From positions 62,001 through 126,000 of the forward strand of contig NZ_CP099400.1 in the NCBI RefSeq assembly GCF_024721175.1: 64,000 bases of DNA, read 5' to 3'. Position 1 is the stretch's first letter. The number at the start of each line of letters is the position of its first letter. Both the position numbers and the translations under genes were made by a program. This DNA comes from Rhizobium sp. Pop5. Lineage in GTDB: Bacteria; Pseudomonadota; Alphaproteobacteria; Rhizobiales; Rhizobiaceae. The notes beneath the pieces are model-generated. The model ran no database searches and was not told where the DNA came from. It saw nothing but the letters and a program-made list of their open reading frames with translations. Below, one piece after another: positions 1 to 64,000 of this stretch.

Positions 1-142
1 TTTTGAATCTTGAGCCGATGCAACTGGCTTATTGCAATCCCTGCGTTTGAATTGTAGCTGTTTTTCATCCGATACTACTATCATTCTACGGCGATGGTGA
101 GTCGTCACCGCGCCCGCAGCAAGCAGAAATGGGGGCATTTCA

Positions 143-589
143 ATGGGGTTTACTGAAGCTGTTCGAACAGTTCTGACGCAGAAATATGCAACCTTCTCCG
201 GCAGGGCATCCCGCTCAGAATATTGGTGGTTTTTTCTATTCTATATGTTGTTGGCTATCGCAATAGCAGTTTTAGCCTTCGTGGTTGGTGCCTTTTCCGG
301 TCAACAGGGTGAAGTTTCATCGGGGGTCGTCCTCGTTATGGTCATCGGCGGATTGTTGGCGCTTGCCCTCGTTTTGCCGATCCTATCCCTTCAGGTTCGC
401 CGCTTTCATGATCGCAACATTTCCGGTTGGTGGTATCTCGCGCTGATCATCCTAGGCATGGTTCCCTATATCGGTCCCTTTACAAGCCTCTCGATCACCA
501 TTATTTCCGTGCTGAGGGGCACAGAAGGTCCGAACAAGTTCGGGCCGGATCCGCTGCGTCCTGAAGCAAGAGCAGAGGTCTTTGCCTAG
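143..589 (+). CDS. DUF805 family small membrane protein
   Basis: The 148-residue protein is mostly hydrophobic, with predicted membrane segments near residues 28-50, 60-83 and 96-124. It carries the DUF805 hallmarks: an aromatic FSGRASRSEYWWF stretch near residue 18, RRFHDRNISGWW near residue 86, and a C-terminal GTEGPNKFGPDP loop. DUF805 proteins are inner-membrane proteins of unknown function. It ends 3 bases before the DUF4129 gene and is probably the first gene of the membrane/MoxR operon. The length is normal for the family. The ATG has only a weak G-rich ribosome site upstream. Confidence 0.85.
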   Translation: MGFTEAVRTVLTQKYATFSGRASRSEYWWFFLFYMLLAIAIAVLAFVVGAFSGQQGEVSSGVVLVMVIGGLLALALVLPILSLQVRRFHDRNISGWWYLALIILGMVPYIGPFTSLSITIISVLRGTEGPNKFGPDPLRPEARAEVFA

Positions 590-592
590 AGC

Positions 593-1363
593 ATGATCGT
601 CCGCAATCTCGGCCTGCTGGCGGCTCTGTTGCTTGCTGCCTCGGCTCCAGTTCCGCCTGCGCAGGCGCAGGACAGCGATACCAGGCAGGTCGAGAGCGGC
701 GAGCATCAAAAGAGCGCCGCCGGGGTCGACTATTCCGCGCAATGCCGGCAGAACGGATTGCGCTGTACGCTCGTCTATGGCGACGCCTCGGCAAAAGCCG
801 AACCGGCATCAAATACATCGAATACAACGTCTTCGTCACCGCCCCAACGCGAGCCGCTGACAATCCCGCAGGAAGCGGTCATTTCAGGTCCACTGGCGGT
901 CGCCATCGTATTTGGCGGCCTCATACTGGCCGTCGCAGCGTGGCTGCACTTCGGAAACAGTGGTGTGCTGCTCTCATCGGCTCCGCGTGACATCAAGCGG
1001 CGGCACGGGGAGGCGCCGGAAAGCTGGCGCACGTCGGTAGCCGAGGCCGAAGAGAAGCCCGGCGATTTCCTGCAGCGCATTGCCGCCATGGCGGATCGAA
1101 GACAGGCGCTTGTCTTGCTGCTGAGGCACTGCCTGCTGCATGCCGCCGATATAACGGGAACGCGCCTTTTCCGCTCGGATACGGAGCGCGCGGTTTTCGC
1201 CCGCTTGCCGGAAACTATGCCTGACCGCGATCGCCTCGAAAATTTGCTGGCCGCGGTAGAACTCGTTCACTACGGCGGCCGAACGGTGACGGATAGCCAT
1301 TTCGGCGTCATTCTCGGCGCGGCGCGTAGCGTGCTGTCTGTAGGCAGATTGGCCAATGCGTAA
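593..1363 (+). CDS. DUF4129 domain membrane protein
   Basis: The 256-residue protein has a likely signal peptide (residues 1-26), a low-complexity Ser/Thr/Pro stretch around residues 65-90, one membrane segment near 99-119 and a cytoplasmic C-terminal DUF4129 region (about 170-250, with LLRHCLLHAAD and LVHYGG-like motifs). DUF4129 genes are usual partners of MoxR/DUF58 clusters, as here. The biochemical role is unknown. It overlaps the next gene by 8 bases. The ATG lies in an AGAGCATGAT string that resembles the arm of the rhizobial palindromic repeat found before the moxR gene, and the ribosome-binding site is poor. Confidence 0.75.
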   Translation: MIVRNLGLLAALLLAASAPVPPAQAQDSDTRQVESGEHQKSAAGVDYSAQCRQNGLRCTLVYGDASAKAEPASNTSNTTSSSPPQREPLTIPQEAVISGPLAVAIVFGGLILAVAAWLHFGNSGVLLSSAPRDIKRRHGEAPESWRTSVAEAEEKPGDFLQRIAAMADRRQALVLLLRHCLLHAADITGTRLFRSDTERAVFARLPETMPDRDRLENLLAAVELVHYGGRTVTDSHFGVILGAARSVLSVGRLANA

Positions 1364-2666
1364 TTCCGCCCCGCTTCTGGTTCTGGGGCTGTTGCTCGCG
1401 GTGGCGGCGCTGGCAATCTTTGCGCTGTCGCGCGGCAGCGACTACGATCGCTCGCCCCTTGGCAACAAGGGGTTGGAATTGTGGCTGCAGGCCAAGGGTG
1501 TACCGGTCATCCGTTCCGACCCTCATGTCGCCCGAGCGCGTTCGGAAATCTCGCTGCGCATCATTCCCTTGTCGATACGCCAGGGGGAGGCTGTCGCATC
1601 TCAGGCAAATGAGGAAGCGGATGTTGCGAGGACAGAAAGCCCGGTCCGGGAGTCAAATCGCTATGCGCTGCCGACACTGATCATTTTGCCGAAATGGCAT
1701 AGCAGCGTGTCAACGGAGGGTGTTGCCAGCAGATCGGGACTGGCAGATCTCCTCGATATCCGCAGCGAACTCGATAGAATCGGTTATCCGGATCTGGGTC
1801 TCAATCGAAGCGAGAATGGGTTTGAAGAGGCGCATCCTCACCTGAACCCGGACCAGCCAATCAGGATCGCCTTATATAATGCACAAACCTTCGATCTGGC
1901 GAGCCTGCCGTCCAATTGCAAGGAACTCGCGGGCACGCTGACGGCTGCGCTTCTCGTGCGTTGCGAGAACTACCAGAGCGTCTATCTGCTGTCGGATCCC
2001 GACCTGTTGAACAATCATGGGCTGGCTCTCGCCGATAACGCCTCCTTTGCCGTGTCGCTCGTCACGTTGTTGCGCAAGGTGGGCGAAACCCGGCCTGTTT
2101 ATCTGGATACATCAGACCGGCCTCTGGCTGGCAAGAAGCCGGTTGACGAGGGTCGCACCTATGAGCGCTCCGCCTCCGATCTCAAGCGCTTCTTCGCCTA
2201 TCCCTTGTCGGTTATCTGGGCAACGCTCATCCTCGTCGCGGCGATCTGCTTCTGGCGTGGCGCCTATCGCTTCGGCCCGCCTTTGCCCGAGGCATCCGCA
2301 AACATCGAAATGTCGAAGACCGCCGCGATCGAAGCCACGGCGCGGCTGCTGCGCCTGTCAGGCAATGATGGCCGGATGACCGGACAGTTCGTGCTGCATC
2401 TGCTTGCGGACAAGGCGCAGCAATTCTTCGGGCCCGGAGCCGGAAACGAGGCAGGGATAGAGCGGCTGTTTCAGCGCCTGGCGCGCCGCGATCAGGCGGC
2501 GGCGAAGGCATTGCATTCGTCGGCGCAGGCGCTGATCGATCGTGGGCATTTGATGACGCGGGCGGATCTGCACCGCAATCTCGAGATATTCAGAAAATCG
2601 CTGGAACAGGATGATCTCAGGCCAGTCGGCCCAGGATCTGAATCCCGTTCTAAATTAAAGAGTTAG
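1356..2666 (+). CDS. DUF4350 domain membrane protein
   Basis: The 436-residue protein begins with a membrane segment (about 4-24) followed by a DUF4350-type region that starts with a short SDYDRSPLGNKGLELWLQ-like motif. A second membrane segment lies near residues 285-305, and a charged cytoplasmic tail follows. DUF4350 is a recurring member of MoxR-DUF58 membrane operons; its activity is unknown, and the family has been likened to periplasmic sensor domains. The start overlaps the DUF4129 gene by 8 bases (ATG inside CCAATGCGTAA), which implies translational coupling. Confidence 0.75.
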   Translation: MRNSAPLLVLGLLLAVAALAIFALSRGSDYDRSPLGNKGLELWLQAKGVPVIRSDPHVARARSEISLRIIPLSIRQGEAVASQANEEADVARTESPVRESNRYALPTLIILPKWHSSVSTEGVASRSGLADLLDIRSELDRIGYPDLGLNRSENGFEEAHPHLNPDQPIRIALYNAQTFDLASLPSNCKELAGTLTAALLVRCENYQSVYLLSDPDLLNNHGLALADNASFAVSLVTLLRKVGETRPVYLDTSDRPLAGKKPVDEGRTYERSASDLKRFFAYPLSVIWATLILVAAICFWRGAYRFGPPLPEASANIEMSKTAAIEATARLLRLSGNDGRMTGQFVLHLLADKAQQFFGPGAGNEAGIERLFQRLARRDQAAAKALHSSAQALIDRGHLMTRADLHRNLEIFRKSLEQDDLRPVGPGSESRSKLKS

Positions 2667-2716
2667 AGCATGATGTCGCCCGAAACCGCTTACGCTTTTC
2701 GGAAGATATCATGCTA
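2665..2716. repeat. rhizobial palindromic intergenic repeat before moxR-like gene
   Basis: Inverted arms AGCATGAT (2667-2674) and ATCATGCT (2708-2715) flank inner CCGAAA and TTTTCGG segments. This matches the AGAGCATGAT...ATCATGCT type of palindrome common between genes in Rhizobium and Agrobacterium. The right arm contains the ATG taken as the start of the downstream ATPase gene. Confidence 0.7.
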
Positions 2717-3688
2717 CAGGGAGCATTGACCTTGGATCTGGGTGAATTTCGCAATCTTATCGCCGCGGTTCGCGGCGAGATCGGAAAAGCGGTGCAGGGG
2801 CAGGATGCGATCATCGATCTCGTCCTGATCTCGATCTTTGCCGGCGGGCACTGCCTCGTCGAAGGTCCGCCGGGCACGGCCAAAACCCTGCTTGCCCGGT
2901 CGGTCTCCGCCGCCATGGCGCTGGAATACCGCCGCATCCAGTTTACGCCGGACCTGATGCCCGGCGATGTCCTCGGGGTCAATCTCTTCAATTTCCAGAC
3001 GAACCAGTTCCACCTGACCAAAGGCCCGGTCTTTACCGACATCCTTCTCGCCGACGAGATCAATCGCGCGCCGCCGAAGACCCAGTCCGCCCTGCTTCAG
3101 GCGATGAACGAGCGCATGGTCACGCTTGACGGAACCGATTATCCGCTTGGGTCAGATTTCTTCGTGCTCGCCACGCAGAACCCGATCGAGCAGCAGGGCA
3201 CCTATCCCTTGCCAGAAGCACAGCTCGACCGCTTCCTGTTCAAGCTCGTCGTCGATTTTCCCGGTCGCGATACGGAAATTGCGATCTTGTCCAGACATGC
3301 GAGCCAGGCGCTGAAATCGGATGCCCGCAATGCCGGTATCCGCCCGCTCGTCACCAGCGCCGCGCTTGCCGCGGGACGCGCCTTGATCGATGCGATCCAT
3401 CTTGATGAAACGATCCTGACCTATATCGTCGATCTCGTGCGCGCCACGCGCTCCGATCCCGACATTCTCTATGGCGCCTCGACGCGCGCGGCCGACGCCC
3501 TTGCCTCGGCGGTGCGCGTGCGCGCGGCCTTCGAGGGTCGCGATTACGGCTTGCCGGATGATGTCCAAGCGATGCTGGTGCCCGCCCTGCGCCACCGCAT
3601 CGTTCTCTCGCCTTCGGCCGAAATCGACGGGCGCACGCCGGACGAGGTGCTTCGCAACATCAAGAACCGCGTGGATGCGCCCCGTTAA
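2711..3688 (+). CDS. MoxR-family AAA+ ATPase
   Basis: This 325-residue AAA+ ATPase is of the MoxR class, whose members act as chaperone-like ATPases for metal insertion, complex maturation or envelope stress, often with DUF58/VWA partners. Walker A is GPPGTAKT near residues 52-59, Walker B is [12 protein letters not shown] near 112-123, and a sensor-1 Asn lies in LATQNP. The length is typical. The chosen ATG lies within the right arm of a palindromic repeat, with GGAAG 6 bases upstream. TTG codons a few residues further in, behind AGGGAG, are alternatives. The stop codon abuts the ATG of the DUF58 gene. Confidence 0.9.
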
Positions 3689-5002
3689 ATGCGGCCATCC
3701 TCATATCTGATCGCGCTCGTTCTGATTTCGGCTGCCGTGACGGTCTTCGTCAGCGTGTGGTGGCGCGACGTGAGCTATGTCCTGCTTCTCATGTGGCTTG
3801 CGCTCGCAGCGCTGACGGCCGTCGATCTGGTCATTTCCCGCCTGTCGGGCCGGATGACGGTCGAATGCGATCTGCCGCCGCACGGTTTCGTCGGCCACAC
3901 CGCCGCCTTCACCATCGGCATGCGGCCGCAGAAGAACGCGCTGCCGGAGAAGATCGACATCCGGCTCGATTGCGCGCCGGATCTCGTTGTCGGCGAAATC
4001 GGATGGCCGAAGCCGCCTGCCGGGGAAAGTGAAGCCAGAGCCTCTCTCGACCTTCACCTGACCCGACGTGGACAATTCGCGGTCAACGAACTGTGGCTGA
4101 AATGGCCGTCGCGATTGAAGCTGCTCGAGATCATCGCGCGTATGCGCGTTGGCAAAGAGATCGCCGTTCAGCCCGATATATCGCCGGTGCTGTCGGGAGC
4201 AATAAGAACCCAGATCCTGCCTCTCGAAGCCGGCCAGAAGGATCTGTGGCTGCGCGGTGAGGGATCGGAGTTCCATCAGCTCAGGGAGTTTGCCAGCGGC
4301 ATGGACCCGCGCAGCATCGATTGGAAGCGCTCCGCCCGGATGCGCAGTCTCGTCGTGCGCGAGATGCGGGCCGAACGAAACCATCAGGTCATCCTGTGCA
4401 TCGATTCCGGACGGCTGATGGCCGAGAAGCTCGCCGGCTTCACCAAGCTCGACCGCGCCATCAATGCGGCGCTCGCCATGTGCTGGGGGGCCGGGCTTGC
4501 CGGCGATCTCGTCGGCTTCTACAGTTTCGACAGCCGCCCGCGCCTGTTTGTGCCGGCCTTACCCGGTAGAGCAGCCTTTCCGCGACTGCAGACGGTCTGC
4601 GCCGGCTTGCGTTATGAAACCCAGGAGACCAACCATACGCTGGGACTGACGCATCTGTCGGGGCGCCTGAAGCGGCGTTCGCTGATCGTGATATTCTCGG
4701 ATTTCGTCGACACGATCACGGCGGAGCTGATGATCGAGAACATACAGGTGCTCGCGCGGCACCACTTCATCGTCTACGTCGCTCTGCGTGATCCGATGCT
4801 GGCGAAATTCGTGGAACCTGAAGAGACGACGCTCGACGCCGTCGCCCGCTCCGTCGCCGCCCGCCAGATCCTCAACGAGCGGCGCGCCGTCATGGAAAAG
4901 CTTGCCCGTCTTGGCGTACTCTGCCTCGACAGCACGCCCGAAGCACTGACCTCGGATCTCATTGCACGCTACATCGAAATCAAATCCCGTGAGATGATAT
5001 GA
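3689..5002 (+). CDS. DUF58 domain protein (VWA-like MoxR partner)
   Basis: The 437-residue protein has two N-terminal membrane segments (about 5-45). The central DUF58 signature is FHQLREFASGMDPRSIDWKR near residues 195-215, followed by a von Willebrand A-like region starting at VILCIDSGRLM. DUF58 proteins are standard partners of MoxR ATPases. The gene starts directly after the MoxR stop and overlaps the next gene by 4 bases (ATGA), so it sits in the middle of a coupled operon. Its role is probably at the cytoplasmic face of the inner membrane; its substrate is unknown. Confidence 0.87.
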   Translation: MRPSSYLIALVLISAAVTVFVSVWWRDVSYVLLLMWLALAALTAVDLVISRLSGRMTVECDLPPHGFVGHTAAFTIGMRPQKNALPEKIDIRLDCAPDLVVGEIGWPKPPAGESEARASLDLHLTRRGQFAVNELWLKWPSRLKLLEIIARMRVGKEIAVQPDISPVLSGAIRTQILPLEAGQKDLWLRGEGSEFHQLREFASGMDPRSIDWKRSARMRSLVVREMRAERNHQVILCIDSGRLMAEKLAGFTKLDRAINAALAMCWGAGLAGDLVGFYSFDSRPRLFVPALPGRAAFPRLQTVCAGLRYETQETNHTLGLTHLSGRLKRRSLIVIFSDFVDTITAELMIENIQVLARHHFIVYVALRDPMLAKFVEPEETTLDAVARSVAARQILNERRAVMEKLARLGVLCLDSTPEALTSDLIARYIEIKSREMI

Positions 5003-6081
5003 TGGATATCGGTATCGACGGCAGGATAGATCAGCGCTCGACGGTCAACGCCGGTGCCGCCCAGAACGATATGCTTCGCTCGGCGCGCTTCCGGGTGGAG
5101 CGCGAGACGCACTGGCGTCAGCTGGACGAGCTGGTGACGCGCGCCGAGCAAGGCGGGGCGGCAGCCCTCGGTTATGACGAGGTCCGCAATCTCGCGAGCG
5201 GCTACCGGCAGGCGATGAATTCGCTAAGCGTAGCGCGTGACATCTCGCTTGATCGCGCCCTGATCGCCTATCTGGAGAGCCTCTGCGCCCGGGCCTATCT
5301 CGTCGTCTACGCTCCGCAGGAAAGCCTCGGTGGGCTCACCTCCCGCCTCTTGAGGCACGGCATTCCGCAGGCGGTGCGCCGTTCGGCCCTGCCTCTGTTC
5401 ATCGGCTTCCTGGCCCTCATCCTGGGGGCTGCGGCCGGATACAGGCTCTATGAAAGCGACCCGAGCTGGTTCTACACCTTCGTGCCCCCTGAAATGGCTG
5501 ATCAGCGCACGCCCGATGCCTCGGCCGATTATCTCAGATCGACGATCTATGGCGATGAAGGGCAGCAAGACAGCGATCGGCTGGCCGCGTTTTCCGCGTT
5601 CCTCTTCTCCCACAACACCAGCATCGTCGTGCTGATCTTCACGCTCGGCGTTTTCGTCTCGGTGCCGAGCTTCATTCTGACCTTCTACAACGGTCTGATC
5701 CTCGGCGCGTTTTTCGCGATGTTCGCCCGCAAGGGGCTGGGTTACGACGTATTCGCCTGGCTCTCGATCCACGGCGTCACCGAACTTGCGGCGATCGCCA
5801 TCGCCTGCGCGGGCGGCGCGAGGCTCGGTCTTGCCGTTCTCCTCCCGGGCACGCGAACGCGGAAGGAAGCTTTGCGCCATCAGGCCCATGATGCCGTCAA
5901 GCTCGCGATCCTCGCAGCCCTCATGCTCGTCGTGGCGGCCTTCATCGAAGGCGTCCTTCGCCAGCTGATACAGGATCCGACCTCGCGCCTGATCATCGGC
6001 TGGGGCGTGGGCCTCTTCTGGATCGCCTGGCTGACGCTTGGCGGCCGGGGAGGCAAAACGCCACGCGAGGCCGTGCGATGA
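4999..6081 (+). CDS. SpoIIM-like (DUF95) integral membrane protein
   Basis: This 360-residue protein has a soluble N-terminal part of about 120 residues, followed by five or so hydrophobic segments (around 130-150, 205-245, 255-285, 295-320 and 328-350). The central run with FTLGVF, FYNGLILGAFFA and HGVTELAAIAIA fits the SpoIIM/DUF95 family. In non-sporulating bacteria such proteins occur with MoxR and RDD genes and have no known function. ATGA overlaps with both neighbours support co-translation with the DUF58 and RDD genes. Confidence 0.85.
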   Translation: MMDIGIDGRIDQRSTVNAGAAQNDMLRSARFRVERETHWRQLDELVTRAEQGGAAALGYDEVRNLASGYRQAMNSLSVARDISLDRALIAYLESLCARAYLVVYAPQESLGGLTSRLLRHGIPQAVRRSALPLFIGFLALILGAAAGYRLYESDPSWFYTFVPPEMADQRTPDASADYLRSTIYGDEGQQDSDRLAAFSAFLFSHNTSIVVLIFTLGVFVSVPSFILTFYNGLILGAFFAMFARKGLGYDVFAWLSIHGVTELAAIAIACAGGARLGLAVLLPGTRTRKEALRHQAHDAVKLAILAALMLVVAAFIEGVLRQLIQDPTSRLIIGWGVGLFWIAWLTLGGRGGKTPREAVR

Positions 6082-6977
6082 ACCAGTCTCTCAGGGATGG
6101 CAAGCGCGCGGGCGAGTTCATCCCGCCGGAAGGCGTCCCGATCACTTTCGCCATTGCCTCGCTCGGAACGCGTTTCGGCGCGCAATTCCTCGACATCCTC
6201 TTCACCACGATCGCCACCATCATCATTGCCGTCGTGATCGTCTTCACCGGCGTGCTGCCGGAGAGCGCCCAGGGAATGCTAATGGTGCTGCTCGGTTTTC
6301 TGGTGCAGACCCCCTATTACATTCTCTCGGAGCTGATCTGGAACGGACGCACGCTCGGCAAGAGAATAACCGGCATCCGCGTCATCAACGTGGATGGACG
6401 CCGGCTGACGCCGCACCAGGTCACCGCCCGCAACCTGATGAAGGAGGTCGAGATCTTCGCGCCGATGAGCCTTCTGGCTTCGGTCGGCTACCAATCGGCA
6501 TGGGAAAACGGTTTGACGAGCCTCTGGCTCCTGGTGGTCGTGGTTGTTCCCTTCACCAACCGACGCCGCCAAAGGCTCGGCGACGTCATCGCCGGCACCC
6601 TTGTGGTCGACAATCCGCGCTCCGTGCTGCTCTCCGACCTCGCCGTGTCTGCGCCAGCCGCCGCATCCGCGCAGCCGGCCTTCGAGTTTCTGCCGGAGCA
6701 TCTCGATGTCTACGGCAAATATGAGCTGCAGACGCTGGAAGACGTGCTGCGCGACTCCACCAAAACCGCCAACCACACCGAAATCCAGCAGATCGTCCGA
6801 ACCATCACCCGCAGGATCCGCTACGAGGATGCCGTAAAACCCGGCCAGGAACTCACCTTCCTCAACGAATTCTACCGCGCCCAGCGCGAGCATCTGGAGA
6901 GTTTGAAGCTATTCGGAACGCTGCGCGAGAACAAGTATCACCAGTATGCGCGGACGGAGGCGAAGAGACTCATTTGA
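6078..6977 (+). CDS. RDD family membrane protein
   Basis: The 299-residue protein has an N-terminal RDD domain: a membrane segment around 30-58 with the Arg-Phe-Gly...Asp-Ile pattern of the first helix, a second near 65-85, then GRTLGKRITGIRV near 94-106, and a third near 145-165 followed by RRRQRLGDVIAGT. A soluble tail of about 115 residues, rich in charged residues, follows. RDD proteins are membrane proteins sometimes linked to transport. As the last gene of the MoxR operon (4-base overlap with the SpoIIM gene), it is a probable membrane partner of that system. Confidence 0.85.
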   Translation: MNQSLRDGKRAGEFIPPEGVPITFAIASLGTRFGAQFLDILFTTIATIIIAVVIVFTGVLPESAQGMLMVLLGFLVQTPYYILSELIWNGRTLGKRITGIRVINVDGRRLTPHQVTARNLMKEVEIFAPMSLLASVGYQSAWENGLTSLWLLVVVVVPFTNRRRQRLGDVIAGTLVVDNPRSVLLSDLAVSAPAAASAQPAFEFLPEHLDVYGKYELQTLEDVLRDSTKTANHTEIQQIVRTITRRIRYEDAVKPGQELTFLNEFYRAQREHLESLKLFGTLRENKYHQYARTEAKRLI

Positions 6978-7040
6978 GGTGGAGTGAGCGGGCCTTACCG
7001 GCTGTCTTGCGCTCGGAAATTATATTGGAGGGACAATGTA

Positions 7041-7370
7041 ATGAAGCTAGGTATTTTAGGCGCTTTCGCGTTTGTTCTTGCTGCTGCGGGTCACGCTCAG
7101 GCCGGCGATCACAGCGCCGCAGCAATCTTTTTTCATGATGTGACGAAATCGGCATGCGGTTTCAACATGACGCCAGAGTCGGCATTGAAAGCTGCAACCA
7201 CTCTTGGAATGTCGAATCTTATCAGCGATCCATTGTTTTCGGCGATGGCTGCAATTTGCGAAGAGGTGAAGAAAGGAAACAACAGCAAAACTATTGAGAT
7301 CCGGGTTCCCGACAACCACAAAGTGCTGCGGAAAGTCATCCTTGAAAGAGCCAAGTGGTGGCAAGCATAA
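7041..7370 (+). CDS. small secreted protein of unknown function
   Basis: The 109-residue protein starts at the ATG behind a good GGAGGGA site (7027-7033), not at the longer in-frame start upstream. Residues 1-20 form a signal peptide with a probable cleavage after HAQA. The mature part has two cysteines that could form a periplasmic disulphide, and ends in a basic region with ILERAKWW. It is not recognised as a known family. It follows the RDD gene by 63 bases but has its own ribosome site, so membership of that operon is uncertain. Confidence 0.6.
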   Translation: MKLGILGAFAFVLAAAGHAQAGDHSAAAIFFHDVTKSACGFNMTPESALKAATTLGMSNLISDPLFSAMAAICEEVKKGNNSKTIEIRVPDNHKVLRKVILERAKWWQA

Positions 7371-7437
7371 TAAGGGCGGCAGGGCCTGGCGGAGATGACA
7401 ACGCGCGATAACCTCGGGAAAACCAAGCAAGCGACGG

Positions 7438-9354
7438 CTACCCTCTACCGCTCTCCCCAATCAACTCCCATATATCGACCTTCTCTGCGCGTCCTTTGAC
7501 CTGTACGAGGCCCAGCGGCCGAAACCCGAACCGATCTCCCACGGCGTCGTGAACGGTCGCACTCACCAGGATCGACGTCCCAAACTCCTTATTCAACCCT
7601 TCCAGCCGCGACGCGACATTGATCGTGTCACCCATGGCCGTGTACTGCTGCCGCGAAATCGCGCCGAAGCTGCCGACGACGGCCGGGCCGGTGTGCAAGC
7701 CAAATCGGGTTATGAGCGCGGGGCGGCCGTTCTGGCAGTTCGCTTCGTTCAAGTCATCGATCGCCGCTTTCATCGCAAGTGCACATCGGCAGCCATGTTC
7801 GACATGCCGGATATCCGGGACAGGAGCGTTCCACATCACGAAAATGGAGTCGCCGAGATACTGGACGACGGTCCCGCCATTCTGCTCGGCGATGGTGTTC
7901 AGCCGTTCGAAATAGGCCGACAGCGTATCGACCACGTCCTCGGGCGAATTGAGCTCGGATATGGTGGTGAAGTCCCTGATATCGGTGAACAGCACGGTCA
8001 CGTCCTGCCGCTTCGCCTTGACGACCGTTCGCCCCTCTGGGCTGACGATCCGCCGAACCACTTCTCGGGGCACGTAAAGGGCAAACTGGCCGATGGCGTG
8101 ACGGCTTGCCGAGAGCGCGCTCGCCAGCGTGTTGATCTCCGTTATCCAGGAATGCGACAAGGCCTTCTCGTCGACATCGAGATCACCGATCCTGCGCGCC
8201 TCGTCGGCGAGCCGATAGAGAGAGCGGCTGACCATACGGGAAAGCAGCACCGATGCAGCGACACCCGCGATCAAGAGGACGCTGGCAATCAGGAGATTGC
8301 GCACGAGCAGCCGGTTGGCCTCGGCCACGAGGTCCTCCAGCGGCACGACGATTGCGGCCGTGCTTCCCCGGAACAGGCCGGACACGCTGACCGGGGCCAT
8401 CTGCACCAGATAAGTTGCGCCATCGAGATCGAACCGTGCCGCGCCACCGCTTGCGAAAGCGGGATCGCGCCGCAGCCTGGCCACGGTTTCAAGGCTCGTG
8501 TCGAAACTGTTTGCCGTCGCCGCGAATGCGCCTGATGTTCTGGCCCACAACCCGATGATCCTGCTCATGATCTGAGGGTCGGAATGGGCGACGAGATTGC
8601 CGCCTTCATCGATGATGTAGGCGCGGGCATGCTGCGAAATCCCCTGCGCATCCAGCAGCTGGCCGATCGTCTGCAGGTGAATGTTGATGCCGACGACCAC
8701 CTGGCGATCACCCTTCATCGGAGCGGCAATGGTCAGCGTGGGAACATTGAGCGTCCCGGTCACATAGGGTCCGACGGAGACAGGCACGCCATCCTGAACG
8801 ACGGATTGATACCACGGGCGTTGCCGCGGATCGAAGGACGCGTATTCGATGTTCCGCTCGCCGATCGGTCTTGCCTGGCTGTCGAGAAAGCGAAGCGTGG
8901 ATATGACATCGGCGCTTTGTCTCTCCGCGATCGTCCTGATCGCAAAAGCCGCGCCATCCGGCGCCGAGAGGGTCTGGCGGACATCCCTCCTGGCGGTGTT
9001 GATGACCTGCAGATAGGAACCGTCGGAATAACCGGTGTAGATGCTCGTCGCCTCGGGAATGGTTCGCAGGACTTCCAGAAAGAGTTCCTGTTTTGCTTCG
9101 CTATCCTCAGGCGGTGGGGAAACGAGCTGCGGCAGGGTCGATGCCAGCGCCACGGCCTCCGTGCCATCTTGCAACGTATTGCGGTATCCCTCGATCAGCC
9201 GCAGGCTCATCTCGCGCATCTGCCGCACGCCGGCATTCACCGCAGCATCGCTTCCCTGCCGAAACGCCATCCAGATGATTGGCATCGACGTGCAGAGCAG
9301 CGAGGCGACGACCAGGACGCCGAGATGCACTCTGAGCGGCTTAGACCAGTGCAC
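7438..9354 (-). CDS. Cache-HAMP adenylate/guanylate cyclase (class III)
   Basis: The 638-residue membrane receptor cyclase has an N-terminal membrane helix (about 10-32), a periplasmic double-Cache sensor (about 40-340, including the RQRPWYQ motif typical of dCache_1), a second membrane helix near 350-370, a HAMP linker and a C-terminal class III cyclase domain. Catalytic features are VLFTDIRDF and QYLGDSIF for the two metal-binding aspartates and AMGDTINVASRLE for the transition-state Asn/Arg region. It should make cAMP (or cGMP) in response to a small extracellular ligand. The ligand and nucleotide preference are not decided by the sequence. Confidence 0.88.
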   Translation of the reverse strand: MHWSKPLRVHLGVLVVASLLCTSMPIIWMAFRQGSDAAVNAGVRQMREMSLRLIEGYRNTLQDGTEAVALASTLPQLVSPPPEDSEAKQELFLEVLRTIPEATSIYTGYSDGSYLQVINTARRDVRQTLSAPDGAAFAIRTIAERQSADVISTLRFLDSQARPIGERNIEYASFDPRQRPWYQSVVQDGVPVSVGPYVTGTLNVPTLTIAAPMKGDRQVVVGINIHLQTIGQLLDAQGISQHARAYIIDEGGNLVAHSDPQIMSRIIGLWARTSGAFAATANSFDTSLETVARLRRDPAFASGGAARFDLDGATYLVQMAPVSVSGLFRGSTAAIVVPLEDLVAEANRLLVRNLLIASVLLIAGVAASVLLSRMVSRSLYRLADEARRIGDLDVDEKALSHSWITEINTLASALSASRHAIGQFALYVPREVVRRIVSPEGRTVVKAKRQDVTVLFTDIRDFTTISELNSPEDVVDTLSAYFERLNTIAEQNGGTVVQYLGDSIFVMWNAPVPDIRHVEHGCRCALAMKAAIDDLNEANCQNGRPALITRFGLHTGPAVVGSFGAISRQQYTAMGDTINVASRLEGLNKEFGTSILVSATVHDAVGDRFGFRPLGLVQVKGRAEKVDIWELIGESGRG

Positions 9355-9587
9355 GAGCTTTCCCTCGAAATGCGGACCGCCTCAGCGCACCTTTGGTTCA
9401 ATGCCCGTCCAATTGTGCAGGAATGAGCGCCCCAACGGGGGTAGCTAACCGCTTTTTTCGGACTTGCACAAGGCGTCGATGTGCGTACTCGGCTGGCTAG
9501 CCTGACCGGTTGCTGCGGCAGAAAATGTCCGGTCGTGGTCCTCTCCTCTTGTCGGCATGGCGCGAACAAGAGCTATGATGGCGCGCC

Positions 9588-10466
9588 TTAAGGCAGGAAC
9601 AACACGTTGTACTGATCGAGATCGCCCGGGAGGTCGCGAACTTTCATTTCCTCTTCGCGATCCTCGAAGATGACGAGGCAATCCTCGTAGAAGGCGGAAA
9701 GCGTTGATATGAAGGCTTTCGTTCCCTCCGGTCCGTAAAAGAGCGGAGTGAACTCCATGTAGAGCGGCACGCGGTGGGCAAGCAGCGGCTGCATCGACCG
9801 GCAGGCGACCGGCTCGTAGCCCTCGATATCCATCCAGACGAGGCCGATCGAGGCCGGATCGACCGACAGGCCTGCAAGGATAGCGGAAACCGGCTTTACC
9901 GGGACGCTGATCTTCCTGTCCCTTGGGCTCTGGCGGATGGCGCTGCTCTTGCCGTGATTGTCGAGGTTGAGGAAAAAGTCGATCTCGCCTTCGCTCTCGC
10001 CTGCGGCGCAATTGACGAGCCGGACCTTTTCTTCCAGCCCGTTCTGGCGGATGTTGAGGGCAAGCAGCGGGAAATTGCGCGGGTCGGGCTCGATGCTGAC
10101 GATCTCGGCGTAAGCGCCGCTCAGCGCAAAGTAGACGGTCTGTGTGCCGATATTGCCGCCGATCTCGAGCAGCGTCGCATCTTTCCTGAGAAGGCCGCGC
10201 TCGCGCAGGATGACGATCAGCCGGTCGACGGCCTCACGCTCGAAATGACCCTTTCGGAAGACCTTGCGGCCGATGTAATCCGAAGGCGAGAAGGTCATCA
10301 GATGGTCGCCGGCGTCGACCGTCATGGAGACGACGCGCTGGCCGATATTCTCGATCAGCAGGCGGCGGCCGAAACGGGTGTTAAAGAAGCGCGAGGCCGC
10401 TCTATTGCGCGCCTTGCGCAGGCGGCGCTTCCAGTATTTGGCGGTCAGCCAGGGCCTGCCGGGCAT
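9588..10466 (-). CDS. FkbM family methyltransferase
   Basis: The 292-residue protein has the FkbM SAM-dependent methyltransferase fold. The nucleotide-binding motif LLEIGGNIGTQTVYF lies near residues 99-113, SIEPDPRNF near 125-133, and the acidic VWMDIEGYE motif near 208-216. The family O-methylates sugars or small molecules. It starts within the stop codon of the upstream iron-sulphur cyclase (TGATG, one-base overlap), so the two are translated from one message. Why a methyltransferase is coupled to a cyclase is not explained by known biology. Confidence 0.8.
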   Translation of the reverse strand: MPGRPWLTAKYWKRRLRKARNRAASRFFNTRFGRRLLIENIGQRVVSMTVDAGDHLMTFSPSDYIGRKVFRKGHFEREAVDRLIVILRERGLLRKDATLLEIGGNIGTQTVYFALSGAYAEIVSIEPDPRNFPLLALNIRQNGLEEKVRLVNCAAGESEGEIDFFLNLDNHGKSSAIRQSPRDRKISVPVKPVSAILAGLSVDPASIGLVWMDIEGYEPVACRSMQPLLAHRVPLYMEFTPLFYGPEGTKAFISTLSAFYEDCLVIFEDREEEMKVRDLPGDLDQYNVLFLP

Positions 10467-12184
10467 CAGTCTTTTCCTTCGAGCGGTTCTGCCGCTTTCT
10501 CTCTCGGAATGACATAGACTTTCAAGGGCAGGGTCCGGCCGCGCACGCTGATTTCACGGCTTTCGATGCCGGAAAGATCAGCGCCGGAGAGACTTGCCAC
10601 CGGCTCGGAAATGACGATCGCCGCTTCGAATTCCTTGGCGGCACTCTCGAGCCGGCTCGCGACGTTCACAGTATCGCCGATCGCCGTCATGCTGCGCACC
10701 CGGCCATATCCCATCGTGCCGACGACGGCGGGGCCGGTATGAATGCCGATCGCGATGCGCAACGGCAGCGCCAGTTCATCAGCGAGCTCGGCGGCGAGCT
10801 TTTCGATCTCGGCGACGATCGCCGCTGCCGCTTTGAGCGCCTGGCGGCATGCTTCCTCCGGCGCGGTGTTGAGGCCGAAAAGCGCCATGGCGCCGTCGCC
10901 GATGAACTTGTCGAGTCGACCGCCGGCCTGTTCCACTGCCTTGCCGATGATGGCGAAATAGCGGTTCAGCAGGAAGACGACGTCGAAGGGCAGGCGGGTT
11001 TCCGTCAGCGTGGTGAAATGGCGGATATCGACGAAGAGCACGGCGATCTCGCGCTCGCGGCCGGGGCTCGTTTCCTGGCTGTTGGCGGGAAGTGCCGCCT
11101 CGACGGCCGGCACGAGAAGCGGTGCGACCGCAACGTCGCGGTTCGGGCGAAGCTGACAGGCAAGCCGGACGTCCGGGCCGGCGTCGATGCGCCTCAGCGT
11201 CGTCTGCTCCATCTTGTCGGGGGCTGGCAGGTCGTCGTAATTGCCAAGGATCTGCACCCGGCAGGTCGAGCATTGGCCCTTGCCGCCACAGACGGAGTAA
11301 TGCGGAAGGCCGCCGAGCCGGCTTGCTTCCAGCACCGAGAAGCCGCGAGGCACACGGATCACCTCCCCACCCGGATAATGCACGGCAACCTGGTTGAGCC
11401 GCTCTTTCAGCTTGCGCCGGGCGCGGGCGATGACGACGATCAGCAGCGAGGCCGAAAAGGCGCCGTAGAGCCCGGCGCGGATCATAGCGACCTGACGGTG
11501 AACTTCCGGGTTAGAGGTGTAATGGGTGTTGATGCCCTCCTTATAGGTGCTGATCGTCATTGCCTCCCGGTAGGAGGGGTCGGCGAGCGTGCGGCCCATT
11601 TCAACGAAACCGAGCAGCGAGAGCACCGGCACCAGGATCGCAAGCGCCAGCAGGAGGGGCGCGAAACGTGGATACCAGGGGCGGTAGCGTAGCCAGAAAT
11701 GGATGCCGATGCAGCCGTGGATCCAGACGGCGACGACGGCGAGCCCCTGCCGCAATCCATTTGTCGGATTCCTGATCCAGAGCATGCTGACGACCGCATC
11801 GTAGTCATCGATGTAGCCATAGAGCGCGTGAGCGATGCGTGTGCCGATGACATGATCGAGAAGAAGCAGCGGGATCATCAAGCCGAGCACGATCTGCGCC
11901 ATTTCCCCCTTTGGCATGACGAGGCTGCGACGCATGTAAATGGCGCGCAGCACCAGCGCGATATGGGTAAGTACCGACGAATAAAAGATGGCGGTCCCTA
12001 GAGGATTGCGCCAAATCGCGAGGAAGAGGTAGGCGGCTTTATCGGCGGCGGCGACAGAAACGAGGCCAATCGCATGGTTCGACAAATGCAGCAGCACGAA
12101 GATGAAAATGACGAGGCCGGAACCGAGCCTCGCCCTTCTGATCGCACGTTCCGAAAAAAACCCTGTGGCCGAGACAGTCGTCAT
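10466..12184 (-). CDS. membrane cyclase with cytochrome-b-like N-terminus and [2Fe-2S] ferredoxin domain
   Basis: The 572-residue protein has three parts. Residues 1-255 hold several membrane helices rich in paired histidines (HLSNHA, SVLTH, LLDHVIG, WIHGCIGIH), resembling a haem-b quinone-type module. Residues 265-350 form a ferredoxin domain with cysteines C299, C305, C308 and C343 (C-x5-C-x2-C). Residues 375-550 form a class III adenylate/guanylate cyclase with LFVDIRHF, DKFIGDGAMALF and AIGDTVNVASRLE. It should make a cyclic nucleotide under redox control. Ferredoxin-cyclase fusions are known in rhizobia. Haem binding is inferred from histidine placement only. Confidence 0.85.
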   Translation of the reverse strand: MTTVSATGFFSERAIRRARLGSGLVIFIFVLLHLSNHAIGLVSVAAADKAAYLFLAIWRNPLGTAIFYSSVLTHIALVLRAIYMRRSLVMPKGEMAQIVLGLMIPLLLLDHVIGTRIAHALYGYIDDYDAVVSMLWIRNPTNGLRQGLAVVAVWIHGCIGIHFWLRYRPWYPRFAPLLLALAILVPVLSLLGFVEMGRTLADPSYREAMTISTYKEGINTHYTSNPEVHRQVAMIRAGLYGAFSASLLIVVIARARRKLKERLNQVAVHYPGGEVIRVPRGFSVLEASRLGGLPHYSVCGGKGQCSTCRVQILGNYDDLPAPDKMEQTTLRRIDAGPDVRLACQLRPNRDVAVAPLLVPAVEAALPANSQETSPGREREIAVLFVDIRHFTTLTETRLPFDVVFLLNRYFAIIGKAVEQAGGRLDKFIGDGAMALFGLNTAPEEACRQALKAAAAIVAEIEKLAAELADELALPLRIAIGIHTGPAVVGTMGYGRVRSMTAIGDTVNVASRLESAAKEFEAAIVISEPVASLSGADLSGIESREISVRGRTLPLKVYVIPREKAAEPLEGKD

Positions 12185-12361
12185 TCATTCCCGTTCTTGT
12201 CGATATGACCGCAGGCCCATAGAGATTGAGAAAGAGGCGGAATTGCTTCGATCGCGATCACATTCCATATGCTTATGCGCAAGTTTTCGGGAAAGGGACA
12301 ATAGCGGAAATTACGCCACGGGCGTGAGCAGGGTAAACAGTGTGTCTTACGAGAGGTGTCA

Positions 12362-13450
12362 ATGCGGGTGGCTTTCTACGCGCCGATGAAATCGCCGAAC
12401 CACCCGGTGCCGTCAGGCGACCGGTTGATGGCGCGGCTGCTGATCCGGGCGTTGGAGCTTGCCGGGCATGAGGTCGAAGTCGCCTCTGAATTTCGTACTT
12501 ACGCCGACAGCCTGGAGGCGGCGGCCGAACTCGAACCGGCCATTCGCGCCGAGCTGGAGCGATTGCGGTTGAAATGGAGTTCGGAGCCGCGACCTGAACT
12601 CTGGTTCTGCTACCACCCCTATTACAAATCGCCCGATCCCTTCGGGCCGGCGGTATCAGCCGAATTCGCCATTCCCTATATCACCGCCGAAGCTTCCTAT
12701 GCGGCAAAACGCGACAGAACCGGCTGGGCGGCTCGTCAAAAGCCGATCGGCGAGGCGATCATGCGGGCGGCGGTCAACATCAGTTTCACAACACGCGACG
12801 AGGCCGGTCTTGCTGCCGCCTTTCCCAGGGCAAGGCTTGCCGGCCTCAAACCCTTCATCGATACGGGGCTGTTCGAGATGGTGTCGCCGGCACCCGATCC
12901 GCACCGGCTGATGACGGTCGCGATGATGCGGCCCGGGGACAAGATGGAGAGCTATGCAATGCTCGCAAAGGCATTGCGGTTGATCGAAGACCGGCCTTGG
13001 ACACTTGCGGTCATCGGCGATGGACCGATGCGGCAAGAGGTGCGGGCGCTGTTTGCCGGCCTTTCCGGCCGTGTCGAATGGCTTGGCGAGCGGAACGCCG
13101 TCGAGATTGCCCAATTGCTGGCGCGCGGCGGCATCTATGTCTGGCCGGGCTGCGGCGAGGCTTACGGCCTTGCCTATCTGGAGGCCCAAGCCGCCGGCCT
13201 GCCGGTTATCGCGCAGGAAACGGCGGGAGTGCCCGCGGTCGTCAGGGCTGATATGACCGGTCTGCTGACGCCGGATGGCGACGTCGCCGCCTATGCAGGC
13301 GCCGTCACTGCCCTGCTTGACGACCGGCAAAGACGTGACGCCATGGGGCAGGCGGCGCGGCGCTTCGTGCTCGACGAGCGATCGCTTGCGACGGCGGCGC
13401 GCGTCCTGGATGGGATATTGCGAGACAGTGCGGGAACAGGAGTGACGTGA
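12362..13450 (+). CDS. glycosyltransferase family 4 protein
   Basis: The 362-residue GT-B fold glycosyltransferase has an N-terminal acceptor half starting RVAFYAPMKSPNHP. The C-terminal nucleotide-sugar half contains VIGDGPMRQEV, RVEWLGE and the GCGEAYGLAYLEAQAAGLPVI donor-binding EX7E-type motif. It transfers a sugar to an unknown surface or capsule glycan. The ATG at 12362 is chosen because GAGAGG (12351-12356) lies 5 bases upstream; a GTG two codons earlier is possible. It is coupled to the deacetylase-fold gene that begins on its stop codon. Confidence 0.85.
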   Translation: MRVAFYAPMKSPNHPVPSGDRLMARLLIRALELAGHEVEVASEFRTYADSLEAAAELEPAIRAELERLRLKWSSEPRPELWFCYHPYYKSPDPFGPAVSAEFAIPYITAEASYAAKRDRTGWAARQKPIGEAIMRAAVNISFTTRDEAGLAAAFPRARLAGLKPFIDTGLFEMVSPAPDPHRLMTVAMMRPGDKMESYAMLAKALRLIEDRPWTLAVIGDGPMRQEVRALFAGLSGRVEWLGERNAVEIAQLLARGGIYVWPGCGEAYGLAYLEAQAAGLPVIAQETAGVPAVVRADMTGLLTPDGDVAAYAGAVTALLDDRQRRDAMGQAARRFVLDERSLATAARVLDGILRDSAGTGVT

Positions 13451-14202
13451 TGAGCGACAGCATGGCATGGGAGCCTTTGCGCCGGGAACTCGACCGCTGG
13501 CAGGCGGCCGGCCGCGTCGCGCGGCTCTGGCTGCGGGATGATGATGCCATCGAGCCGACGCCTGACCTGGAGATGCTGATGGCGTTGACCGGCGAAAGTC
13601 AGGTTCCGCTGACGCTCGCGGTCATTCCCGGCCTGACCGGCGAAGCGCTGGCCGCGCGGCTGGCGGAGGAAGCAAACATCGCGGTCGCGGTGCATGGCTG
13701 GTCTCATACGAACCATGCAGGGCCGGAGGGGAAGAAGCAGGAACTCGGCGGCGAGCGGCCGGTGGAGATCGTGCTCGGTGAGTTGGGTGAAGGGTTTCAG
13801 CTGTTGAAGCGACTACACCCGGCGCGTTTCGTGCCTGTGTTGGTGCCGCCATGGAACCGGATCGACGCGGCGCTCATTCCGGCGCTGCCCGGGCTCGGAT
13901 TTGCCGCGCTTTCGGTCTATGGGCGGGCAAAGCAGGGTGGCCCGATGCCGCTGCTCAATACCGATGTCGATATCATCGACTGGCACGGCACGCGTGGGGG
14001 ACGAAGCGAGGAGGAATTGGTGGCGGAGCTGGTGGCGGAACTTCGCGCCCGGTTTGCCGGCGACGACGAGCCAATCGGCGTTCTCACCCACCATCTCGTG
14101 CATGACGCGGCGGCGTGGAATTTCCTGTCGGCCTTGTTTGCGATGACGGCCCGGCATCCCGCCGTCCTGTGGTCATCGGCGGCAGCACTTCTGAAGCTTT
14201 AG
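13450..14202 (+). CDS. polysaccharide deacetylase-fold protein
   Basis: The 250-residue protein belongs to the NodB/polysaccharide deacetylase superfamily. It has an acidic metal motif RLWLRDDDA near residues 27-35, a VHGWSHTNHA motif (His-x3-His) near 79-88, and a late THHLVHD segment. It probably removes an acyl group or hydrolyses a bond in a glycan made by the coupled glycosyltransferase. The ATG shares one base with the glycosyltransferase stop (TGATG); a GTG one codon earlier could also start it. It converges with the next gene, with stop codons overlapping by 4 bases. Confidence 0.75.
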   Translation: MSDSMAWEPLRRELDRWQAAGRVARLWLRDDDAIEPTPDLEMLMALTGESQVPLTLAVIPGLTGEALAARLAEEANIAVAVHGWSHTNHAGPEGKKQELGGERPVEIVLGELGEGFQLLKRLHPARFVPVLVPPWNRIDAALIPALPGLGFAALSVYGRAKQGGPMPLLNTDVDIIDWHGTRGGRSEEELVAELVAELRARFAGDDEPIGVLTHHLVHDAAAWNFLSALFAMTARHPAVLWSSAAALLKL

Positions 14203-15029
14203 ATCACCACGGTCTGGTTGTCGCGGGCGGCGAAGGTTTCGGGGAAGGCGGCCTGCGCCTGCGCTTCCATCTGGGCGAGCTGTTCGTCGGTGCGGGAGGG
14301 CGCGTGGTGGAACAGGGCGAAGCGCTTGGCGTTCGCCATCTTGGCAAGCTCGGTGCCGTGCTGCCAGGTCGAATGGCCGAAGCCCTTGAAGCGCTGCATC
14401 TCGTCTTCATTGTAGGTACAGTCGTAGACGACGAGATCGGCGTCCTGCATCATCTCCAACGAGACCGGGTCGTAAGCGCCGGGAATATGCTCGATATCAT
14501 AGATGAGAGCGACCGACCGGCCCTGCCATTCGATGCGGTAGCCGATGGCGCCGCCCGGATGGTTCAGCATGAAGGTCTTGATCACGATGCCTTCGTGGGG
14601 ATTGAGCACCTGACCGGGATGGAAATCGCGGAAGTTCATCGTCGCCTGGCAGATGTCGGTTTTGACCGGAAACCAGGGCGGGCTGATGAACTGTTCGACC
14701 ATTTCCCGTGTGCTCATCTTGCCGTCGAGATGACCGGACCAGATGTTGACGTTGATCGAGGGATAATAGATCGCCTTGAAGAAAGGCAGGCCGATGATGT
14801 GGTCGTAATGGCAGTGGCTGAAAAACAGGTCGACGTCACTGACGCCTTCAGCGATCAGCGACAGTCCGGCCTCGCGCAGACCGGAACCTGCATCGAAGAT
14901 CATCCGGCGGTTTCCGCAGCGGATTTCGATGCAGGAAGTGTTGCCGCCGTAGCGGTCGAACTCGGGGCCTGATACGGGAATACTGCCGCGGACACCCCAA
15001 AATTTAACTTGAAACTGTTCTGTCGTCAT
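14199..15029 (-). CDS. metallo-beta-lactamase fold hydrolase
   Basis: This 276-residue MBL-fold enzyme has the dinuclear metal motif HCHYDH (residues 72-77) and further ligands in DLVVYDCTYNEDE and ALFHHAPSRTD. The N-terminal FWGVRGSIPVSGPEFDRYGGNTSC is typical of the RNase Z/PhnP-like subgroup found next to, or fused with, cyclic-nucleotide proteins. It probably hydrolyses a phosphodiester; the substrate is unknown. It is convergent with the deacetylase-fold gene and has no downstream partner on its strand. Confidence in the fold is high and in the substrate low. Confidence 0.85.
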   Translation of the reverse strand: MTTEQFQVKFWGVRGSIPVSGPEFDRYGGNTSCIEIRCGNRRMIFDAGSGLREAGLSLIAEGVSDVDLFFSHCHYDHIIGLPFFKAIYYPSINVNIWSGHLDGKMSTREMVEQFISPPWFPVKTDICQATMNFRDFHPGQVLNPHEGIVIKTFMLNHPGGAIGYRIEWQGRSVALIYDIEHIPGAYDPVSLEMMQDADLVVYDCTYNEDEMQRFKGFGHSTWQHGTELAKMANAKRFALFHHAPSRTDEQLAQMEAQAQAAFPETFAARDNQTVVI

Positions 15030-15344
15030 CGTTCTTCAAACCGGCCTTCCCGCATCGCCATCGTAATCGTAGTTGATCCCGATGCGAAGCAGCAGAGTTC
15101 CACGGGTTTGCCTATGCCCCCTTTCATTCTCCTAACCGCTAGCGGAAGAAGAAGTAGATTTTCCTAAGCAATCGGCTTTCGCCGCGGAAAGCAACCCAGT
15201 ATGGTTGGTTTTCAGTAAACAGGCTGATGTTGGAAGGGACATTTTCCCGTGGGTCATGCCTATAAGATGGTTGCGCGCGATCGAAAAAGCAAATTGCCGC
15301 CCCTGAACGGCCAAGCAACGCGGTAGTATCATCTATCACAAGGA
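15030..15344. other. 315-base non-coding stretch between hydrolase and SDR genes
   Basis: This stretch is more AT-rich than its flanks. It holds only two overlapping 66-residue minus-strand frames with no ribosome site or recognisable protein character. No repeat, hairpin terminator or RNA gene could be recognised. It probably contains the promoter of the MBL-fold gene. Confidence 0.5.
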
Positions 15345-16112
15345 CTACAGCGAGGCGGTGATGCCGCCGTCGACGGTCAGCATGTGGCCGTTGACGAAAG
15401 AAGAAGCGTCCGAGGCCAGGAAGACGGCCGCGCCGACCAGTTCCTTCACTTCACCCCAGCGGCCGGCGGGCGTGCGGGTTTCCAACCAGGCGGAAAACTT
15501 CGGATCGTCGACGAGCGCCTGGTTGAGCGGTGTGCGGAAATAGCCGGGCGCGATCGCATTGACCTGCAGACCATATTTCGCCCAGTCGGTCGCCATGCCG
15601 CGCGTCAGGTTCTTCACCGCTCCTTTGGTGGCGGTATAGGGCGCGATGCCGGGACGGGCGAGTTCGGCCTGGACGGAGGCGATGTTGATGATCTTGCCGC
15701 GGCGGCGCGATATCATCGCCTGGGCGACCGGCTGGCTGACATAGAACAGGCTGGAGACATTGGTCTTGAAGATCTCGTCCCATTTGTTGACGGGGAAGGA
15801 TTCCAGCGGTGTGCGGAACTGCATGCCCGCATTGTTGATCAGAATGTCGATCGGACCGATCTCCGCTTCGATATAGGCGATGGCGCTGCGGCTCGCCTCG
15901 GCATCGGTGACGTCGAAGGCGGCGCTGACGGCATGGCGGTTATGACTGCGAATATTCTCGGCGGCGGCTTCCGCTTTCTGCGCATCGCGCCCGTTGATGA
16001 TGACCGAGGCACCGTGTTCGGCAAGGCCGAGCGCCAGCGCATGACCGATGCCCTGGCTGGAGCCGGTGACGAGGGCGCGGCGGCCGGAAAGATCGAAGAG
16101 GGGAAAGGTCAC
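15345..16112 (-). CDS. SDR oxidoreductase, gluconate 5-dehydrogenase-like
   Basis: The 255-residue classical short-chain dehydrogenase has a TGSSQGIG cofactor motif near residues 15-22, NNAG near 92-95, a catalytic Ser in IASVQ and the YTATK pair near 157-161. It resembles gluconate 5-dehydrogenase/IdnO proteins, which reduce 5-ketogluconate in the cytoplasm. The GTG at 16112 is preferred to a longer ATG start because AGGAG lies 8 bases upstream and the length then matches the family. It follows pcaB by 66 bases on the same strand. A role in protocatechuate breakdown is not obvious, so it may be an independent gene. Confidence 0.8.
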   Translation of the reverse strand: MTFPLFDLSGRRALVTGSSQGIGHALALGLAEHGASVIINGRDAQKAEAAAENIRSHNRHAVSAAFDVTDAEASRSAIAYIEAEIGPIDILINNAGMQFRTPLESFPVNKWDEIFKTNVSSLFYVSQPVAQAMISRRRGKIINIASVQAELARPGIAPYTATKGAVKNLTRGMATDWAKYGLQVNAIAPGYFRTPLNQALVDDPKFSAWLETRTPAGRWGEVKELVGAAVFLASDASSFVNGHMLTVDGGITASL

Positions 16113-16178
16113 GAGGCGGCTCCTGATTTTTATCGCTTTCTGCATAGCCGGTTTCCGGCGCCACATGAAGGCGCGACG

Positions 16179-17225
16179 TCAGGTGCTTCCAAGCCTCTTG
16201 ATATTTCCGATAAGCTCCCCGCCAAGACGCAGCGCGGCGGCGGTCGCCATCGTCATCTGCGGCAGAAGCAGCCATTCGAGCGTCCAGGCAGCACCCGAGC
16301 GTTCCTGCTCGTGGACGAGCGACTGGTGGATGCCCGACAGCGCCGTGGCGTTGAAGCGGGCAAGCGAGATGAGGACTTCGGCGGAAACGGGGTTCTGTTT
16401 GTGCGCCATCGCCGAGGAAGCGCCGCCGCCTGCAATTTCGATCTCGCCGCCGGCCTGGGTCAGCAGCGCAATATCCTGCCCCATCTTCCCAAGGCTGCCT
16501 GAAATCGAAGAGAACAGGCCGGCAATATCGGCGATCGGCAGACGCCCGCTCTGCCATTGCGGCGCGTCGGTGAGGCCGAGCTCCTGGGCGAGCGAGGCAC
16601 GGATGGCGGCTGCCTGCGCCCCGAGCTTGTCGAGGGTGCCTGCGGCGCCTCCGAACTGGACGGGGAAACTCTGCTCGGTCAGCCGGTCGCGATAGACCAT
16701 CAGCGGCGTGCGCCACGCATCGAGACGGTCGGCGACGGTGATCGGGATCGCCGCCTGCATTCGGGTGTGACCCATCAGGCGGCTGCTGCCAAACTTACGG
16801 CCGAGCGCATCGAGCCCTGCGATAATAGTGGAAAGCCGGCCGGCAAAGAGGAAGGTGACGGCCTTCAGGCGGATCATCAGGCTGGTGTCGATGACATCCT
16901 GGCTGGTGGCGCCGAGATGCAGGCTTTTGGCTGCTTCCTCGCCGACAGCCGTGCGCAACTGCTTGACGAGGTCGGGAACGACGACGCCGTCTCTCGCGGT
17001 TGCCGAGCGAAGGCTGATGAGATCGGGAGAAAAACTGGCGCAGGTCTCGGCGATACTCCTTGCAGCTTCGCCCGCAATGACGCCGTGTGCGGCTTCGGCC
17101 TTCGCGAGTGCGGCCTCGAAGAAGAGCATGGCGCGGATATCGGCCTCGGCGGAAAAATAGGGCGCGATTTCATCATCGCCGAGCAGGCCGGAGAGGAAGG
17201 GGTGGTCGAAGGGCGATGCGGTCAT
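16179..17225 (-). CDS. pcaB: 3-carboxy-cis,cis-muconate cycloisomerase
   Basis: This 348-residue member of the fumarase/aspartase superfamily shows LHLGATSQDVIDTS near residues 101-114 and the signature GGGASSAMAHKQNPVSAE near 266-283. It catalyses lactonisation of 3-carboxy-cis,cis-muconate, the step after ring cleavage by PcaHG. It lies downstream of pcaG in the pca operon but is separated from it by 229 bases that hold repeat sequences. The context of pcaD, C, H and G makes the assignment firm. The protein is shorter than many PcaB homologues because it lacks a long C-terminal extension. Confidence 0.9.
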   Translation of the reverse strand: MTASPFDHPFLSGLLGDDEIAPYFSAEADIRAMLFFEAALAKAEAAHGVIAGEAARSIAETCASFSPDLISLRSATARDGVVVPDLVKQLRTAVGEEAAKSLHLGATSQDVIDTSLMIRLKAVTFLFAGRLSTIIAGLDALGRKFGSSRLMGHTRMQAAIPITVADRLDAWRTPLMVYRDRLTEQSFPVQFGGAAGTLDKLGAQAAAIRASLAQELGLTDAPQWQSGRLPIADIAGLFSSISGSLGKMGQDIALLTQAGGEIEIAGGGASSAMAHKQNPVSAEVLISLARFNATALSGIHQSLVHEQERSGAAWTLEWLLLPQMTMATAAALRLGGELIGNIKRLGST

Positions 17226-17239
17226 GGTCTGCTCGTTTG

Positions 17240-17345
17240 TGGTGGTGGCCCCTCATCCGGCTGCCGCCACCAACCGGGACCGAGCCATTGGTCTCGACCC
17301 GTCCTTCGGACCCCCGAGGGGAGAAGGAACTTAGGGCAGCGCCGA
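17240..17345. repeat. intergenic repeat sequence between pcaG and pcaB (first part)
   Basis: The segment contains the CCCCTCATCCGGCTGCCG motif and a downstream GAGGGGAGAAGG segment that recur in intergenic repeats of many proteobacteria, including rhizobia. It sits inside the pca operon and contains no open frame of note. Assignment is by recognition of the motif, not by alignment. Confidence 0.5.
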
Positions 17346-17375
17346 CGCTTATGAGCGGTCGATCTCGTATGGCAC

Positions 17376-17420
17376 TGTTCCCCTCTCCCCCGGGGAGAGG
17401 GTAGGGTGAGGGGGCTGCTT
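17376..17420. repeat. palindromic GGGGAGAGGG repeat inside pca operon
   Basis: Perfect 10-base arms, CCCTCTCCCC (17381-17390) and GGGGAGAGGG (17392-17401), are separated by one base and followed by TAGGGTGAGGGG. This is the widespread proteobacterial intergenic palindrome. Transcribed as RNA it could form a structure between pcaG and pcaB that affects pcaB expression. Confidence 0.65.
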
Positions 17421-17454
17421 GCGCCGAGTCCTCCGAACTTAGCCCGCGCGCCCC

Positions 17455-18066
17455 TCAGATATCCAGAAACACCGTTTCCTTTGGACCTTGCAGATAGATG
17501 TCGAAATGACAAGTCGCACCGTCACGGGTGGCGACCATCGTTGCGATACGCTCACGGTGTTCGATGCGCAGAAGCAGCGGATCGGCGGCGTTGGCCTCTG
17601 CCTCTTCCGGGAAATACATGCGTGTCTGCAGGCCGATATTAATGCCGCGGGCGACGATCCAGACGGTGATGTGTGGGGCTTGTCTGCGGCCGTCCTTGAA
17701 GGGAACATAGCCGGGCTTGATGGTCTCGAAACTGTAGACGCCGTCTTCGGCCCGGGTCGGGCAGCGACCCCAGCCGGTGAAATTCGGATCGGCTGCGCCG
17801 CGCATCTCCGACGGGCTGTTGTAGAGGCCGGCGCTGTCGGCCTGCCAGATCTCGACGACGGCATCGCGCACCAATGCGCCGGCGCCATCGAAGATGCGGC
17901 CGGTGACGGCGATGCGTTCGCCGAGCGTCTTCTCATTGATCATCACCGTGCCGAGATCGGCGTCGTAGACGCCCGATATATCGCAGAAATTCGGCGTCAG
18001 GCCGATATGGACGTAAGGGCCGGCCGTCTGCGACGGGGTTTCCTTGAGGTAGCCGAGCTGCTGCAT
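17455..18066 (-). CDS. pcaG: protocatechuate 3,4-dioxygenase alpha subunit
   Basis: The 203-residue protein is the alpha chain of the intradiol dioxygenase that opens protocatechuate to 3-carboxy-cis,cis-muconate. It has the QTAGPYVHIGL N-terminal motif, VEIWQADSAGLYNSP near residues 71-85, and the RRQAPHITVWIVARG segment where alpha subunits lack the full iron ligand set. The length is normal. It starts 2 bases after pcaH, so the two subunits are made from one message. In this operon the beta subunit comes first. Confidence 0.94.
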   Translation of the reverse strand: MQQLGYLKETPSQTAGPYVHIGLTPNFCDISGVYDADLGTVMINEKTLGERIAVTGRIFDGAGALVRDAVVEIWQADSAGLYNSPSEMRGAADPNFTGWGRCPTRAEDGVYSFETIKPGYVPFKDGRRQAPHITVWIVARGINIGLQTRMYFPEEAEANAADPLLLRIEHRERIATMVATRDGATCHFDIYLQGPKETVFLDI

Positions 18067-18068
18067 GG

Positions 18069-18818
18069 TCAGTTGCCCTCCAGTCTGTTTTCGAACATCG
18101 TCGAGCGGCGGCCGCGCAACACGATATCGAACTTATAGGCGCGCGAATCCATCGGAATGGTGTTGCCCCAGTCGAGCGGCGCGATCAGTTGTTCGATCGC
18201 TGCTTTATCAGGAATCGTACCGACGATCGGACATTTCCAGATCATCGGGTCGCCTTCGAAATACATCTGGGTGATCAGGCGCTGGGCAAAGCCGTGACCG
18301 AAGATCGAGAAGTGGATATGGGCGGGGCGCCAGTCGTTGACGCCGTTCGGCCAGGGATAGGCCCCGGGGCGAATGGTGCGGAAATGGTAACGGCCTTCCT
18401 CGTCGGTGATGGCGCGGCCGCAGCCGCCGAAATTCGGGTCGATCGCCGCGAGATAGGTTTCCTTCTTGTGGCGGTAGCGGCCGCCTGCGTTGGCTTGCCA
18501 GAATTCGACCAGAGCGCCGGCGACGGGCTTGGCCCGTTCGTCAAGCACGCGGCCATGAACGATGATCCGCTCGCCGATGGCGCTTTCGCCAGGGCGCGCA
18601 TAATTCAGGATCAGATCGTTATCGAGTTCGCCGATGGTCGAATGGCCAAAGACAGGCCCGGTGATTTCGGAGATCGTGCCATCGAGCGAAAGCAATGCGC
18701 GCTGCGGCGAGCGCAGCACGGAGGTCTTGTAGCCCGGGGTGAGCGCCGGCGCATGCCAGGCGCGGTCCCTGGCGAAGAAAGCGCCGGTTTCGGGCTTGCG
18801 GTTCGGTTGTTCGGACAT
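18069..18818 (-). CDS. pcaH: protocatechuate 3,4-dioxygenase beta subunit
   Basis: The 249-residue catalytic subunit of protocatechuate 3,4-dioxygenase carries the ferric iron. Expected ligands are visible: a Tyr in the GGRYRHKKE region, the Tyr of GAYPWPN and the two His of RPAHIHFS. The [16 protein letters not shown] segment is the intradiol dioxygenase signature. It lies between pcaC and pcaG with gaps of 9 and 2 bases. It works in the cytoplasm with PcaG as an alpha-beta oligomer. Confidence 0.95.
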
Positions 18819-18827
18819 CTATCCCCC

Positions 18828-19232
18828 TCAGACCGTCTGTTCGGCGTCCATTTGTTCAAAAGCCTGCTTTGCGATCTTGATCGCGTGGTTGGCGGCGGGA
18901 ACGCCGGCATAGATCGCGACATGCAGCAGCGCCTCGCAGATATCCTCGCGAGAGGCGCCCGTGTTGGCAGTGGCGCGCACATGCATGGCGACCTCGTCGT
19001 CCTGGCCGAGGGCTGCGAGCAGGGCGATCGTGACGATCGAGCGCTCGCGCTTCGTCAGCGTCGGGCGCGACCAGACGTGGCCCCAGGCGGCTTCGGTGAT
19101 CAGTTCCTGGAATGGGCGGTCGAACTCCGTCGCGGCTGCTGTGGCGCGGTCGACATGGGCATCGCCGAGCACGGCGCGGCGGGTCGACATGCCCTGTCTG
19201 TAGCGCTCGGAGGAGGGCGCGTGTTCATTCAT
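18828..19232 (-). CDS. pcaC: 4-carboxymuconolactone decarboxylase
   Basis: The 134-residue protein begins MNEHAPSSERYRQG and shows the carboxymuconolactone decarboxylase core: WGHVWSRPTLTKRERSIV, EVAMHVRATANTGAS and LLHVAIYAGVPAANHA. It removes CO2 from 4-carboxymuconolactone to give 3-oxoadipate enol-lactone. The ATG at 19232 is preferred to the longer open frame because the family length is about 130 residues and the start overlaps the pcaD stop by 4 bases. It is a separate protein here, not fused to PcaD as in some bacteria. Confidence 0.93.
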   Translation of the reverse strand: MNEHAPSSERYRQGMSTRRAVLGDAHVDRATAAATEFDRPFQELITEAAWGHVWSRPTLTKRERSIVTIALLAALGQDDEVAMHVRATANTGASREDICEALLHVAIYAGVPAANHAIKIAKQAFEQMDAEQTV

Positions 19233-20038
19233 GAGCGGATTTCTCCTGACGGAAGGGAGGTGAGGAAGGCGCGGATGATCGCCGTCAGCGCTTCCGGCTG
19301 CTCGACGCAGGGAATGTGCGCGCAATCCGGGATGACTTCGTAGCGCGCGCCGGGAATAAGCTTCGCTGTCGAGAGGACGAGATCGGGCGGCGTCGAGCCG
19401 TCCTGGTCGCCGACGATGCAGATTGTCGGGACAGTGATTGTCTTGGCCGCCTCGGTGAAGTCGGCATCGCGGATCGCCGCGCACGCAGCCAGGTACCCCT
19501 CGACCGGCTGGCGCGTCAGCATGTTGCAATAGCCGGAATAAGCGGTGTTCTCCGGCCGGCGGAAGGCGGGCGTGAACCAGCGCTCCATGACGGTGTCCAC
19601 GATGCTGCCGATACCATTCTTCTCGACGGCGGCGATGCGGGCGTTCCAGCTCTCTGATGTGCCGATCTTATGGGCGGTATCGCAGAGTATGAGGGCACGG
19701 GCGAGGTCCGGCCGGCGCTGATAGAGCGACTGTGCGATGAGGCCGCCAACCGAGAGGCCACAGATGACGGCATTCTTCACCGACAGAAGATCGAGCAGGC
19801 CGGCGAGATCCGTCGCATGATCCTCGATCGATGAGGGGAGCTGGCCGACATCGGAAAGGCCGTGGCCGCGCTTGTCGTAAAGCACGATGGCGAATTCGCC
19901 TGCAAGCCGCACCACGACGTCGCGCCAGATGCGGAAATCCGTTCCGAGTGAATTGGCGAAGACGATCACAGGTCTGTCGGCAGGGGCGCCGATGATCTGA
20001 TAGTGGATCGTCACGTCGTTTATACGGGCGAACTGCAC
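19229..20038 (-). CDS. pcaD: 3-oxoadipate enol-lactonase
   Basis: This 269-residue alpha/beta hydrolase has the nucleophile elbow CGLSVGG near residues 94-100, the acid in VGDQDGSTPP and the His of CAHIPCVEQPE near the C-terminus. It hydrolyses 3-oxoadipate enol-lactone to 3-oxoadipate. It is the first gene of the pcaDCHG(B) operon, and its 199-base upstream region is shared with divergent pcaQ and contains a PcaQ-type dyad. It overlaps pcaC by 4 bases. Confidence 0.93.
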   Translation of the reverse strand: MQFARINDVTIHYQIIGAPADRPVIVFANSLGTDFRIWRDVVVRLAGEFAIVLYDKRGHGLSDVGQLPSSIEDHATDLAGLLDLLSVKNAVICGLSVGGLIAQSLYQRRPDLARALILCDTAHKIGTSESWNARIAAVEKNGIGSIVDTVMERWFTPAFRRPENTAYSGYCNMLTRQPVEGYLAACAAIRDADFTEAAKTITVPTICIVGDQDGSTPPDLVLSTAKLIPGARYEVIPDCAHIPCVEQPEALTAIIRAFLTSLPSGEIRS

Positions 20039-20164
20039 TGAAATCTCCTCTCGCGCTCTATTCTGGCCTCGATCATACGGGATCTGAGGAAAGAATGATG
20101 CGCGGATTCAAAACTTCGAAGCCTTCTTGCCGATTCGATGGGACAGGCGGATGCTCCGCTAGCG

Positions 20165-20180
20165 AAATTGAATATTTGAT
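20165..20180 (-). promoter_or_regulatory. putative pcaD core promoter region
   Basis: An AT-rich CAAATATT segment on the minus strand lies about 45-55 bases downstream of the PcaQ-type dyad. If it is the -10 region, the dyad centre falls near -60, the usual position for LysR-type activation. No good -35 is visible, as expected for an activated promoter. This is inferred. Confidence 0.3.
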
Positions 20181-20214
20181 CCGGTTAAGTAAAATGATAT
20201 TTCCTGGCTTTTCG

Positions 20215-20230
20215 ATAACCTAGGGGTTAT
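20215..20230. promoter_or_regulatory. PcaQ operator (ATAACC-N4-GGTTAT)
   Basis: A perfect dyad, ATAACC-TAGG-GGTTAT, ends 7 bases before the pcaQ start. It matches the ATAACC-N4-GGTTA-type site reported for PcaQ of Sinorhizobium and Agrobacterium. Its place between pcaD and pcaQ suggests activation of pcaD and, because it abuts the pcaQ start, repression of pcaQ itself. Confidence 0.8.
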
Positions 20231-20237
20231 GTGAGCG

Positions 20238-21164
20238 ATGATCGACAGCCGCGTCAAGTTTCGTCATCTGCAAACCTTCGTCGAGGTCGCGCGGCAGAAG
20301 AGCGTCATGAAGGCAGCCGAACTGCTGCATGTCAGCCAACCCGCGGTGACGAAGACGATCCGCGAGCTGGAACAGGCGCTCGGTGTCGGCGTCTTCGAGC
20401 GTGACGGCCGGGGCATCAAAATCACGCGCTACGGCGAGGTCTTCCTGCGCCACGCCGGGGCGGCGTTGACGGCGCTGCGCCAGGGGCTCGATTCCGTCTC
20501 GCAGGAGCAATTCGCCGATGCGCCGCCGATCCGGATCGGGGCGCTGCCGACGGTTTCGTCACGGATCATGCCGCGGGCGATGGAGCTTTTCCTCAAGGAG
20601 CGGACCTGGAGCCGGGTGAAGATCGTCACTGGCGAGAATGCCGTGCTTCTGGAGCAGCTTCGCGTTGGCGATCTCGACATTGTCGTCGGACGTCTGGCCG
20701 GGGCGGAGAAGATGGCCGGTTTCTCCTTCGAGCATCTCTATTCCGAGCAGGTCGTGTTTGCCGTACGTGCCGGCCACCCGCTGCTCGACGGCAGTCAATC
20801 GCCCTTTGCCGGTTTTGCGAATTATACGGTGCTGATGCCGACGCGGGGCTCGATCATCCGCCCTGTGGTCGAAAATTTCCTTATCGCCAACGGTGTCTCC
20901 AGCCTGCCGAACCAGATCGAGACGGTGTCGGACTCCTTCGGTCGTGCTTTCCTCAGGACAAACGATGCGATCTGGATCATTTCCAACGGGGTCGTAGCCG
21001 ACGATGTAGCTGATGGACGGCTGGCGCTCCTGCCTGTTGATACCGGTGAAACCAAGGGGCCGGTTGGACTGACGATGCGCGCCGACGCCGTGCCGTCGGC
21101 GCCACAATCCATCCTGATGCAGACGATCCGGGAGGCCGCAGGCGAGGTTTCCGGGAAACCATGA
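20238..21164 (+). CDS. pcaQ: LysR-type activator of the pca operon
   Basis: This 308-residue LysR-type regulator has an N-terminal winged helix (about 5-65, with FVEVARQKSVMKAAELLHVSQPAVTKTI) and a C-terminal effector domain. It is divergent from pcaD, the standard arrangement for PcaQ, which activates pca genes with beta-carboxy-cis,cis-muconate or related acids as inducer. The ATG lies 7 bases after a PcaQ-type dyad. The ribosome site is poor, which may keep expression low. Confidence 0.93.
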   Translation: MIDSRVKFRHLQTFVEVARQKSVMKAAELLHVSQPAVTKTIRELEQALGVGVFERDGRGIKITRYGEVFLRHAGAALTALRQGLDSVSQEQFADAPPIRIGALPTVSSRIMPRAMELFLKERTWSRVKIVTGENAVLLEQLRVGDLDIVVGRLAGAEKMAGFSFEHLYSEQVVFAVRAGHPLLDGSQSPFAGFANYTVLMPTRGSIIRPVVENFLIANGVSSLPNQIETVSDSFGRAFLRTNDAIWIISNGVVADDVADGRLALLPVDTGETKGPVGLTMRADAVPSAPQSILMQTIREAAGEVSGKP

Positions 21165-21240
21165 CCGGGCGCGCAATCGTCCGATTTACTTTTCGCAGGA
21201 TATCGTGGCGGCGCCGGCAGGACCCATTCTTTAAATCTGC

Positions 21241-21272
21241 TTGATATATGCCCATATTTGGACTAAGTCTAA
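21241..21272 (+). promoter_or_regulatory. possible promoter/operator of the Xre-RES pair
   Basis: CTTGAT (21241-21246) and CTAAGT (21264-21269) are spaced by 17 bases, resembling the alphaproteobacterial CTTGAC-N17-CTATAT promoter. A short palindrome GACTAAGTC overlaps the -10 and could be an antitoxin operator. Both matches are modest. Confidence 0.3.
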
Positions 21273-21293
21273 TTCAGGATAGGAGCGGCTTTC

Positions 21294-21818
21294 ATGCAGC
21301 ATGCGCGACATCAGGAGCATCGGGAAGGCCAGGGGCCACAGCGGCTCGACACCGAACGCTTCGCCCCGGCAAACCGCAGAAGGCTGAGTGCGCCAGCCTT
21401 GCGAACCTTCCTGGCGATCGCCGACCTCTGGGGGCTGAGTGAAGAGCAGCGTCTGCTTGTGCTCGGCTATCCATCACGGTCGACCTATCACAACTGGGCC
21501 AAGCAGGCGCGCGAACACGGCGCTTTCACGCTTGATGTCGATACGCTCACTCGGATCTCGGCCGTCCTCGGCATTCATCAGGCGTTCGGGGTGCTTTTTG
21601 CCGACGAGCGCGCGGGCGTCGCCTGGCTGCGCATGCCGCATCAGGCTCCGGTTTTCGGCGGGCACCCCCCGCTCGATGTCGTAACGAACGGTACGCAGGA
21701 TGGGTTGATGACCGTACGCCGGTTCCTGGATGGCGCGCGAGGCGGTGTCTACATGCAGCCGAACGTGCTCGACGAAACTTTCACGCCCTACGAAGATGCG
21801 GACATCGTCTTCCGGTGA
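21294..21818 (+). CDS. Xre/MbcA/ParS-type antitoxin
   Basis: The 174-residue protein has an Xre-like helix-turn-helix region (about 35-80, with YPSRSTYHNWAKQAR) and the C-terminal DUF2384/MbcA-ParS toxin-binding region, with IHQAFGVLFADE and FGGHPPLDVV near 95-130. It should bind and neutralise the RES toxin next to it and repress its own promoter. AGGAG lies 10 bases before the ATG. The stop overlaps the toxin start by 4 bases (GTGA), typical of coupled type II toxin-antitoxin genes. The N-terminal tail of about 30 residues is basic and His-rich. Confidence 0.85.
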   Translation: MQHARHQEHREGQGPQRLDTERFAPANRRRLSAPALRTFLAIADLWGLSEEQRLLVLGYPSRSTYHNWAKQAREHGAFTLDVDTLTRISAVLGIHQAFGVLFADERAGVAWLRMPHQAPVFGGHPPLDVVTNGTQDGLMTVRRFLDGARGGVYMQPNVLDETFTPYEDADIVFR

Positions 21819-22486
21819 GCGACCGTTTCGCCCAGGCGCCGCGTCCCTCGTACCGGCTGATCCCGTCGCAATTCCCGCCGATCGGGCTTTTTGAGACGGT
21901 GACGAGGGCAGCCGATCTCGAAGCAGTGATGGAACTCGTCGGATGGACCAACGACCGCCTTGTTGCCGATCGCATTCAGCGGCTGCCTGAGAAGGAATGG
22001 GTTTACGGCACTCCGAATGCCAGTATCGTGATGGCATCCTTCCTGCATGTCGCACCGGGTGGCATGCGGTTCAACGGTGCCGATCTCGGCGCCTGGTATG
22101 CGGCCGATGATCTCAAGACAGCCGCCGCCGAGGTTGGCCACCACCTCCGGCGCGAGGCTGTCGCGCGCGGGGTGGCGACGATGACGCGCACCTATAGATG
22201 CTACTCGGCCACCTTGTTTGGCGACTACCTCGACATTCGCGGAGAGCAGACGCTGCGGCCCGATATCTATGACGGCACCAGCTATGCGGCGGCGCAGGTG
22301 TTCGGCGAGCAGGTGCGCTCGAAAGGCCAGGCCGGCATCCTCTATGACAGTGTCCGGCTGCGAGGCGGCGTGAACGTCGTCGCCCACCGGCCGCGCAACA
22401 TTCGGGATGTGGTGCAGGCCGATCACTTCGAGATCACCGTTTCCGCCAGCGACCGCCGCATCGATGTCAGAAAGCTGGCGGCCTGA
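21815..22486 (+). CDS. RES-domain toxin (predicted NAD+-degrading)
   Basis: The 223-residue protein carries a RES domain (about 12-185) with YRLIPSQFPP, the Arg/Tyr-rich core EKEWVYGTPNASIVMASFLH and GILYDSVRLRGGVNVV, where the R-E-S residues fall. Characterised RES toxins degrade NAD+ by phosphorolysis or hydrolysis. It starts with GTG inside the antitoxin stop. Its length of about 220 residues, with an N-terminal extension, fits this toxin group. Confidence 0.85.
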   Translation: MSDRFAQAPRPSYRLIPSQFPPIGLFETVTRAADLEAVMELVGWTNDRLVADRIQRLPEKEWVYGTPNASIVMASFLHVAPGGMRFNGADLGAWYAADDLKTAAAEVGHHLRREAVARGVATMTRTYRCYSATLFGDYLDIRGEQTLRPDIYDGTSYAAAQVFGEQVRSKGQAGILYDSVRLRGGVNVVAHRPRNIRDVVQADHFEITVSASDRRIDVRKLAA

Positions 22487-22491
22487 CGGCT

Positions 22492-23133
22492 CTAAACCGG
22501 CAGGCGCTCGGCCCATGCCTTTGCTGCATTCGCCATCGTGGCGAGGTGATCGGCGCTGGAGAAGCCGGAGATTTTCTTGCGCGGCTTGAGGTCGTGGTCG
22601 CCGTCCTCGAGCCAGAGGATCTCGATCTTGTCGGACAGATCGTAACCCGGCACCTCGTCGCTCGTGCCGAATTCGTCGCGCGTCCCCTGGCAGATCAGCG
22701 CGGGCGTCGTCAGTCCTGCGAGATGGCCGGTGCGCAGCTTGTCCGGCTGGCCCGGCGGATGGAAGGGATAGCCGAGGCAGAGCAGTCCGGCGATCTTTCC
22801 CCTGTCATACAAATCGTCGGCGATCATGCTGGCAACCCTGCCGCCCATCGACTTGCCGCCGATGATGAGGGGGCCGCCGGCGTTAAGCTCGGCAATGGCC
22901 GCTTCGTATTCGGGATTGAGCGTTTCGGCCCGCGGCGGCGGCTTGCGGCCTTCGGAGGTACGGCGGGCGGCCATATAGGCGAATTCGAAACGGGCGACCC
23001 GGAAGCCGACGCCGACGAGCGCATCTGCCGCTCCCGTCATCGATGCCGAATCCATCGGCGCGCCGGCGCCGTGGGCAAGAAGGATCGTGAAGCGCGCGTC
23101 CTGAGGACCTTGCAGCAGAAATCTGTCAAGCAT
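22492..23133 (-). CDS. alpha/beta hydrolase, KANL3/Tex30-like
   Basis: The 213-residue protein has the Tex30/KANL3 hydrolase pattern: LLAHGAGAPMDSASM near residues 18-32, nucleophile motif IIGGKSMGGRVAS near 92-104, the acid in CQGTRDEFG and the His of DGDHDLKP. The start at 23133 (MLDRFLLQG) is chosen over a 139-residue longer frame because the family begins here and the extension has no homologous look. Substrate unknown. It converges with the RES toxin (5-base gap) and is divergent from the candidate small RNA and the DUF899 gene. Confidence 0.8.
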   Translation of the reverse strand: MLDRFLLQGPQDARFTILLAHGAGAPMDSASMTGAADALVGVGFRVARFEFAYMAARRTSEGRKPPPRAETLNPEYEAAIAELNAGGPLIIGGKSMGGRVASMIADDLYDRGKIAGLLCLGYPFHPPGQPDKLRTGHLAGLTTPALICQGTRDEFGTSDEVPGYDLSDKIEILWLEDGDHDLKPRKKISGFSSADHLATMANAAKAWAERLPV

Positions 23134-23215
23134 TCGAAATCCTATATATCGCCGCGGGAACCATATGGGTGACCACGACTTTCCTCGAAGAAAACGGCCA
23201 TGGCGCGGAATCGCC

Positions 23216-23244
23216 CTTGAAACCGTGATGCAAAAGGTACATAT
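23216..23244 (+). promoter_or_regulatory. candidate promoter for small RNA
   Basis: CTTGAA (23216-23221) and ACATAT (23239-23244), spaced by 17 bases, fit the rhizobial vegetative promoter pattern CTTGAC-N17-CTATAT at 5/6 and 4/6 positions. It precedes a terminator by about 70 bases with no credible gene between. Confidence 0.45.
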
Positions 23245-23250
23245 AGCGGC

Positions 23251-23348
23251 CCTGCCTGAAAAATGGATGCGTACGGTATCGACGTCGTCGAACGGTCCGC
23301 TGTCCGACAGGATAAGGGCGCTCCCCGAAAGGGTCGAGCGCCCTTTTT
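23251..23348 (+). ncRNA. candidate intergenic small RNA of about 98 nt
   Basis: A promoter-like CTTGAA-N17-ACATAT and a strong intrinsic terminator enclose about 98 bases in the 352-base gap between two divergent genes. The terminator lies 138 bases before the DUF899 ATG, so it does not end the neighbouring minus-strand gene. It could be a trans-acting sRNA or an attenuator for the DUF899 gene. The family cannot be named from reading alone. Confidence 0.5.
23314..23348 (+). terminator. strong intrinsic terminator (sRNA or attenuator)
   Basis: A 10-base perfect stem, AAGGGCGCTC (23314-23323) with GAGCGCCCTT (23336-23345), encloses an inner CCC-GAAA-GGG mini-hairpin and is followed by TTTTT (23344-23348). 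The reverse strand lacks a good T-tract, so it works on the plus strand. Confidence 0.85.
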
Positions 23349-23373
23349 GCTTTCCGGCTTCGCGCGGGCTGAT

Positions 23374-23406
23374 TTTTCGCATCCGTACTGTCGATTTTCG
23401 CATCCG
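23374..23406. repeat. 12-base direct repeat upstream of DUF899 gene
   Basis: TTTTCGCATCCG occurs at 23374-23385 and 23395-23406, a start-to-start spacing of 21 bases (two helical turns), in the promoter region of the DUF899 gene. The placement suggests a regulator binding on one DNA face. No regulator is identified. Confidence 0.5.
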
Positions 23407-23485
23407 CCGTTCGTCATGCCAACGATGTGCTGGAATTGCACTTGCCGCTTCAGCGCGTCTGGCAAAACAGAAGGAGAATATCGTC

Positions 23486-24187
23486 ATGGATAATCGGCAT
23501 CTGGTACCTGCCGCCGCGCTTGCGGCGAAGAACGGCGTGCGTTTCCCCAATGAGAGCGAGGCCTATCGCAGCGCCCGCGACGCGCTGCTGGCGGAAGAGA
23601 TCGAACTGCGCCGGCACATCGAGCGCGTGGCGGTGCAGCGCCGGGCGCTGCCGCCGGGCGGCGAAGTGAAGAATGATTATCGCTTCGAAGGCGCCGACGG
23701 GCCGACAAGCTTCAGCGAACTCTTCGCCGACAAGGAGACGCTGATCGTCTACAGCTACATGTTCGGCCCCCAACGCGAGCGCCCGTGCCCTATGTGCACC
23801 TCGCTGCTGTCGGCCTGGGACGGCGAAGCGCTCGATATCCAGCAGCGCGCCGCGCTTGCCATCGTCGCCCGCTCGCCGCTTGAAAGGCTGCTCGCCTTCA
23901 AGAAGGAGCGCGGCTGGCATCACCTGCCGCTCTATTCCGATCTGACGGGCGATTATAGCCGCGATTACCATGCCATCGGCAATGATGGCAGCGATGATGC
24001 CGCCTTCAATGTCTTCACGAGGCGCGACGGCACCATCCGCCACTTCTGGAGCCAGGAGATGGGCGGCATCACGGCCGATCCCGGTGAAGATCCGCGAGGT
24101 GCGCCCGATCTGATGCCGCTCTGGACCGTGCTCGATTCGACGCCTGAAGGCCGGGCACCGGACTGGTATCCGAAGCTCTCCTATTGA
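23486..24187 (+). CDS. DUF899 family thioredoxin-fold protein
   Basis: The 233-residue DUF899 protein shows YMFGPQRERPCPMCTSLLSAWDG near residues 91-113, a predicted thioredoxin-like fold with a CPMC pair, and FNVFTRRDGTIRHFW near 171-185. Function unknown; these proteins are often annotated as thioredoxin-like. The ATG at 23486 has AAGGAG 9 bases upstream. An in-frame extension back to 23165 is rejected because it runs through the candidate sRNA and terminator. Confidence 0.85.
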   Translation: MDNRHLVPAAALAAKNGVRFPNESEAYRSARDALLAEEIELRRHIERVAVQRRALPPGGEVKNDYRFEGADGPTSFSELFADKETLIVYSYMFGPQRERPCPMCTSLLSAWDGEALDIQQRAALAIVARSPLERLLAFKKERGWHHLPLYSDLTGDYSRDYHAIGNDGSDDAAFNVFTRRDGTIRHFWSQEMGGITADPGEDPRGAPDLMPLWTVLDSTPEGRAPDWYPKLSY

Positions 24188-24200
24188 TAATTGCAGGGCG

Positions 24201-24830
24201 TCAGCCGGTGGAGCGGTTTCTGGAGGTCTCGATCCATTCGAGGTTGGCGACCGAGGCCTCCGGCAGCAGCGATGGATCGAGATCGTAGACATAGCCGCTC
24301 AGCATGTCGGCGGCGCGTTCGGTCGCCTCGATCTTCGCCTCGGTTTCCGCGACCGCCTTGGCGATCGCTTCAATGCGGGCGCGGAACATGTGGGCGAGCA
24401 CATCGCGGCCGGACTGCTTTTCGAGCCGCTCCAGATGCAGTCCGATGCGCGAGGCGTGGCGTTCCAGCTCGCTCTTGCTGAACCGCGCCTTGCGCAACTC
24501 CTCCGAGAGACTGTCCTGCATGACGGCGACGGGATCGAAGCTTCCGGGAGCCCGCTCGTCGAGCACCGCGTCGGTCACGAGCTTCTCGATCATGACGAGC
24601 GCCTGCAGCTCCGCAGCATCGGCGAATTCGACGTCATAGCCGGTGTCGTCGTAAACCTTGCGGCGGAGCGGATCGAGAAGTAGCGCATAGGCTTTCTGCA
24701 AAATGCCGAAGGCTTCCGTATCGCCTCCCGAATCGGGATGGGCGACCTTGGCACGGCGCCGATAGGCGGCCTTCACTTTCGCCTCGTCCGCATCGCGTTC
24801 AACGCCGAGAATATCGTATGGATCCGTCAC
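24201..24830 (-). CDS. J-domain (DnaJ-like) protein
   Basis: The 209-residue protein has an N-terminal J domain (3-65) with the HPD motif at residues 31-33 and the YDILGV start. A long helical, charged C-terminal region of about 140 residues, likely coiled coil (around 110-175), follows. The zinc-finger and substrate-binding domains of true DnaJ are absent, so it is a type III J-protein that would recruit DnaK to one specific task. Start is GTG with GGGGAGAAGG upstream. It converges with the DUF899 gene with a 13-base gap. Confidence 0.85.
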   Translation of the reverse strand: MTDPYDILGVERDADEAKVKAAYRRRAKVAHPDSGGDTEAFGILQKAYALLLDPLRRKVYDDTGYDVEFADAAELQALVMIEKLVTDAVLDERAPGSFDPVAVMQDSLSEELRKARFSKSELERHASRIGLHLERLEKQSGRDVLAHMFRARIEAIAKAVAETEAKIEATERAADMLSGYVYDLDPSLLPEASVANLEWIETSRNRSTG

Positions 24831-25003
24831 GCCTTCTCCCCTGCTGCCCGAATGCCGGGGCAGTCTAGGTCTTCTTTTGCATCACAAAGGCAAAGTTTAG
24901 ACCGAAAGGAGGAAGGACGTCCATGGTCTGACATGAGAATGGCCGATGCCGTGGCCTCGACAATTCATGAATTATCCATATTTTTCAATAAGTCGTAAGA
25001 CGA

Positions 25004-25579
25004 TTAGCCTGTGGTGATCGAGGCGAGATAACATTTGGCGTCGCCGTCGATTTTTAGTTCGGTTCCGGCCGCATTCTCGATCAGCAGCGTATCGCCGGCC
25101 GCAAGCACGCCGGCCTCGTCGTTCCACCGGAATGACACTGCGCCGCGATGGCAAAGGAACAGGCTTGTCGACGACGGGAGAGCCACGATCCTGTAACCTG
25201 CGACGTCGATCCGGCTGAGCGTATGGGCGAGCCCATCACGGCGCGTCATCACGTTGAGGTCGGTGATCGCACCGTCTTGGAGTCTGGCCGAGACGGGGAT
25301 ATCCGCCGGGAAGGCCAGGGGATCGCTTGCCGTCGTCAGCAACACCGGGGCGCTGCCTTCGATGTCGAGCACCATGCCGTTGCCGTCGAGAATCACAAGC
25401 GTACGGTCGATGCCCGGAAAGATCGAAAACGGGCCATTCGTCGCGACGGTCGCCATGCTGACGCGCCAGTCGAAGCCGGCAAGGCCGGCGTCTTCAGGCG
25501 AAACGGCGATCTCCACCGTTTCGCCGCCGCCGTTTTTCCACGGCATGCGCTTATGATCGCCAGCGCGCAGGATCTTCAT
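25004..25579 (-). CDS. hutD: HutD family cupin protein
   Basis: The 191-residue protein begins MKILRAGDHKRMPWKNGGGETVEI, the signature of the HutD/Ves cupin family, with GFDWRVSMATVATNGPFSIFPGIDRTLVIL following. HutD is thought to limit or buffer histidine catabolism in pseudomonads, possibly by binding formylglutamate or urocanate; no catalytic activity is established. The ATG at 25579 is 5 bases after the hutU stop, and a longer upstream frame overlapping hutU is rejected. It is the last gene of the hutIHGUD operon. Confidence 0.88.
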   Translation of the reverse strand: MKILRAGDHKRMPWKNGGGETVEIAVSPEDAGLAGFDWRVSMATVATNGPFSIFPGIDRTLVILDGNGMVLDIEGSAPVLLTTASDPLAFPADIPVSARLQDGAITDLNVMTRRDGLAHTLSRIDVAGYRIVALPSSTSLFLCHRGAVSFRWNDEAGVLAAGDTLLIENAAGTELKIDGDAKCYLASITTG

Positions 25580-25584
25580 CGGGC

Positions 25585-27258
25585 TCAGTTCCCGAGAATG
25601 CCGGGCAGGCGCAGGCCCTTGTCCTTGGCGCAATCGATAGCGATCTCGTAGCCGGCATCGGCGTGGCGCATGACGCCCGTCGCCGGGTCGTTCCAGAGCA
25701 CGCGTTCAAGACGCTTCGCCGCATCATCCGTGCCATCCGCGCAGATGACGACGCCGGAGTGCTGGGAGAAGCCCATGCCGACGCCGCCGCCGTGATGCAG
25801 CGACACCCAGGTGGCGCCCGACGCGGTGTTGAGCAGGGCGTTCAGGAGCGGCCAGTCGGAGACGGCATCGGATCCGTCCTTCATGGCTTCGGTTTCGCGG
25901 TTCGGCGAGGCGACGGAGCCCGAGTCGAGGTGATCGCGGCCGATGACGATCGGTGCGGAAAGCTCGCCGTTCCTGACCATTTCATTGAAGGCCAGCGCCA
26001 GGCGGTGACGGTCACCGAGGCCGACCCAGCAGATGCGCGCCGGCAGGCCCTGGAAGGCGATGCGCTCCCTGGCCATATCGAGCCAGTTGTGCAGGTGGGT
26101 ATTGCCGGGGGTCAGCTCTCTCACCTTGGCATCGGTCTTGTAGATATCCGCTGGGTCGCCTGACAGGGCGGCCCAGCGGAAGGGGCCGATGCCGCGGCAG
26201 AACAGCGGTCTTATATAGGCCGGCACGAAGCCGGGGAAAGCGAAGGCGTTTTCCAAACCTTCTTCCTTGGCGACCTGGCGGATATTGTTGCCGTAGTCGA
26301 GAGTCGGGATGCCGGCGTTCCAGAAAGCGATCATCGCTTCGACATGTTCGCGCATTGAGGCGCGTGCGGCTTTTTCTACAGCCTTCGGATCGCTCTCGCG
26401 CTTCGCCTTCCACTCGGCCATCGTCCAGCCCTTCGGCAGGTAGCCGTTGATCGGGTCGTGCGCCGAGGTCTGGTCGGTGACCATATCGGGGCGGATGCCG
26501 CGGCGGACCATTTCCGGCAGGATTTCGGCGGCATTGCCGAGCAGGCCGACGGATTTGGCTTCACCAGCCTTGGTCCAGCGGTCGATCATCTCGAGCGCTT
26601 CGTCGAGCGTCTCGGCCTTGGCGTCGAGATAGCGGGTGCGCAGGCGGAAGTCGATCGAGTCGGGATTGCATTCGACGGCGAGGCAGCAGGCGCCGGCCAT
26701 GACGGCGGCGAGCGGCTGGGCGCCGCCCATGCCGCCGAGACCGCCGGTCAGGATCCATTTGCCCTTGAGGTTGCCGCCATAGTGCTGGCGGCCGGCCTCG
26801 ACGAAGGTCTCATAGGTACCCTGCACGATGCCCTGCGTGCCGATATAGATCCACGAGCCGGCCGTCATCTGGCCGTACATGGCAAGGCCCTTCTTATCCA
26901 GCTCGTTGAAGTGATCCCAAGTTGCCCAATGCGGTACGAGGTTGGAATTGGCGATCAGCACGCGCGGCGCATCCTTGTGGGTGCGGAAAACGCCGACCGG
27001 CTTGCCGGACTGTACGAGCAGCGTTTCTTCTTCCGTCAGCGTCTTCAGCGTCGCAACGATACGGTCGAAATCTTCCCAGGTGCGGGCGGCGCGGCCGATG
27101 CCGCCGTAAACGACGAGCTCGTTCGGATTTTCGGCAACATCAGGGTCGAGATTGTTCATCAGCATGCGTAGCGGCGCTTCGGTCATCCAGCTCTTGGCAT
27201 TGAGATCGTTGCCGCGGGGCGCGCGGATTTCGCGGATGTTATGGCGTGGATTGTTCAT
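25585..27258 (-). CDS. hutU: urocanate hydratase
   Basis: The 557-residue urocanase converts urocanate to 4-imidazolone-5-propionate with tightly bound NAD+. Visible hallmarks are [13 protein letters not shown] near residues 52-64, [26 protein letters not shown] near 128-153, the NAD-binding [13 protein letters not shown] and the conserved Cys region [17 protein letters not shown]. The length is standard. It lies between hutG (24-base gap) and hutD (5-base gap), and a GGGGA ribosome site precedes the ATG. Confidence 0.96.
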
Positions 27259-27282
27259 GACGGTTCCCCTGTCGAGTGATCT

Positions 27283-28086
27283 TTATCGTTTCAGGCCTGG
27301 CGCGATCTGTTCGATGCGCACCAGAATGTCTTTGAGGTGGACGCGAAGCCTGTCCGCCTTGGCGGCGTCGTAGGCGAAGGGCACTGCCTCGGTCTGCAGA
27401 TGCGTGGATTGCGCAAGCTCCATCTGGATCGCATGCACACCGGTCTCGGGCCGGCCGTAGTGGCGTGTCGTCCAGCCGCCCTTGAAGCGGCCATTGAGGA
27501 CGCTGTCATACCCTTCGGCGGCCTCGACGACGCTCAGCGTCGCCTGCTCGATGGCGCTGTCGCAGGTCTTGCCCATATCGGTGCCGATATTGAAATCCGG
27601 CAGCTTGCCTTCGAAGAGGAAGGGAATGTGGGAGCGGATCGAGTGGCAATCGTAAAGGATCGCCACGCCATGGATTGCTCTGACGCGCTCGATCTCGGCG
27701 GCAAGAGCCGCGTGATAGGGCGCATGAAAATCCCGCAGCCGTGCCGCAATGTCCGCTTCATCTGGCGCCTGTCCGTCCTTCCAGATCGCCTTGCCGTCGA
27801 AATCCGTTTCGGGGACGAGGCCGGTAGTGTTCTGGCCGGGATAGAGGCTGACACCCGCCGGATCTCGGTTGGCGTCGATCACGTAGCGATGGAAGGTGGC
27901 CCGCACGGTCGTGATGTTGTCGAGCAGCCCGTCATAGAGGTGGTGGATGTGCCAGTCGGTATCGGCGAGAATCCGGCCGTTGTCGTTGAGGCGGTCGTAG
28001 ATCGCGGGCGGGACGTCCGTGCCGGTGTGAGGGAAGCCGAGGATGACGGGCGAGGTGCCTTGGCGGATTTCGTATGGTGCGATCAT
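27283..28086 (-). CDS. hutG: N-formylglutamate deformylase
   Basis: The 267-residue protein is the formylglutamate amidohydrolase type of HutG, which releases formate and glutamate in the last step of the five-step histidine pathway. Motifs: GFPHTGTDVP near residues 18-27, the metal-region RDPAGVSLYPGQNTTGLVP, and YDCHSIRSHIPFLFEG near 149-164. The ATG at 28086 is 1 base past the hutH stop. Pairing with HutF fits this enzyme class rather than the FIGLU formimidoyl hydrolase type. Confidence 0.93.
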   Translation of the reverse strand: MIAPYEIRQGTSPVILGFPHTGTDVPPAIYDRLNDNGRILADTDWHIHHLYDGLLDNITTVRATFHRYVIDANRDPAGVSLYPGQNTTGLVPETDFDGKAIWKDGQAPDEADIAARLRDFHAPYHAALAAEIERVRAIHGVAILYDCHSIRSHIPFLFEGKLPDFNIGTDMGKTCDSAIEQATLSVVEAAEGYDSVLNGRFKGGWTTRHYGRPETGVHAIQMELAQSTHLQTEAVPFAYDAAKADRLRVHLKDILVRIEQIAPGLKR

Positions 28087-28087
28087 C

Positions 28088-29623
28088 TCAACCCTCCAGA
28101 ACCGGCAATATGCCTGATGGAACCGAAGCATTCAGCGTGCCGGTCGCGACCAGCTCGGCAGCAGCGGCGAGGTCTTTCGCCATGTAGCGGTCGATATCGA
28201 GGCTCGGAACCTTGCTGCGGATCGCGGCGATCGCCTTCAGAAGTTCGGGGCTCGTCGCAAGCGGCGCGCGCAGTTCGACGCCCTGGGCCGCCGTCAGCGC
28301 CTCGATGCCGATGATGGCGAAGAGGTTCTCGGTCATGCCGAGCAGACGGCGGGCGCCGTGGCAGGCCATGGAGACATGGTCTTCCTGATTGGCCGAAGTC
28401 GGCGTCGAATCGACCGAGGCCGGGTGCGACATCTGCTTGTTCTCGGACATCAGCGCTGCCGAAGTGACCTCGGCGATCATCAGGCCGGAATTCAAGCCGG
28501 GCTTCTTGGCGAGGAAGGCCGGCAGTCCGTAGGAAAGGGCGGGATCGACCAGTAGCGCGATGCGGCGCTGCGAGATCGCGCCGATCTCGCAGACGGCGAG
28601 CGCGATCTGGTCGGCGGCGAAGGCGACGGGTTCGGCGTGGAAATTGCCGCCTGACACAACGGAATTGTCGGAGAGCACCAGCGGATTGTCGGTGACCGCA
28701 TTGGCTTCGATCTCAAGCGTACGGGCGACCGAACGCAGCAGATCGAGACAGGCGCCGTCGACCTGCGGCTGGCAGCGGATGCAATAGGGATCCTGCACGC
28801 GCTCGTCGCCTTCGATATGGCTCTGGCGGATGACCGACTGTTCGAGCAGGGCGCGAAGCGCGGCGGCGGTGTCGATCTGGCCCTTGTGGCCGCGCAGTGT
28901 GTGGATATCGGCATGGAATGGCGCCGAAGAGCCCATGGCCGCGTCGGTCGACATGGCGCCGGTGATCAGGGCGGATTGTGCGGCGCGATGGGCGCGGAAG
29001 AGGCCGGCAAGCGCCAGCGCCGTCGAGGTCTGCGTGCCGTTGATGAGTGCCAGGCCCTCCTTGGCGGCGAGCACGACCGGTTTCAGTCCGGCCCGTTCCA
29101 GGGCTTCGGCGCCGGAGAGGCGTTCGCCGGCGAAGAAGGCCTCGGCCTCGCCCATCATCACCGCCGCCATATGGGCGAGGGGCGCAAGATCGCCGGAAGC
29201 GCCGACGGAACCCTTTTCCGGGATCAGCGGGATGACTCCCTTTTCCAGCATGCCTTCGATCAGACGCACCAGCTCCAGCCGGACGCCGGAGGCGCCGCGC
29301 CCGAGCGAGACGAGCTTCAGCGCCATGATCAGGCGGACGATATTCTCCGGCAGCGGCGCGCCGACGCCGCAGCAATGCGACAGGATGAGATTGCGCTGCA
29401 GCGTGGCGACATCGGCGCTGTCGATCGTGATCGAGGCCAGTTTGCCGAAGCCGGTATTGATGCCGTAAACAGGCGCATTGCCGGCGGCAATCTCTGCAAT
29501 GCGGGCGGCGGCCTTGGCAATGCCGGTATCGAAGGAGGGATCGAGCCTAGTCGGTTCGCCCGTCCAATAGATGATTTCGAGGTCTCTGAGCGAGACGGAG
29601 CCCGGGTGGAGCGTAATGGTCAT
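28088..29623 (-). CDS. hutH: histidine ammonia-lyase
   Basis: This 511-residue cytoplasmic histidase deaminates L-histidine to urocanate. Its Ala142-Ser143-Gly144 tripeptide forms the MIO electrophile. Other active-site residues fall at the expected places: Tyr53, His83, Asn195, Tyr280, Arg283 and Glu414, in the same numbering as the Pseudomonas enzyme. It overlaps hutI by 4 bases. It is the intact counterpart of the MIO-less paralogue encoded at 37406-38899. Confidence 0.96.
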
Positions 29624-30882
29624 CGGCCGTTCCTTTCGCCCTTGAAGACGCGCGCGTGTAGCGGATTGAAGCCGATGCGGTAGACGAGCTCGGCAAGGTT
29701 TTCGATATTCCAGACCGCGAGATCGGCAGATTTTCCGGCTTCGAGCGTTCCGGTCTTGTCAAGCAGACCGAGCGCACGGGCGCCTTCGCGGGTGGCGCCG
29801 GCGATGCATTCCTCGACGGTAAGACCGAAGAGTGTGGCCGACATATTCATGGTGAGCAGCATGGAGGTGAGCGGCGAGGTGCCGGGATTGCAGTCGGTGG
29901 CGATCGCGATCGGTACGCCCGCCTGGCGCAGCGCCGCAACCGGCGGCTTCTGCTTCTCATGGATGGCGTAGAAGGCGCCGGGCAGGAGCACGGCGACAGT
30001 GCCGGCCGCGGCCATCGCGGCAACGCCATCCTCGTCGAGATATTCGAGGTGATCGGCCGAAAGCGCGCAGTAGGACGCGGCAAGCTTGGCCCCACCGAGA
30101 TTGGAGAGCTGTTCGGCATGCAGCTTGACCGGCAGGCCGAGTGCCTTCGCCTTGTCGAAGACGCGGGCGATTTCGGTCGTGGAAAAGGCGATGCCTTCGC
30201 AGAAGCCGTCGACGGCATCGGCAAGGCCGAGACTATGCACATCGTCCAGGCCGGGCAGAACGACATCGTCGAGATAATCGCCGTTGCGGCCCTTGTATTC
30301 GACCGGGGTGGCATGCGCGCCGAGATAGCTGGTGGCGACGCGAACCGGTCTGATATGGCCGAGCAGGCGGGCGCCCTGCAGCATCTTCATTTCGCCCATC
30401 CTGCTCAGCCCGTAGCCGGATTTGATCTCGATCGTGGTCACGCCTTCGCCAAGCAGCGTGTCGAGGCGCGGTAGAGCCTCTGCGACAAGCTCCTCGACCG
30501 ACAGCGCATTGGTCGCCTTGACCGAGGAGACGATGCCGCCACCGGCGCGGGCGATCTCTTCATAGGTCGCGCCTTCAAGGCGCATTTCGAATTCACGGGC
30601 GCGATTGCCGCCGTGAACGATATGAGTGTGGCAGTCGACGAGGCCGGGGGTCACCCAGCGGCCTTCGAGATCGACGATCTCGGACCGTTCAATGGCGGCT
30701 GCAGGCAGCTCGCTTTCTGCGCCGGCAAAAGCAATGCGGCCGTTTTCAGTGAGCAGGGCGCCCTTTTCGACGATGCCAAGTCCCGCTTTATCAGGCGCAA
30801 GCGTCGCCAGGCGCGCATTGCGCCAAAGCACCGGCCTGACATCGGCGGATGGGGTTTCCTCTGAAAAATTGTTCCCGGTCAT
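29620..30882 (-). CDS. hutI: imidazolonepropionase
   Basis: This 420-residue amidohydrolase opens the imidazolone ring to give formimino-glutamate. Metal motif is [12 protein letters not shown] near residues 86-97; further ligands lie in KLHAEQ, SADHLEY and [11 protein letters not shown]. The start at 30882 gives the normal family length, whereas the open frame continues 103 codons upstream through the hutI-hutF promoter and is rejected. It is the first gene of hutIHGUD. A TGTA-N2-TACA operator lies 30 bases upstream. Confidence 0.94.
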
Positions 30883-30911
30883 CAGCTTTGCGCCTTTCCT
30901 TATGCCAAAAC

Positions 30912-30923
30912 ATGTATATACAT
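30912..30923. promoter_or_regulatory. HutC-type operator in hutI-hutF divergent promoter
   Basis: The perfect 12-base palindrome ATGTATATACAT contains TGTA-N2-TACA, the pattern reported for the histidine repressor HutC in Pseudomonas. It lies 30 bases before hutI and about 80 before hutF, suited to control both divergent transcripts, with urocanate as the likely inducer. Confidence 0.7.
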
Positions 30924-31004
30924 AATCGAGAGGTGACAAGAGAAATTTTGCGCGCTCTTCCGGAAAAGAAAGGTCGGCAGCGCAACAGGAGGAAAGGAAA
31001 GGCC

Positions 31005-32351
31005 ATGACCACACTTTACGCAGAGGCGGCGCTGACGCCGCAAGGCTGGCAGAAGGACGTGCGGCTGACACTGGAAGCCGGGCGCATCGCCAGGATTGAG
31101 GCCGGCGTTTCTCCCGAAGCTGGCGATGAGCGCCACGCTCTCCTCGTTCCCGCGATGGGGAACCTGCATAGCCACGCCTTCCAGCGGGCAATGGCCGGTC
31201 TTGCCGAAGTGCGCGGCCCCGCCAATGACAGCTTCTGGAGCTGGCGCACTGTTATGTACAAGTTCGCCTTGGCGATGACGCCAGATCATGTCGAGGCGGT
31301 CGCCGCCAAGCTTTATTCGGAAATGCTGGAGGCAGGTTTTTCCCGCGTCGGTGAATTCCACTATCTCCATCATGACAGGGACGGCGCACCTTACGCCAAT
31401 ATTGCCGAGCTTGCCGAACGCATCGGCGCGGCGAGCGCCGAGACTGGCATTGGCCTGACGCTGCTGCCGGTCTTTTATGCCCATTCCGGCTTCGGCGGCG
31501 CTGCGCCGATCGATGGCCAGCGGCGCTTCATCAATTCGCTCGAAAGCTTTGAAAGACTGATGGACGGATGCCGGACGGTGACCAACCGGCTCGACGGCGC
31601 CGAGCTCGGGCTTGCGCCGCACAGTCTGCGTGCCGCCACTCCCGAGGAACTGGAAAAACTCGTGCCGATGGCGGGCGACGGCCCGATCCATATCCATGTC
31701 GCCGAGCAGGTGAAGGAAGTGGAGGATTGCGTCTCCTGGTCCGGCGCGCGGCCTGTGGAATGGCTGCTCGATCACGCCCCGGTCGATCAGCGCTGGTGCC
31801 TGATCCATGCGACCCACATGACCGAAGACGAGACGCGGCGGATGGCAAAAAGCGGCGCGATCGCCGGCCTTTGCCCGATCACCGAGGCCAATCTCGGCGA
31901 CGGCGCCTTTGCGGCGCCGCTCTTCCTGGAAGAGGGTGGGTGTTACGGCATCGGTTCGGATTCGAACGTGCTGATCTCCGTGTCCGAAGAACTGCGCCAG
32001 CTCGAATATTCGCAGCGCCTGGCGCTTCGCGCCCGCAACGTCGTTGCAACGCCCGGCGGTTCGACGGCGCTGTCGCTGTTCACGCATGCGCTTGCCGGCG
32101 GCGGTGCCGCGCTGAAGACGCCTGTGGGTCTCGCCGAAGGCGCTTATGCCGATGTCGTTTCGCTCGATGCCGCGGCCGTTCCCTATCTCACTGGCGACCA
32201 GATTCTCGATCACTGGCTGTTTGCGGGCGGGGTTTCCGTCGATTGCGCCTGGGCGCGGGGCCGCAAGCAGGTGGCAGGCGGGCGTCATATCGGGCGCGAT
32301 GCCATCGACCGGCGGTTTCTCGCGGCGATGGGGGAATTGCTCGCCGCCTGA
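31005..32351 (+). CDS. hutF: formimidoylglutamate deiminase
   Basis: The 448-residue amidohydrolase converts N-formimino-L-glutamate to N-formyl-L-glutamate and ammonia. Metal motif is [14 protein letters not shown] near residues 51-64, with further ligands in [14 protein letters not shown] and [17 protein letters not shown] (30987-30992) is 12 bases upstream of the chosen ATG, with a closer AAAGG. It is divergent from hutI across a 122-base promoter region. Together with HutG it defines the two-step ending of the pathway. Confidence 0.94.
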
Positions 32352-32382
32352 AAAAGAGCTTTTCCTGTCCGGATATTCGAAC

Positions 32383-32480
32383 TAGAGCAATTTCAGCAAA
32401 AACAGGTTGCGGTCTTGCATCCGGAGTTGCGTAAAAACAAAGAGATAGGGCATTCTGCGGAGGATACGGAAATGCCCTAT
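32383..32480. repeat. rhizobial intergenic repeat with terminal 10-base hairpin
   Basis: The TAGAGCAATTTCAGCAAAA start and GTTGCGTAAAAACAAAGAGA core are typical of an abundant intergenic repeat in Rhizobium genomes. At its right end ATAGGGCATT (32445-32454) pairs perfectly with AATGCCCTAT (32471-32480). It lies between hutF and the GntR gene and ends about 20 bases before the GntR start. Confidence 0.65.
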
Positions 32481-32500
32481 AGCGGAAGGCCAGTCGGAAC

Positions 32501-33229
32501 GTGGCGATGAATCAAAGCAGGGACCTCACCTTGCATCAGCGCATCCTGGGCGAGATCGAGGGCCGTATTGTCTCGGGCGAATGGCCGCCGGGGCACCGTA
32601 TTCCCTTCGAGGTCGATCTCGCCACGCAATATGATTGCTCGCGCATGACGGTCAACAAGGTGCTAACCCAGCTCGCCAAGGCCGGTCTCATCGAGCGGCG
32701 CAAGAAATCCGGCAGCTTTGTCACCCAGCCGCAGGCGCAATCGGCCGTTCTCGAAATCCACGACATCAAGGCCGAGGTCCAGTCGCTGAACCTGCCCTAT
32801 TCCTACGCGGTTTCGAAGAAGGCGAGCCGCAAGGCCAAGGCGGAAGACAGCCGCCGGCTGGAATTGCCTGTGGCGTCCTCGGTCGTCGAGGTCGTCTGCA
32901 TTCACAATGCCGGCGCGCGGCCCTTCTGCCTGGAGGAGCGGCTGATCAGCCTTGAGACCGTGCCGGAAGCCGCCGATGCCGATTTCCTGTCGGTGGCGCC
33001 GGGGCCGTGGCTGCTCAACCAGGTGCCATGGAGTGCGGCCGAACACCGGATCCATGCCATTTCCGCGAGCGCGGAGGTGGCTGCGGCTCTCGATATAGCG
33101 CGCAACAGCGCCTGCCTTGTCGTCGAGCGCCGCACCTGGAGCGGCGCCGGCCCGGTGACGCACGTGCGCTTCACCTATCCGGGAGATCGTCACGCGCTGG
33201 TGGCGCGTTTCACGCCGGCGTCACAATAG
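32501..33229 (+). CDS. GntR/UTRA (HutC subfamily) regulator, second of two
   Basis: This 242-residue regulator has a GntR winged helix (about 10-75, with SGEWPPGHRIPFEVDLATQY and SRMTVNKVLTQLAKAGLIERR) and a C-terminal UTRA ligand domain (about 95-235, ending RRTWSGAGPVTHVRFTYPGDRH). It is a HutC-family paralogue but diverges from the canonical HutC at 33264-34019. It follows hutF on the same strand, so its ligand is probably a histidine-pathway intermediate. Start is GTG at 32501; the ATG at 32507 with GGAA upstream is equally possible. Confidence 0.85.
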   Translation: MAMNQSRDLTLHQRILGEIEGRIVSGEWPPGHRIPFEVDLATQYDCSRMTVNKVLTQLAKAGLIERRKKSGSFVTQPQAQSAVLEIHDIKAEVQSLNLPYSYAVSKKASRKAKAEDSRRLELPVASSVVEVVCIHNAGARPFCLEERLISLETVPEAADADFLSVAPGPWLLNQVPWSAAEHRIHAISASAEVAAALDIARNSACLVVERRTWSGAGPVTHVRFTYPGDRHALVARFTPASQ

Positions 33230-33263
33230 CCGCCAGGTTCCATATACAAGATGGCAGGTGTTT

Positions 33264-34019
33264 TCACTCCTCGAACATCTTGCCGCTGCGCGCCTCCAGC
33301 CGGTAACGGTAGCCGGGATAGACGAGGCGGGCGGTTGAAACGACCTGCTTCGCCGACCATGTGCGCCGGCGAATGGTCAGGCACGGTTCCGTCTTCAGGA
33401 TGGTGAGCAGCTTGCATTCCCAGGCCTGCGGCATCGCCGCCTCGACGACGTGCTCAGAGCCGCTGAGCGGGGCGGCCGCCGTCAGATAGGCGTTCGGCGT
33501 CAGCGTCGAAAAATCCTGATCGAGATATTCGGGAGCGGCCTCCGGGTGGACGAAACGGTCTTCGATCTGCACCGGAACGCCGTTTTCGCTGTGCACGATC
33601 AGCGAGTGGAACACTGCCGCGCCGATCTCCAGTTCCAGCGCATCGGCGATCTCGGGAGACGCTGTCTCCCGCGCCAGAACGATGACGGACGCCTCGTGGG
33701 CATGGCCGCGCTCGGCGATTTCCTCGGCGATGTTGCGCACCTCGAACAGCGCCGAATAACCCTTGCGTTCGGCGACGAAGGAGCCGACGCCCTGGATGCG
33801 GATGAGTTCGCCTTCGTTGGCGAGTTCGCGCAGCGCCCGGTTGGCGGTCATCTTGCTGACGCCGAGTTCGACTACTAGCTCGTTTTCCGAGGGCACGCGG
33901 TATTTCGGCGGCCACTCGCCGCTGTGAATGCGGTCGAGGATCACCTGTTTTACGCCGGCATAGAGCGGCGTGCTGTCATTTCCCGCCAGTTCGCGCTTCA
34001 TTTCGCCGGAACGCTTCAT
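33264..34019 (-). CDS. hutC: histidine utilisation repressor
   Basis: The 251-residue GntR-family repressor closely follows the known HutC pattern: TPLYAGVKQVILDRIHSGEW, YRVPSENELV, ALFEVRNIAEEIAERGH, VFHSLIVHSENGVPVQIEDRFV and RRRTWSAKQVVSTARLVYPG. HutC is released from hut operators by urocanate. It is convergent with the second GntR gene and divergent from the ABC transporter, so its own promoter faces the transporter promoter. AGGAA lies 6 bases before the ATG. Confidence 0.92.
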   Translation of the reverse strand: MKRSGEMKRELAGNDSTPLYAGVKQVILDRIHSGEWPPKYRVPSENELVVELGVSKMTANRALRELANEGELIRIQGVGSFVAERKGYSALFEVRNIAEEIAERGHAHEASVIVLARETASPEIADALELEIGAAVFHSLIVHSENGVPVQIEDRFVHPEAAPEYLDQDFSTLTPNAYLTAAAPLSGSEHVVEAAMPQAWECKLLTILKTEPCLTIRRRTWSAKQVVSTARLVYPGYRYRLEARSGKMFEE

Positions 34020-34091
34020 TGCCTATTCCTTTTGCACGAATGGAATTCGCCGTATAAATCGACTTTCCTCTTGCATATCACAAAATATCTC

Positions 34092-34105
34092 ATATGGTAC
34101 CCTAT
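34092..34105. promoter_or_regulatory. imperfect dyad between hutC and transporter genes
   Basis: ATATGGTACCCTAT, with flanking TATAC, is a 14-base dyad with one mismatched pair, located midway between hutC and the divergent transporter operon. It is a possible operator for one of the GntR regulators but does not contain TGTA-N2-TACA. Confidence 0.3.
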
Positions 34106-34214
34106 ACAACCTCCCGATCCGTCCTTGACATAAAAATAGGGCGGAAAGGGCAAGCCGGCGAAGATCGGCTCCGGTGCCGCAAGGTCAGTTTCAATCTCAG
34201 AGGAGAATTCATCT

Positions 34215-35057
34215 ATGAAATTCAGCGCTATCCTTTTTTGCGGCGTCGCCGCCCTTTCCGCCTTCGCCGCGCCCGCCTTCGCCAAGGACTGGACCAAGGC
34301 GACGATCACCCTCGAAGGCGCTTATGCGCCCTGGAACCTCACCAACGCCGACGGCACGCTCGGCGGCTTCGAACCGGAGCTTGCCAAGGTGCTCTGCGAA
34401 CGCGCCAAGATCGAGTGCACGCTGGTTGCTTCCGATTGGGACGGCATGATCCCGGCGCTCAATGCCGGCAAGTTCGACGTCATCATGGACGCGCTGTCGA
34501 TCACCGACGAGCGCAAGCAGGTCATCGGCTTCACCATTCCTTACGCTGCGACGCCTGCCGCCTTTGCGACGGCCAAGGACAGCCCGCTGGCGAAGGCCGC
34601 CGGCACCGGCGCCACGATCAAGATGACGCCCGGCCAGACCGGCGTGAAGGAGATCGAGGCGCTGAAGGCCGCCTTCAAGGGCAAGACGATCGGCATCCAG
34701 GCGGCGACCGTCTATGCCAAGTTCGTCTATGACAACTTCGGCGACATTGCCGAGATCCGCGAATACAAGACCGGCGCCGATCGCGACCTCGACCTGCAGA
34801 ACGGCCGCATCGACCTCGGCTTCGATGACGCCGTCTATTTCGCCAACGCCTTCCAGAGCGCCAATGGCGCGCTCGACTTCACCGGTCCTGAGATCGTCGG
34901 CTCGATCTGGGGCGAGGGCGAAGGTCTCGGCATCCGCAAGGCCGATACGGATCTGCGCGACAAGTTCAACGAGGCGATCAAATCAGCGCTCGCCGACGGC
35001 ACCGTCAAGAACCTTTCGATGAAGTGGTTCAAGGTCGACGTCAGCCCGCAGCAATAA
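34215..35057 (+). CDS. polar amino-acid ABC transporter substrate-binding protein
   Basis: This 280-residue family 3 periplasmic binding protein has a signal peptide of about 23 residues ending AFA. Motifs typical of the HisJ/ArgT/OccT group follow: TLEGAYAPWNLTNADGTLGGFEPELAKVLCERA near residues 34-66, DGMIPALNAGKFDVIMDALSITDERK near 77-102 and GIQAATVYAKF. Placement in the hut locus, directly before two permeases and an ATPase, makes histidine or a related cationic or aromatic amino acid the likely ligand. A tandem pair of hairpins follows the stop. Confidence 0.88.
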   Translation: MKFSAILFCGVAALSAFAAPAFAKDWTKATITLEGAYAPWNLTNADGTLGGFEPELAKVLCERAKIECTLVASDWDGMIPALNAGKFDVIMDALSITDERKQVIGFTIPYAATPAAFATAKDSPLAKAAGTGATIKMTPGQTGVKEIEALKAAFKGKTIGIQAATVYAKFVYDNFGDIAEIREYKTGADRDLDLQNGRIDLGFDDAVYFANAFQSANGALDFTGPEIVGSIWGEGEGLGIRKADTDLRDKFNEAIKSALADGTVKNLSMKWFKVDVSPQQ

Positions 35058-35111
35058 GGCGTTTCGGCCTTTGGCCGTAAACGCCGGTCTCCGGCTTCAA
35101 CGCCGGAGACC
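35057..35111 (+). promoter_or_regulatory. tandem stem-loops after the binding-protein gene
   Basis: The first hairpin (35057-35084) pairs GGCGTTTCGGCC with GGCCG-T-AAACGCC, one bulged base. The second (35084-35111) pairs CGGTCTCCGGC with GCCGGAGACCG around the loop TTCAAC. No T-run follows, so they probably shield the 3' end of the binding-protein message and lower downstream permease expression. Confidence 0.7.
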
Positions 35112-35164
35112 GCGTGTTATTCTTAAATTCACAAAAACACTGCCGCGGACGGGGAACGGACGAT

Positions 35165-35890
35165 ATGGCAAGCTTGGAACTGCTTGGCTTCGGCTCGACG
35201 GGATGGGGCGCGCTGCTCATTCTCGCCACCTTGATGACGCTCGCCGTCACTGCGACGGCGCTTGCGATTGGCGCTGTTCTCGGCGCGATCGTGGCATTCG
35301 CGAAACTCTCCGGCAATCCGCTCCTCGTCACGCTCGGCAATGTCTACACGACCGTGTTTCGCGGCGTGCCGGAACTGCTGATCATCTATCTGATCTATTT
35401 CGGTGGCTCCTCGGCCGTCACGTCGATCGGCAAGGCGATGGGTTACGAAGGCTTCCTCGGCCTGCCTTCCTTCGCCGCCGGCGCGCTTGCCGTCGGTATC
35501 ATCTCCGGCGCCTACCAGGCTGAGGTGTTCCGCGGCGCTTACCTTGCCATCTCCAAGGGTGAGCTCGAGGCGGCATCGGCAATCGGCATGCATCGCGGCC
35601 TGCGCTTTCGCCGCATCATCATGCCGCAGGTGCTGCGCTACGCCATTCCCGGCCTCGGTAATGTCTGGCAGCTCAGCCTGAAGGATTCGGCGCTGATCTC
35701 CGTTACCGGCCTTGCCGAGCTGATGCGCACCAGCCAGGTGGCGGCAGGCTCGACACGGCAATATTTCCTGTTCTTCATCGCCGGCGGCTGCCTCTATCTG
35801 ATCCTGACCAGCCTTTCGGACCGCATCTTCAACGGCGCCGAGCGGCGCGCCAACCGCAGCATGCCGGCCTCGGCCATGGGCCAGGCGTAA
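35165..35890 (+). CDS. amino-acid ABC transporter permease (HisQ-like)
   Basis: The 241-residue permease has about five membrane helices and the polar amino-acid transporter motif FRGVPELLIIYLIYFG near residues 62-77. The cytoplasmic EAA loop is around ELEAASAIGMHRGLRFRRIIMPQ near 135-157. It pairs with the next permease to form the channel of the importer. The ATG at 35165 is preferred to an upstream start because the longer form reads through the region just after the second hairpin. It is followed by the HisM-like gene after 10 bases. Confidence 0.9.
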   Translation: MASLELLGFGSTGWGALLILATLMTLAVTATALAIGAVLGAIVAFAKLSGNPLLVTLGNVYTTVFRGVPELLIIYLIYFGGSSAVTSIGKAMGYEGFLGLPSFAAGALAVGIISGAYQAEVFRGAYLAISKGELEAASAIGMHRGLRFRRIIMPQVLRYAIPGLGNVWQLSLKDSALISVTGLAELMRTSQVAAGSTRQYFLFFIAGGCLYLILTSLSDRIFNGAERRANRSMPASAMGQA

Positions 35891-35900
35891 GGAGACGACG

Positions 35901-36605
35901 ATGGATTTCACCTTCCTCGCCTCGACGATGGTAACCCTGCTTAAGGCCGTGCCGACGACGCTGATCCTTTTTTCGCTGTCGATCTTCTTCGGCGGCCTGC
36001 TGGCGCTCGTCATCGTCTGGATGCGGGTCAGCGGCAACCCAGCGCTTGCGGGCTTCGCCAAGGGCTACATCTTCGTCTTCCGCGGCTCGCCGCTTTTGAT
36101 CCAGATGTTCCTGGTGTTCTACGGTCTCGGCCAGTTTGGTTTCATCCGCTATTCCTTCCTCTGGCCATTCCTGCGCGAGCCGATGGTCTGCGCCATCCTG
36201 TCGCTGGCGCTCTGCACGGCCGGTTATACCGCGGAGATCTTCCGCGGCGGCATCCGGGCCGTTTCCCCGAAGGAGATCGAGGCGGCGCGCTCGATCGGCA
36301 TGTCCGGCTCCCTGCTGGTGCGCCGCATCCTGGCGCCGATCGCCTTCCGCCATGCATTGCCGGCCTATTCCACCGAGATCGTGCTGATGATGAAGTCGAC
36401 GGCGCTCGCAAGCCTCGTCACCGTCTGGGAGGTCACCGGCGTGGCCCAGCGGCTGATCTCGCAGACCTACCGCACGATGGAAGTCTTCCTCTGCGCGGCA
36501 ATCATCTACCTCGTCCTGAATTTCATCATCCTGCAGGGCATGGCCTTGCTCGAATATTCGCTTTCCCGACACCGCCGCGCGATCCCGCAGGCGCTGAAGG
36601 CATAA
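35901..36605 (+). CDS. amino-acid ABC transporter permease (HisM-like)
   Basis: The 234-residue second channel subunit has VFRGSPLLIQMFLVFYGLGQF near residues 55-75 and an EAA loop, KEIEAARSIGMSGSLLVRRILAP, near 124-146. The length and motifs fit the HisM/OccM group. GGAGA precedes the ATG. It lies in the middle of the binding protein-permease-permease-ATPase-lyase operon. Confidence 0.9.
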   Translation: MDFTFLASTMVTLLKAVPTTLILFSLSIFFGGLLALVIVWMRVSGNPALAGFAKGYIFVFRGSPLLIQMFLVFYGLGQFGFIRYSFLWPFLREPMVCAILSLALCTAGYTAEIFRGGIRAVSPKEIEAARSIGMSGSLLVRRILAPIAFRHALPAYSTEIVLMMKSTALASLVTVWEVTGVAQRLISQTYRTMEVFLCAAIIYLVLNFIILQGMALLEYSLSRHRRAIPQALKA

Positions 36606-36632
36606 GCGGCTTTTGACCCGATTGGAGCACTC

Positions 36633-37409
36633 ATGCCAGGCGTAACCCGACTATCGGTCCGCAATATCCGCAAGAGCTTCGGTACGCACGAGGTGCTGCG
36701 CGGCATTTCCCTCGATGCTGAGGACGGCGATGTGATCTCGCTGCTCGGCGCCTCCGGCTCCGGCAAATCGACCTTCCTGCGCTGCATCAACATGCTCGAA
36801 ACCGCCAGCGACGGCGAGATCTGGGTCGACGGCGAGCATATTGAAATGGTTCACAAGAACGGCAAGACAAAGCCGGCCAGCCAGAAGCAGGTGGACCATA
36901 TCCGCTCCGAACTCGGCATGGTGTTCCAGTCCTTCAATCTCTGGTCGCACATGACGATCCTGCAGAACATCATCGAAGGGCCGGTCCATGTGTTGAAGCG
37001 GCCGCGCGCCGACTGCATCGCCGAGGCCGAGGCACTGCTCGAGAAGGTCGGCATCGCCGACAAGCGCCACGCCTATCCGGCCCACCTCTCCGGCGGCCAG
37101 CAGCAGCGCGCCGCGATTGCCCGCGCGCTCGCCATGAAGCCGAAGGTCATGCTCTTCGACGAGCCGACCTCGGCGCTCGATCCGGAGCTTGTCGGCGAGG
37201 TGCTGCGCGTCATGCGCGCGCTTGCCGAGGAGGGCATGACCATGCTCGTCGTCACCCATGAGATGAGCTTCGCCCGCAACGTCTCGAACCGCGTCGTCTT
37301 CATGCGCGAAGGGCTGATCGAAAGCAGCGGCAAGCCGGACGAGATGTTCACCAGCGGCGCGACGCCAGCCTTCCGCCAGTTCATCGGCCATTTCGGAACA
37401 GGTCAATGA
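36633..37409 (+). CDS. amino-acid ABC transporter ATP-binding protein (HisP-like)
   Basis: The 258-residue ATPase has Walker [10 protein letters not shown] at residues 39-47, a Q-loop in [14 protein letters not shown], signature LSGGQQQR near 152-159 and Walker [14 protein letters not shown] HisP-like insertion ([17 protein letters not shown]) follows the second strand. It energises import through the two preceding permeases. The stop overlaps the ammonia-lyase paralogue by 4 bases (ATGA), so transporter and enzyme are translated together. Confidence 0.93.
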
Positions 37410-38899
37410 CAATAGTCATCGACAAAGTGCTGACCTGGCGCGACGTCGCGCGCGTCGGGGCAGGGGAAACGCTTGCGCTGTCGCCGGCAGCCTGGGAACG
37501 GATCGAGCAGGCAAGCCGCATCGTCGCGCGTATCGTCGAGACGGGCGTGCGCGCCTATGGTGTTAATACCGGCGTCGGCGCGCTCGCGGATACCGTGGTC
37601 GACCGTACCTCGCAAAGCCTGTTGTCGCGCAGCATCGTGCTCAGCCATGCCTGCGGCGTCGGCCCGCTGCTGCCGGTCCATGAGGTGCGCGCCATCATCG
37701 CCGCACAGATCGCCAATTTCGCCCACGGCCATTCCGGCGTGCGGCGTGAGATCGTTGAGCATCTTGCGGCGCTGCTGGAGCATGATTGCATTCCCGACGT
37801 GCCGTCGAAAGGCTCGGCGGGTTATCTCACGCACAACGCCCATACCGCGCTCGTGCTGATCGGCGAAGGCAGCGCCACGTTCGGCGGCCGGCGCATGGGC
37901 GGCCGCGAGGCGCTTGCCGCGATCGGCCTGGAACCGTTGGTGCCCGGCGCCAAGGAGGGTCTGAGCCTCGTCAACGGCACCGCCTGCGCCACCGGCTTGA
38001 CGTCCGTCGCGCTTTCCCGCGCTGAACGGTTGCTCGATTGGGCCGATGCGATCGCGGCGCTGACACTGGAGGCCGCAGGCTGCCAGATCACCGCTTTTGA
38101 CGAACCGGTCCTGGCGCTGCGCCCATCGGCCGGCATCGGGAAGGTGGGGGAGACCCTTCGGGCTCGCCTCCAAGGCAGCGGCCTCGTCGCCGCCGCGCTC
38201 GGCCGGCGCACCCAGGATGCGCTCAGCCTTCGTTCGGTGCCGCATGCCCATGGCGCCGCCCGCGACGTCTTCGACAATTCCGCCCGCGTCGCCGACCAGG
38301 AACTGGCTTCGGTGACGGACAATCCTGCGGTCTCAGGCACGCCGGAGCAGCCGATCGTCTCTTCCGAGGCGCATGCGGTCGCCCCCGCGCTCGGGCAGGC
38401 GGCCGACAGTCTTGCGATTGCGCTGGCGCAGATCGGCGCGATCAGCGAAAGGCGCATGGATAGGCTCGTCAATCCACTGGTGAGCGGTCTGCCGCCCTTC
38501 CTGGCAAGCGATGCCGGCAGCCATTCCGGCTTCATGATCGCGCAATATACCGCTGCCGCGCTCAGCAACGAGAACCGCCGGCTTGCCGCGCCTGCTGCCA
38601 TGGACGGCGGCCTGACCTCCGGCCTTCAGGAGGATTTCCTCGCGCATCCGACGGCCGCCGCCGGCAAGCTGCTCGCCGTCATCGACAACGCCGAATATAT
38701 TCTGGCGATCGAGCTGATGGCCGCTGCCCAGGCACATGATTTCCTGGCGGCGACAGCGCCGCGGGCGGCAGGCACGGACCTTGTCTATAAAGCCGCGCGG
38801 CAGCAAGTTTCCCATTATGGCGACGAGCGGCCGCTCAACGGCGATATCGAGACCGTACGAAGCCTGATCCGTGAGACTGCGCCGCCGCCGATCGGCTGA
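37406..38899 (+). CDS. HAL/PAL-fold protein lacking the MIO tripeptide
   Basis: The 497-residue protein is a clear paralogue of HutH. It keeps Tyr51 (YGVNTGVG), His81, Asn190 (VNGTA), Arg276 and Glu409 (QED). At the catalytic loop the sequence reads [12 protein letters not shown] where HutH reads [15 protein letters not shown]: three residues are missing, exactly the Ala-Ser-Gly that forms MIO. The catalytic Tyr280 equivalent is Leu273. Histidase activity is therefore unlikely; a binding, regulatory or new catalytic role is possible. It is coupled to the transporter ATPase. The frame is intact and unlikely to be a decaying pseudogene. Confidence 0.85.
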
Positions 38900-38904
38900 G
38901 TTCG

Positions 38905-39450
38905 TCAGAACGGCTTGCTGGTTTCGGAATCCTGCTTGGGCCTTCCGCCGGCCTCGAGGCGCTTGAGGCACTGAGAGAAGGTCGGGTAGAGCTGATCCAC
39001 CCGCGAGAGCGGCAGCGTCCAGTCGCCTTCGTCACCGGCAAAGGTCAACTGCACGTCGGGGGTTCCGGCAAAGGAATTCTTGATGATCTTCTTCAACCCG
39101 CCACTTCCCTTGCTGGCCGGGGGCCAGAGGCGAAGCGTATTCTTGTCGAAGAACGCGGCCGCGACCACTTTCGTCATCTTGCGATCGGTCAGCGTGACCT
39201 CGGTCGTGGTGCCGGCGGGAATGTCCCATGTGTTCTTCGTTACCAGCCACAAAGTCTCGGTCGCGCTCTGGCGGAATTCCATGGTTTTGCCGATTTCACT
39301 GTCCCACAGCAGGCGGCAATAGGGCTGCGGGCTCTCGTTCGCATAGCCGACCGACCATTGTCTCGCGCCGCCCATCCAATCGGTCTCGCCAAGGGCTGCG
39401 ACCGGCTGCAGCACGGCCGCCGTCAGAACCATCGCTGTCAGTATTTTCAT
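38905..39450 (-). CDS. secreted protein of unknown function
   Basis: The 181-residue protein has a signal peptide of about 22-25 residues starting MKILTAMVLTAAVLQPVAALG. The mature part is beta-rich, with a DEGDWTLPLSRV segment and two Cys residues (YCRLLW and SQCLKRL) that could form a disulphide. No family is recognised. The start at 39450 gives a clean signal peptide; ATGs at 39462 and 39492 are possible but have poor ribosome spacing. It converges with the lyase paralogue with a 5-base gap. Confidence 0.6.
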   Translation of the reverse strand: MKILTAMVLTAAVLQPVAALGETDWMGGARQWSVGYANESPQPYCRLLWDSEIGKTMEFRQSATETLWLVTKNTWDIPAGTTTEVTLTDRKMTKVVAAAFFDKNTLRLWPPASKGSGGLKKIIKNSFAGTPDVQLTFAGDEGDWTLPLSRVDQLYPTFSQCLKRLEAGGRPKQDSETSKPF

Positions 39451-39642
39451 CGCCGAAACCATCTCCAGGACAATCGGCTCCAGCGATAGCAAAAGAAGGT
39501 TGAGCTTTTGCTACCGGGCGTGCCGAAACCGCGTGGGCCGTAACCTCTACTCATCTCCGAATGCCGCAAGGTCTTGAATTTGCGGCTCACCTTGCCGATC
39601 TGGCGGGGTGGGACAAGATGTGAAGGGAGTTTGACGGCAGGC

Positions 39643-40380
39643 ATGACGGATGTTCAACGACGCGGATTTTGGGAGAGGCTAACCGCATATGAGCCGCTGA
39701 CGTTGATCACGCTGGCAACGATCGCCGGCGGGCTGTTCGTGCTGCAGCGGTTGACAAGCGAGGTTCTCGAGGGCGAGACTCTGGGCTTCGACGAGGCGAT
39801 CCTGCTGGCGCTTCGACGGCATGGCGATCTTGCCGTGCCGATCGGTCCCGCCTGGCTGACGCATGCCGTCGGCGACATCACCAGCCTCGGCGGCCTCACC
39901 GTCCTGACCTTGATGACTGTTCTTGTCACCGTCTATCTTCTGCTCGACCGGCGCTGGCCGATCGCGATTTTCGTCTTTTCCTCAGTGCTGACTGGATGGC
40001 TGGCGAGCACGCTCTTGAAGATCCTCGTCGCACGGCCGCGTCCCGATATCGTGCCGCATCTCGTCGAGGTCAGCGATCTCAGCTTTCCCTCCGGACACGC
40101 CATGGTCTCGGCGGTGACCTATCTGACGCTCGGTGCGTTGCTGGCCCGGACGCAGCGGTATCGCTCGACGCGGATCTTCGTCATGGGCGCCGGCGTCTTC
40201 CTGGCCGTCATCATCGGTTTGAGTCGGATCTATCTCGGCGTCCATTACCCGACGGATGTCTTCGCCGGATGGTGCGCCGGCGCGCTCTGGGCGCTCGGCT
40301 GCTGGCTGATCTCGAAACGTTTCGTTCCAAACCGCGCCCCTGACGCTGTCGCCGAAGCCGAAAACGGCGACGGCAGATAG
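39643..40380 (+). CDS. PAP2 family phosphatase
   Basis: The 245-residue integral membrane phosphatase has about six helices and the three PAP2 motifs: KILVARPRPD near residues 125-134, the PSGHAM motif near 150-155 and SRIYLGVHYPTDVFAGW near 198-214. It probably dephosphorylates undecaprenyl pyrophosphate, phosphatidic acid or a related lipid on the periplasmic side. The ATG at 39643 is chosen over an upstream non-ATG frame; the ribosome site is not clear. It converges with the flavoenzyme gene across a strong hairpin. Confidence 0.87.
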   Translation: MTDVQRRGFWERLTAYEPLTLITLATIAGGLFVLQRLTSEVLEGETLGFDEAILLALRRHGDLAVPIGPAWLTHAVGDITSLGGLTVLTLMTVLVTVYLLLDRRWPIAIFVFSSVLTGWLASTLLKILVARPRPDIVPHLVEVSDLSFPSGHAMVSAVTYLTLGALLARTQRYRSTRIFVMGAGVFLAVIIGLSRIYLGVHYPTDVFAGWCAGALWALGCWLISKRFVPNRAPDAVAEAENGDGR

Positions 40381-40418
40381 CGCGATGTCTAGGCCAGGCG
40401 CCGGCTCGCCCTCATGGG

Positions 40419-40446
40419 TGTGGCGCCGCATACCTGCGGCGCCACA
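40419..40446. terminator. bidirectional hairpin between convergent genes
   Basis: A perfect 12-base stem, TGTGGCGCCGCA (40419-40430) with TGCGGCGCCACA (40435-40446), encloses the loop TACC. It lies between the stop codons of the PAP2 gene and the flavoenzyme gene. Neither side has a T-tract, so it may block 3' exonucleases or assist Rho-type termination. Confidence 0.6.
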
Positions 40447-40459
40447 AACACTTGGGTGC

Positions 40460-43021
40460 TTAGGTGCGCGGCTTCAGATTTTCCGGGTCATAGATCGGCT
40501 TGTAGCCGACGCCGACAACCTCCACCGGATAAGTCTCGGCAAAGTACTCGACCTCAAGCTTGCGTCCGACCTGGCAATGCGACCAGGGCAGATAGGCCAA
40601 GGCAATGTTCTTGCCGACCGTCGGGCCGTAGGCGATCGAGGTCGTGTAGGAGCGGCGGCCGAGCTCGTCGACCAGAACCTCGCCCGTCGCCGGATCGACA
40701 ACCGGCAGGTTGCCGAGGGGATAACGCTTCACGCCCGATTTGTCGGTATTCTCGGTCATCACGAGCGTGCAGAGCATGGCCGGCTGGTGCTCACGCGCCT
40801 TGTATTCCAGATGTTTTGCCTTGCCGCGGAAATCGGCTTCCTTGACCTTGGGACGGGCGAGATCGCATTCGATCAGGTTGTACTGGGTCAGGAGGTCGGC
40901 GTTCTGCAGGCGCAGGCTCTTTTCCATGCGGCGCGAGTTTGCATAGGTTTCTACGCCGAAGGCCATCACACCGGTCGCGCGCAGCGCATCCCAGACGGCG
41001 AGGCCGTCTTCGTACTTCATGTGCAGTTCCCAGCCCTGCTCGCCGACATAGGAGATGCGGAAGGCGGTGACGGGCTTGCCTGCGATTTCGATCGGCTTGA
41101 TCGCCGCAAAGGCGAAGTTCTCCTGATCGAGCCCGGCCGGATCGGCCACAGCCTTTTTCAGTGTGTCGCGCGCGTTCGGACCCCAGATGCCGATCGTCAC
41201 GAATTTCTCCGAGACGTCGGTGATGGTCACGTCAAGGCCGCGGTCCTGAGCGACGCGCCTCATATAGTGAAGGTCGCGCGGGCCGGCGTCGGCACCGTTG
41301 ACGAGACGGCACCGGTCGGCCATGCGGAAGACCGTGAAGTCAGCGCGCACCATGCCTTCGTCGTCGAGGAAGTGGGTGTAAACGCCCTTGCCGATGTTTG
41401 CATCGCCGCCGACCTTGGCGGCGCACAGCCATTCCATCAGCTCGACATGGTCAGGTCCTTCGATGTCGACCATGTGGAAGTGGCTGAGGTTGACGATGCC
41501 GCAATCCTCGCTCATCGCCAGATGCTCGGCATTCGATACGCGCCAGAAATGGCGGTTGTCCCATTCATTCTCGCGAACCGGGACGCGGTCGGCGTATTTC
41601 TCCAGCAGGTGCTCGTTGGCGGCATAGCCGTGCGCACGCTCCCAGCCGCCAAGTTCCATGAAGTAGCCGCCAAGCTCCTTCTCGCGCTCGTAGAAGGGCG
41701 AGCGCTTGACGTTGCGGGCGGATGCATAGGGTTCGCGGGTGTGAACAGCCGGGAAATAGATTTTCTGGGCGGCTTCGAAGCAGCGGCCTTCGATGAACTC
41801 TTCCGTCAGCTGATGCGGATAGAAGCGGGCGTAATCGATGCTGTTGTGATCGATTTCAGTACGGCCGTCAGTCATCCAGTCGGCGATCAGCTTGCCGTAG
41901 CCCGGGCCGTCCTTGACCCAGATGGCAACGCAATACCACAGGCCGCGCACCTTCTGGCTCTCGCCGCAGGACGCGCCGCCGGCGGCGGAAACCTGCAGCA
42001 GGCCGTTGAAGGAGTGACCTTCGTTGTAGCCGAGCTCGCCGAGGATCGGCGTCAGTTCCATGGCGCGCTCGAGCGGCTCGATGATCTGTTCCATCTCGAG
42101 GTCGCGCTGCGAGGGCGAAAGGCGCGCTTCGTGTTTTTCGAGAAGGTCGCGCGGATGGCACATGCGCGGATTGGTGGCCTCGTAATAGCCCCACTCGATC
42201 TGGCCGCCTTCCGTCGTCGCCGGGTCGCCGGTATCGCGCATATAGGCGGAGTTGCCCTGGTCACGCAGCAGCGGGAAGCCGATTTCCTTGCCGGTGCCTT
42301 CAAACTCGTTATAGGGACCGAAGAAGGTGAGCGGGTGGTCGACCGGCATAACAGGCAGGTCTTCGCCGACCATCTCGGCGATCAGGCGTCCCCAGAGGCC
42401 GGCGCAGACGATGACGTGATCGGCCATAATAGTGCCGCGATGGGTGACGACGCCCTTGATGCGGCCGCCTTCGACGATCAGCGACTTCGCCGGGGTGTTG
42501 CCGAACACCTTGAGCTTGCCTGCCTTTTCGGCGGCATCGACCAGCTTGCCGGCAACGGTCTGCGAGCGCGGAATGACGAGGCCGGCATCCGGATCGAAAA
42601 GGCCGCCCATCACCTGATCTTCCTCGATCAGCGGGAACCTTTCCTTGATCTCGGAAGGGCTGACATAATGGGCGCGCGTGCCGAAAGCGCGTGCCGAGGA
42701 AAGCTTGCGCTTGATTTCTTCCATCCAGGCATCGTCGCCGGTCCGCGCCACTTCGAGACCGCCGATGCGGGCGTAATGGCCCATCTTCTCGTAGAAATCG
42801 ATCGAATATTGCGTAGTCCAGACCGACAGATAGTCGTGGCTCGTGGTGTAACAGAAGTCGGAGGCATGGGCTGTCGAGCCGATATCGGTCGGGATGCCCG
42901 ACTTATCGATACCGACGATATCGTCCCATCCGCGCTCGACGAGATGATGCGCGATGGAGGCGCCGACGATACCGCCGAGCCCGATGATGACGACCTTTGC
43001 CTTTTCCGGAAATGCTGCCAC
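40460..43021 (-). CDS. dimethylglycine/sarcosine dehydrogenase-like flavoenzyme with GcvT domain
   Basis: The 853-residue protein has an N-terminal FAD domain (Rossmann GLGGIVGASIAHHL near residues 14-27; GSTAHASDF near 48-56, where the His is at the covalent-FAD position of dimethylglycine dehydrogenases). A DMGDH-type middle region and a C-terminal folate-binding aminomethyltransferase (GcvT) domain of about 400 residues follow. It should oxidatively demethylate an N-methylated glycine, passing the one-carbon unit to tetrahydrofolate. Start is GTG with AAGGA 8 bases upstream. No betaine or sarcosine genes flank it, so the substrate is inferred from the family. Confidence 0.87.
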   Translation of the reverse strand: MAAFPEKAKVVIIGLGGIVGASIAHHLVERGWDDIVGIDKSGIPTDIGSTAHASDFCYTTSHDYLSVWTTQYSIDFYEKMGHYARIGGLEVARTGDDAWMEEIKRKLSSARAFGTRAHYVSPSEIKERFPLIEEDQVMGGLFDPDAGLVIPRSQTVAGKLVDAAEKAGKLKVFGNTPAKSLIVEGGRIKGVVTHRGTIMADHVIVCAGLWGRLIAEMVGEDLPVMPVDHPLTFFGPYNEFEGTGKEIGFPLLRDQGNSAYMRDTGDPATTEGGQIEWGYYEATNPRMCHPRDLLEKHEARLSPSQRDLEMEQIIEPLERAMELTPILGELGYNEGHSFNGLLQVSAAGGASCGESQKVRGLWYCVAIWVKDGPGYGKLIADWMTDGRTEIDHNSIDYARFYPHQLTEEFIEGRCFEAAQKIYFPAVHTREPYASARNVKRSPFYEREKELGGYFMELGGWERAHGYAANEHLLEKYADRVPVRENEWDNRHFWRVSNAEHLAMSEDCGIVNLSHFHMVDIEGPDHVELMEWLCAAKVGGDANIGKGVYTHFLDDEGMVRADFTVFRMADRCRLVNGADAGPRDLHYMRRVAQDRGLDVTITDVSEKFVTIGIWGPNARDTLKKAVADPAGLDQENFAFAAIKPIEIAGKPVTAFRISYVGEQGWELHMKYEDGLAVWDALRATGVMAFGVETYANSRRMEKSLRLQNADLLTQYNLIECDLARPKVKEADFRGKAKHLEYKAREHQPAMLCTLVMTENTDKSGVKRYPLGNLPVVDPATGEVLVDELGRRSYTTSIAYGPTVGKNIALAYLPWSHCQVGRKLEVEYFAETYPVEVVGVGYKPIYDPENLKPRT

Positions 43022-43334
43022 GTGCTGTTCCTTCTACTTATCGCACGAATAAAAATTACCTAGCTGCGCTTGGCTTGCGCTTCGCGCGTCAGATGCAGGA
43101 GCCATGTCAGCCTGGTAAGCGTGTCATATTTACCGAAGCTGCGGAAGCCCCAGACCTTTCCGCGTGGAAGCTGCGATCAAGCTATTATGCACAAGGCTCA
43201 GGATCGTCATTGGTCCTTCGCCGCCGAGTACCGGCGTAATTGCGTCAGCCCGCATCGAACGGTCAGGCAGTGATTAGCGACGATTGGATATAGACGAGCC
43301 CTGCAGCTTGCCCATTCGCTCGCACACCCCAGGA
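43022..43334. other. 313-base stretch between flavoenzyme and small-protein cluster
   Basis: It probably holds the minus-strand promoter of the flavoenzyme gene and the 3' end of the small cluster. It is somewhat AT-richer near 43040-43065. The short open frames here have no ribosome sites. No hairpin, repeat or RNA gene could be recognised. Confidence 0.4.
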
Positions 43335-43574
43335 TCACGGCGCGGAAATCGCTGCAAGCCGGTCGATATCCACGAGCACGATGTCTTCCGAAACAGGCTC
43401 GCGATTGTGCAGGCGGAACCATTCGGCCGCTTCGCGCACACGGTCTCCGTGCGGCGACGGATAGGCACCCAGTCCGAGGACCCATTCCCGCACGGTTTCG
43501 CGCTCCATCCGCCCGGCCCGGTACCGGTCGCAGACAGTTTTAGCCGATGCGACGAGATCATTGATGCTTTTCAT
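43335..43574 (-). CDS. small protein of unknown function
   Basis: The 79-residue acidic protein starts MKSINDLVASAKTVCDRYRAGRMERETVREWV and ends LAAISAP. It is helical and soluble, with no signal peptide and no recognised family. It is the last of three minus-strand genes with gaps of 9 and 3 bases, headed by an Xre-type regulator. A defence, toxin-antitoxin or integrated-element role is conceivable but not shown. Confidence 0.5.
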   Translation of the reverse strand: MKSINDLVASAKTVCDRYRAGRMERETVREWVLGLGAYPSPHGDRVREAAEWFRLHNREPVSEDIVLVDIDRLAAISAP

Positions 43575-43583
43575 GGCTGCCCC

Positions 43584-43844
43584 TCAATGCACGGAAGGCT
43601 CGTCATCGTCGAGAAAGGATCGGATGCCGTCCCGCGCCACGACGGCCAGGAATTCGTCAAAAGCCTCCCGGTCGGTCGCGAAGGGTTCGTCCCAGCGGAT
43701 CAGGTCCTCCGACTGCGTGACGACTTCCATCGTCCAGTCTTCATTGCTGCCGGAGGTTCGAAAGATATCGACGAGCACGGTAATCCCGTCATCGGTGAAT
43801 TCGCCCGCCAGTTCGGAATGCTCAAATTTCTGTTTCTTTGCCAT
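43584..43844 (-). CDS. small acidic protein of unknown function
   Basis: The 86-residue protein is strongly acidic, with many Asp/Glu residues (for example GIRSFLDDDEPSVH at the C-terminus) and a VLVDIFRTSGSNEDWTMEVV core that suggests a small mixed alpha/beta fold. It starts 3 bases after the stop of the Xre gene and is probably coupled to it. No family recognised. Confidence 0.5.
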   Translation of the reverse strand: MAKKQKFEHSELAGEFTDDGITVLVDIFRTSGSNEDWTMEVVTQSEDLIRWDEPFATDREAFDEFLAVVARDGIRSFLDDDEPSVH

Positions 43845-43847
43845 TAA

Positions 43848-44183
43848 TCAGCCGCCAGCGCCGGGAGGGGCGTCATTTTTCAAATATTCTTCGTATTGAA
43901 CCGTCTCGGTTTCATCAGTGTCTATAGAAGCCGACGCCGGTCTTGCCAAGCGAACGCCGGCACCGCCGCCATTCTCCTGGATGAAAAGCACACCCGCGTT
44001 CTCCAGGCCCTGCTTGATGTTCTGCAAGGTTTGATCGTCGGGGGAAATCCTGCCCGCTTCGAAACCGGCAATCGTTGCCTTTGCGACTGTCGAGGCCGAA
44101 GACAGGTCGTCCTCAGACCACGCGATGAGAGCACGTGCGGCGCGGCACTGAGCTGGAGATAGATACAAATCACCACCTGGCAT
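43848..44183 (-). CDS. Xre-family regulator, small rhizobial type
   Basis: The 111-residue protein opens MPGGDLYLSPAQCRAARALIAWSEDDL and has an Xre helix-turn-helix (about 12-60, with VAKATIAGFEAGRISPDD). The AGVLFIQENGGGAGVRLARP tail is common to many small rhizobial Xre proteins. It is divergent from the methyltransferase gene across 256 bases and heads a three-gene unit with two unknown small proteins. It probably represses its own operon. Confidence 0.8.
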   Translation of the reverse strand: MPGGDLYLSPAQCRAARALIAWSEDDLSSASTVAKATIAGFEAGRISPDDQTLQNIKQGLENAGVLFIQENGGGAGVRLARPASASIDTDETETVQYEEYLKNDAPPGAGG

Positions 44184-44439
44184 TGAAGTTCTGATTCTTG
44201 CTCTGAGTCAGCAATACAAAGATGTAACCACAGGAGAAGAAAGCAAGCGAGGCTCATTGTCAGCCACATGCCGATTGCAGTCGCGCATTCCCAATGCCGG
44301 ATGGAAACCAGGCGTGCCGTCAACCAGAGATCTTTCGAGCTTTAATGATCTACCCTCATTGGATGATGGGGAGGTTGATTGACTGAATATAATGAAAGCC
44401 TAATTTAATGCCCCTTTACCACGCGCCAGGGAGGTAACG

Positions 44440-45501
44440 ATGCGCGAGCCAGATATGCAGAAACTCGATGCGCTTGTCGGTCGTCTTGTTGGAGACGTCG
44501 GCGCCGCCGTGTCAGGTGCCTTGGTCGTGCTTGGCGACAAGGTGGGATTGTTCAAGGCGATGGCCGATGGGACACCCTTGAGCGTCGAGCAGCTTGCCGC
44601 AAAAACCGGCGTGAAGGAGCGGTACCTCAGGGAGTGGCTGAGCGCCCAGGCGGCGGCGGACTATGTCACCTACAATGAGAAAACCGATCGTTTCAGCCTG
44701 ACGCCTGAGCAGGCGATGGTGTTCGCCGAGGAAAACAGCCCCGCCTTCTTTGTCGGCGCCTTCGAGGTCGTGCAATCCATGTGGATGGACGAGCCGAAAG
44801 TCGCTGAAGCCTTCCGCACCGGCAAAGGTCTCGGCTGGCACGAGCACAGCGCCTGCCTCTTCCGGGGAACAGAGCGGTTCTTTCGCCCGGGCTACAACAG
44901 TCATCTCGTCAACGAATGGATTCCGGCTATTGAGGGGATGGACGAAAAGCTCAAGGCCGGCGCCAATGTCGCCGACGTCGGCTGCGGTCACGGTGCGTCG
45001 ACCATCCTGATGGCGCAGGCCTATCCCGCCTCGCATTTTACCGGCTTCGACTATCACGGCCCATCGATCGAAAGAGCCAAGGCAGCCGCGCAAGAGGCGG
45101 GCGTGGCGGACCGCGTGACCTTCGAGCAGGGACGGGCGTCCGAATTTCCGGGGCGCAGCTATGATATGGTCGCCATGTTCGACTGCCTTCACGACATGGG
45201 CGATCCGGTCGGCGCCGGACGGCACGTCAAGGAGACGCTTGCCCCGAACGGCACCTGGCTGATCGTCGAGCCCTTTGCCCATGACCATCTCAAGGACAAT
45301 CTCAACCCGGTCGGCCGCGTCTATTACGGTGCGTCGACGATGATCTGCACGCCGGCATCGCTTTCCCAGGAGGTGGGGCTCGGGCTCGGCGCTCAGGCGG
45401 GAGAAATGAAGCTTCGAAAGGTCGCGCTCGACGCCGGCTTCACGCATTTCCGCCGTGCGACGGAAACGCCATTCAACATGGTGTTCGAGGTGCGGGCGTA
45501 A
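44440..45501 (+). CDS. class I SAM-dependent methyltransferase (Rv2258c-like)
   Basis: The 353-residue protein has an N-terminal winged-helix dimerisation part (about 20-100, with LSVEQLAAKTGVKERYLREW) and a C-terminal Rossmann methyltransferase with VADVGCGHG near residues 177-185 and FDCLHDMGDPVGAGRHV near 247-263. It resembles the Rv2258c-type methyltransferases of unknown substrate. GGGAGG 7 bases before the ATG supports this start over the ATG five codons later. It is monocistronic and convergent with the channel gene. Confidence 0.85.
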   Translation: MREPDMQKLDALVGRLVGDVGAAVSGALVVLGDKVGLFKAMADGTPLSVEQLAAKTGVKERYLREWLSAQAAADYVTYNEKTDRFSLTPEQAMVFAEENSPAFFVGAFEVVQSMWMDEPKVAEAFRTGKGLGWHEHSACLFRGTERFFRPGYNSHLVNEWIPAIEGMDEKLKAGANVADVGCGHGASTILMAQAYPASHFTGFDYHGPSIERAKAAAQEAGVADRVTFEQGRASEFPGRSYDMVAMFDCLHDMGDPVGAGRHVKETLAPNGTWLIVEPFAHDHLKDNLNPVGRVYYGASTMICTPASLSQEVGLGLGAQAGEMKLRKVALDAGFTHFRRATETPFNMVFEVRA

Positions 45502-45545
45502 AGCAGATCAGTCGTTTTTTCAGGGTGTCGGCTAGGTACTGACCG

Positions 45546-47168
45546 CTATTGCGGCACCTGGAACAGGTGACGGATTCGCATCAGCAACGAGGTCATCGAG
45601 CTGCCGTTCAACGTCGCGCCTTCGGTGGCAAGGGAATGCTGGCCGGTCTCGATGCGGCGGGACAGCGTGGCGGCAAGCTCCTCGGCGATACCGGGCCTGT
45701 CGTGCAGCAGCGGTGTCAGACTGGTCTGCGCAATTTCGTAAATGACCACGAAGGTGAGGGCGTGCAGGCTTGCCGCTTCGCCGGCGCCGATCAGCAGTCC
45801 GCTCTCGCCGAAATAGTCGCCCGGCGCCAATCGTCCGACTTCGGTTTCCTTGTGGCCTTCCTTCCGCATCGCGATGACGGCGCCGCTGCGCACGATCATC
45901 AGCGAGGCCACCGTATCCCCCTGTTCGATCAGAATCGCATCCTTCTTGAATGTCCGCCGCGTCATCGAGGCGGCCAGCGTCTCCTTCTCGTCCTCGGTCA
46001 ACGAGGAAAACAGGGGGATGGCGTCGAGAAGCTTGAGCGGCGTCGGACGATGCGGCCCTGCCGTTTCTTCCGGCTGCATCCGGTCGGGCGGCGGGCCGGC
46101 GGCGTCGATCGGCCGCGCCAGGGTGAGGCCGGCAGCCTTGATGTGGCGATAGACGAGATCGAATATCTCATTCTTCGCCGGCCCGGCGTGGCCAATATCC
46201 TTGACGCGGAAAGAGAGTTCCACTTCCACCGCATCGGCATTGAGCGATTTGACCTGCACGCCGGGCTTTGGTTCCGTCAGGATAGAGCCGCTGCTCAAAA
46301 GCACGGTGCGCATGACCTCGACGATCGTCGATGGCCCGGCCGTCGGTACGACGCGGACCGTCAGCATGACACCGTGGCTGCGGTCGGGGCTGCTGAGGTT
46401 GGTCAGCCCCACCTTGGCAAGGAAGCTGTTTGGCAGGATGACGAGGTCGTTCGTGCCGTTCAGGAGATGCGTGGAGCGCCAGTTGGTTTCGACGACCCGT
46501 CCTTCGACGCCGTCGTTGAGGACGATCCAGTCGCCGATTGTATAAGGCCGGCCGAGATTGAGGGCGATGCCGGAAAAGACGTCGTTCAGCGTGCTCTGCA
46601 GCGCCAGGCCGAGGATGATGGCGAAGACCCCCGAGGTGGCGATCAGCGTTCCGACGGGAAAGCTGAAGACATAGGCCACCACCGAGAGGATCGCGCCGAG
46701 ATAGATCAGGCCGATGACCAGATCCTGAACGAGGCGTCCCTCCCGCGGTTGGCGTTCGAAGATCAGGAAGACACGAACGAAGCCGATCAACGCCCAGGCG
46801 GCATTGATCCACCAGACCACTTTGGCAAGGGCGATGAAGACACGTTCGAAGGTGGAAGACGATGGCGGACTGACCTCGTAGGGCACGATATCGTGATAGA
46901 GAAGCAGGATGGTCAGCGCCGTGAGGAAGAAGACCTGGCCGGCCAGCTTCCAGCTCGGGAAGGGGCGAAGGGCAACTCGGGTAACCATCGCGCCGACCAC
47001 GGCCACCGCTCCGACCTGGACGATGGGATCGGAAAGCACCTCGGACCATGTGGGATCGTCAAGCATCGAAATCAACTCGCGAGGGAAGGCTGCGCCCTGT
47101 AGCACGTACGCATCCGGCCTTCCAAGCCGACCGCGAGGCAACCATAGAAGAATCTTGGTCGCTGTCAT
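45546..47168 (-). CDS. MscS-type channel with C-terminal cyclic-nucleotide-binding domain
   Basis: The 540-residue protein has about five membrane helices (residues 30-200), the MscS pore/beta domain with ALQSTLNDVFSGIALNL near 190-207 and DWIVLNDGVEGRVVETNWRST near 217-237, and a C-terminal cNMP-binding domain (about 385-500) with ILIEQGDTVASLMIVRSG and GDYFGESGLL. This is the bacterial cyclic-nucleotide-gated mechanosensitive channel arrangement. It could open to cAMP or cGMP; two cyclase genes lie 35 kb away, but no direct link is shown. Confidence 0.9.
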   Translation of the reverse strand: MTATKILLWLPRGRLGRPDAYVLQGAAFPRELISMLDDPTWSEVLSDPIVQVGAVAVVGAMVTRVALRPFPSWKLAGQVFFLTALTILLLYHDIVPYEVSPPSSSTFERVFIALAKVVWWINAAWALIGFVRVFLIFERQPREGRLVQDLVIGLIYLGAILSVVAYVFSFPVGTLIATSGVFAIILGLALQSTLNDVFSGIALNLGRPYTIGDWIVLNDGVEGRVVETNWRSTHLLNGTNDLVILPNSFLAKVGLTNLSSPDRSHGVMLTVRVVPTAGPSTIVEVMRTVLLSSGSILTEPKPGVQVKSLNADAVEVELSFRVKDIGHAGPAKNEIFDLVYRHIKAAGLTLARPIDAAGPPPDRMQPEETAGPHRPTPLKLLDAIPLFSSLTEDEKETLAASMTRRTFKKDAILIEQGDTVASLMIVRSGAVIAMRKEGHKETEVGRLAPGDYFGESGLLIGAGEAASLHALTFVVIYEIAQTSLTPLLHDRPGIAEELAATLSRRIETGQHSLATEGATLNGSSMTSLLMRIRHLFQVPQ

Positions 47169-47321
47169 CGAATATTCCTTGAGAAAATTCCATATCGTCG
47201 CGACGTCCGCCAGGCAGGGCGAACCAGAGGTCCGGAGAGCAACATTGCCCTTCGTTCTAGCAATGTCAAACCGCCACGTAGCAGTGGATTTGGCGTTGTG
47301 GCCTTCGGGCGATCAGGGCGC

Positions 47322-48209
47322 TCAGCGAAGCTTGCCGATGCTGGCATACATGCCGGTCGTTCGGAATTCCGTCGGGTTGGTGCCGTAGACGCGGCGGAAG
47401 ACCTTGGAGAAATAGTTGGCGTCCTCGAAGCCGCACATGATGGCGACTTCTTTGACCGGCAGGAAGTCCGCCTTGGTCAGAAGTTTGACGGCGCGCTGCA
47501 GGCGCTGCTGCAGCACGAATTCGGCCGGCGGCATGCCCTCGCTCTCGGCGAAGCTGCGCGAAAAATGCGCGCGGCTGAGGCCGACGATGCCGGCGAGGTC
47601 GCTGACCGGCAGCGGCTTGTCGAGATTGGCGTTGATATGGTCGATCACCGGCTGCATGAGGCTGAGCTCGGCGGCAAAGGCCGGCGAGCCGAAGACGTCG
47701 TCATAGAGCGCCATTGCCGCCTCATAGGCGATTGCCGAGGCAGCGCCCGGCGACGTCACGCCCTTGACGAGGCGCAGGCTGCAATCGGCGAGATGGTCGA
47801 TGGTCGAGGGTTGCAGTTTCAAGACCGGGCCGGCAGTGGAAAGCACCAGCTTGTGGATGCGCAGCGTCTCCTCGCCATTCATCGAAATCCAGAAATATTC
47901 CCAGCGGTCGCCCTTCTCCAGCCAGTAGCGGTGATTGTGGGGCACGAGCACGAGCAGGGTGTCGCCTCCCTGGAGGCGATAGTTGCGGTTCTGGTAGCGC
48001 AGCCGGCCACTGCCGCTGATCGTGTGCTGCAGCACGGTGAAGGGGGTCTGGCCGCGCCGGCGGCCGTCCCAATCATAGGTTTCGTTCTCACGCACTTCAT
48101 AGCCGGTACTGGTCGGCATGGCGTGCAATGGCTGGCGGCCGCGGGGCAATGAGACCGTCCTCATCGACTGTCCGTTAGAGATCAAATCATGCAGCACAAA
48201 ATTACCCAT
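47322..48209 (-). CDS. agpT: AraC-type activator of the alpha-galactoside operon
   Basis: This 295-residue AraC-family regulator has an N-terminal cupin sensor (about 20-150) and two C-terminal helix-turn-helix motifs (about 190-285, with LPVSDLAGIVGLSRAHFSRSF and VKEVAIMCGFEDANYFSKVFRRVYGTNPTEFR). It is divergent from agaL1, the place occupied by AgpT in Sinorhizobium. The start at 48209 (MGNFVLHDL) gives a normal cupin-AraC length; the longer upstream frame is rejected. It should activate agaL1-agpABCD-agaL2 in response to alpha-galactosides. Confidence 0.82.
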   Translation of the reverse strand: MGNFVLHDLISNGQSMRTVSLPRGRQPLHAMPTSTGYEVRENETYDWDGRRRGQTPFTVLQHTISGSGRLRYQNRNYRLQGGDTLLVLVPHNHRYWLEKGDRWEYFWISMNGEETLRIHKLVLSTAGPVLKLQPSTIDHLADCSLRLVKGVTSPGAASAIAYEAAMALYDDVFGSPAFAAELSLMQPVIDHINANLDKPLPVSDLAGIVGLSRAHFSRSFAESEGMPPAEFVLQQRLQRAVKLLTKADFLPVKEVAIMCGFEDANYFSKVFRRVYGTNPTEFRTTGMYASIGKLR

Positions 48210-48335
48210 GAAAGCATAATCCTTCTCTGGCGGCCCCGCCGATTTCGGGCATAATCCCGCTCGACAAGGAAGAAGAGACCACGGCCGAACACAGCGGTCG
48301 GGAGGAAAACAGGCAGTTTTACGGCTTTTCAACCA

Positions 48336-48355
48336 CATGCGCCGGCATGCGGCCT
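48336..48355 (+). promoter_or_regulatory. tandem CATGCG half-sites upstream of agaL1
   Basis: CATGCG occurs at 48336-48341 and 48346-48351, a 10-base spacing (one helical turn), 58-73 bases before the agaL1 ATG. Such tandem half-sites suit an AraC-type dimer, so this is a possible AgpT site. Weak evidence. Confidence 0.25.
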
Positions 48356-48408
48356 GATCCTTCATAGCCATCTTTTCTCTAGCATTCGATTGGGTCGAGG
48401 TGAAGATC

Positions 48409-49875
48409 ATGAGTTTCAAAATCGCTATCATCGGCGCGGGCAGCGTTGGGTTCACCAAGAAGCTGTTCACCGACATATTGTGTGTTCCGGAGTTTCGCGA
48501 CGTGGAATTCGCGCTGACTGATCTCAGCGAACACAATCTGGAAATGATCAAGGCGATCCTCGATCGCGTCGTCGAGGCGAACGGGCTGCCGACGAAAGTG
48601 ACGGCGACGACCGACCGGCGCAAGGCGCTGGCGGGCGCACGTTATATCATCAGCTGTGTGCGGGTCGGCGGCCTCGAGGCCTATGCGGATGATATCCGCA
48701 TTCCATTGAAATACGGCATCGACCAGTGCGTGGGCGATACGATCTGCGCCGGCGGCATCCTTTATGGCCAGCGCAACATCCCCGTCATTCTCGACTTCTG
48801 CAAGGATATAAGAGAGGTCGCCGAGCCCGGCGCGAAGTTCCTGAACTATGCCAACCCGATGGCGATGAACACTTGGGCGGCGATCGAATACGGCAAGGTC
48901 GATACTGTCGGCCTCTGCCATGGCGTCCAGCACGGCGCCGAACAGATCGCCGAGGTGCTCGGCGCGAAGTCTCGCAGCGAACTCGACTATATCTGCTCCG
49001 GCATTAACCACCAGACCTGGTTCATCGATCTGCGCCTCAATGGCCGCAAGATCGGCAAGGACGAACTGATCGCAGCCTTCGAGGCACATCCCGTCTATTC
49101 GCAGCAGGAGAAGCTGCGCATCGACGTGCTGAAGCGGTTCGGCGTCTATTCGACGGAAAGCAACGGCCATCTCTCGGAATACCTGCCCTGGTACCGCAAG
49201 CGGCCGGACGAGATTACCCGCTGGATCGACATGTCCGATTGGATCCACGGCGAGACCGGCGGTTATCTCCGTTATTCCACCGAAACGCGCAACTGGTTCG
49301 AGACGGAATTTCCGCAATTCCTGGAATCCGCTTCGAAGCCGATCGATCCTGCCAAGCGCTCGAACGAACATGCCAGCCACATTTTGGAGGCGCTTGAGAC
49401 GAACCGGGTCTATCGCGGCCATTTCAACGTCAAGAACAATGGCGTCATCACCAACCTGCCTTCCGACGCGATCATCGAATCGCCGGGCTTCGTCGATCGC
49501 TTCGGCATCAACATGGTCTCGGGCGTCACCCTGCCGGAAGCCTGTGCGGCAACCTGCAACGCATCGATCAACGTCCAGCGCATGTCGGTGCACGCTGCAA
49601 TCAGCGGCGACATCGACCTGCTGAAGCTCGCTGTGCTGCACGATCCGCTGGTCGGCGCCGTCTCGACACCCGAAGAGGTGTGGCAGATGGTCGACGAGAT
49701 GGTTGTTGCCCAGGCACGCTGGCTGCCGCAATATGCCGATGCCGTGCCGGCCGCCAAGGAGCGGCTGTCGAAATCGAAGGTGCAGACCCGCGACTGGGCA
49801 GGTGCTGCGCGGCGCAATGTCCGCTCGATCGAGGAATTGCGCGCCGAAAAGGCTGCTGTGAAACAGGCCGTCTGA
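48409..49875 (+). CDS. agaL1: GH4 alpha-galactosidase
   Basis: The 488-residue family 4 glycoside hydrolase needs NAD+ and Mn2+. The N-terminal NAD motif is IIGAGSVGF near residues 6-14. The metal Cys lies in GLCHGVQH near 168-175 and the metal His in SGINHQTW near 197-204. It hydrolyses alpha-galactosides such as melibiose in the cytoplasm by a redox-assisted mechanism. The ATG at 48409 has GAGGTGA upstream. It is the first gene of the agp operon. Confidence 0.9.
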   Translation: MSFKIAIIGAGSVGFTKKLFTDILCVPEFRDVEFALTDLSEHNLEMIKAILDRVVEANGLPTKVTATTDRRKALAGARYIISCVRVGGLEAYADDIRIPLKYGIDQCVGDTICAGGILYGQRNIPVILDFCKDIREVAEPGAKFLNYANPMAMNTWAAIEYGKVDTVGLCHGVQHGAEQIAEVLGAKSRSELDYICSGINHQTWFIDLRLNGRKIGKDELIAAFEAHPVYSQQEKLRIDVLKRFGVYSTESNGHLSEYLPWYRKRPDEITRWIDMSDWIHGETGGYLRYSTETRNWFETEFPQFLESASKPIDPAKRSNEHASHILEALETNRVYRGHFNVKNNGVITNLPSDAIIESPGFVDRFGINMVSGVTLPEACAATCNASINVQRMSVHAAISGDIDLLKLAVLHDPLVGAVSTPEEVWQMVDEMVVAQARWLPQYADAVPAAKERLSKSKVQTRDWAGAARRNVRSIEELRAEKAAVKQAV

Positions 49876-49999
49876 GTTTTGTGAAGGATGGGTCGTCATG
49901 GGTTTCCGGGAGGGAAATCCATGACATCAAGCCCCGCTTTCACGTCGTGCGAGGAAAATGGAGCCGCTTGACCTGCGCTCCGGAACAGAGGGAGAAGCG

Positions 50000-52087
50000 A
50001 TGATGAATTTCCGCAAAACAGGCATTCTTGCCGGCCTGGCGCTTGGCGCCTCGGTCTTGGCACTGAATGCATATGCTTCCGAGGCAACCATTCCGCCGGC
50101 GCCGGCGGATTTCCCGGCCGAAGGCAAGATCAAATATGTTGCGCGTGACTCCATCCTGGAGTTCAAGGCGCTGCCCGAATATCACGAGCCCGACTGGGTC
50201 ACGAAGAATTTCGTCTCCGCCGGCAAGCTGCCGCCGGTCAAGGACCGGCTGCCGAAGGAGCCGCTGGTCTTCAAGACAGGCAATATGCCCGACGGCGTCG
50301 GCGTCTACGGCGATACGATGCGTCACGTCATCGGCGGCCGGCCTGAAGGCTGGAACTACGGCGCCGGCCAGACGCAGGGCTGGGGCGGCATCGATATCGG
50401 CCTTTCCGAATGCCTGACGCGCACCGCGCCGCTGTTCCAGGTGGAAGCCAAGGATACCGAGCCGCTGCCGAACCTCGCCAAGAGCTGGGATTGGTCCGCG
50501 GACGGCCATAAGCTGACCATGCACCTGATCGAAGGCGCCAAGTGGTCCGACGGCGCGCCGTTCAATGCCGACGACATCATGTTCTACTGGGACGATGAAG
50601 TCATCGACCCGAACGTCTCGCCGCTCGGCGGCGGCGCCTCGCCGGAAGCCTTCGGTGCCGGCACGACGCTGAAGAAGATCGACGATTACACCGTCGAATG
50701 GACCTTCAAGGAGGCCTTCCCGAAGCAATATCTCTACACGATGTCCTACCCGAACTTCTGCCCGGGTCCATCGCATATCCTCAAACCCCAGCATCCGAAA
50801 TATTCGAAGAACACCTACGACCAGTTCAAGAACGCCTTTCCGCCTGAATTCATGAACATGCCGGTTATGGGCGCCTGGGTGCCTGTGGAATATCGCTCCG
50901 ATGACATCATCGTCATGCGGCGCAACCCCTATTACTGGAAGGTCGACGAGAAGGGCAACCAGCTGCCTTACCTCAATGAACTGCACTACAAGCTCTCGAC
51001 CTGGGCCGACCGCGACGTTCAGGCCGTAGCAGGCTCCGCCGACTTCTCGAACCTCGAGCAGCCGGAAAACTTCGTAGCATCGCTGAAGCGTGCTGCGGAA
51101 AAGACGGCGCCCGCCCGCCTTGCCTTCGGTCCGCGCCTCATCGGCTATAACTTGCGCATGAACTTCTCCGCCAACGGCTGGGGCAACCCGGACGAGCGCG
51201 GTCAGGCGATCCGCGAGCTGAACCGCAACGAGGATTTCCGCAAGGCCGTCACTATGGCGCTCGACCGCAAGGCGATCGGCGAATCGCTGGTCAAGGGACC
51301 CTTCACCGCGATCTATGCGGGCGGGCTCTCCTCGGGCACCAGCTTCTACGACCGCAACTCGACCGTCTACTATCCCTTTGATCTCGCTGGCGCCAAGGCG
51401 GAACTCGCCAAGGCCGGCCTCAAGGATACCGATGGCGACGGCATCGTGAACTTCCCGGCCGGCACGCTTGGCGGCAAGAATGTCGAAATCGTCATGCTGA
51501 TCACCAATCAGTACACGACCGACAAGAGCCTTGCCGAAGGTGTCGTCGCCCAGATGGAAAAGCTCGGTCTGAAGATCGTCATCAACGGGCTCGACGGTAC
51601 GAAGCGTGACGACGCGCATTATTCCGGCCGCTGGGATTGGCTGATCCAGCGCAACACGACGGAACTGTCGTCGGTGGTGCAGAATACCGAACAGCTTGCT
51701 CCTGTCGGTCCGCGTACCAGCTGGAACCACCGTGCCGGCAAGGACGACAAGCTTGATCTGATGCCCTTCGAGCAGGAGCTTGTCGACGTGGTCAACAAGT
51801 TCACCACGAGCCAGAGCAATGACGAGCGCGTCAATCTGATGAAGCAGTATCAGAAGATCTCGACGGAGCACGTCAACACCGTCGGTCTGACGGAATATCC
51901 CGGTGCGCTGATCATCAACAAGCGGTTCTCGAACGTCCCGCAGGGCACACCGATCTTCATGTTCAACTGGGCTGAAGATTCGGTGATCCGCGAACGCCTG
52001 TGGGTGGCCGCCGACAAGCAGGGCAAATACGAGCTGTTCCCTGAACAACTGCCCGGCAAGCCCGGCGACAAGGGTCCGATAAACTAA
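50000..52087 (+). CDS. agpA: periplasmic alpha-galactoside-binding protein
   Basis: This 695-residue family 5 (peptide/oligosaccharide) binding protein has a signal peptide of about 27 residues ending AYASEA, the GLSECLTRTAPLFQVEAKD and DWSADGHKLTMHL motifs near residues 135-170, and a KWSDGAPFNADDIMFYWDD segment. The length and position match AgpA, needed for melibiose and raffinose uptake in Sinorhizobium. GGAG lies 5 bases before the ATG at 50000; an adjacent ATG at 50003 is equally possible. A strong hairpin follows the stop. Confidence 0.9.
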   Translation: MMNFRKTGILAGLALGASVLALNAYASEATIPPAPADFPAEGKIKYVARDSILEFKALPEYHEPDWVTKNFVSAGKLPPVKDRLPKEPLVFKTGNMPDGVGVYGDTMRHVIGGRPEGWNYGAGQTQGWGGIDIGLSECLTRTAPLFQVEAKDTEPLPNLAKSWDWSADGHKLTMHLIEGAKWSDGAPFNADDIMFYWDDEVIDPNVSPLGGGASPEAFGAGTTLKKIDDYTVEWTFKEAFPKQYLYTMSYPNFCPGPSHILKPQHPKYSKNTYDQFKNAFPPEFMNMPVMGAWVPVEYRSDDIIVMRRNPYYWKVDEKGNQLPYLNELHYKLSTWADRDVQAVAGSADFSNLEQPENFVASLKRAAEKTAPARLAFGPRLIGYNLRMNFSANGWGNPDERGQAIRELNRNEDFRKAVTMALDRKAIGESLVKGPFTAIYAGGLSSGTSFYDRNSTVYYPFDLAGAKAELAKAGLKDTDGDGIVNFPAGTLGGKNVEIVMLITNQYTTDKSLAEGVVAQMEKLGLKIVINGLDGTKRDDAHYSGRWDWLIQRNTTELSSVVQNTEQLAPVGPRTSWNHRAGKDDKLDLMPFEQELVDVVNKFTTSQSNDERVNLMKQYQKISTEHVNTVGLTEYPGALIINKRFSNVPQGTPIFMFNWAEDSVIRERLWVAADKQGKYELFPEQLPGKPGDKGPIN

Positions 52088-52110
52088 GCTCCTCCCAGCT
52101 GAAGTGAGCC

Positions 52111-52139
52111 TCAGGCCGCGCGTGCCGCGCGCGGCCTGA
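52111..52139 (+). promoter_or_regulatory. 12-base stem-loop between agpA and agpB
   Basis: TCAGGCCGCGCG (52111-52122) pairs perfectly with CGCGCGGCCTGA (52128-52139) around the loop TGCCG. No T-run follows, so it is probably a stabilising or attenuating structure that makes the binding protein more abundant than the permeases. Confidence 0.7.
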
Positions 52140-52203
52140 TATGACCAACAAGCCGGCCGCGCTGACAAGGAGCGACTGGCAGTAAGGAGAAGCGAGCCGT
52201 CCG

Positions 52204-53211
52204 ATGTTACGATTCCTGCTCGTGCGCATAGCCTCCGCGATCCCCGTTCTCTTCATCCTGAGTGTGGTGACTTTCGCGATCATCCAGGCCCCGCCCGGCG
52301 ACTATGCCGATTATATAAGATCCCAGCTGATCAACCAGGGCGGTGCGTCCTACGCTCAGGCCGATGCGCAAGCGCAGGCCTACCGGGCCGAACACGGCCT
52401 CGATAAGCCGATGGTCGTCCAATACGTCAACTGGATCGGCGGAATCGTGACGCGCGGCGATTTCGGCTACAGCATGTTTTACAACAAGCCGGTCGCCGAC
52501 GTCGTCGGTGAGCGACTGCCGCGCACGCTGCTTCTGGCGCTCGTCTGCCACATCTTCGCCTCGGTGCTGGGCATCGGCTTTGGCATCTGGGCGGCGACCC
52601 GCCAGTACAGCTGGATCGACAGCACGCTTTCGGCGATTTCCTTCCTCGGCATGACGGTGCCGCGCTTCCTGATGGCGCTGATCATCGTCTATCTCCTGGT
52701 TTTCCAGTTCAACGTTTCCGAGATCGGCAGCTTCTTCTCGCCGCAATATGGCGGGGCCCCATGGTCCTGGGCGAAATTCGCAGATCTCGTCCACCATGTC
52801 TGGCCTGTTGTGGCGATCGCCACCTTCGGCGGGCTCGCCTACAACATGCGCGTCATGCGCGGCAATCTGCTCGATACTTTGAATGCCCAATATGTCGAGA
52901 CGGCAAAGGCAAAGGGACTTTCCGGCGGCGCGGTGGTGATGCGCCATGCGGTGCCGAACGCACTGCATCCTCTGGTGATGTATCAGGGCGTCGTGCTGCC
53001 TTATATGCTGACCGGCGAAATCGAAACCGCGATCATCTTCGCACTGCCGACCGTCGGCCCGGCGATCGTCGGTTCGATGGCGGTCGGCGACGTCTATGTC
53101 ACCGCCACTTTCATGATGGTGCTGTCGGCGACGCTGATCGTCGGCAACATCATCGCCGATATGCTGCTGGCCCTGCTTGATCCGCGCGTGCGCCAGTTCG
53201 GAGGAGCCTGA
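52204..53211 (+). CDS. agpB: ABC transporter permease AgpB
   Basis: The 335-residue DppB/OppB-type permease has about six helices, the N-terminal MLRFLLVRIASAIPVLFILS segment and the EAA-type loop VETAKAKGLSGGAVVMRHAVPNALHP near residues 226-251. It forms the alpha-galactoside channel with AgpC. It starts 116 bases after agpA, beyond the hairpin, and ends 1 base before agpC. Confidence 0.9.
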   Translation: MLRFLLVRIASAIPVLFILSVVTFAIIQAPPGDYADYIRSQLINQGGASYAQADAQAQAYRAEHGLDKPMVVQYVNWIGGIVTRGDFGYSMFYNKPVADVVGERLPRTLLLALVCHIFASVLGIGFGIWAATRQYSWIDSTLSAISFLGMTVPRFLMALIIVYLLVFQFNVSEIGSFFSPQYGGAPWSWAKFADLVHHVWPVVAIATFGGLAYNMRVMRGNLLDTLNAQYVETAKAKGLSGGAVVMRHAVPNALHPLVMYQGVVLPYMLTGEIETAIIFALPTVGPAIVGSMAVGDVYVTATFMMVLSATLIVGNIIADMLLALLDPRVRQFGGA

Positions 53212-53212
53212 A

Positions 53213-54349
53213 ATGCTTGCTTTTGACTCTTCCGCCACGCCGCCGACAGCTGAATCGGCGATCAAGAAGCCTTCGCATGGCAGCGAGAGCTATCTGGCGC
53301 TGGTCTGGCGCCGGTTGCGGCGCTCCTGGACCGGCATGGCCGGGCTGGTGCTGGTCGGGCTCCTGATCCTCATGGCGATCTTTGCCGATTTCTTCGCGCC
53401 GATGGACCCGAAAGCGACCGATGTCGGCTTCGCGCCGCCGCAGATTATGAGCTTCCACGACAAGGACGGGAACTTTGTCTTCCAGCCGCGCGTCTATGCG
53501 CTGTCGGATTCCAAGGAACTCGATCCGGTCACCTTCCAGCCGATCGTCGGCATGGATTACGACAATCCGCGGCTGCTCGGCTTCTTCGTCAAGGGTGCGG
53601 ATTACCGGTTGTTCGGCCTCTTTCCCGCGAACCGGCACTTCTTCGGTTCGACCGACGGCCAGCCGGCGCATTTCCTCGGCACCGACAAGTTCGGCCGCGA
53701 CGTGCTGTCGCGCGCCATTATCGGTTCGCGCATCTCGCTGGTGATCGCGCTCACCGTGGTCTTCATCGTCACCATTATCGGCACGACGGTCGGCATGGTC
53801 TCAGGCTATTTCGGCGGGACCTTCGATGTCTGGGTGCAGCGCTTCGTCGAGCTGGTGCTCGCCTTCCCGCAGTTGCCGCTCTATCTGGCTCTGACCTCGC
53901 TGATCCCGGTGACGGCGCCGACCAATGTCTTCCTCGCCTTCGTCATCGTCGTGATGTCGGCGCTCGGCTGGGCGCAGATGTCGCGCGAGGTGCGCGGCAA
54001 GACCCTGGCGCTCGCCCGCATCGATTATGTCAGGGCGGCCATGGCGGTCGGGGCCACCGACAGGCGCATCATCATGCAGCATATCTTCCCGAATGTGATG
54101 AGCCATGTCATCGTTGCGGTGACGCTCGCCATACCAAGCGTCGTGCTGCTTGAATCCTTCCTCGGTTTCCTGGGCTTCGCCGTCAAGCCGCCGCTGATCT
54201 CCTGGGGGCTGATGCTGCAGGATACGGCGACCTATTCGGTCATCGGTTCCTATCCCTGGATTCTCTCTCCTGTCGCCTTCGTGCTCGTCACCGTCTTCGC
54301 CTTCAACGCGCTTGGCGACGGACTGCGCGATGCGGTCGATCCTTATTGA
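53213..54349 (+). CDS. agpC: ABC transporter permease AgpC
   Basis: The 378-residue DppC/OppC-type permease has an N-terminal helix near residues 43-65, a periplasmic insertion of about 100 residues, and the typical LGTDKFGRDVLSRAIIGSRISL motif near 156-177. The EAA loop is around DYVRAAMAVGATDRRIIMQHIFPN. The insertion is longer than in DppC and is shared with AgpC-type proteins. GGAGGA precedes the ATG, 1 base after the agpB stop. Confidence 0.9.
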   Translation: MLAFDSSATPPTAESAIKKPSHGSESYLALVWRRLRRSWTGMAGLVLVGLLILMAIFADFFAPMDPKATDVGFAPPQIMSFHDKDGNFVFQPRVYALSDSKELDPVTFQPIVGMDYDNPRLLGFFVKGADYRLFGLFPANRHFFGSTDGQPAHFLGTDKFGRDVLSRAIIGSRISLVIALTVVFIVTIIGTTVGMVSGYFGGTFDVWVQRFVELVLAFPQLPLYLALTSLIPVTAPTNVFLAFVIVVMSALGWAQMSREVRGKTLALARIDYVRAAMAVGATDRRIIMQHIFPNVMSHVIVAVTLAIPSVVLLESFLGFLGFAVKPPLISWGLMLQDTATYSVIGSYPWILSPVAFVLVTVFAFNALGDGLRDAVDPY

Positions 54350-54359
54350 GGTGATTGAT

Positions 54360-56027
54360 ATGGCTCTTGCACTGGTCAATTCCTTCGCCCCGCCCGTCCG
54401 CCATGATCACGACGGCCGTTCGGACACGCCCATCATCGATGCGCGCAACGTGGCAGTGAATTTCAAGGTCGAGGACGGCATGGTCGAGGCCGTCAAGGAT
54501 GTCTCCTTCCAGCTTTATCGCGGCGAGACGATCGCGATCGTCGGCGAGTCCGGCTCCGGCAAATCGGTGACGGCGCGAACGGTGATGGGGCTCTTGTCGA
54601 AGCGCGCCGTCGTCTCCGGCAAATCGACCGTTTCCTATGACGGCAGCAATATCCTCAAATTTTCCGAGCGGGCGCGCCGCAAGCTGCGCGGCGACCGTAT
54701 CTCGATGATCTTCCAGGAGCCGATGAGTTCGCTGAACCCGATCTATACGATCGGCAGCCAGATCGTCGAGGCGATCCGCGTGCATCGCAGGATCAGCAGG
54801 AGGGATGCGCAAAAGCGTGCACTCGAACTGCTCGAACATGTCCAGATCCCCGATCCGGCGGCGCGGCTGAAGCAATATCCGCATCAGCTTTCCGGCGGTC
54901 AGCGCCAGCGCGTGATGATTGCCATGGCGCTCGCCAACGATCCCGACGTGCTGATCGCCGACGAGCCGACGACGGCGCTCGACGTCACGGTGCAGGCGCA
55001 GATCCTCAATCTGATCCGCAACCTGCAGAAAGAGCTGGGGATGGCGGTCATCCTCATCACCCACGATCTGACGGTCGTGCGGCAGTTCTCCGACTACGTC
55101 TATGTCATGCAGCATGGCGAAGTGCGCGAGCACAACGTCACCGAAGCTCTGTTTGCCAATCCGCAGCACGCCTATACGAGGCATCTGCTCGCTTCCGAAC
55201 CGCGCGGCCAGGCCAATCCGCTGCCGGAGGGTTCGGATGTCATTCTCGATGCCAAGGGTGTGCGCGTCTCCTTCATGCTGCGCCACGGTACCATCCTGAA
55301 ACCCGAGATGCGCGAACTCGTCGCGGTTGACAGCCTCGACCTGTCGCTGCGCCGTCACGAGACGCTCGGCCTCGTCGGTGAATCCGGTTCCGGCAAGACG
55401 ACGTTCGGCCAGGCAATCCTGCGGCTGAACAACGCCCAGAACGGCGAGATCTATTTCGACCGTCAGCCGATCCACGGCCTTTCAAGAGCCGAGATGCGGC
55501 CTTTGCGCGCCCGCATGCAGGTGGTGTTCCAGGATCCGTTCTCATCGCTCAATCCGCGCATGACGATCGGCCAGATCATCGACGAAGGGCTCGTCGTCAA
55601 CCGGCTGGGCGCGACCCGCGGCGAACGGCAGGACCGGGTGCGCGAGGCGCTCATTGCCGCCGGCATGCCCGGCAATATCCTTTCACGTTTCCCGCACGAA
55701 TTTTCCGGCGGCCAGCGCCAGCGCATCGCGATCGCCCGCGCCATCGCGCTGGAACCGGAATTCATCCTGCTCGACGAGCCGACATCGGCGCTCGACCTCT
55801 CCGTCCAGGCGCAGATCATCGAACTCCTGCGCAAGCTGCAGGACGAGCGCGGCCTGAGCTATCTCTTCATTTCCCACGACCTCAAGGTCGTCAGGGCGCT
55901 CTGCCATCGGGTCATCGTCATGCAGCATGGCAAGATCGTCGAAGAGGGGCCCGTCAACGAAGTTCTCACCCATCCCAAGACCGCCTACACCGAACGGCTC
56001 GTCAAAGCCGCTTTCGAGGTAGCATGA
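54360..56027 (+). CDS. agpD: double ABC ATPase AgpD
   Basis: The 555-residue protein is a fusion of two Opp/Dpp-type ATPases. The first half has Walker A GESGSGKS near residues 62-69 and signature LSGGQRQR. The second has GESGSGKT near 341-348 and signature FSGGQRQR. Each half has a DEPT(T/S)ALD Walker B. It drives the AgpB/AgpC channel. GAGGTGAT lies 4 bases before the ATG; an upstream in-frame ATG overlapping agpC is rejected. Confidence 0.9.
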
Positions 56028-56049
56028 TTACCGAATGCCGGAGGCTATA

Positions 56050-57420
56050 ATGGCAGGAAATCCCAAGATCACGTTCATCGGAGCTGGCTCCACCGTCTTC
56101 ATGAAGAACATCATCGGCGACGTGCTTCAGCGTCCGGCGTTGTCGGGTGCGACCATCGCGCTGATGGATCTCAATCCGCAGCGGCTGGAAGAAAGCGCCA
56201 TCGTCGTCAACAAGCTGATCTCGACGCTCGGCGTGAAGGCGAAGGCCGAGACCTATTCCGACCAGCGCAACGCGCTTGCGGGCGCCGATTTCGTCGTCGT
56301 CGCCTTCCAGATCGGCGGCTACGAGCCTTGCACCGTCACCGATTTCGAGGTGCCGAAGAAATACGGTCTGCGCCAGACGATCGCCGATACACTCGGCGTC
56401 GGCGGCATCATGCGCGGGCTTCGCACAGTGCCGCATCTCTGGAAGGTCTGCGAGGACATGCTCGCCGTCTGCCCCGAAGCGATCATGCTGCAATATGTCA
56501 ATCCGATGGCGATCAACACCTGGGCGATCTCGGAGAAATATCCGACCATCCGACAGGTCGGCCTCTGCCATTCGGTGCAGGGCACGGCGATGGAACTGGC
56601 CCATGACCTCGACATTCCTTACGAGGAAATCCGCTATCGCGCGGCCGGCATCAATCACATGGCTTTCTATCTCAAATTCGAGCATCGCCAGCCGGACGGT
56701 TCGTACCGCAACCTCTATCCCGACCTCCTGCGCGGCTATCGCGAGGGCAGGGCGCCGAAGCCCGGCTGGAACCCACGCTGCCCGAACAAGGTGCGCTACG
56801 AGATGCTGACGCGGCTCGGCTATTTCGTCACCGAAAGTTCCGAACATTTCGCCGAATACACGCCCTATTTCATCAAGGAAGGCCGCGAGGACCTGATCGA
56901 GAAATTCGGTATTCCGCTCGATGAATATCCGAAGCGCTGCATCGAGCAGATCGAGCGCTGGAAGGGCCAGGCCGAGGCCTATCGCTCCGCCGACAAGATC
57001 GAGGTCACGCCGTCGAAGGAATACGCCTCCTCGATCATCAACTCGGTCTGGACCGGCGAGCCCTCGGTGATCTACGGCAACGTCCGCAACAATGGCTGCA
57101 TCACTTCGCTGCCGGAAAATTGCGCCGCCGAAGTGCCCTGCCTCGTCGATGCCTCCGGCATCCAGCCGACCTTCATCGGCAACCTGCCGCCGCAGCTGAC
57201 CGCGCTGATGCGCACCAATATCAACGTGCAGGAACTGACGGTGCAGGCGCTGATGACTGAGAATCGCGAGCACATCTACCACGCCGCGATGATGGACCCG
57301 CATACGGCGGCCGAACTCGACCTCGACCAGATCTGGTCGCTGGTCGACGATCTGCTCGCCGCCCACGGCAACTGGCTCCCCGAATGGGCGCGCACATCCA
57401 GTAAAGTCCAGGCTGCCTGA
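56050..57420 (+). CDS. agaL2: second GH4 alpha-galactosidase
   Basis: The 456-residue GH4 enzyme has GAGSTVF near residues 10-16, the metal Cys in GLCHSVQG near 172-179 and the metal His in AAGINHMAFY near 198-207. It is paralogous to AgaL1 but clearly divergent, which suggests a different linkage or chain-length preference. GGAGG 5 bases before the ATG at 56050 decides the start. It closes the agp operon and is followed by an intrinsic terminator. Confidence 0.9.
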   Translation: MAGNPKITFIGAGSTVFMKNIIGDVLQRPALSGATIALMDLNPQRLEESAIVVNKLISTLGVKAKAETYSDQRNALAGADFVVVAFQIGGYEPCTVTDFEVPKKYGLRQTIADTLGVGGIMRGLRTVPHLWKVCEDMLAVCPEAIMLQYVNPMAINTWAISEKYPTIRQVGLCHSVQGTAMELAHDLDIPYEEIRYRAAGINHMAFYLKFEHRQPDGSYRNLYPDLLRGYREGRAPKPGWNPRCPNKVRYEMLTRLGYFVTESSEHFAEYTPYFIKEGREDLIEKFGIPLDEYPKRCIEQIERWKGQAEAYRSADKIEVTPSKEYASSIINSVWTGEPSVIYGNVRNNGCITSLPENCAAEVPCLVDASGIQPTFIGNLPPQLTALMRTNINVQELTVQALMTENREHIYHAAMMDPHTAAELDLDQIWSLVDDLLAAHGNWLPEWARTSSKVQAA

Positions 57421-57450
57421 TCCCTCTCTCCCGGATCGGGCGTCAAAGAG

Positions 57451-57480
57451 CCCCGCGGTCGCAACAACCGCGGGGTTTTT
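57451..57480. terminator. intrinsic terminator after agaL2
   Basis: A 9-base stem, CCCCGCGGT (57451-57459) with ACCGCGGGG (57467-57475), is followed by TTTTT (57476-57480). On the minus strand the hairpin is followed by CTCTTT, so it may also end the opposing YcaO operon. Confidence 0.92.
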
Positions 57481-57543
57481 CGTGCGTGAAACGGCCTCTT
57501 TGTCGCAAGGACGTTTCATGTTCGAGAGTTGCGTTGGCGGTGG

Positions 57544-57834
57544 TTATGCCGGCTTCGGAAAATCAAAGTGCTCACCGCTTTTTGGGATCGGATATTCCAC
57601 TGTCACCGTTCGCTCCGCACCTTTGTCAGGAGTGAGCGTTGCTGTTACCGTAATCAGACCGGGCGGTGTGCTCTTCTTGTCTTCCTTGACAGAGAATTTG
57701 TACTCTTCATTTTTACTACCATCTCGGTCGCTGATTTGCCCGTTCTTGTCCTCACACAGACTTGAAGCATACTCGTCAAAGATCGATAGCTGCTTGTAGT
57801 CGTCCAGTATTTTTGCGTAGACCACGAATGCCAT
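57544..57834 (-). CDS. small protein of unknown function in YcaO-TfuA operon
   Basis: The 96-residue soluble protein begins MAFVVYAKILDDYKQLSIFDEYASSLC. It has a charged middle (KNEEYKFSVKEDKKS), a beta-like GLITVTATLTPDKG and the end EYPIPKSGEHFDFPKPA. It has one Cys and several Ser/Thr, so it could be a modification substrate, but it is longer than most precursor peptides and has no leader-core look. GGAG 6 bases before the ATG decides the start. It is the last gene of the minus-strand operon. The region is AT-richer than its neighbours. Confidence 0.6.
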   Translation of the reverse strand: MAFVVYAKILDDYKQLSIFDEYASSLCEDKNGQISDRDGSKNEEYKFSVKEDKKSTPPGLITVTATLTPDKGAERTVTVEYPIPKSGEHFDFPKPA

Positions 57835-57855
57835 GATGCTCTCCATCAATGCGTA

Positions 57856-58335
57856 TTAGTCGCGGGTAAGACGGCCGTCACGATGTGCCATCCTGAGGGT
57901 GATTGCGTAAGAGCTTGGGGATCGTTTTCCCGGTAGATTGGCGTCGAGTATGAGTGTCTTTGCGTCGCCGAAGTTTGTGCATATCTCAAGCAACATATCG
58001 GATGCGCGGATCCTCCACATCATATAGCCAAGATCATCAAATCCACATCCGACGGCGTCCCGGGGAGGATCGCCCGTAACGAGAAATACCCGGTTTGAAT
58101 CGAACCTGTAGCAATGCCCCTCAAAAGCATAACCATAGGCCAAGACGATTGAATATTCTCCGGACGCACTTCCGACATCGCCATGGAACAATTGCATTCG
58201 AAGATCGGTTTGGGATCCCTCTCCGATATCGAAGCGAGCATAATCGTTTCTGTCGTTGAGCTTGACCCCGTAGAGGATTAGGGCATCAGCTTCGTAGCGC
58301 TCGGTCGCCGGAGCGGGGACGCTGTCATTTATCAT
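57856..58335 (-). CDS. protein of unknown function in YcaO-TfuA operon
   Basis: The 159-residue soluble protein has a GVKLNDRNDYARFDIGEGSQ start region, beta-strand-rich LFHGDVGSASGEYSIVLAYGYAF, and C-terminal LRMAHRDGRLTRD. Three cysteines are present (GHCYRF, VGCGFDD and EICTNF). No family recognised. The ATG at 58335 has GGGAGGT 5 bases upstream. Gaps to its neighbours are about 20 bases. Its role is unknown; it could be a substrate, an immunity factor or an accessory protein. Confidence 0.6.
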   Translation of the reverse strand: MINDSVPAPATERYEADALILYGVKLNDRNDYARFDIGEGSQTDLRMQLFHGDVGSASGEYSIVLAYGYAFEGHCYRFDSNRVFLVTGDPPRDAVGCGFDDLGYMMWRIRASDMLLEICTNFGDAKTLILDANLPGKRSPSSYAITLRMAHRDGRLTRD

Positions 58336-58355
58336 CGATACCTCCCGTCGTCTGG

Positions 58356-59576
58356 TTAAAGAATTCCACGCCACCTCATGCAATCTTCAAGCTGGTCCAT
58401 GTAAGCGACACCCCGCCCACGGCTGGCAGCTTCGAGGAAGGCCAGTGCTGCAGCTTCAAAAGTCAGACTGTCCGGTTCGAGATATCTCCAGGAACGCACA
58501 ACGGCTTCGCCCACGATGTCCCGTGCGTCCTGCAGGGCCGCCTTCGTGGCGAAGTGCTTCAATTCATAAGATGCCTGCGGCGCTCGCAGGCCTTCTTCGA
58601 TAAGCGCAGGCACCATTTGCCGCCGAAGATCGCTGAATTCCCTGGGATTGATGTCCGACGTTCCGCGTTCGAACTGCAGCGATTGGAAGACCTCGATAAG
58701 GCAATCGAATAGGCCCGCCGCAAACGGCTTGGACTGGTCGTGAACATCGTTGCCGACATCACCGATACGAAGCGAGTTGTTAAACGATCGCAATTGCTTC
58801 TCGTCACTGAGTTCGGAAAATTTGTCGAGCTCATTGTGCAAGAGCAGATTTCCGCCGGTGCGGCGAAGGAGCCGATCGAGAGCGGTATCGAATTGCAGCA
58901 ATCCCAGCAGCGATATGAAATCGGCTATCGCTTCGTGGTAGGAAAAGAAATCGGTGTCACGTCCGTCACCCGCGAGGATCCCGAGTTCGCTCAACAGAAT
59001 GAGGTGTCCCATTTCGTGAGCAACGGCATCGAAATTCAGCGCGAAACACGATGCCGAGTTTCCCGGCTCGCTCTCACCCAGCTCCAGAAAGCCAAAGCCG
59101 GATTGCGCATTCTGCCAACCGGGAATGCGGGGAATAATTTCCAACCGTTCCAGCGTTGGTTCGAAAAACCAGGGGATCGAGCGCCCGACATAGCTCTCGC
59201 AGATATCGAGAACCCTGCGCGCGCAGGCATAGCTGTGCGTCGAAAGGAATGCCGGCGAGCCAGGCCCGATGTGATCGAAATGCCCGTCGGGACCGGGCTC
59301 GGCGGGCGGCTGCAAAAGACCGCGATAGGGAGGAATATAGGGCGCGGCATAGGGCGTTTTCGGTTCGACGGGATTTGCCACATAGATGCGGCTGTCGGAT
59401 GGGCCGGCCAGGATGGGTCCTGCCGATGGTCCGATCCAGACCACTTCGGGCTTTTCGTAACCGGGAATGAAGGGCGGCTGAGGGAAGACAAGGAAACGCG
59501 TTCCAAGCGGCAGCTCTGAAGCCGCCCCATGGCCTCCCCCCTCCGCATGTGTGATGGCATCCAATGCTGCCCCCAC
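58356..59576 (-). CDS. predicted gluzincin (thermolysin-like) metallopeptidase
   Basis: The 406-residue protein has a zinc motif HEMGH at residues 187-191 and a third ligand in HEAIAD (Glu215, Asp219), the thermolysin-type gluzincin pattern with H-to-E spacing of 28. No signal peptide is visible, so it probably acts in the cytoplasm unless exported by another route. It begins with GTG, since no in-frame ATG lies nearby, and has a weak ribosome site, so the start is uncertain. It sits 42 bases after tfuA; a leader- or product-cleaving role in the YcaO-TfuA system is inferred from context. Confidence 0.75.
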   Translation of the reverse strand: MGAALDAITHAEGGGHGAASELPLGTRFLVFPQPPFIPGYEKPEVVWIGPSAGPILAGPSDSRIYVANPVEPKTPYAAPYIPPYRGLLQPPAEPGPDGHFDHIGPGSPAFLSTHSYACARRVLDICESYVGRSIPWFFEPTLERLEIIPRIPGWQNAQSGFGFLELGESEPGNSASCFALNFDAVAHEMGHLILLSELGILAGDGRDTDFFSYHEAIADFISLLGLLQFDTALDRLLRRTGGNLLLHNELDKFSELSDEKQLRSFNNSLRIGDVGNDVHDQSKPFAAGLFDCLIEVFQSLQFERGTSDINPREFSDLRRQMVPALIEEGLRAPQASYELKHFATKAALQDARDIVGEAVVRSWRYLEPDSLTFEAAALAFLEAASRGRGVAYMDQLEDCMRWRGIL

Positions 59577-59618
59577 AGCTCGTTGCCCAACGCCGAGCGA
59601 TCTTGCACTATACCAGTT

Positions 59619-60383
59619 CTACTTGTGTTTCGACAATAGTGTTTCGAGCAATCCGCAGTACTCCATATCGTTTGCGAATGATTCCGTAAGTTCAAAGTCG
59701 AAGGAAATGGGGTTGGCCCCGGATTTTAGCTTGTGGTCGGCGAGATATGTCAGAAGATTTACCGCATCCCTTCGTTTCTGGTTTACGGCCTCGGCTTTCA
59801 GCCACGACTTTAGTGCCGCTAGCTTGTCCGCAGGGCCGGGATTGTTTTCAGCCATTGCGAGAAGCCTGGCGAATGATCTTTCGCTGAAGTGCAGCGCGCG
59901 GGCCAGGGACTCCAGCTGATCTCGCAATCGTCTTCCGATGACCCCGGCGCGTTCCGCTTTTCTCAAGCTCAGCCTGATGTCGATGAGAGCGTCGCCCAAT
60001 GCGCGTGATCCCAGTTCGACGGGCGCCATCGGCACCGTGACGTCGGCATCGTCGGCGAGCGGGTGCCGCCGATACCATCGGTAGATCAGTCCGTGTCCGA
60101 TCATTCCCTGGGGCGCGAGTTCCGCTGCTCTCAGCGCGCCGATGCTGGCCGCACCGTAGACGCGGACCCCACGGGCCATCGCCCAGAGAATTTCCTGGTG
60201 ACGAACGGCCGGGCGCTGCGCGAAGACGCCGTCGATTAGCACGACCGCCGACGGCCCGTAATCCGCCACGGCGCGCACGACATCGCCGCAGCCGACGGGA
60301 GGCCGATAGATCGCGTCGAGATATCCGAGCGCTTCCGTCTCGGAGAGAGTAGGGCCGAGAAAGACCACGACATCGTCACGCAA
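59619..60383 (-). CDS. tfuA: TfuA-like protein
   Basis: The 254-residue TfuA-family protein shows VVVFLGPTLSETEA near residues 4-17, AVVLIDGVFAQRPAVRHQEILWAMARG near 44-70 and GAASIGALRAAELA near 75-88. TfuA proteins partner YcaO enzymes; in some systems the pair installs thioamides in peptides or proteins. Start is TTG at 60383: GGAGG lies 6 bases upstream and the start overlaps the ycaO stop by 8 bases, whereas the longer ATG frame lacks a ribosome site. Confidence 0.88.
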   Translation of the reverse strand: MRDDVVVFLGPTLSETEALGYLDAIYRPPVGCGDVVRAVADYGPSAVVLIDGVFAQRPAVRHQEILWAMARGVRVYGAASIGALRAAELAPQGMIGHGLIYRWYRRHPLADDADVTVPMAPVELGSRALGDALIDIRLSLRKAERAGVIGRRLRDQLESLARALHFSERSFARLLAMAENNPGPADKLAALKSWLKAEAVNQKRRDAVNLLTYLADHKLKSGANPISFDFELTESFANDMEYCGLLETLLSKHK

Positions 60384-61524
60384 GATCCGCCTCCGGATTT
60401 GTTTCCAGCGGCGGAGCAACCACCCGGACGACGTGAAGGGGAATGCGATCATCCGAATGAAGAACCACTCTGATGGCCGCCTTCGCCCCGGCCAACTTCA
60501 AGGCCTCGACGATCGCCAACATGGAGCGGTCCTTGGCGACAGGATCTTCATCGGCGACATAGGAGATGCCGCCCTGTGCGAGTTGCTGGCGCCATGCGGA
60601 AAGCTCCGAGGTATCGGCATAGGAGTAGACTTCGCTGCTGATATCGTCGCGTGCAGCCGAAATCACCCCCAGCCGCGATTGGCACGCTTCGAGCAATGCG
60701 CTGGTCAAAGCGCGGTCATGGCTGAAGTTGCAGCCGAAACCTTCGGCCGGCAAGGGGGCAAAGGGAGCGCGGCCGGCACCTTCCATCACGTGGCACCAGT
60801 AGATCGGCAGCGCATGCGGCGCCGGGATTTTCCAGATGCCGGTGACGAAACCCGCCTTGGCCAGCCGCTGCATGATGTCGCCGGCGCTGCCGGAGCGGAC
60901 CGAGCGGCCGTCGATCTGGAAGCGATCGAAGAAATGCGGGGTCTTCATCGCCGTGCATCGCGCCTGCCGCTCGAGAATCTCCAGGCCGGCATGCAAGGTC
61001 GCGCTTTGCAGGCTGGTGCCGGCCGCAAGGCCCGTTGTGTCTCTGGGCAGCCAATGCGGGTGAGGCGAGAGGACGGTGTATGCGGAATCGACAAGGGCAA
61101 GCGGGACAGGCGTTCTCCGGCCGGAAAAGAGATCCAGTCCGCCGATCCAGGAAAGCCTCTCCTCATCTCGTCCGACGCCAAGGTGCGACCAGAATTCCTT
61201 CTCGTTGATGTCGCCGAAGGTCGCCGTGAAGACGCGGTCCGGGGCAATCCGCTCCGAGGCCCATCCCTCCAGGGATTCCATCAGGCCCGATATCGCCGCA
61301 AGCGGCACAGTCAAACCTTTGCCCTGGCTGACGGCAACGGAAAGCGCCTGCGGCCTGATGACCTGGACGACGGGGATGCCGATCCGGTCGAGCTCTGTGA
61401 CAGAGCCCAGCCTGGTGATGCCGTATTCTTGTTTACGCGCCAGGATGCGCTGCACCGTCTGCCAGGGATCAGGAGGCGAGGAGAGGGGGATATCGAAGAT
61501 ATGGTCGAGCATCCCGTCCTCCAT
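60376..61524 (-). CDS. YcaO-domain ATP-dependent cyclodehydratase/thioamidase-like protein
   Basis: The 382-residue YcaO protein has the ATP/Mg-binding glutamates in GLMESLEGWA (Glu83, Glu86) and TGLAAGTSLQSATLHAGLEILER (Glu182, Glu185, Arg186). The C-terminus ends ETNPEADLA and lacks the PxPxP motif of azoline-forming YcaO enzymes, which favours a TfuA-dependent reaction such as thioamidation. AGGAGG lies 5 bases before the ATG. No E1-like or ocin-ThiF partner is present. The substrate is unknown. Confidence 0.9.
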   Translation of the reverse strand: MEDGMLDHIFDIPLSSPPDPWQTVQRILARKQEYGITRLGSVTELDRIGIPVVQVIRPQALSVAVSQGKGLTVPLAAISGLMESLEGWASERIAPDRVFTATFGDINEKEFWSHLGVGRDEERLSWIGGLDLFSGRRTPVPLALVDSAYTVLSPHPHWLPRDTTGLAAGTSLQSATLHAGLEILERQARCTAMKTPHFFDRFQIDGRSVRSGSAGDIMQRLAKAGFVTGIWKIPAPHALPIYWCHVMEGAGRAPFAPLPAEGFGCNFSHDRALTSALLEACQSRLGVISAARDDISSEVYSYADTSELSAWRQQLAQGGISYVADEDPVAKDRSMLAIVEALKLAGAKAAIRVVLHSDDRIPLHVVRVVAPPLETNPEADLA

Positions 61525-61539
61525 CGCTTCCTCCTGGTC

Positions 61540-64000
61540 TTACGGCCTTGGCAACCCGTCCAGACCTTGCTTCGCTCTTTCGGCCAGCCAGGCGGCTTTC
61601 TGACCTTCGGCAATCTGGACCGCTCTCACCAGGTCCCTTCTGATCGAGGAGGGAGGCTCGTTCAGATCCCGCCTCAGCCTTGCGCTGAGACGATAGAGTT
61701 CGGCCAGCCAGAACCGCTGGCCGCTGTTGCGGCCGACATTGATGGCATTGTGAACGGTAGCCAGCGCTTCAACAGGCTTGCCGAGCCGCTGCAGCACTTG
61801 TGCATGCATGTCGCTGTGCATGGAAAAATTATCGTCGGTGCCCAACTGCTGCTGGAGCAGCAGGCCGCGTTGGAAGCGTTCCCGGCCGCGCTCGTCGGCG
61901 GAAGTCATCAGTTCCGCCCAGCCGCAATACATATTGGCGCGGGCCTGGCTGGCGGCGAGGCCGTGCCGCTCGGCAAGCGCCAGCATTTGTTCGCCGAGCG
62001 CATGGACATCGTCATATCGGCTTTGGCAGCGGCGAAGGACGATCGCGTAATAAAGCGAATGAACCATGCTGCCCGGATGATCGGTCGAGGCCGCCCAGTC
62101 CAGGCACCGCCCGATCGCATTTTCGCTGGCGTCGGCATCGTCGAGCAATAGATAGGAGAGGGCGCTCTCGCCCAGGCCGCAGACCTTGGCGTCATGTCCG
62201 CCGAAGAAGGCGCGATTTCTGACCGCTCTTTCGGAATCGTAAAGGTCAAGGCCTCTGGCGACGCAATCGAGGCAGAATTCGTGCTCGCCGGCATGGAAGC
62301 TCGTCGCCCATCCGCAATGATAGGATTGAAGCCGCGTCTCCTGATCCTCGACGGCCTTCATGTCTCCCACGAGAATGCGCGCGCGGGACTGCTGCGTCAG
62401 AATATTGGGCGCGGTGAACCACCATCCCCAATAGACCGGGAAATGTTTGACCCGAACGGCCGAGGCCTGCTTCTGCAGAAGCTGCATGGCGCGTGAATAG
62501 ACCCGCCGCGCGCTTTCCGAGCCTTCACCTTCAAGTGCGGTCGCAACGACACCCTGAAGTTCGAGCAGACCCAATGCCAGCTCGGCGCGATCGGGATGGC
62601 GCCGGGAAACGCCGCCGACTTCCCGTGCACAGAGCTCGAGCGATACGTTTGCCTCGTGCATCGCCGAGCGGAGGACGCTTGCTTCCGCCGCCGCCAGGGC
62701 AAACCGCGCCGCGGCGTCGTGCAGGCCTGCTTCGGCACACTGCCAGGCGGCGATGGCAGCCGGCAGGCTGGGCTTTGCTTCACCGATCAACAGATCGGCG
62801 ATCCGCTTGTGGATGCGGCGTCTGTCGGTCTTGAGAAGGCTGCTATAGGCGGCTTCCTGGGTCAGCACGTGCCGGAACTGAAAGGAGCCAGGCCCAATGG
62901 AGGAAGGCTCGATGATGCCTTGAGAGAGAAGCCGCTCGACGGCGACGTCGACGGCCTGCCGGTCGACCCCTTCTAGGAGGTAGGCGAGCAGCGACATGCT
63001 GAATTCGCGGCCGATAACGCTTGCAAATTGCGCCACCCGTCGCGCCGAACCGGTCGCAGCGAGTCTCGCGGACAGCAGATCGTTGAGCGAGGTGACGCCG
63101 CCTTCCCTGAGCAGCTCCTGCCATTCGGACGAGGCCTTGCTCAGTGGTTGCCTTGCCCGGAAGAAGTTGGCCAGTTCTTCCGCATAGAGCGGCATGCCAT
63201 CGCATTGATCCAGGATGAAGTCGTCAAGGCCCGGCGGAGGAGGCTCCCCCCAGATCGAGGCGACGAGGTCGCGAACTGCGGCAGAGGCCAGGCCGGTTAA
63301 TTCTATCTCGGTTGCCAGCGCCAGGGACCGTCTTATCCTCGACGTCTGAACCACGAGGATCGGCAACTGGCCTGCGAGCGATCCGAGCCGGTCGATCAGC
63401 TCCAGCGTCATGCCGTCAGCCCAGTGGACATCCTCGAAGACGAGGAGGGTCGGAACCGCTGTCACTTTGCAGGTCAGGATGTCAGCCGCGGCTTCGATCA
63501 CCTCCCGCCTGAATGCGCGGTCGGAGAGATTCGACACGCGAATATTGCGCGAGGTCGCTGGCGAGCGGTCCGACGTGAATGAGAGAATGGTCTGGGCGAC
63601 GCTCGCGTTGACCTTTCGGCCGGATGCTCGAAGCGCCTGCATGAAAGCCGCGCTATCGCCATCCTTCAGGATCGAAGCTTCGCCGACAAGCCTATCGAGA
63701 AAAGACAAAAACGGGTGCAGAGGCTGGCTCTCCATGCGCCTGCCGCACTGAAAGATCAGGGTCTCGTGCGGCGTTTGCAAGAGGTTGCGGGCGAGTTCGC
63801 CGATCAGCCTGGATTTGCCGATGCCTGCCTCTCCGACCACGGTGATCGAACTGCCCTTGCCATCGCGCGCTGAATTCCAGGCGCTCAAAAGAGCGGCGAG
63901 CTCATTTTCCCTGCCTCTGATCGGCCGGTCCCACACATGGGGTAGTGACGGTTCAGAGGTTAGTCGACCGCGGTCGCGGGGGCGCCAGAGCGCCACGGGG
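61540..64000 (-). CDS. AAA ATPase/TPR regulator, 5' end beyond window
   Basis: At least 818 residues are visible, reading in from the window edge. Walker A GEAGIGKS lies near residues 55-62 of the visible part and Walker B LLVFEDVHWAD near 190, followed by an all-helical, TPR-like half of about 450 residues. The PIRGRENEL start resembles the junction where an adenylate cyclase domain or a DNA-binding domain joins such ATPases, so the complete protein is probably longer. It is the first visible gene of the YcaO operon (15-base gap) and may regulate it. Confidence 0.82.
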   Translation of the reverse strand, partial: PVALWRPRDRGRLTSEPSLPHVWDRPIRGRENELAALLSAWNSARDGKGSSITVVGEAGIGKSRLIGELARNLLQTPHETLIFQCGRRMESQPLHPFLSFLDRLVGEASILKDGDSAAFMQALRASGRKVNASVAQTILSFTSDRSPATSRNIRVSNLSDRAFRREVIEAAADILTCKVTAVPTLLVFEDVHWADGMTLELIDRLGSLAGQLPILVVQTSRIRRSLALATEIELTGLASAAVRDLVASIWGEPPPPGLDDFILDQCDGMPLYAEELANFFRARQPLSKASSEWQELLREGGVTSLNDLLSARLAATGSARRVAQFASVIGREFSMSLLAYLLEGVDRQAVDVAVERLLSQGIIEPSSIGPGSFQFRHVLTQEAAYSSLLKTDRRRIHKRIADLLIGEAKPSLPAAIAAWQCAEAGLHDAAARFALAAAEASVLRSAMHEANVSLELCAREVGGVSRRHPDRAELALGLLELQGVVATALEGEGSESARRVYSRAMQLLQKQASAVRVKHFPVYWGWWFTAPNILTQQSRARILVGDMKAVEDQETRLQSYHCGWATSFHAGEHEFCLDCVARGLDLYDSERAVRNRAFFGGHDAKVCGLGESALSYLLLDDADASENAIGRCLDWAASTDHPGSMVHSLYYAIVLRRCQSRYDDVHALGEQMLALAERHGLAASQARANMYCGWAELMTSADERGRERFQRGLLLQQQLGTDDNFSMHSDMHAQVLQRLGKPVEALATVHNAINVGRNSGQRFWLAELYRLSARLRRDLNEPPSSIRRDLVRAVQIAEGQKAAWLAERAKQGLDGLPRP

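Follow-up and report, generated by a model that had tools for sequence, protein, structure and literature searches.

What a YcaO–TfuA pair modifies when no precursor gene is evident beside it is the question raised by the minus-strand operon at the end of the 64,000-nt stretch of Rhizobium sp. Pop5 DNA analysed here (the window). An earlier note saw no obvious precursor in this operon and proposed that the pair modifies a folded protein or one of two small proteins of unknown function, here p1 (96 aa) and p2 (159 aa), with the neighbouring peptidase processing the product. The operon is probably a cassette for a YcaO–TfuA-modified peptide or protein tail, in which p2 is the precursor, with a folded leader domain and a tail that the pair would thioamidate and the peptidase would trim, under the control of a cyclase/AAA/TPR protein. 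The absence of a precursor probably holds for short precursors only, and is rejected as such – p2 is kept in the cassette and carries repeat tails in distant relatives. A folded protein as the target is not favoured over the p2 tail.

Organization of the operon

All six minus-strand frames that had been described as one unit were found in place between 57544 and 64000 (Table 1). The unit runs towards a convergent gene and ends, as had been claimed, before a terminator-like structure, a hairpin that is absent from the list of the automatic terminator scan. The start of tfuA is probably the TTG at 60383 rather than the ATG at 60452. Among the six window proteins, Pfam matches were found for YcaO (7e-44), TfuA (3e-39) and AAA_16 (4e-20), with nothing at E 1 for p1, p2 or the peptidase; the window p2 and peptidase also match no NCBIfam family.

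Table 1. Features of the operon, in window coordinates
Feature	Position	Strand	Description
Hairpin, 9-bp, G+C	57450..57474	.	terminator-like; between convergent genes; on the minus strand A5 before, CTCTTT after
p1	57544-57834	-	96 aa; ATG start, GGAGAG ahead; apparently a fast-diverging accessory protein
p2	57856-58335	-	159 aa; ATG start, GGGAGG ahead; candidate precursor: beta-domain (~residues 18-131) and C-terminal tail
p2 tail	57856..57957	-	residues 127-159 and stop; candidate core, predicted disordered from ~residue 137
LPGxRxPxxY motif	57907..57936	-	residues 134-143, in p2 tail; tandem repeats at about this place in distant relatives
Peptidase (pep)	58356-59576	-	406 aa; GTG start; presumed gluzincin-type metallopeptidase
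TfuA	59619..60383	-	254 aa; likely TTG start at 60383 behind GGAGG; overlaps ycaO stop
YcaO	60376-61524	-	382 aa; E83, E86, E182, E185, R186 conserved
Cyclase/AAA_16/TPR protein	61540..64000	-	runs off window end; C-terminal 819 of 996 residues inside window

No gene for an E1/ThiF protein, a dehydrogenase or an exporter was recognised by eye among the listed frames of 54300–64000 and of ~9.5 kb beyond the cyclase gene (profiles were run on part of the frames), in agreement with the earlier description. A non-systematic look at short frames beyond the window noticed no classical short precursor. Oligopeptide-type ABC ATPases, of the import type by appearance, are encoded at 54312–56027 in the window and at 16386–17926 of L004.

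Conservation of gene order

The order ycaO-tfuA-pep-p2, on one strand, is found in all 36 loci picked via p2. It is also found in 15 of the 17 fetched order-level loci picked via the peptidase and in five of the six fetched class-level loci. In the two order-level loci left over, the contig runs out right at pep or 0.4 kb after it. One class-level locus, L133, has TfuA with no YcaO beside it. Two loci are counted in both the order-level and the p2-selected sets: by length, L035 and L058 are one contig, as are L036 and L066. L075 and L135 are one plasmid. Nine places with weak peptidase matches (E 2e-8 to 8e-4) were left out of the counts, as were L018 and G714; three of the nine (L052–L054) were fetched, and have no ycaO. 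The separation of the peptidase and small genes from ycaO-tfuA, which the earlier note had named as the outcome that would count against its proposal, was looked for in these neighbourhoods, and for the peptidase and p2 the opposite was found.

A second type of peptidase occurs in 25 of the 70 peptidase-bearing Rhizobium genomes, and in none of the 25 is a YcaO encoded beside it; the nearest YcaO on the same contig is ~149 kb off. R. acidisoli is one example of this type. In the two sets seen in full, a cyclase and a peptidase accompany a p2 whose repeat tail is short, with no YcaO or TfuA. Because such sets exist, p2 may do without YcaO–TfuA, or may use another pair in trans. The 25 genomes also favour an alternative that we consider unlikely – that p2, the peptidase and the cyclase form a regulatory or proteolytic module of their own, with YcaO–TfuA recruited for another target (a housekeeping protein, say, or p1 or the peptidase itself) and the repeat tail of p2 structural and pentapeptide-like. 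Against it, ycaO-tfuA lies next to pep in 58 of the 59 loci counted outside the YcaO-less type (two loci being double-counted).

The domain and tail of p2

The p2 proteins of distant loci share the N-domain of the window p2 (profile match, E 1.7e-6), and structure models of the window-type and the distant p2, of moderate confidence, have a closely similar strand order and both end the domain with a closing helix. In distant relatives the tail consists of tandem units – VSGAR, GASVR, RAVMAS, GRSDLV and YSGGKA. A period of 5 or 10 was found in 117 of the 120 listed relatives, the other three having visible repeats at the cut-off, though the profile used to collect these relatives itself contained repeats, which biases the list towards them. 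Units of 4, 6 and 7 residues occur too, and the tail in L130 is Arg-rich and has no repeats. In the peptidase tree there are 15 seen repeats vs 44 single-motif rows; L042, L050 and L130 were labelled as repeats there by default, their tails being truncated, missing or Arg-rich.

In all 15 arrays tested, the repeat units had more synonymous than non-synonymous codon-pair differences. The ratio was 159:0 in L048, 121:0 in L051, 84:0 in L043 and 63:0 in L131, with a weaker excess in L041 (66:25) and L132 (120:40). Within p2, constraint is strongest on the tail: over 18 loci its pN/pS is 0.21, vs 0.31 and 0.52 elsewhere in the protein. By plain identity the tail is slightly ahead of the domain (0.69 vs 0.66, in the window's clade). 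Most RiPP cores are less constrained than the leader domain, the opposite of the p2 tail in the window's clade.

The window p2 tail is predicted to be disordered behind LPG (structure model, moderate confidence), and in a model of a VSGAR repeat tail residues 141–187 are below pLDDT 50, also predicted disorder. The pentapeptide-repeat label PF00805 was precomputed for eight of the 120 listed relatives, and two of the seven relatives given scored 18.0 and 17.0 bits, below the gathering cut-off of 20.2; Pfam gave no PF00805 match for the window p2. A structural tail is therefore possible for some relatives, as the alternative of a separate module would have it. The varying unit length does not fit a pentapeptide solenoid, nor does the disorder predicted for the VSGAR tail, and a solenoid was rejected for the tails in general, the eight labelled relatives notwithstanding.

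The N-domain and tail of p2 would correspond in layout to a leader and a core, yet a related set stands without YcaO. The linkage of p2 to the cassette, and the tandem repeats that form its putative core in distant relatives, support p2 as the probable modified protein. Of the two small proteins proposed as targets, the 159-aa one is thus favoured and the 96-aa one looks like a fast-diverging accessory. In 21 of 31 loci, judged by eye, p2 is directly followed by a p1-like frame, and the p1 profile matches downstream proteins of other loci (hhalign, E 1.9e-7). As the main substrate p1 was rejected, because it is not universal across loci and diverges fast. The size of p2, large for a precursor, counts against this role, as do the constraint on its tail and the lack of a recognised exporter gene at the window locus.

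The YcaO–TfuA pair and the peptidase

The window YcaO scores 150.9 bits against PF02624 and the window TfuA 134.1 bits against PF07812, and tfuA overlaps ycaO. Residues E83, E86, E182, E185 and R186 of YcaO are conserved at 95% or above in 63 rows, two of which are other YcaOs of the same genome; we take the conserved glutamates to be the ATP-binding residues. The TfuA motifs are also conserved among the sequences compared. None of the 63 YcaO frames, that of the window included, ends in the C-terminal PxPxP of azoline enzymes, as had been observed for the window YcaO.

As a family, YcaO enzymes catalyse the formation of thioamides, azolines and amidines, so p2 could carry another backbone change – an azoline (by water loss at Ser, Thr or Cys) or an amidine. 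Ser is present in many units (VSGAR, RAVMAS), and both Ser and Thr occur in the tail of the window's clade, as an azoline would need. This chemistry is nevertheless distinctly improbable: no E1-like partner was recognised by eye in the listed frames, the GANVR-type arrays (P0124, P0140 and P0141, known without gene context) have no Ser, Thr or Cys in their units, and TfuA goes along with thioamidation (PMC6511847; PMC8120280).

In the peptidase, H187, E188 and H191 as well as E215 and D219 are invariant in all 14 aligned sequences, giving an HExxH and a downstream ExxxD; from this motif we presume it to be a gluzincin. Two of its relatives have weak Pfam matches, below threshold.

The cyclase/AAA/TPR protein

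The protein previously described as AAA/TPR has its AAA_16/TPR part but is cut by the window edge. The gene extends 530 nt past the window end, and the whole protein of 996 aa carries a class III cyclase domain at its N-terminus (PF00211, 3.9e-18). In the full 996 aa Pfam reports cyclase and AAA domains and no kinase domain. The cyclase domain matches PycC of PADLOC (best 3e-10), and the AAA part has weak PADLOC matches to Avs2 and others. The cyclase motif, usually NxxxR, has another residue in place of its Asn in all 12 single-motif rows printed, which makes a cyclic-nucleotide output doubtful. A signalling or defence-like module, in which this protein would detect an invader and switch on the peptidase with p2 as its regulator, would account for the PADLOC matches but is barely plausible, given the replaced Asn, the absence of PADLOC matches at E 0.1 among the remaining five operon proteins, and a YcaO–TfuA pair that it leaves unexplained.

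Proposed function

With p2 as the precursor, its folded beta-domain would serve for docking or as a leader, and the core would be the C-terminal tail, predicted to be disordered. In that tail YcaO would use ATP to activate a backbone amide, and TfuA would supply the sulfur for the thioamide. The most likely site in the window's clade would be at or beside the Gly that is invariant in LPGxR, and repeat-type relatives would carry one modification per unit. The zinc peptidase would then cut p2 or trim the tail, the cyclase/AAA/TPR protein may sense a signal that governs production, and p1 would be an accessory.

More tentatively, the cassette could represent a class of modified proteins that is widespread in Alphaproteobacteria, with a folded beta-domain bearing a disordered tail that YcaO–TfuA thioamidates. 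Rhizobia would have one such site, and marine and other relatives one modified bond in each unit of 4 to 7 residues. Control would lie with a cyclase/AAA/TPR sensor and a zinc peptidase dedicated to the product, and the YcaO-less branch would borrow the modification from another pair of the cell. For rhizobial YcaO–TfuA pairs, p2 offers a concrete and testable candidate family of substrates, of which one type has repeats and the other a single motif. If the proposal is true, thioamide chemistry extends to regular repeats and to tails that folded proteins carry.

Comparison with known systems

No description of a ycaO-tfuA-peptidase-p2 cassette was found in the open literature searched, and judging from its genes it appears to be a variant of YcaO–TfuA systems not described there before. 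An antiSMASH/RiPPER survey from 2021 of proteobacterial YcaO–TfuA clusters reports more than 500 of them in Rhizobium, and the window operon would belong to the same broad group (PMC8120280). The survey's TfuA clade 2 is mostly from Proteobacteria and Actinobacteria and is described as unvalidated, and all thioamidated RiPPs known by then were from Actinobacteria. The words "cyclase" and "repeat" are absent from the main text of this survey, as far as available, and p2 has no mention there; it may sit in the supplementary lists.

The thiovarsolins (PMC6511847) combine YcaO–TfuA with a precursor that has a repeated core, in a family that spans no repeat to five repeats. They are Actinobacterial and have other tailoring genes, whereas the window p2 has a predicted folded domain before its tail. 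In E. coli, YcaO thioamidates the ribosomal protein uL16, so that here too the target of a bacterial YcaO is a protein and not a short peptide, as in our proposal; unlike in our reading, there is no TfuA and the tertiary structure of the target is needed (PMC13063428). The cyclase/AAA/TPR protein has its domains in the order of the TOMM system kinase/cyclase fusion protein (TIGR03903, length 1267), which the window part matches over positions 480–1265 with 246.6 bits, below the cut-off of 705.75, and it lacks a Pfam kinase domain. The McrA thioamidation equivalogs are a YcaO and TfuA pair as well, though the window proteins fall under both curated cut-offs (TfuA 190.6 vs 235.2 bits for NF033432; YcaO 111.7 vs 365 bits for TIGR03266). 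Unlike the McrA-type pair, the two enzymes of the window operon are linked to a cyclase/AAA/TPR protein and a peptidase as well as to a protein that resembles a precursor.

The operon in the window and its enzymes

The source genome comprises 6.74 Mb in five contigs, and the window is G000:C3:62001-126000. Reading frames of the window sequence confirmed the minus-strand operon described in the earlier note (table). Its first gene, called AAA/TPR in the earlier note, runs 530 nt beyond the window end and encodes a 996-aa protein with an N-terminal class III cyclase domain (PF00211, 3.9e-18) as well as an AAA_16 domain (Pfam, 5e-20). The YcaO and TfuA proteins have clear family matches – the YcaO is related to the archaeal YcaO MJ1094, with the solved structure 6pe3 (3e-14), and the TfuA to structure 6xp8 (3e-27). 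The glutamates of YcaO are conserved, as are the HExxH and ExxxD motifs of the metallopeptidase (pep) in all 14 aligned sequences. For pep, the 159-aa protein p2 and the 96-aa protein p1, neither Pfam nor NCBIfam gave a match at E 1.

Genes convergent with the operon, named by eye, encode an oligopeptide-type ABC ATPase and an alpha-glucosidase; on pRL11 of Rhizobium johnstonii 3841, the annotation at the same place likewise gives an ABC ATPase gene and an alpha-glucosidase/galactosidase gene. The operon itself is annotated there as RL_RS31045 to RL_RS31020, with YcaO, TfuA and AAA labelled and the others "hypothetical".

Coordinates of the operon and of related or neighboring features
Region	Coordinates	Strand	Feature
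Window	57544..64000	minus	operon
Window	57856..58335	minus	p2
Window	58356..59576	minus	pep
Window	54312-57420	plus	ABC ATPase, alpha-glucosidase
L005	8080-12322	minus	YcaO-TfuA pair, TPR protein upstream
L006	8635-12628	minus	YcaO-TfuA pair, TPR protein upstream
L048	4970-5710		Crp-type regulator
L051	4970-5752		Crp-type regulator
L133	7623-11081		p2, pep, TfuA
L136	7013-10931		cyclase/TPR, peptidase, p2 with SGGALSR-type tail
L137	7010-10932		cyclase/TPR, peptidase, p2 with SGGALSR-type tail
L138 (Ensifer canadensis pT173d)	11897-14705		HlyD-type and MFS efflux genes
L181 (G000:C3:146000-158000)	2005-7023		YcaO (390 aa), nitroreductase-like protein (266 aa), ABC exporter-like protein
G1027:C4	158527-164529		three YcaO genes
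G1035:C4	396248-401900		three YcaO genes

Conservation of the gene neighborhood

Searching for proteins related to p2 yielded 235 candidates, of which 214 were relatives. The p2 proteins of R. pisi and R. vallis are 97-98% identical to that of the window, so the source genome is very probably a Rhizobium. When a collection of named genomes was scanned with the p2 alignment, 36 loci were obtained, most from Rhizobium or Rhizobiales and the others from Ensifer, Mesorhizobium, Paracoccus, Microvirga, Alsobacter and Amaricoccus. All 36 contain the cyclase/AAA/TPR, ycaO, tfuA, peptidase and p2 genes (the window proteins served as queries), and in all of them ycaO-tfuA-pep-p2 lie in this order on one strand, as judged with profiles built partly from these same loci.

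Further loci were selected by the peptidase. At the order level, a search of this kind, free of bias towards p2, gave matches in 25 of 297 genomes, a count that includes the window's genome and several weak matches; 17 of the 18 strong places besides the window's own were fetched with wider flanks, two of them on the same contigs as two p2-selected loci. The full order was present in 15 of the 17, and in the remaining two the contig ends at pep or 0.4 kb behind it. At the class level, matches at 1e-20 came from 8 of 385 genomes, counting that of the window, and five of the six loci fetched had the complete order. The exception, L133, has pep, TfuA and a p2 with GMNV units, and no YcaO adjoining. 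The earlier note named lack of conservation of the peptidase and small genes with YcaO-TfuA as a refuting outcome; for the peptidase and p2, the comparison came out the other way.

In a plasmid collection, 123 records had a peptidase match, one of them from Nostoc. In L138, a TetR regulator separates p2 from the efflux genes, which start ca. 1.1 kb further on and are the sole exporter genes seen near a relative within four annotated regions.

Two kinds of p2 tail

In the window clade, the p2 tail carries a single motif, in which L134, P135, G136, R138, P140 and Y143 are at least 95% conserved in 43 loci. Mean identity is 0.69 in the tail, little more than the 0.66 of residues 59-85. Across 18 loci pN/pS was lowest in the tail (0.21, against 0.31 in the middle and 0.52 in the N part), though synonymous sites are near saturation and the ranking alone is meaningful.

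In distant loci, the p2 profile found divergent p2 genes at the same position behind pep. These have the N-domain in common with window p2, but their C-terminal ends are tandem arrays, the units being VSGAR, VSGAK, GASVR, SRVSG, YSGGKA, SMMTGR, GANLGS, RAVMAS, GMNV, GRSDLV or SGGALSR. AlphaFold2 models of window p2 (mean pLDDT 74, 23 sequences) and of a VSGAR-type p2 (65, 46 sequences) have closely similar strand order and a short closing helix, with two more helices in the repeat type. The pLDDT falls below 50 just after LPG in window p2 and a few residues ahead of the repeats in the other. Comparison of the two profiles (E 1.7e-6, probability 90) supports a single family.

In a database search with nine repeat-type proteins, 8000 entries were scored and 1112 of them passed E 0.001 as relatives; some share of these 1112 may be matches to repeats alone. 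Among the 120 relatives listed, a list that favors repeats because the search profile contained them, 114 have tails of period 5 and 3 of period 10; the last 3 have visible repeats and score at the cut-off of 0.35. Sixteen of these relatives bear the name Ruegeria or Leisingera, and the Pfam pentapeptide label is attached to 8. When units of an array were compared, synonymous codon differences exceeded non-synonymous ones in all 15 arrays tested, although choosing units by pattern hides part of the non-synonymous change at the ends. The repeated peptide itself therefore appears to be under selection.

In the peptidase tree, a fully supported split that requires one change separates 44 single-motif from 18 repeat-side rows, with three of the 18 (L042, L050 and L130, whose tails are cut off, absent or Arg-rich) labelled as repeat by default. 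A cyclase domain, either fused or in a separate cyclase/TPR gene nearby, was found in 13 of the 18 repeat-side loci, and not in L043, L047, L048, L050 or L133. The Crp-type cyclic-nucleotide-binding regulators beside the repeat-type clusters of L048 and L051 fit this frequent link to a cyclase. An alignment of the cyclase domain took in 30 of 46 loci. Its printed rows, which do not extend to the distant Rhizobium type (L080 and similar loci), have V, I or A in place of the Asn of the usual NLAAR motif, a residue we take to be catalytic, in all 12 single-motif cases, and the Asn itself in the two fused-type repeat loci.

Sets without an adjoining YcaO

Two named plasmids, of R. ruizarguesonis and R. 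acidisoli, carry a cyclase, the peptidase and a p2 whose tail has two or three SGGALSR-like units, with no YcaO or TfuA adjoining; p2 and TfuA genes of this type were looked at on these two plasmids only. L136 and L137 hold the YcaO-less version. A genus search found the peptidase in 70 of 148 genomes: 25 at least 85% identical to the YcaO-less type, 44 of other types, and one fragment. In G1136 one peptidase type is accompanied by a remnant of the other; otherwise there is one match per genome. None of the 25 has a YcaO adjoining the peptidase; where both are on one contig, the shortest distance is ca. 149 kb. All 25 have YcaO genes elsewhere (two in 24 genomes, one in the other). Therefore, this branch either relies in trans on a general YcaO-TfuA pair or dispenses with the pair. 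Among the other peptidase types, YcaO lies ca. 1 kb from the peptidase in 17 of 18 genomes checked; in the 18th, pep opens the contig and YcaO lies on it at a great distance, a spacing that would fit a circular plasmid.

Most Rhizobium genomes checked, including those lacking the peptidase, have one or two YcaOs beyond the dedicated one. The source genome has two more YcaO-TfuA pairs (L005, L006), and three YcaO genes are clustered in each of G1027 and G1035. The L181 cluster, ca. 26 kb past the window end, has a further YcaO and, judging by gene names assigned by eye, resembles clusters of the azol(in)e or trifolitoxin type.

Proposed mechanism and known systems

The best reading is that p2 is probably a precursor whose folded domain serves as leader and whose tail would be thioamidated by YcaO-TfuA. 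The Gly of LPG is a possible, tentative choice for the exact site. The thioamide chemistry and this site are suggested by the presence of TfuA (PMC6511847, PMC5589413, PMC8120280) and by the small residue, mostly Gly, that most units share close behind a hydrophobic one. TfuA is described in PMC13063428 as a hydrolase acting with ThiS-like carriers.

The cassette is not described in the consulted main-text portions of the open-licence literature on YcaO/TfuA, including PMC8120280, PMC6511847, PMC4603692 and PMC13063428. PMC8120280 counted 7,799 candidate precursors, and p2 may be among them, unremarked. The window part of the cyclase/AAA/TPR protein aligns, under the cut-off, to positions 480-1265 of TIGR03903, the model of the TOMM kinase/cyclase fusion.
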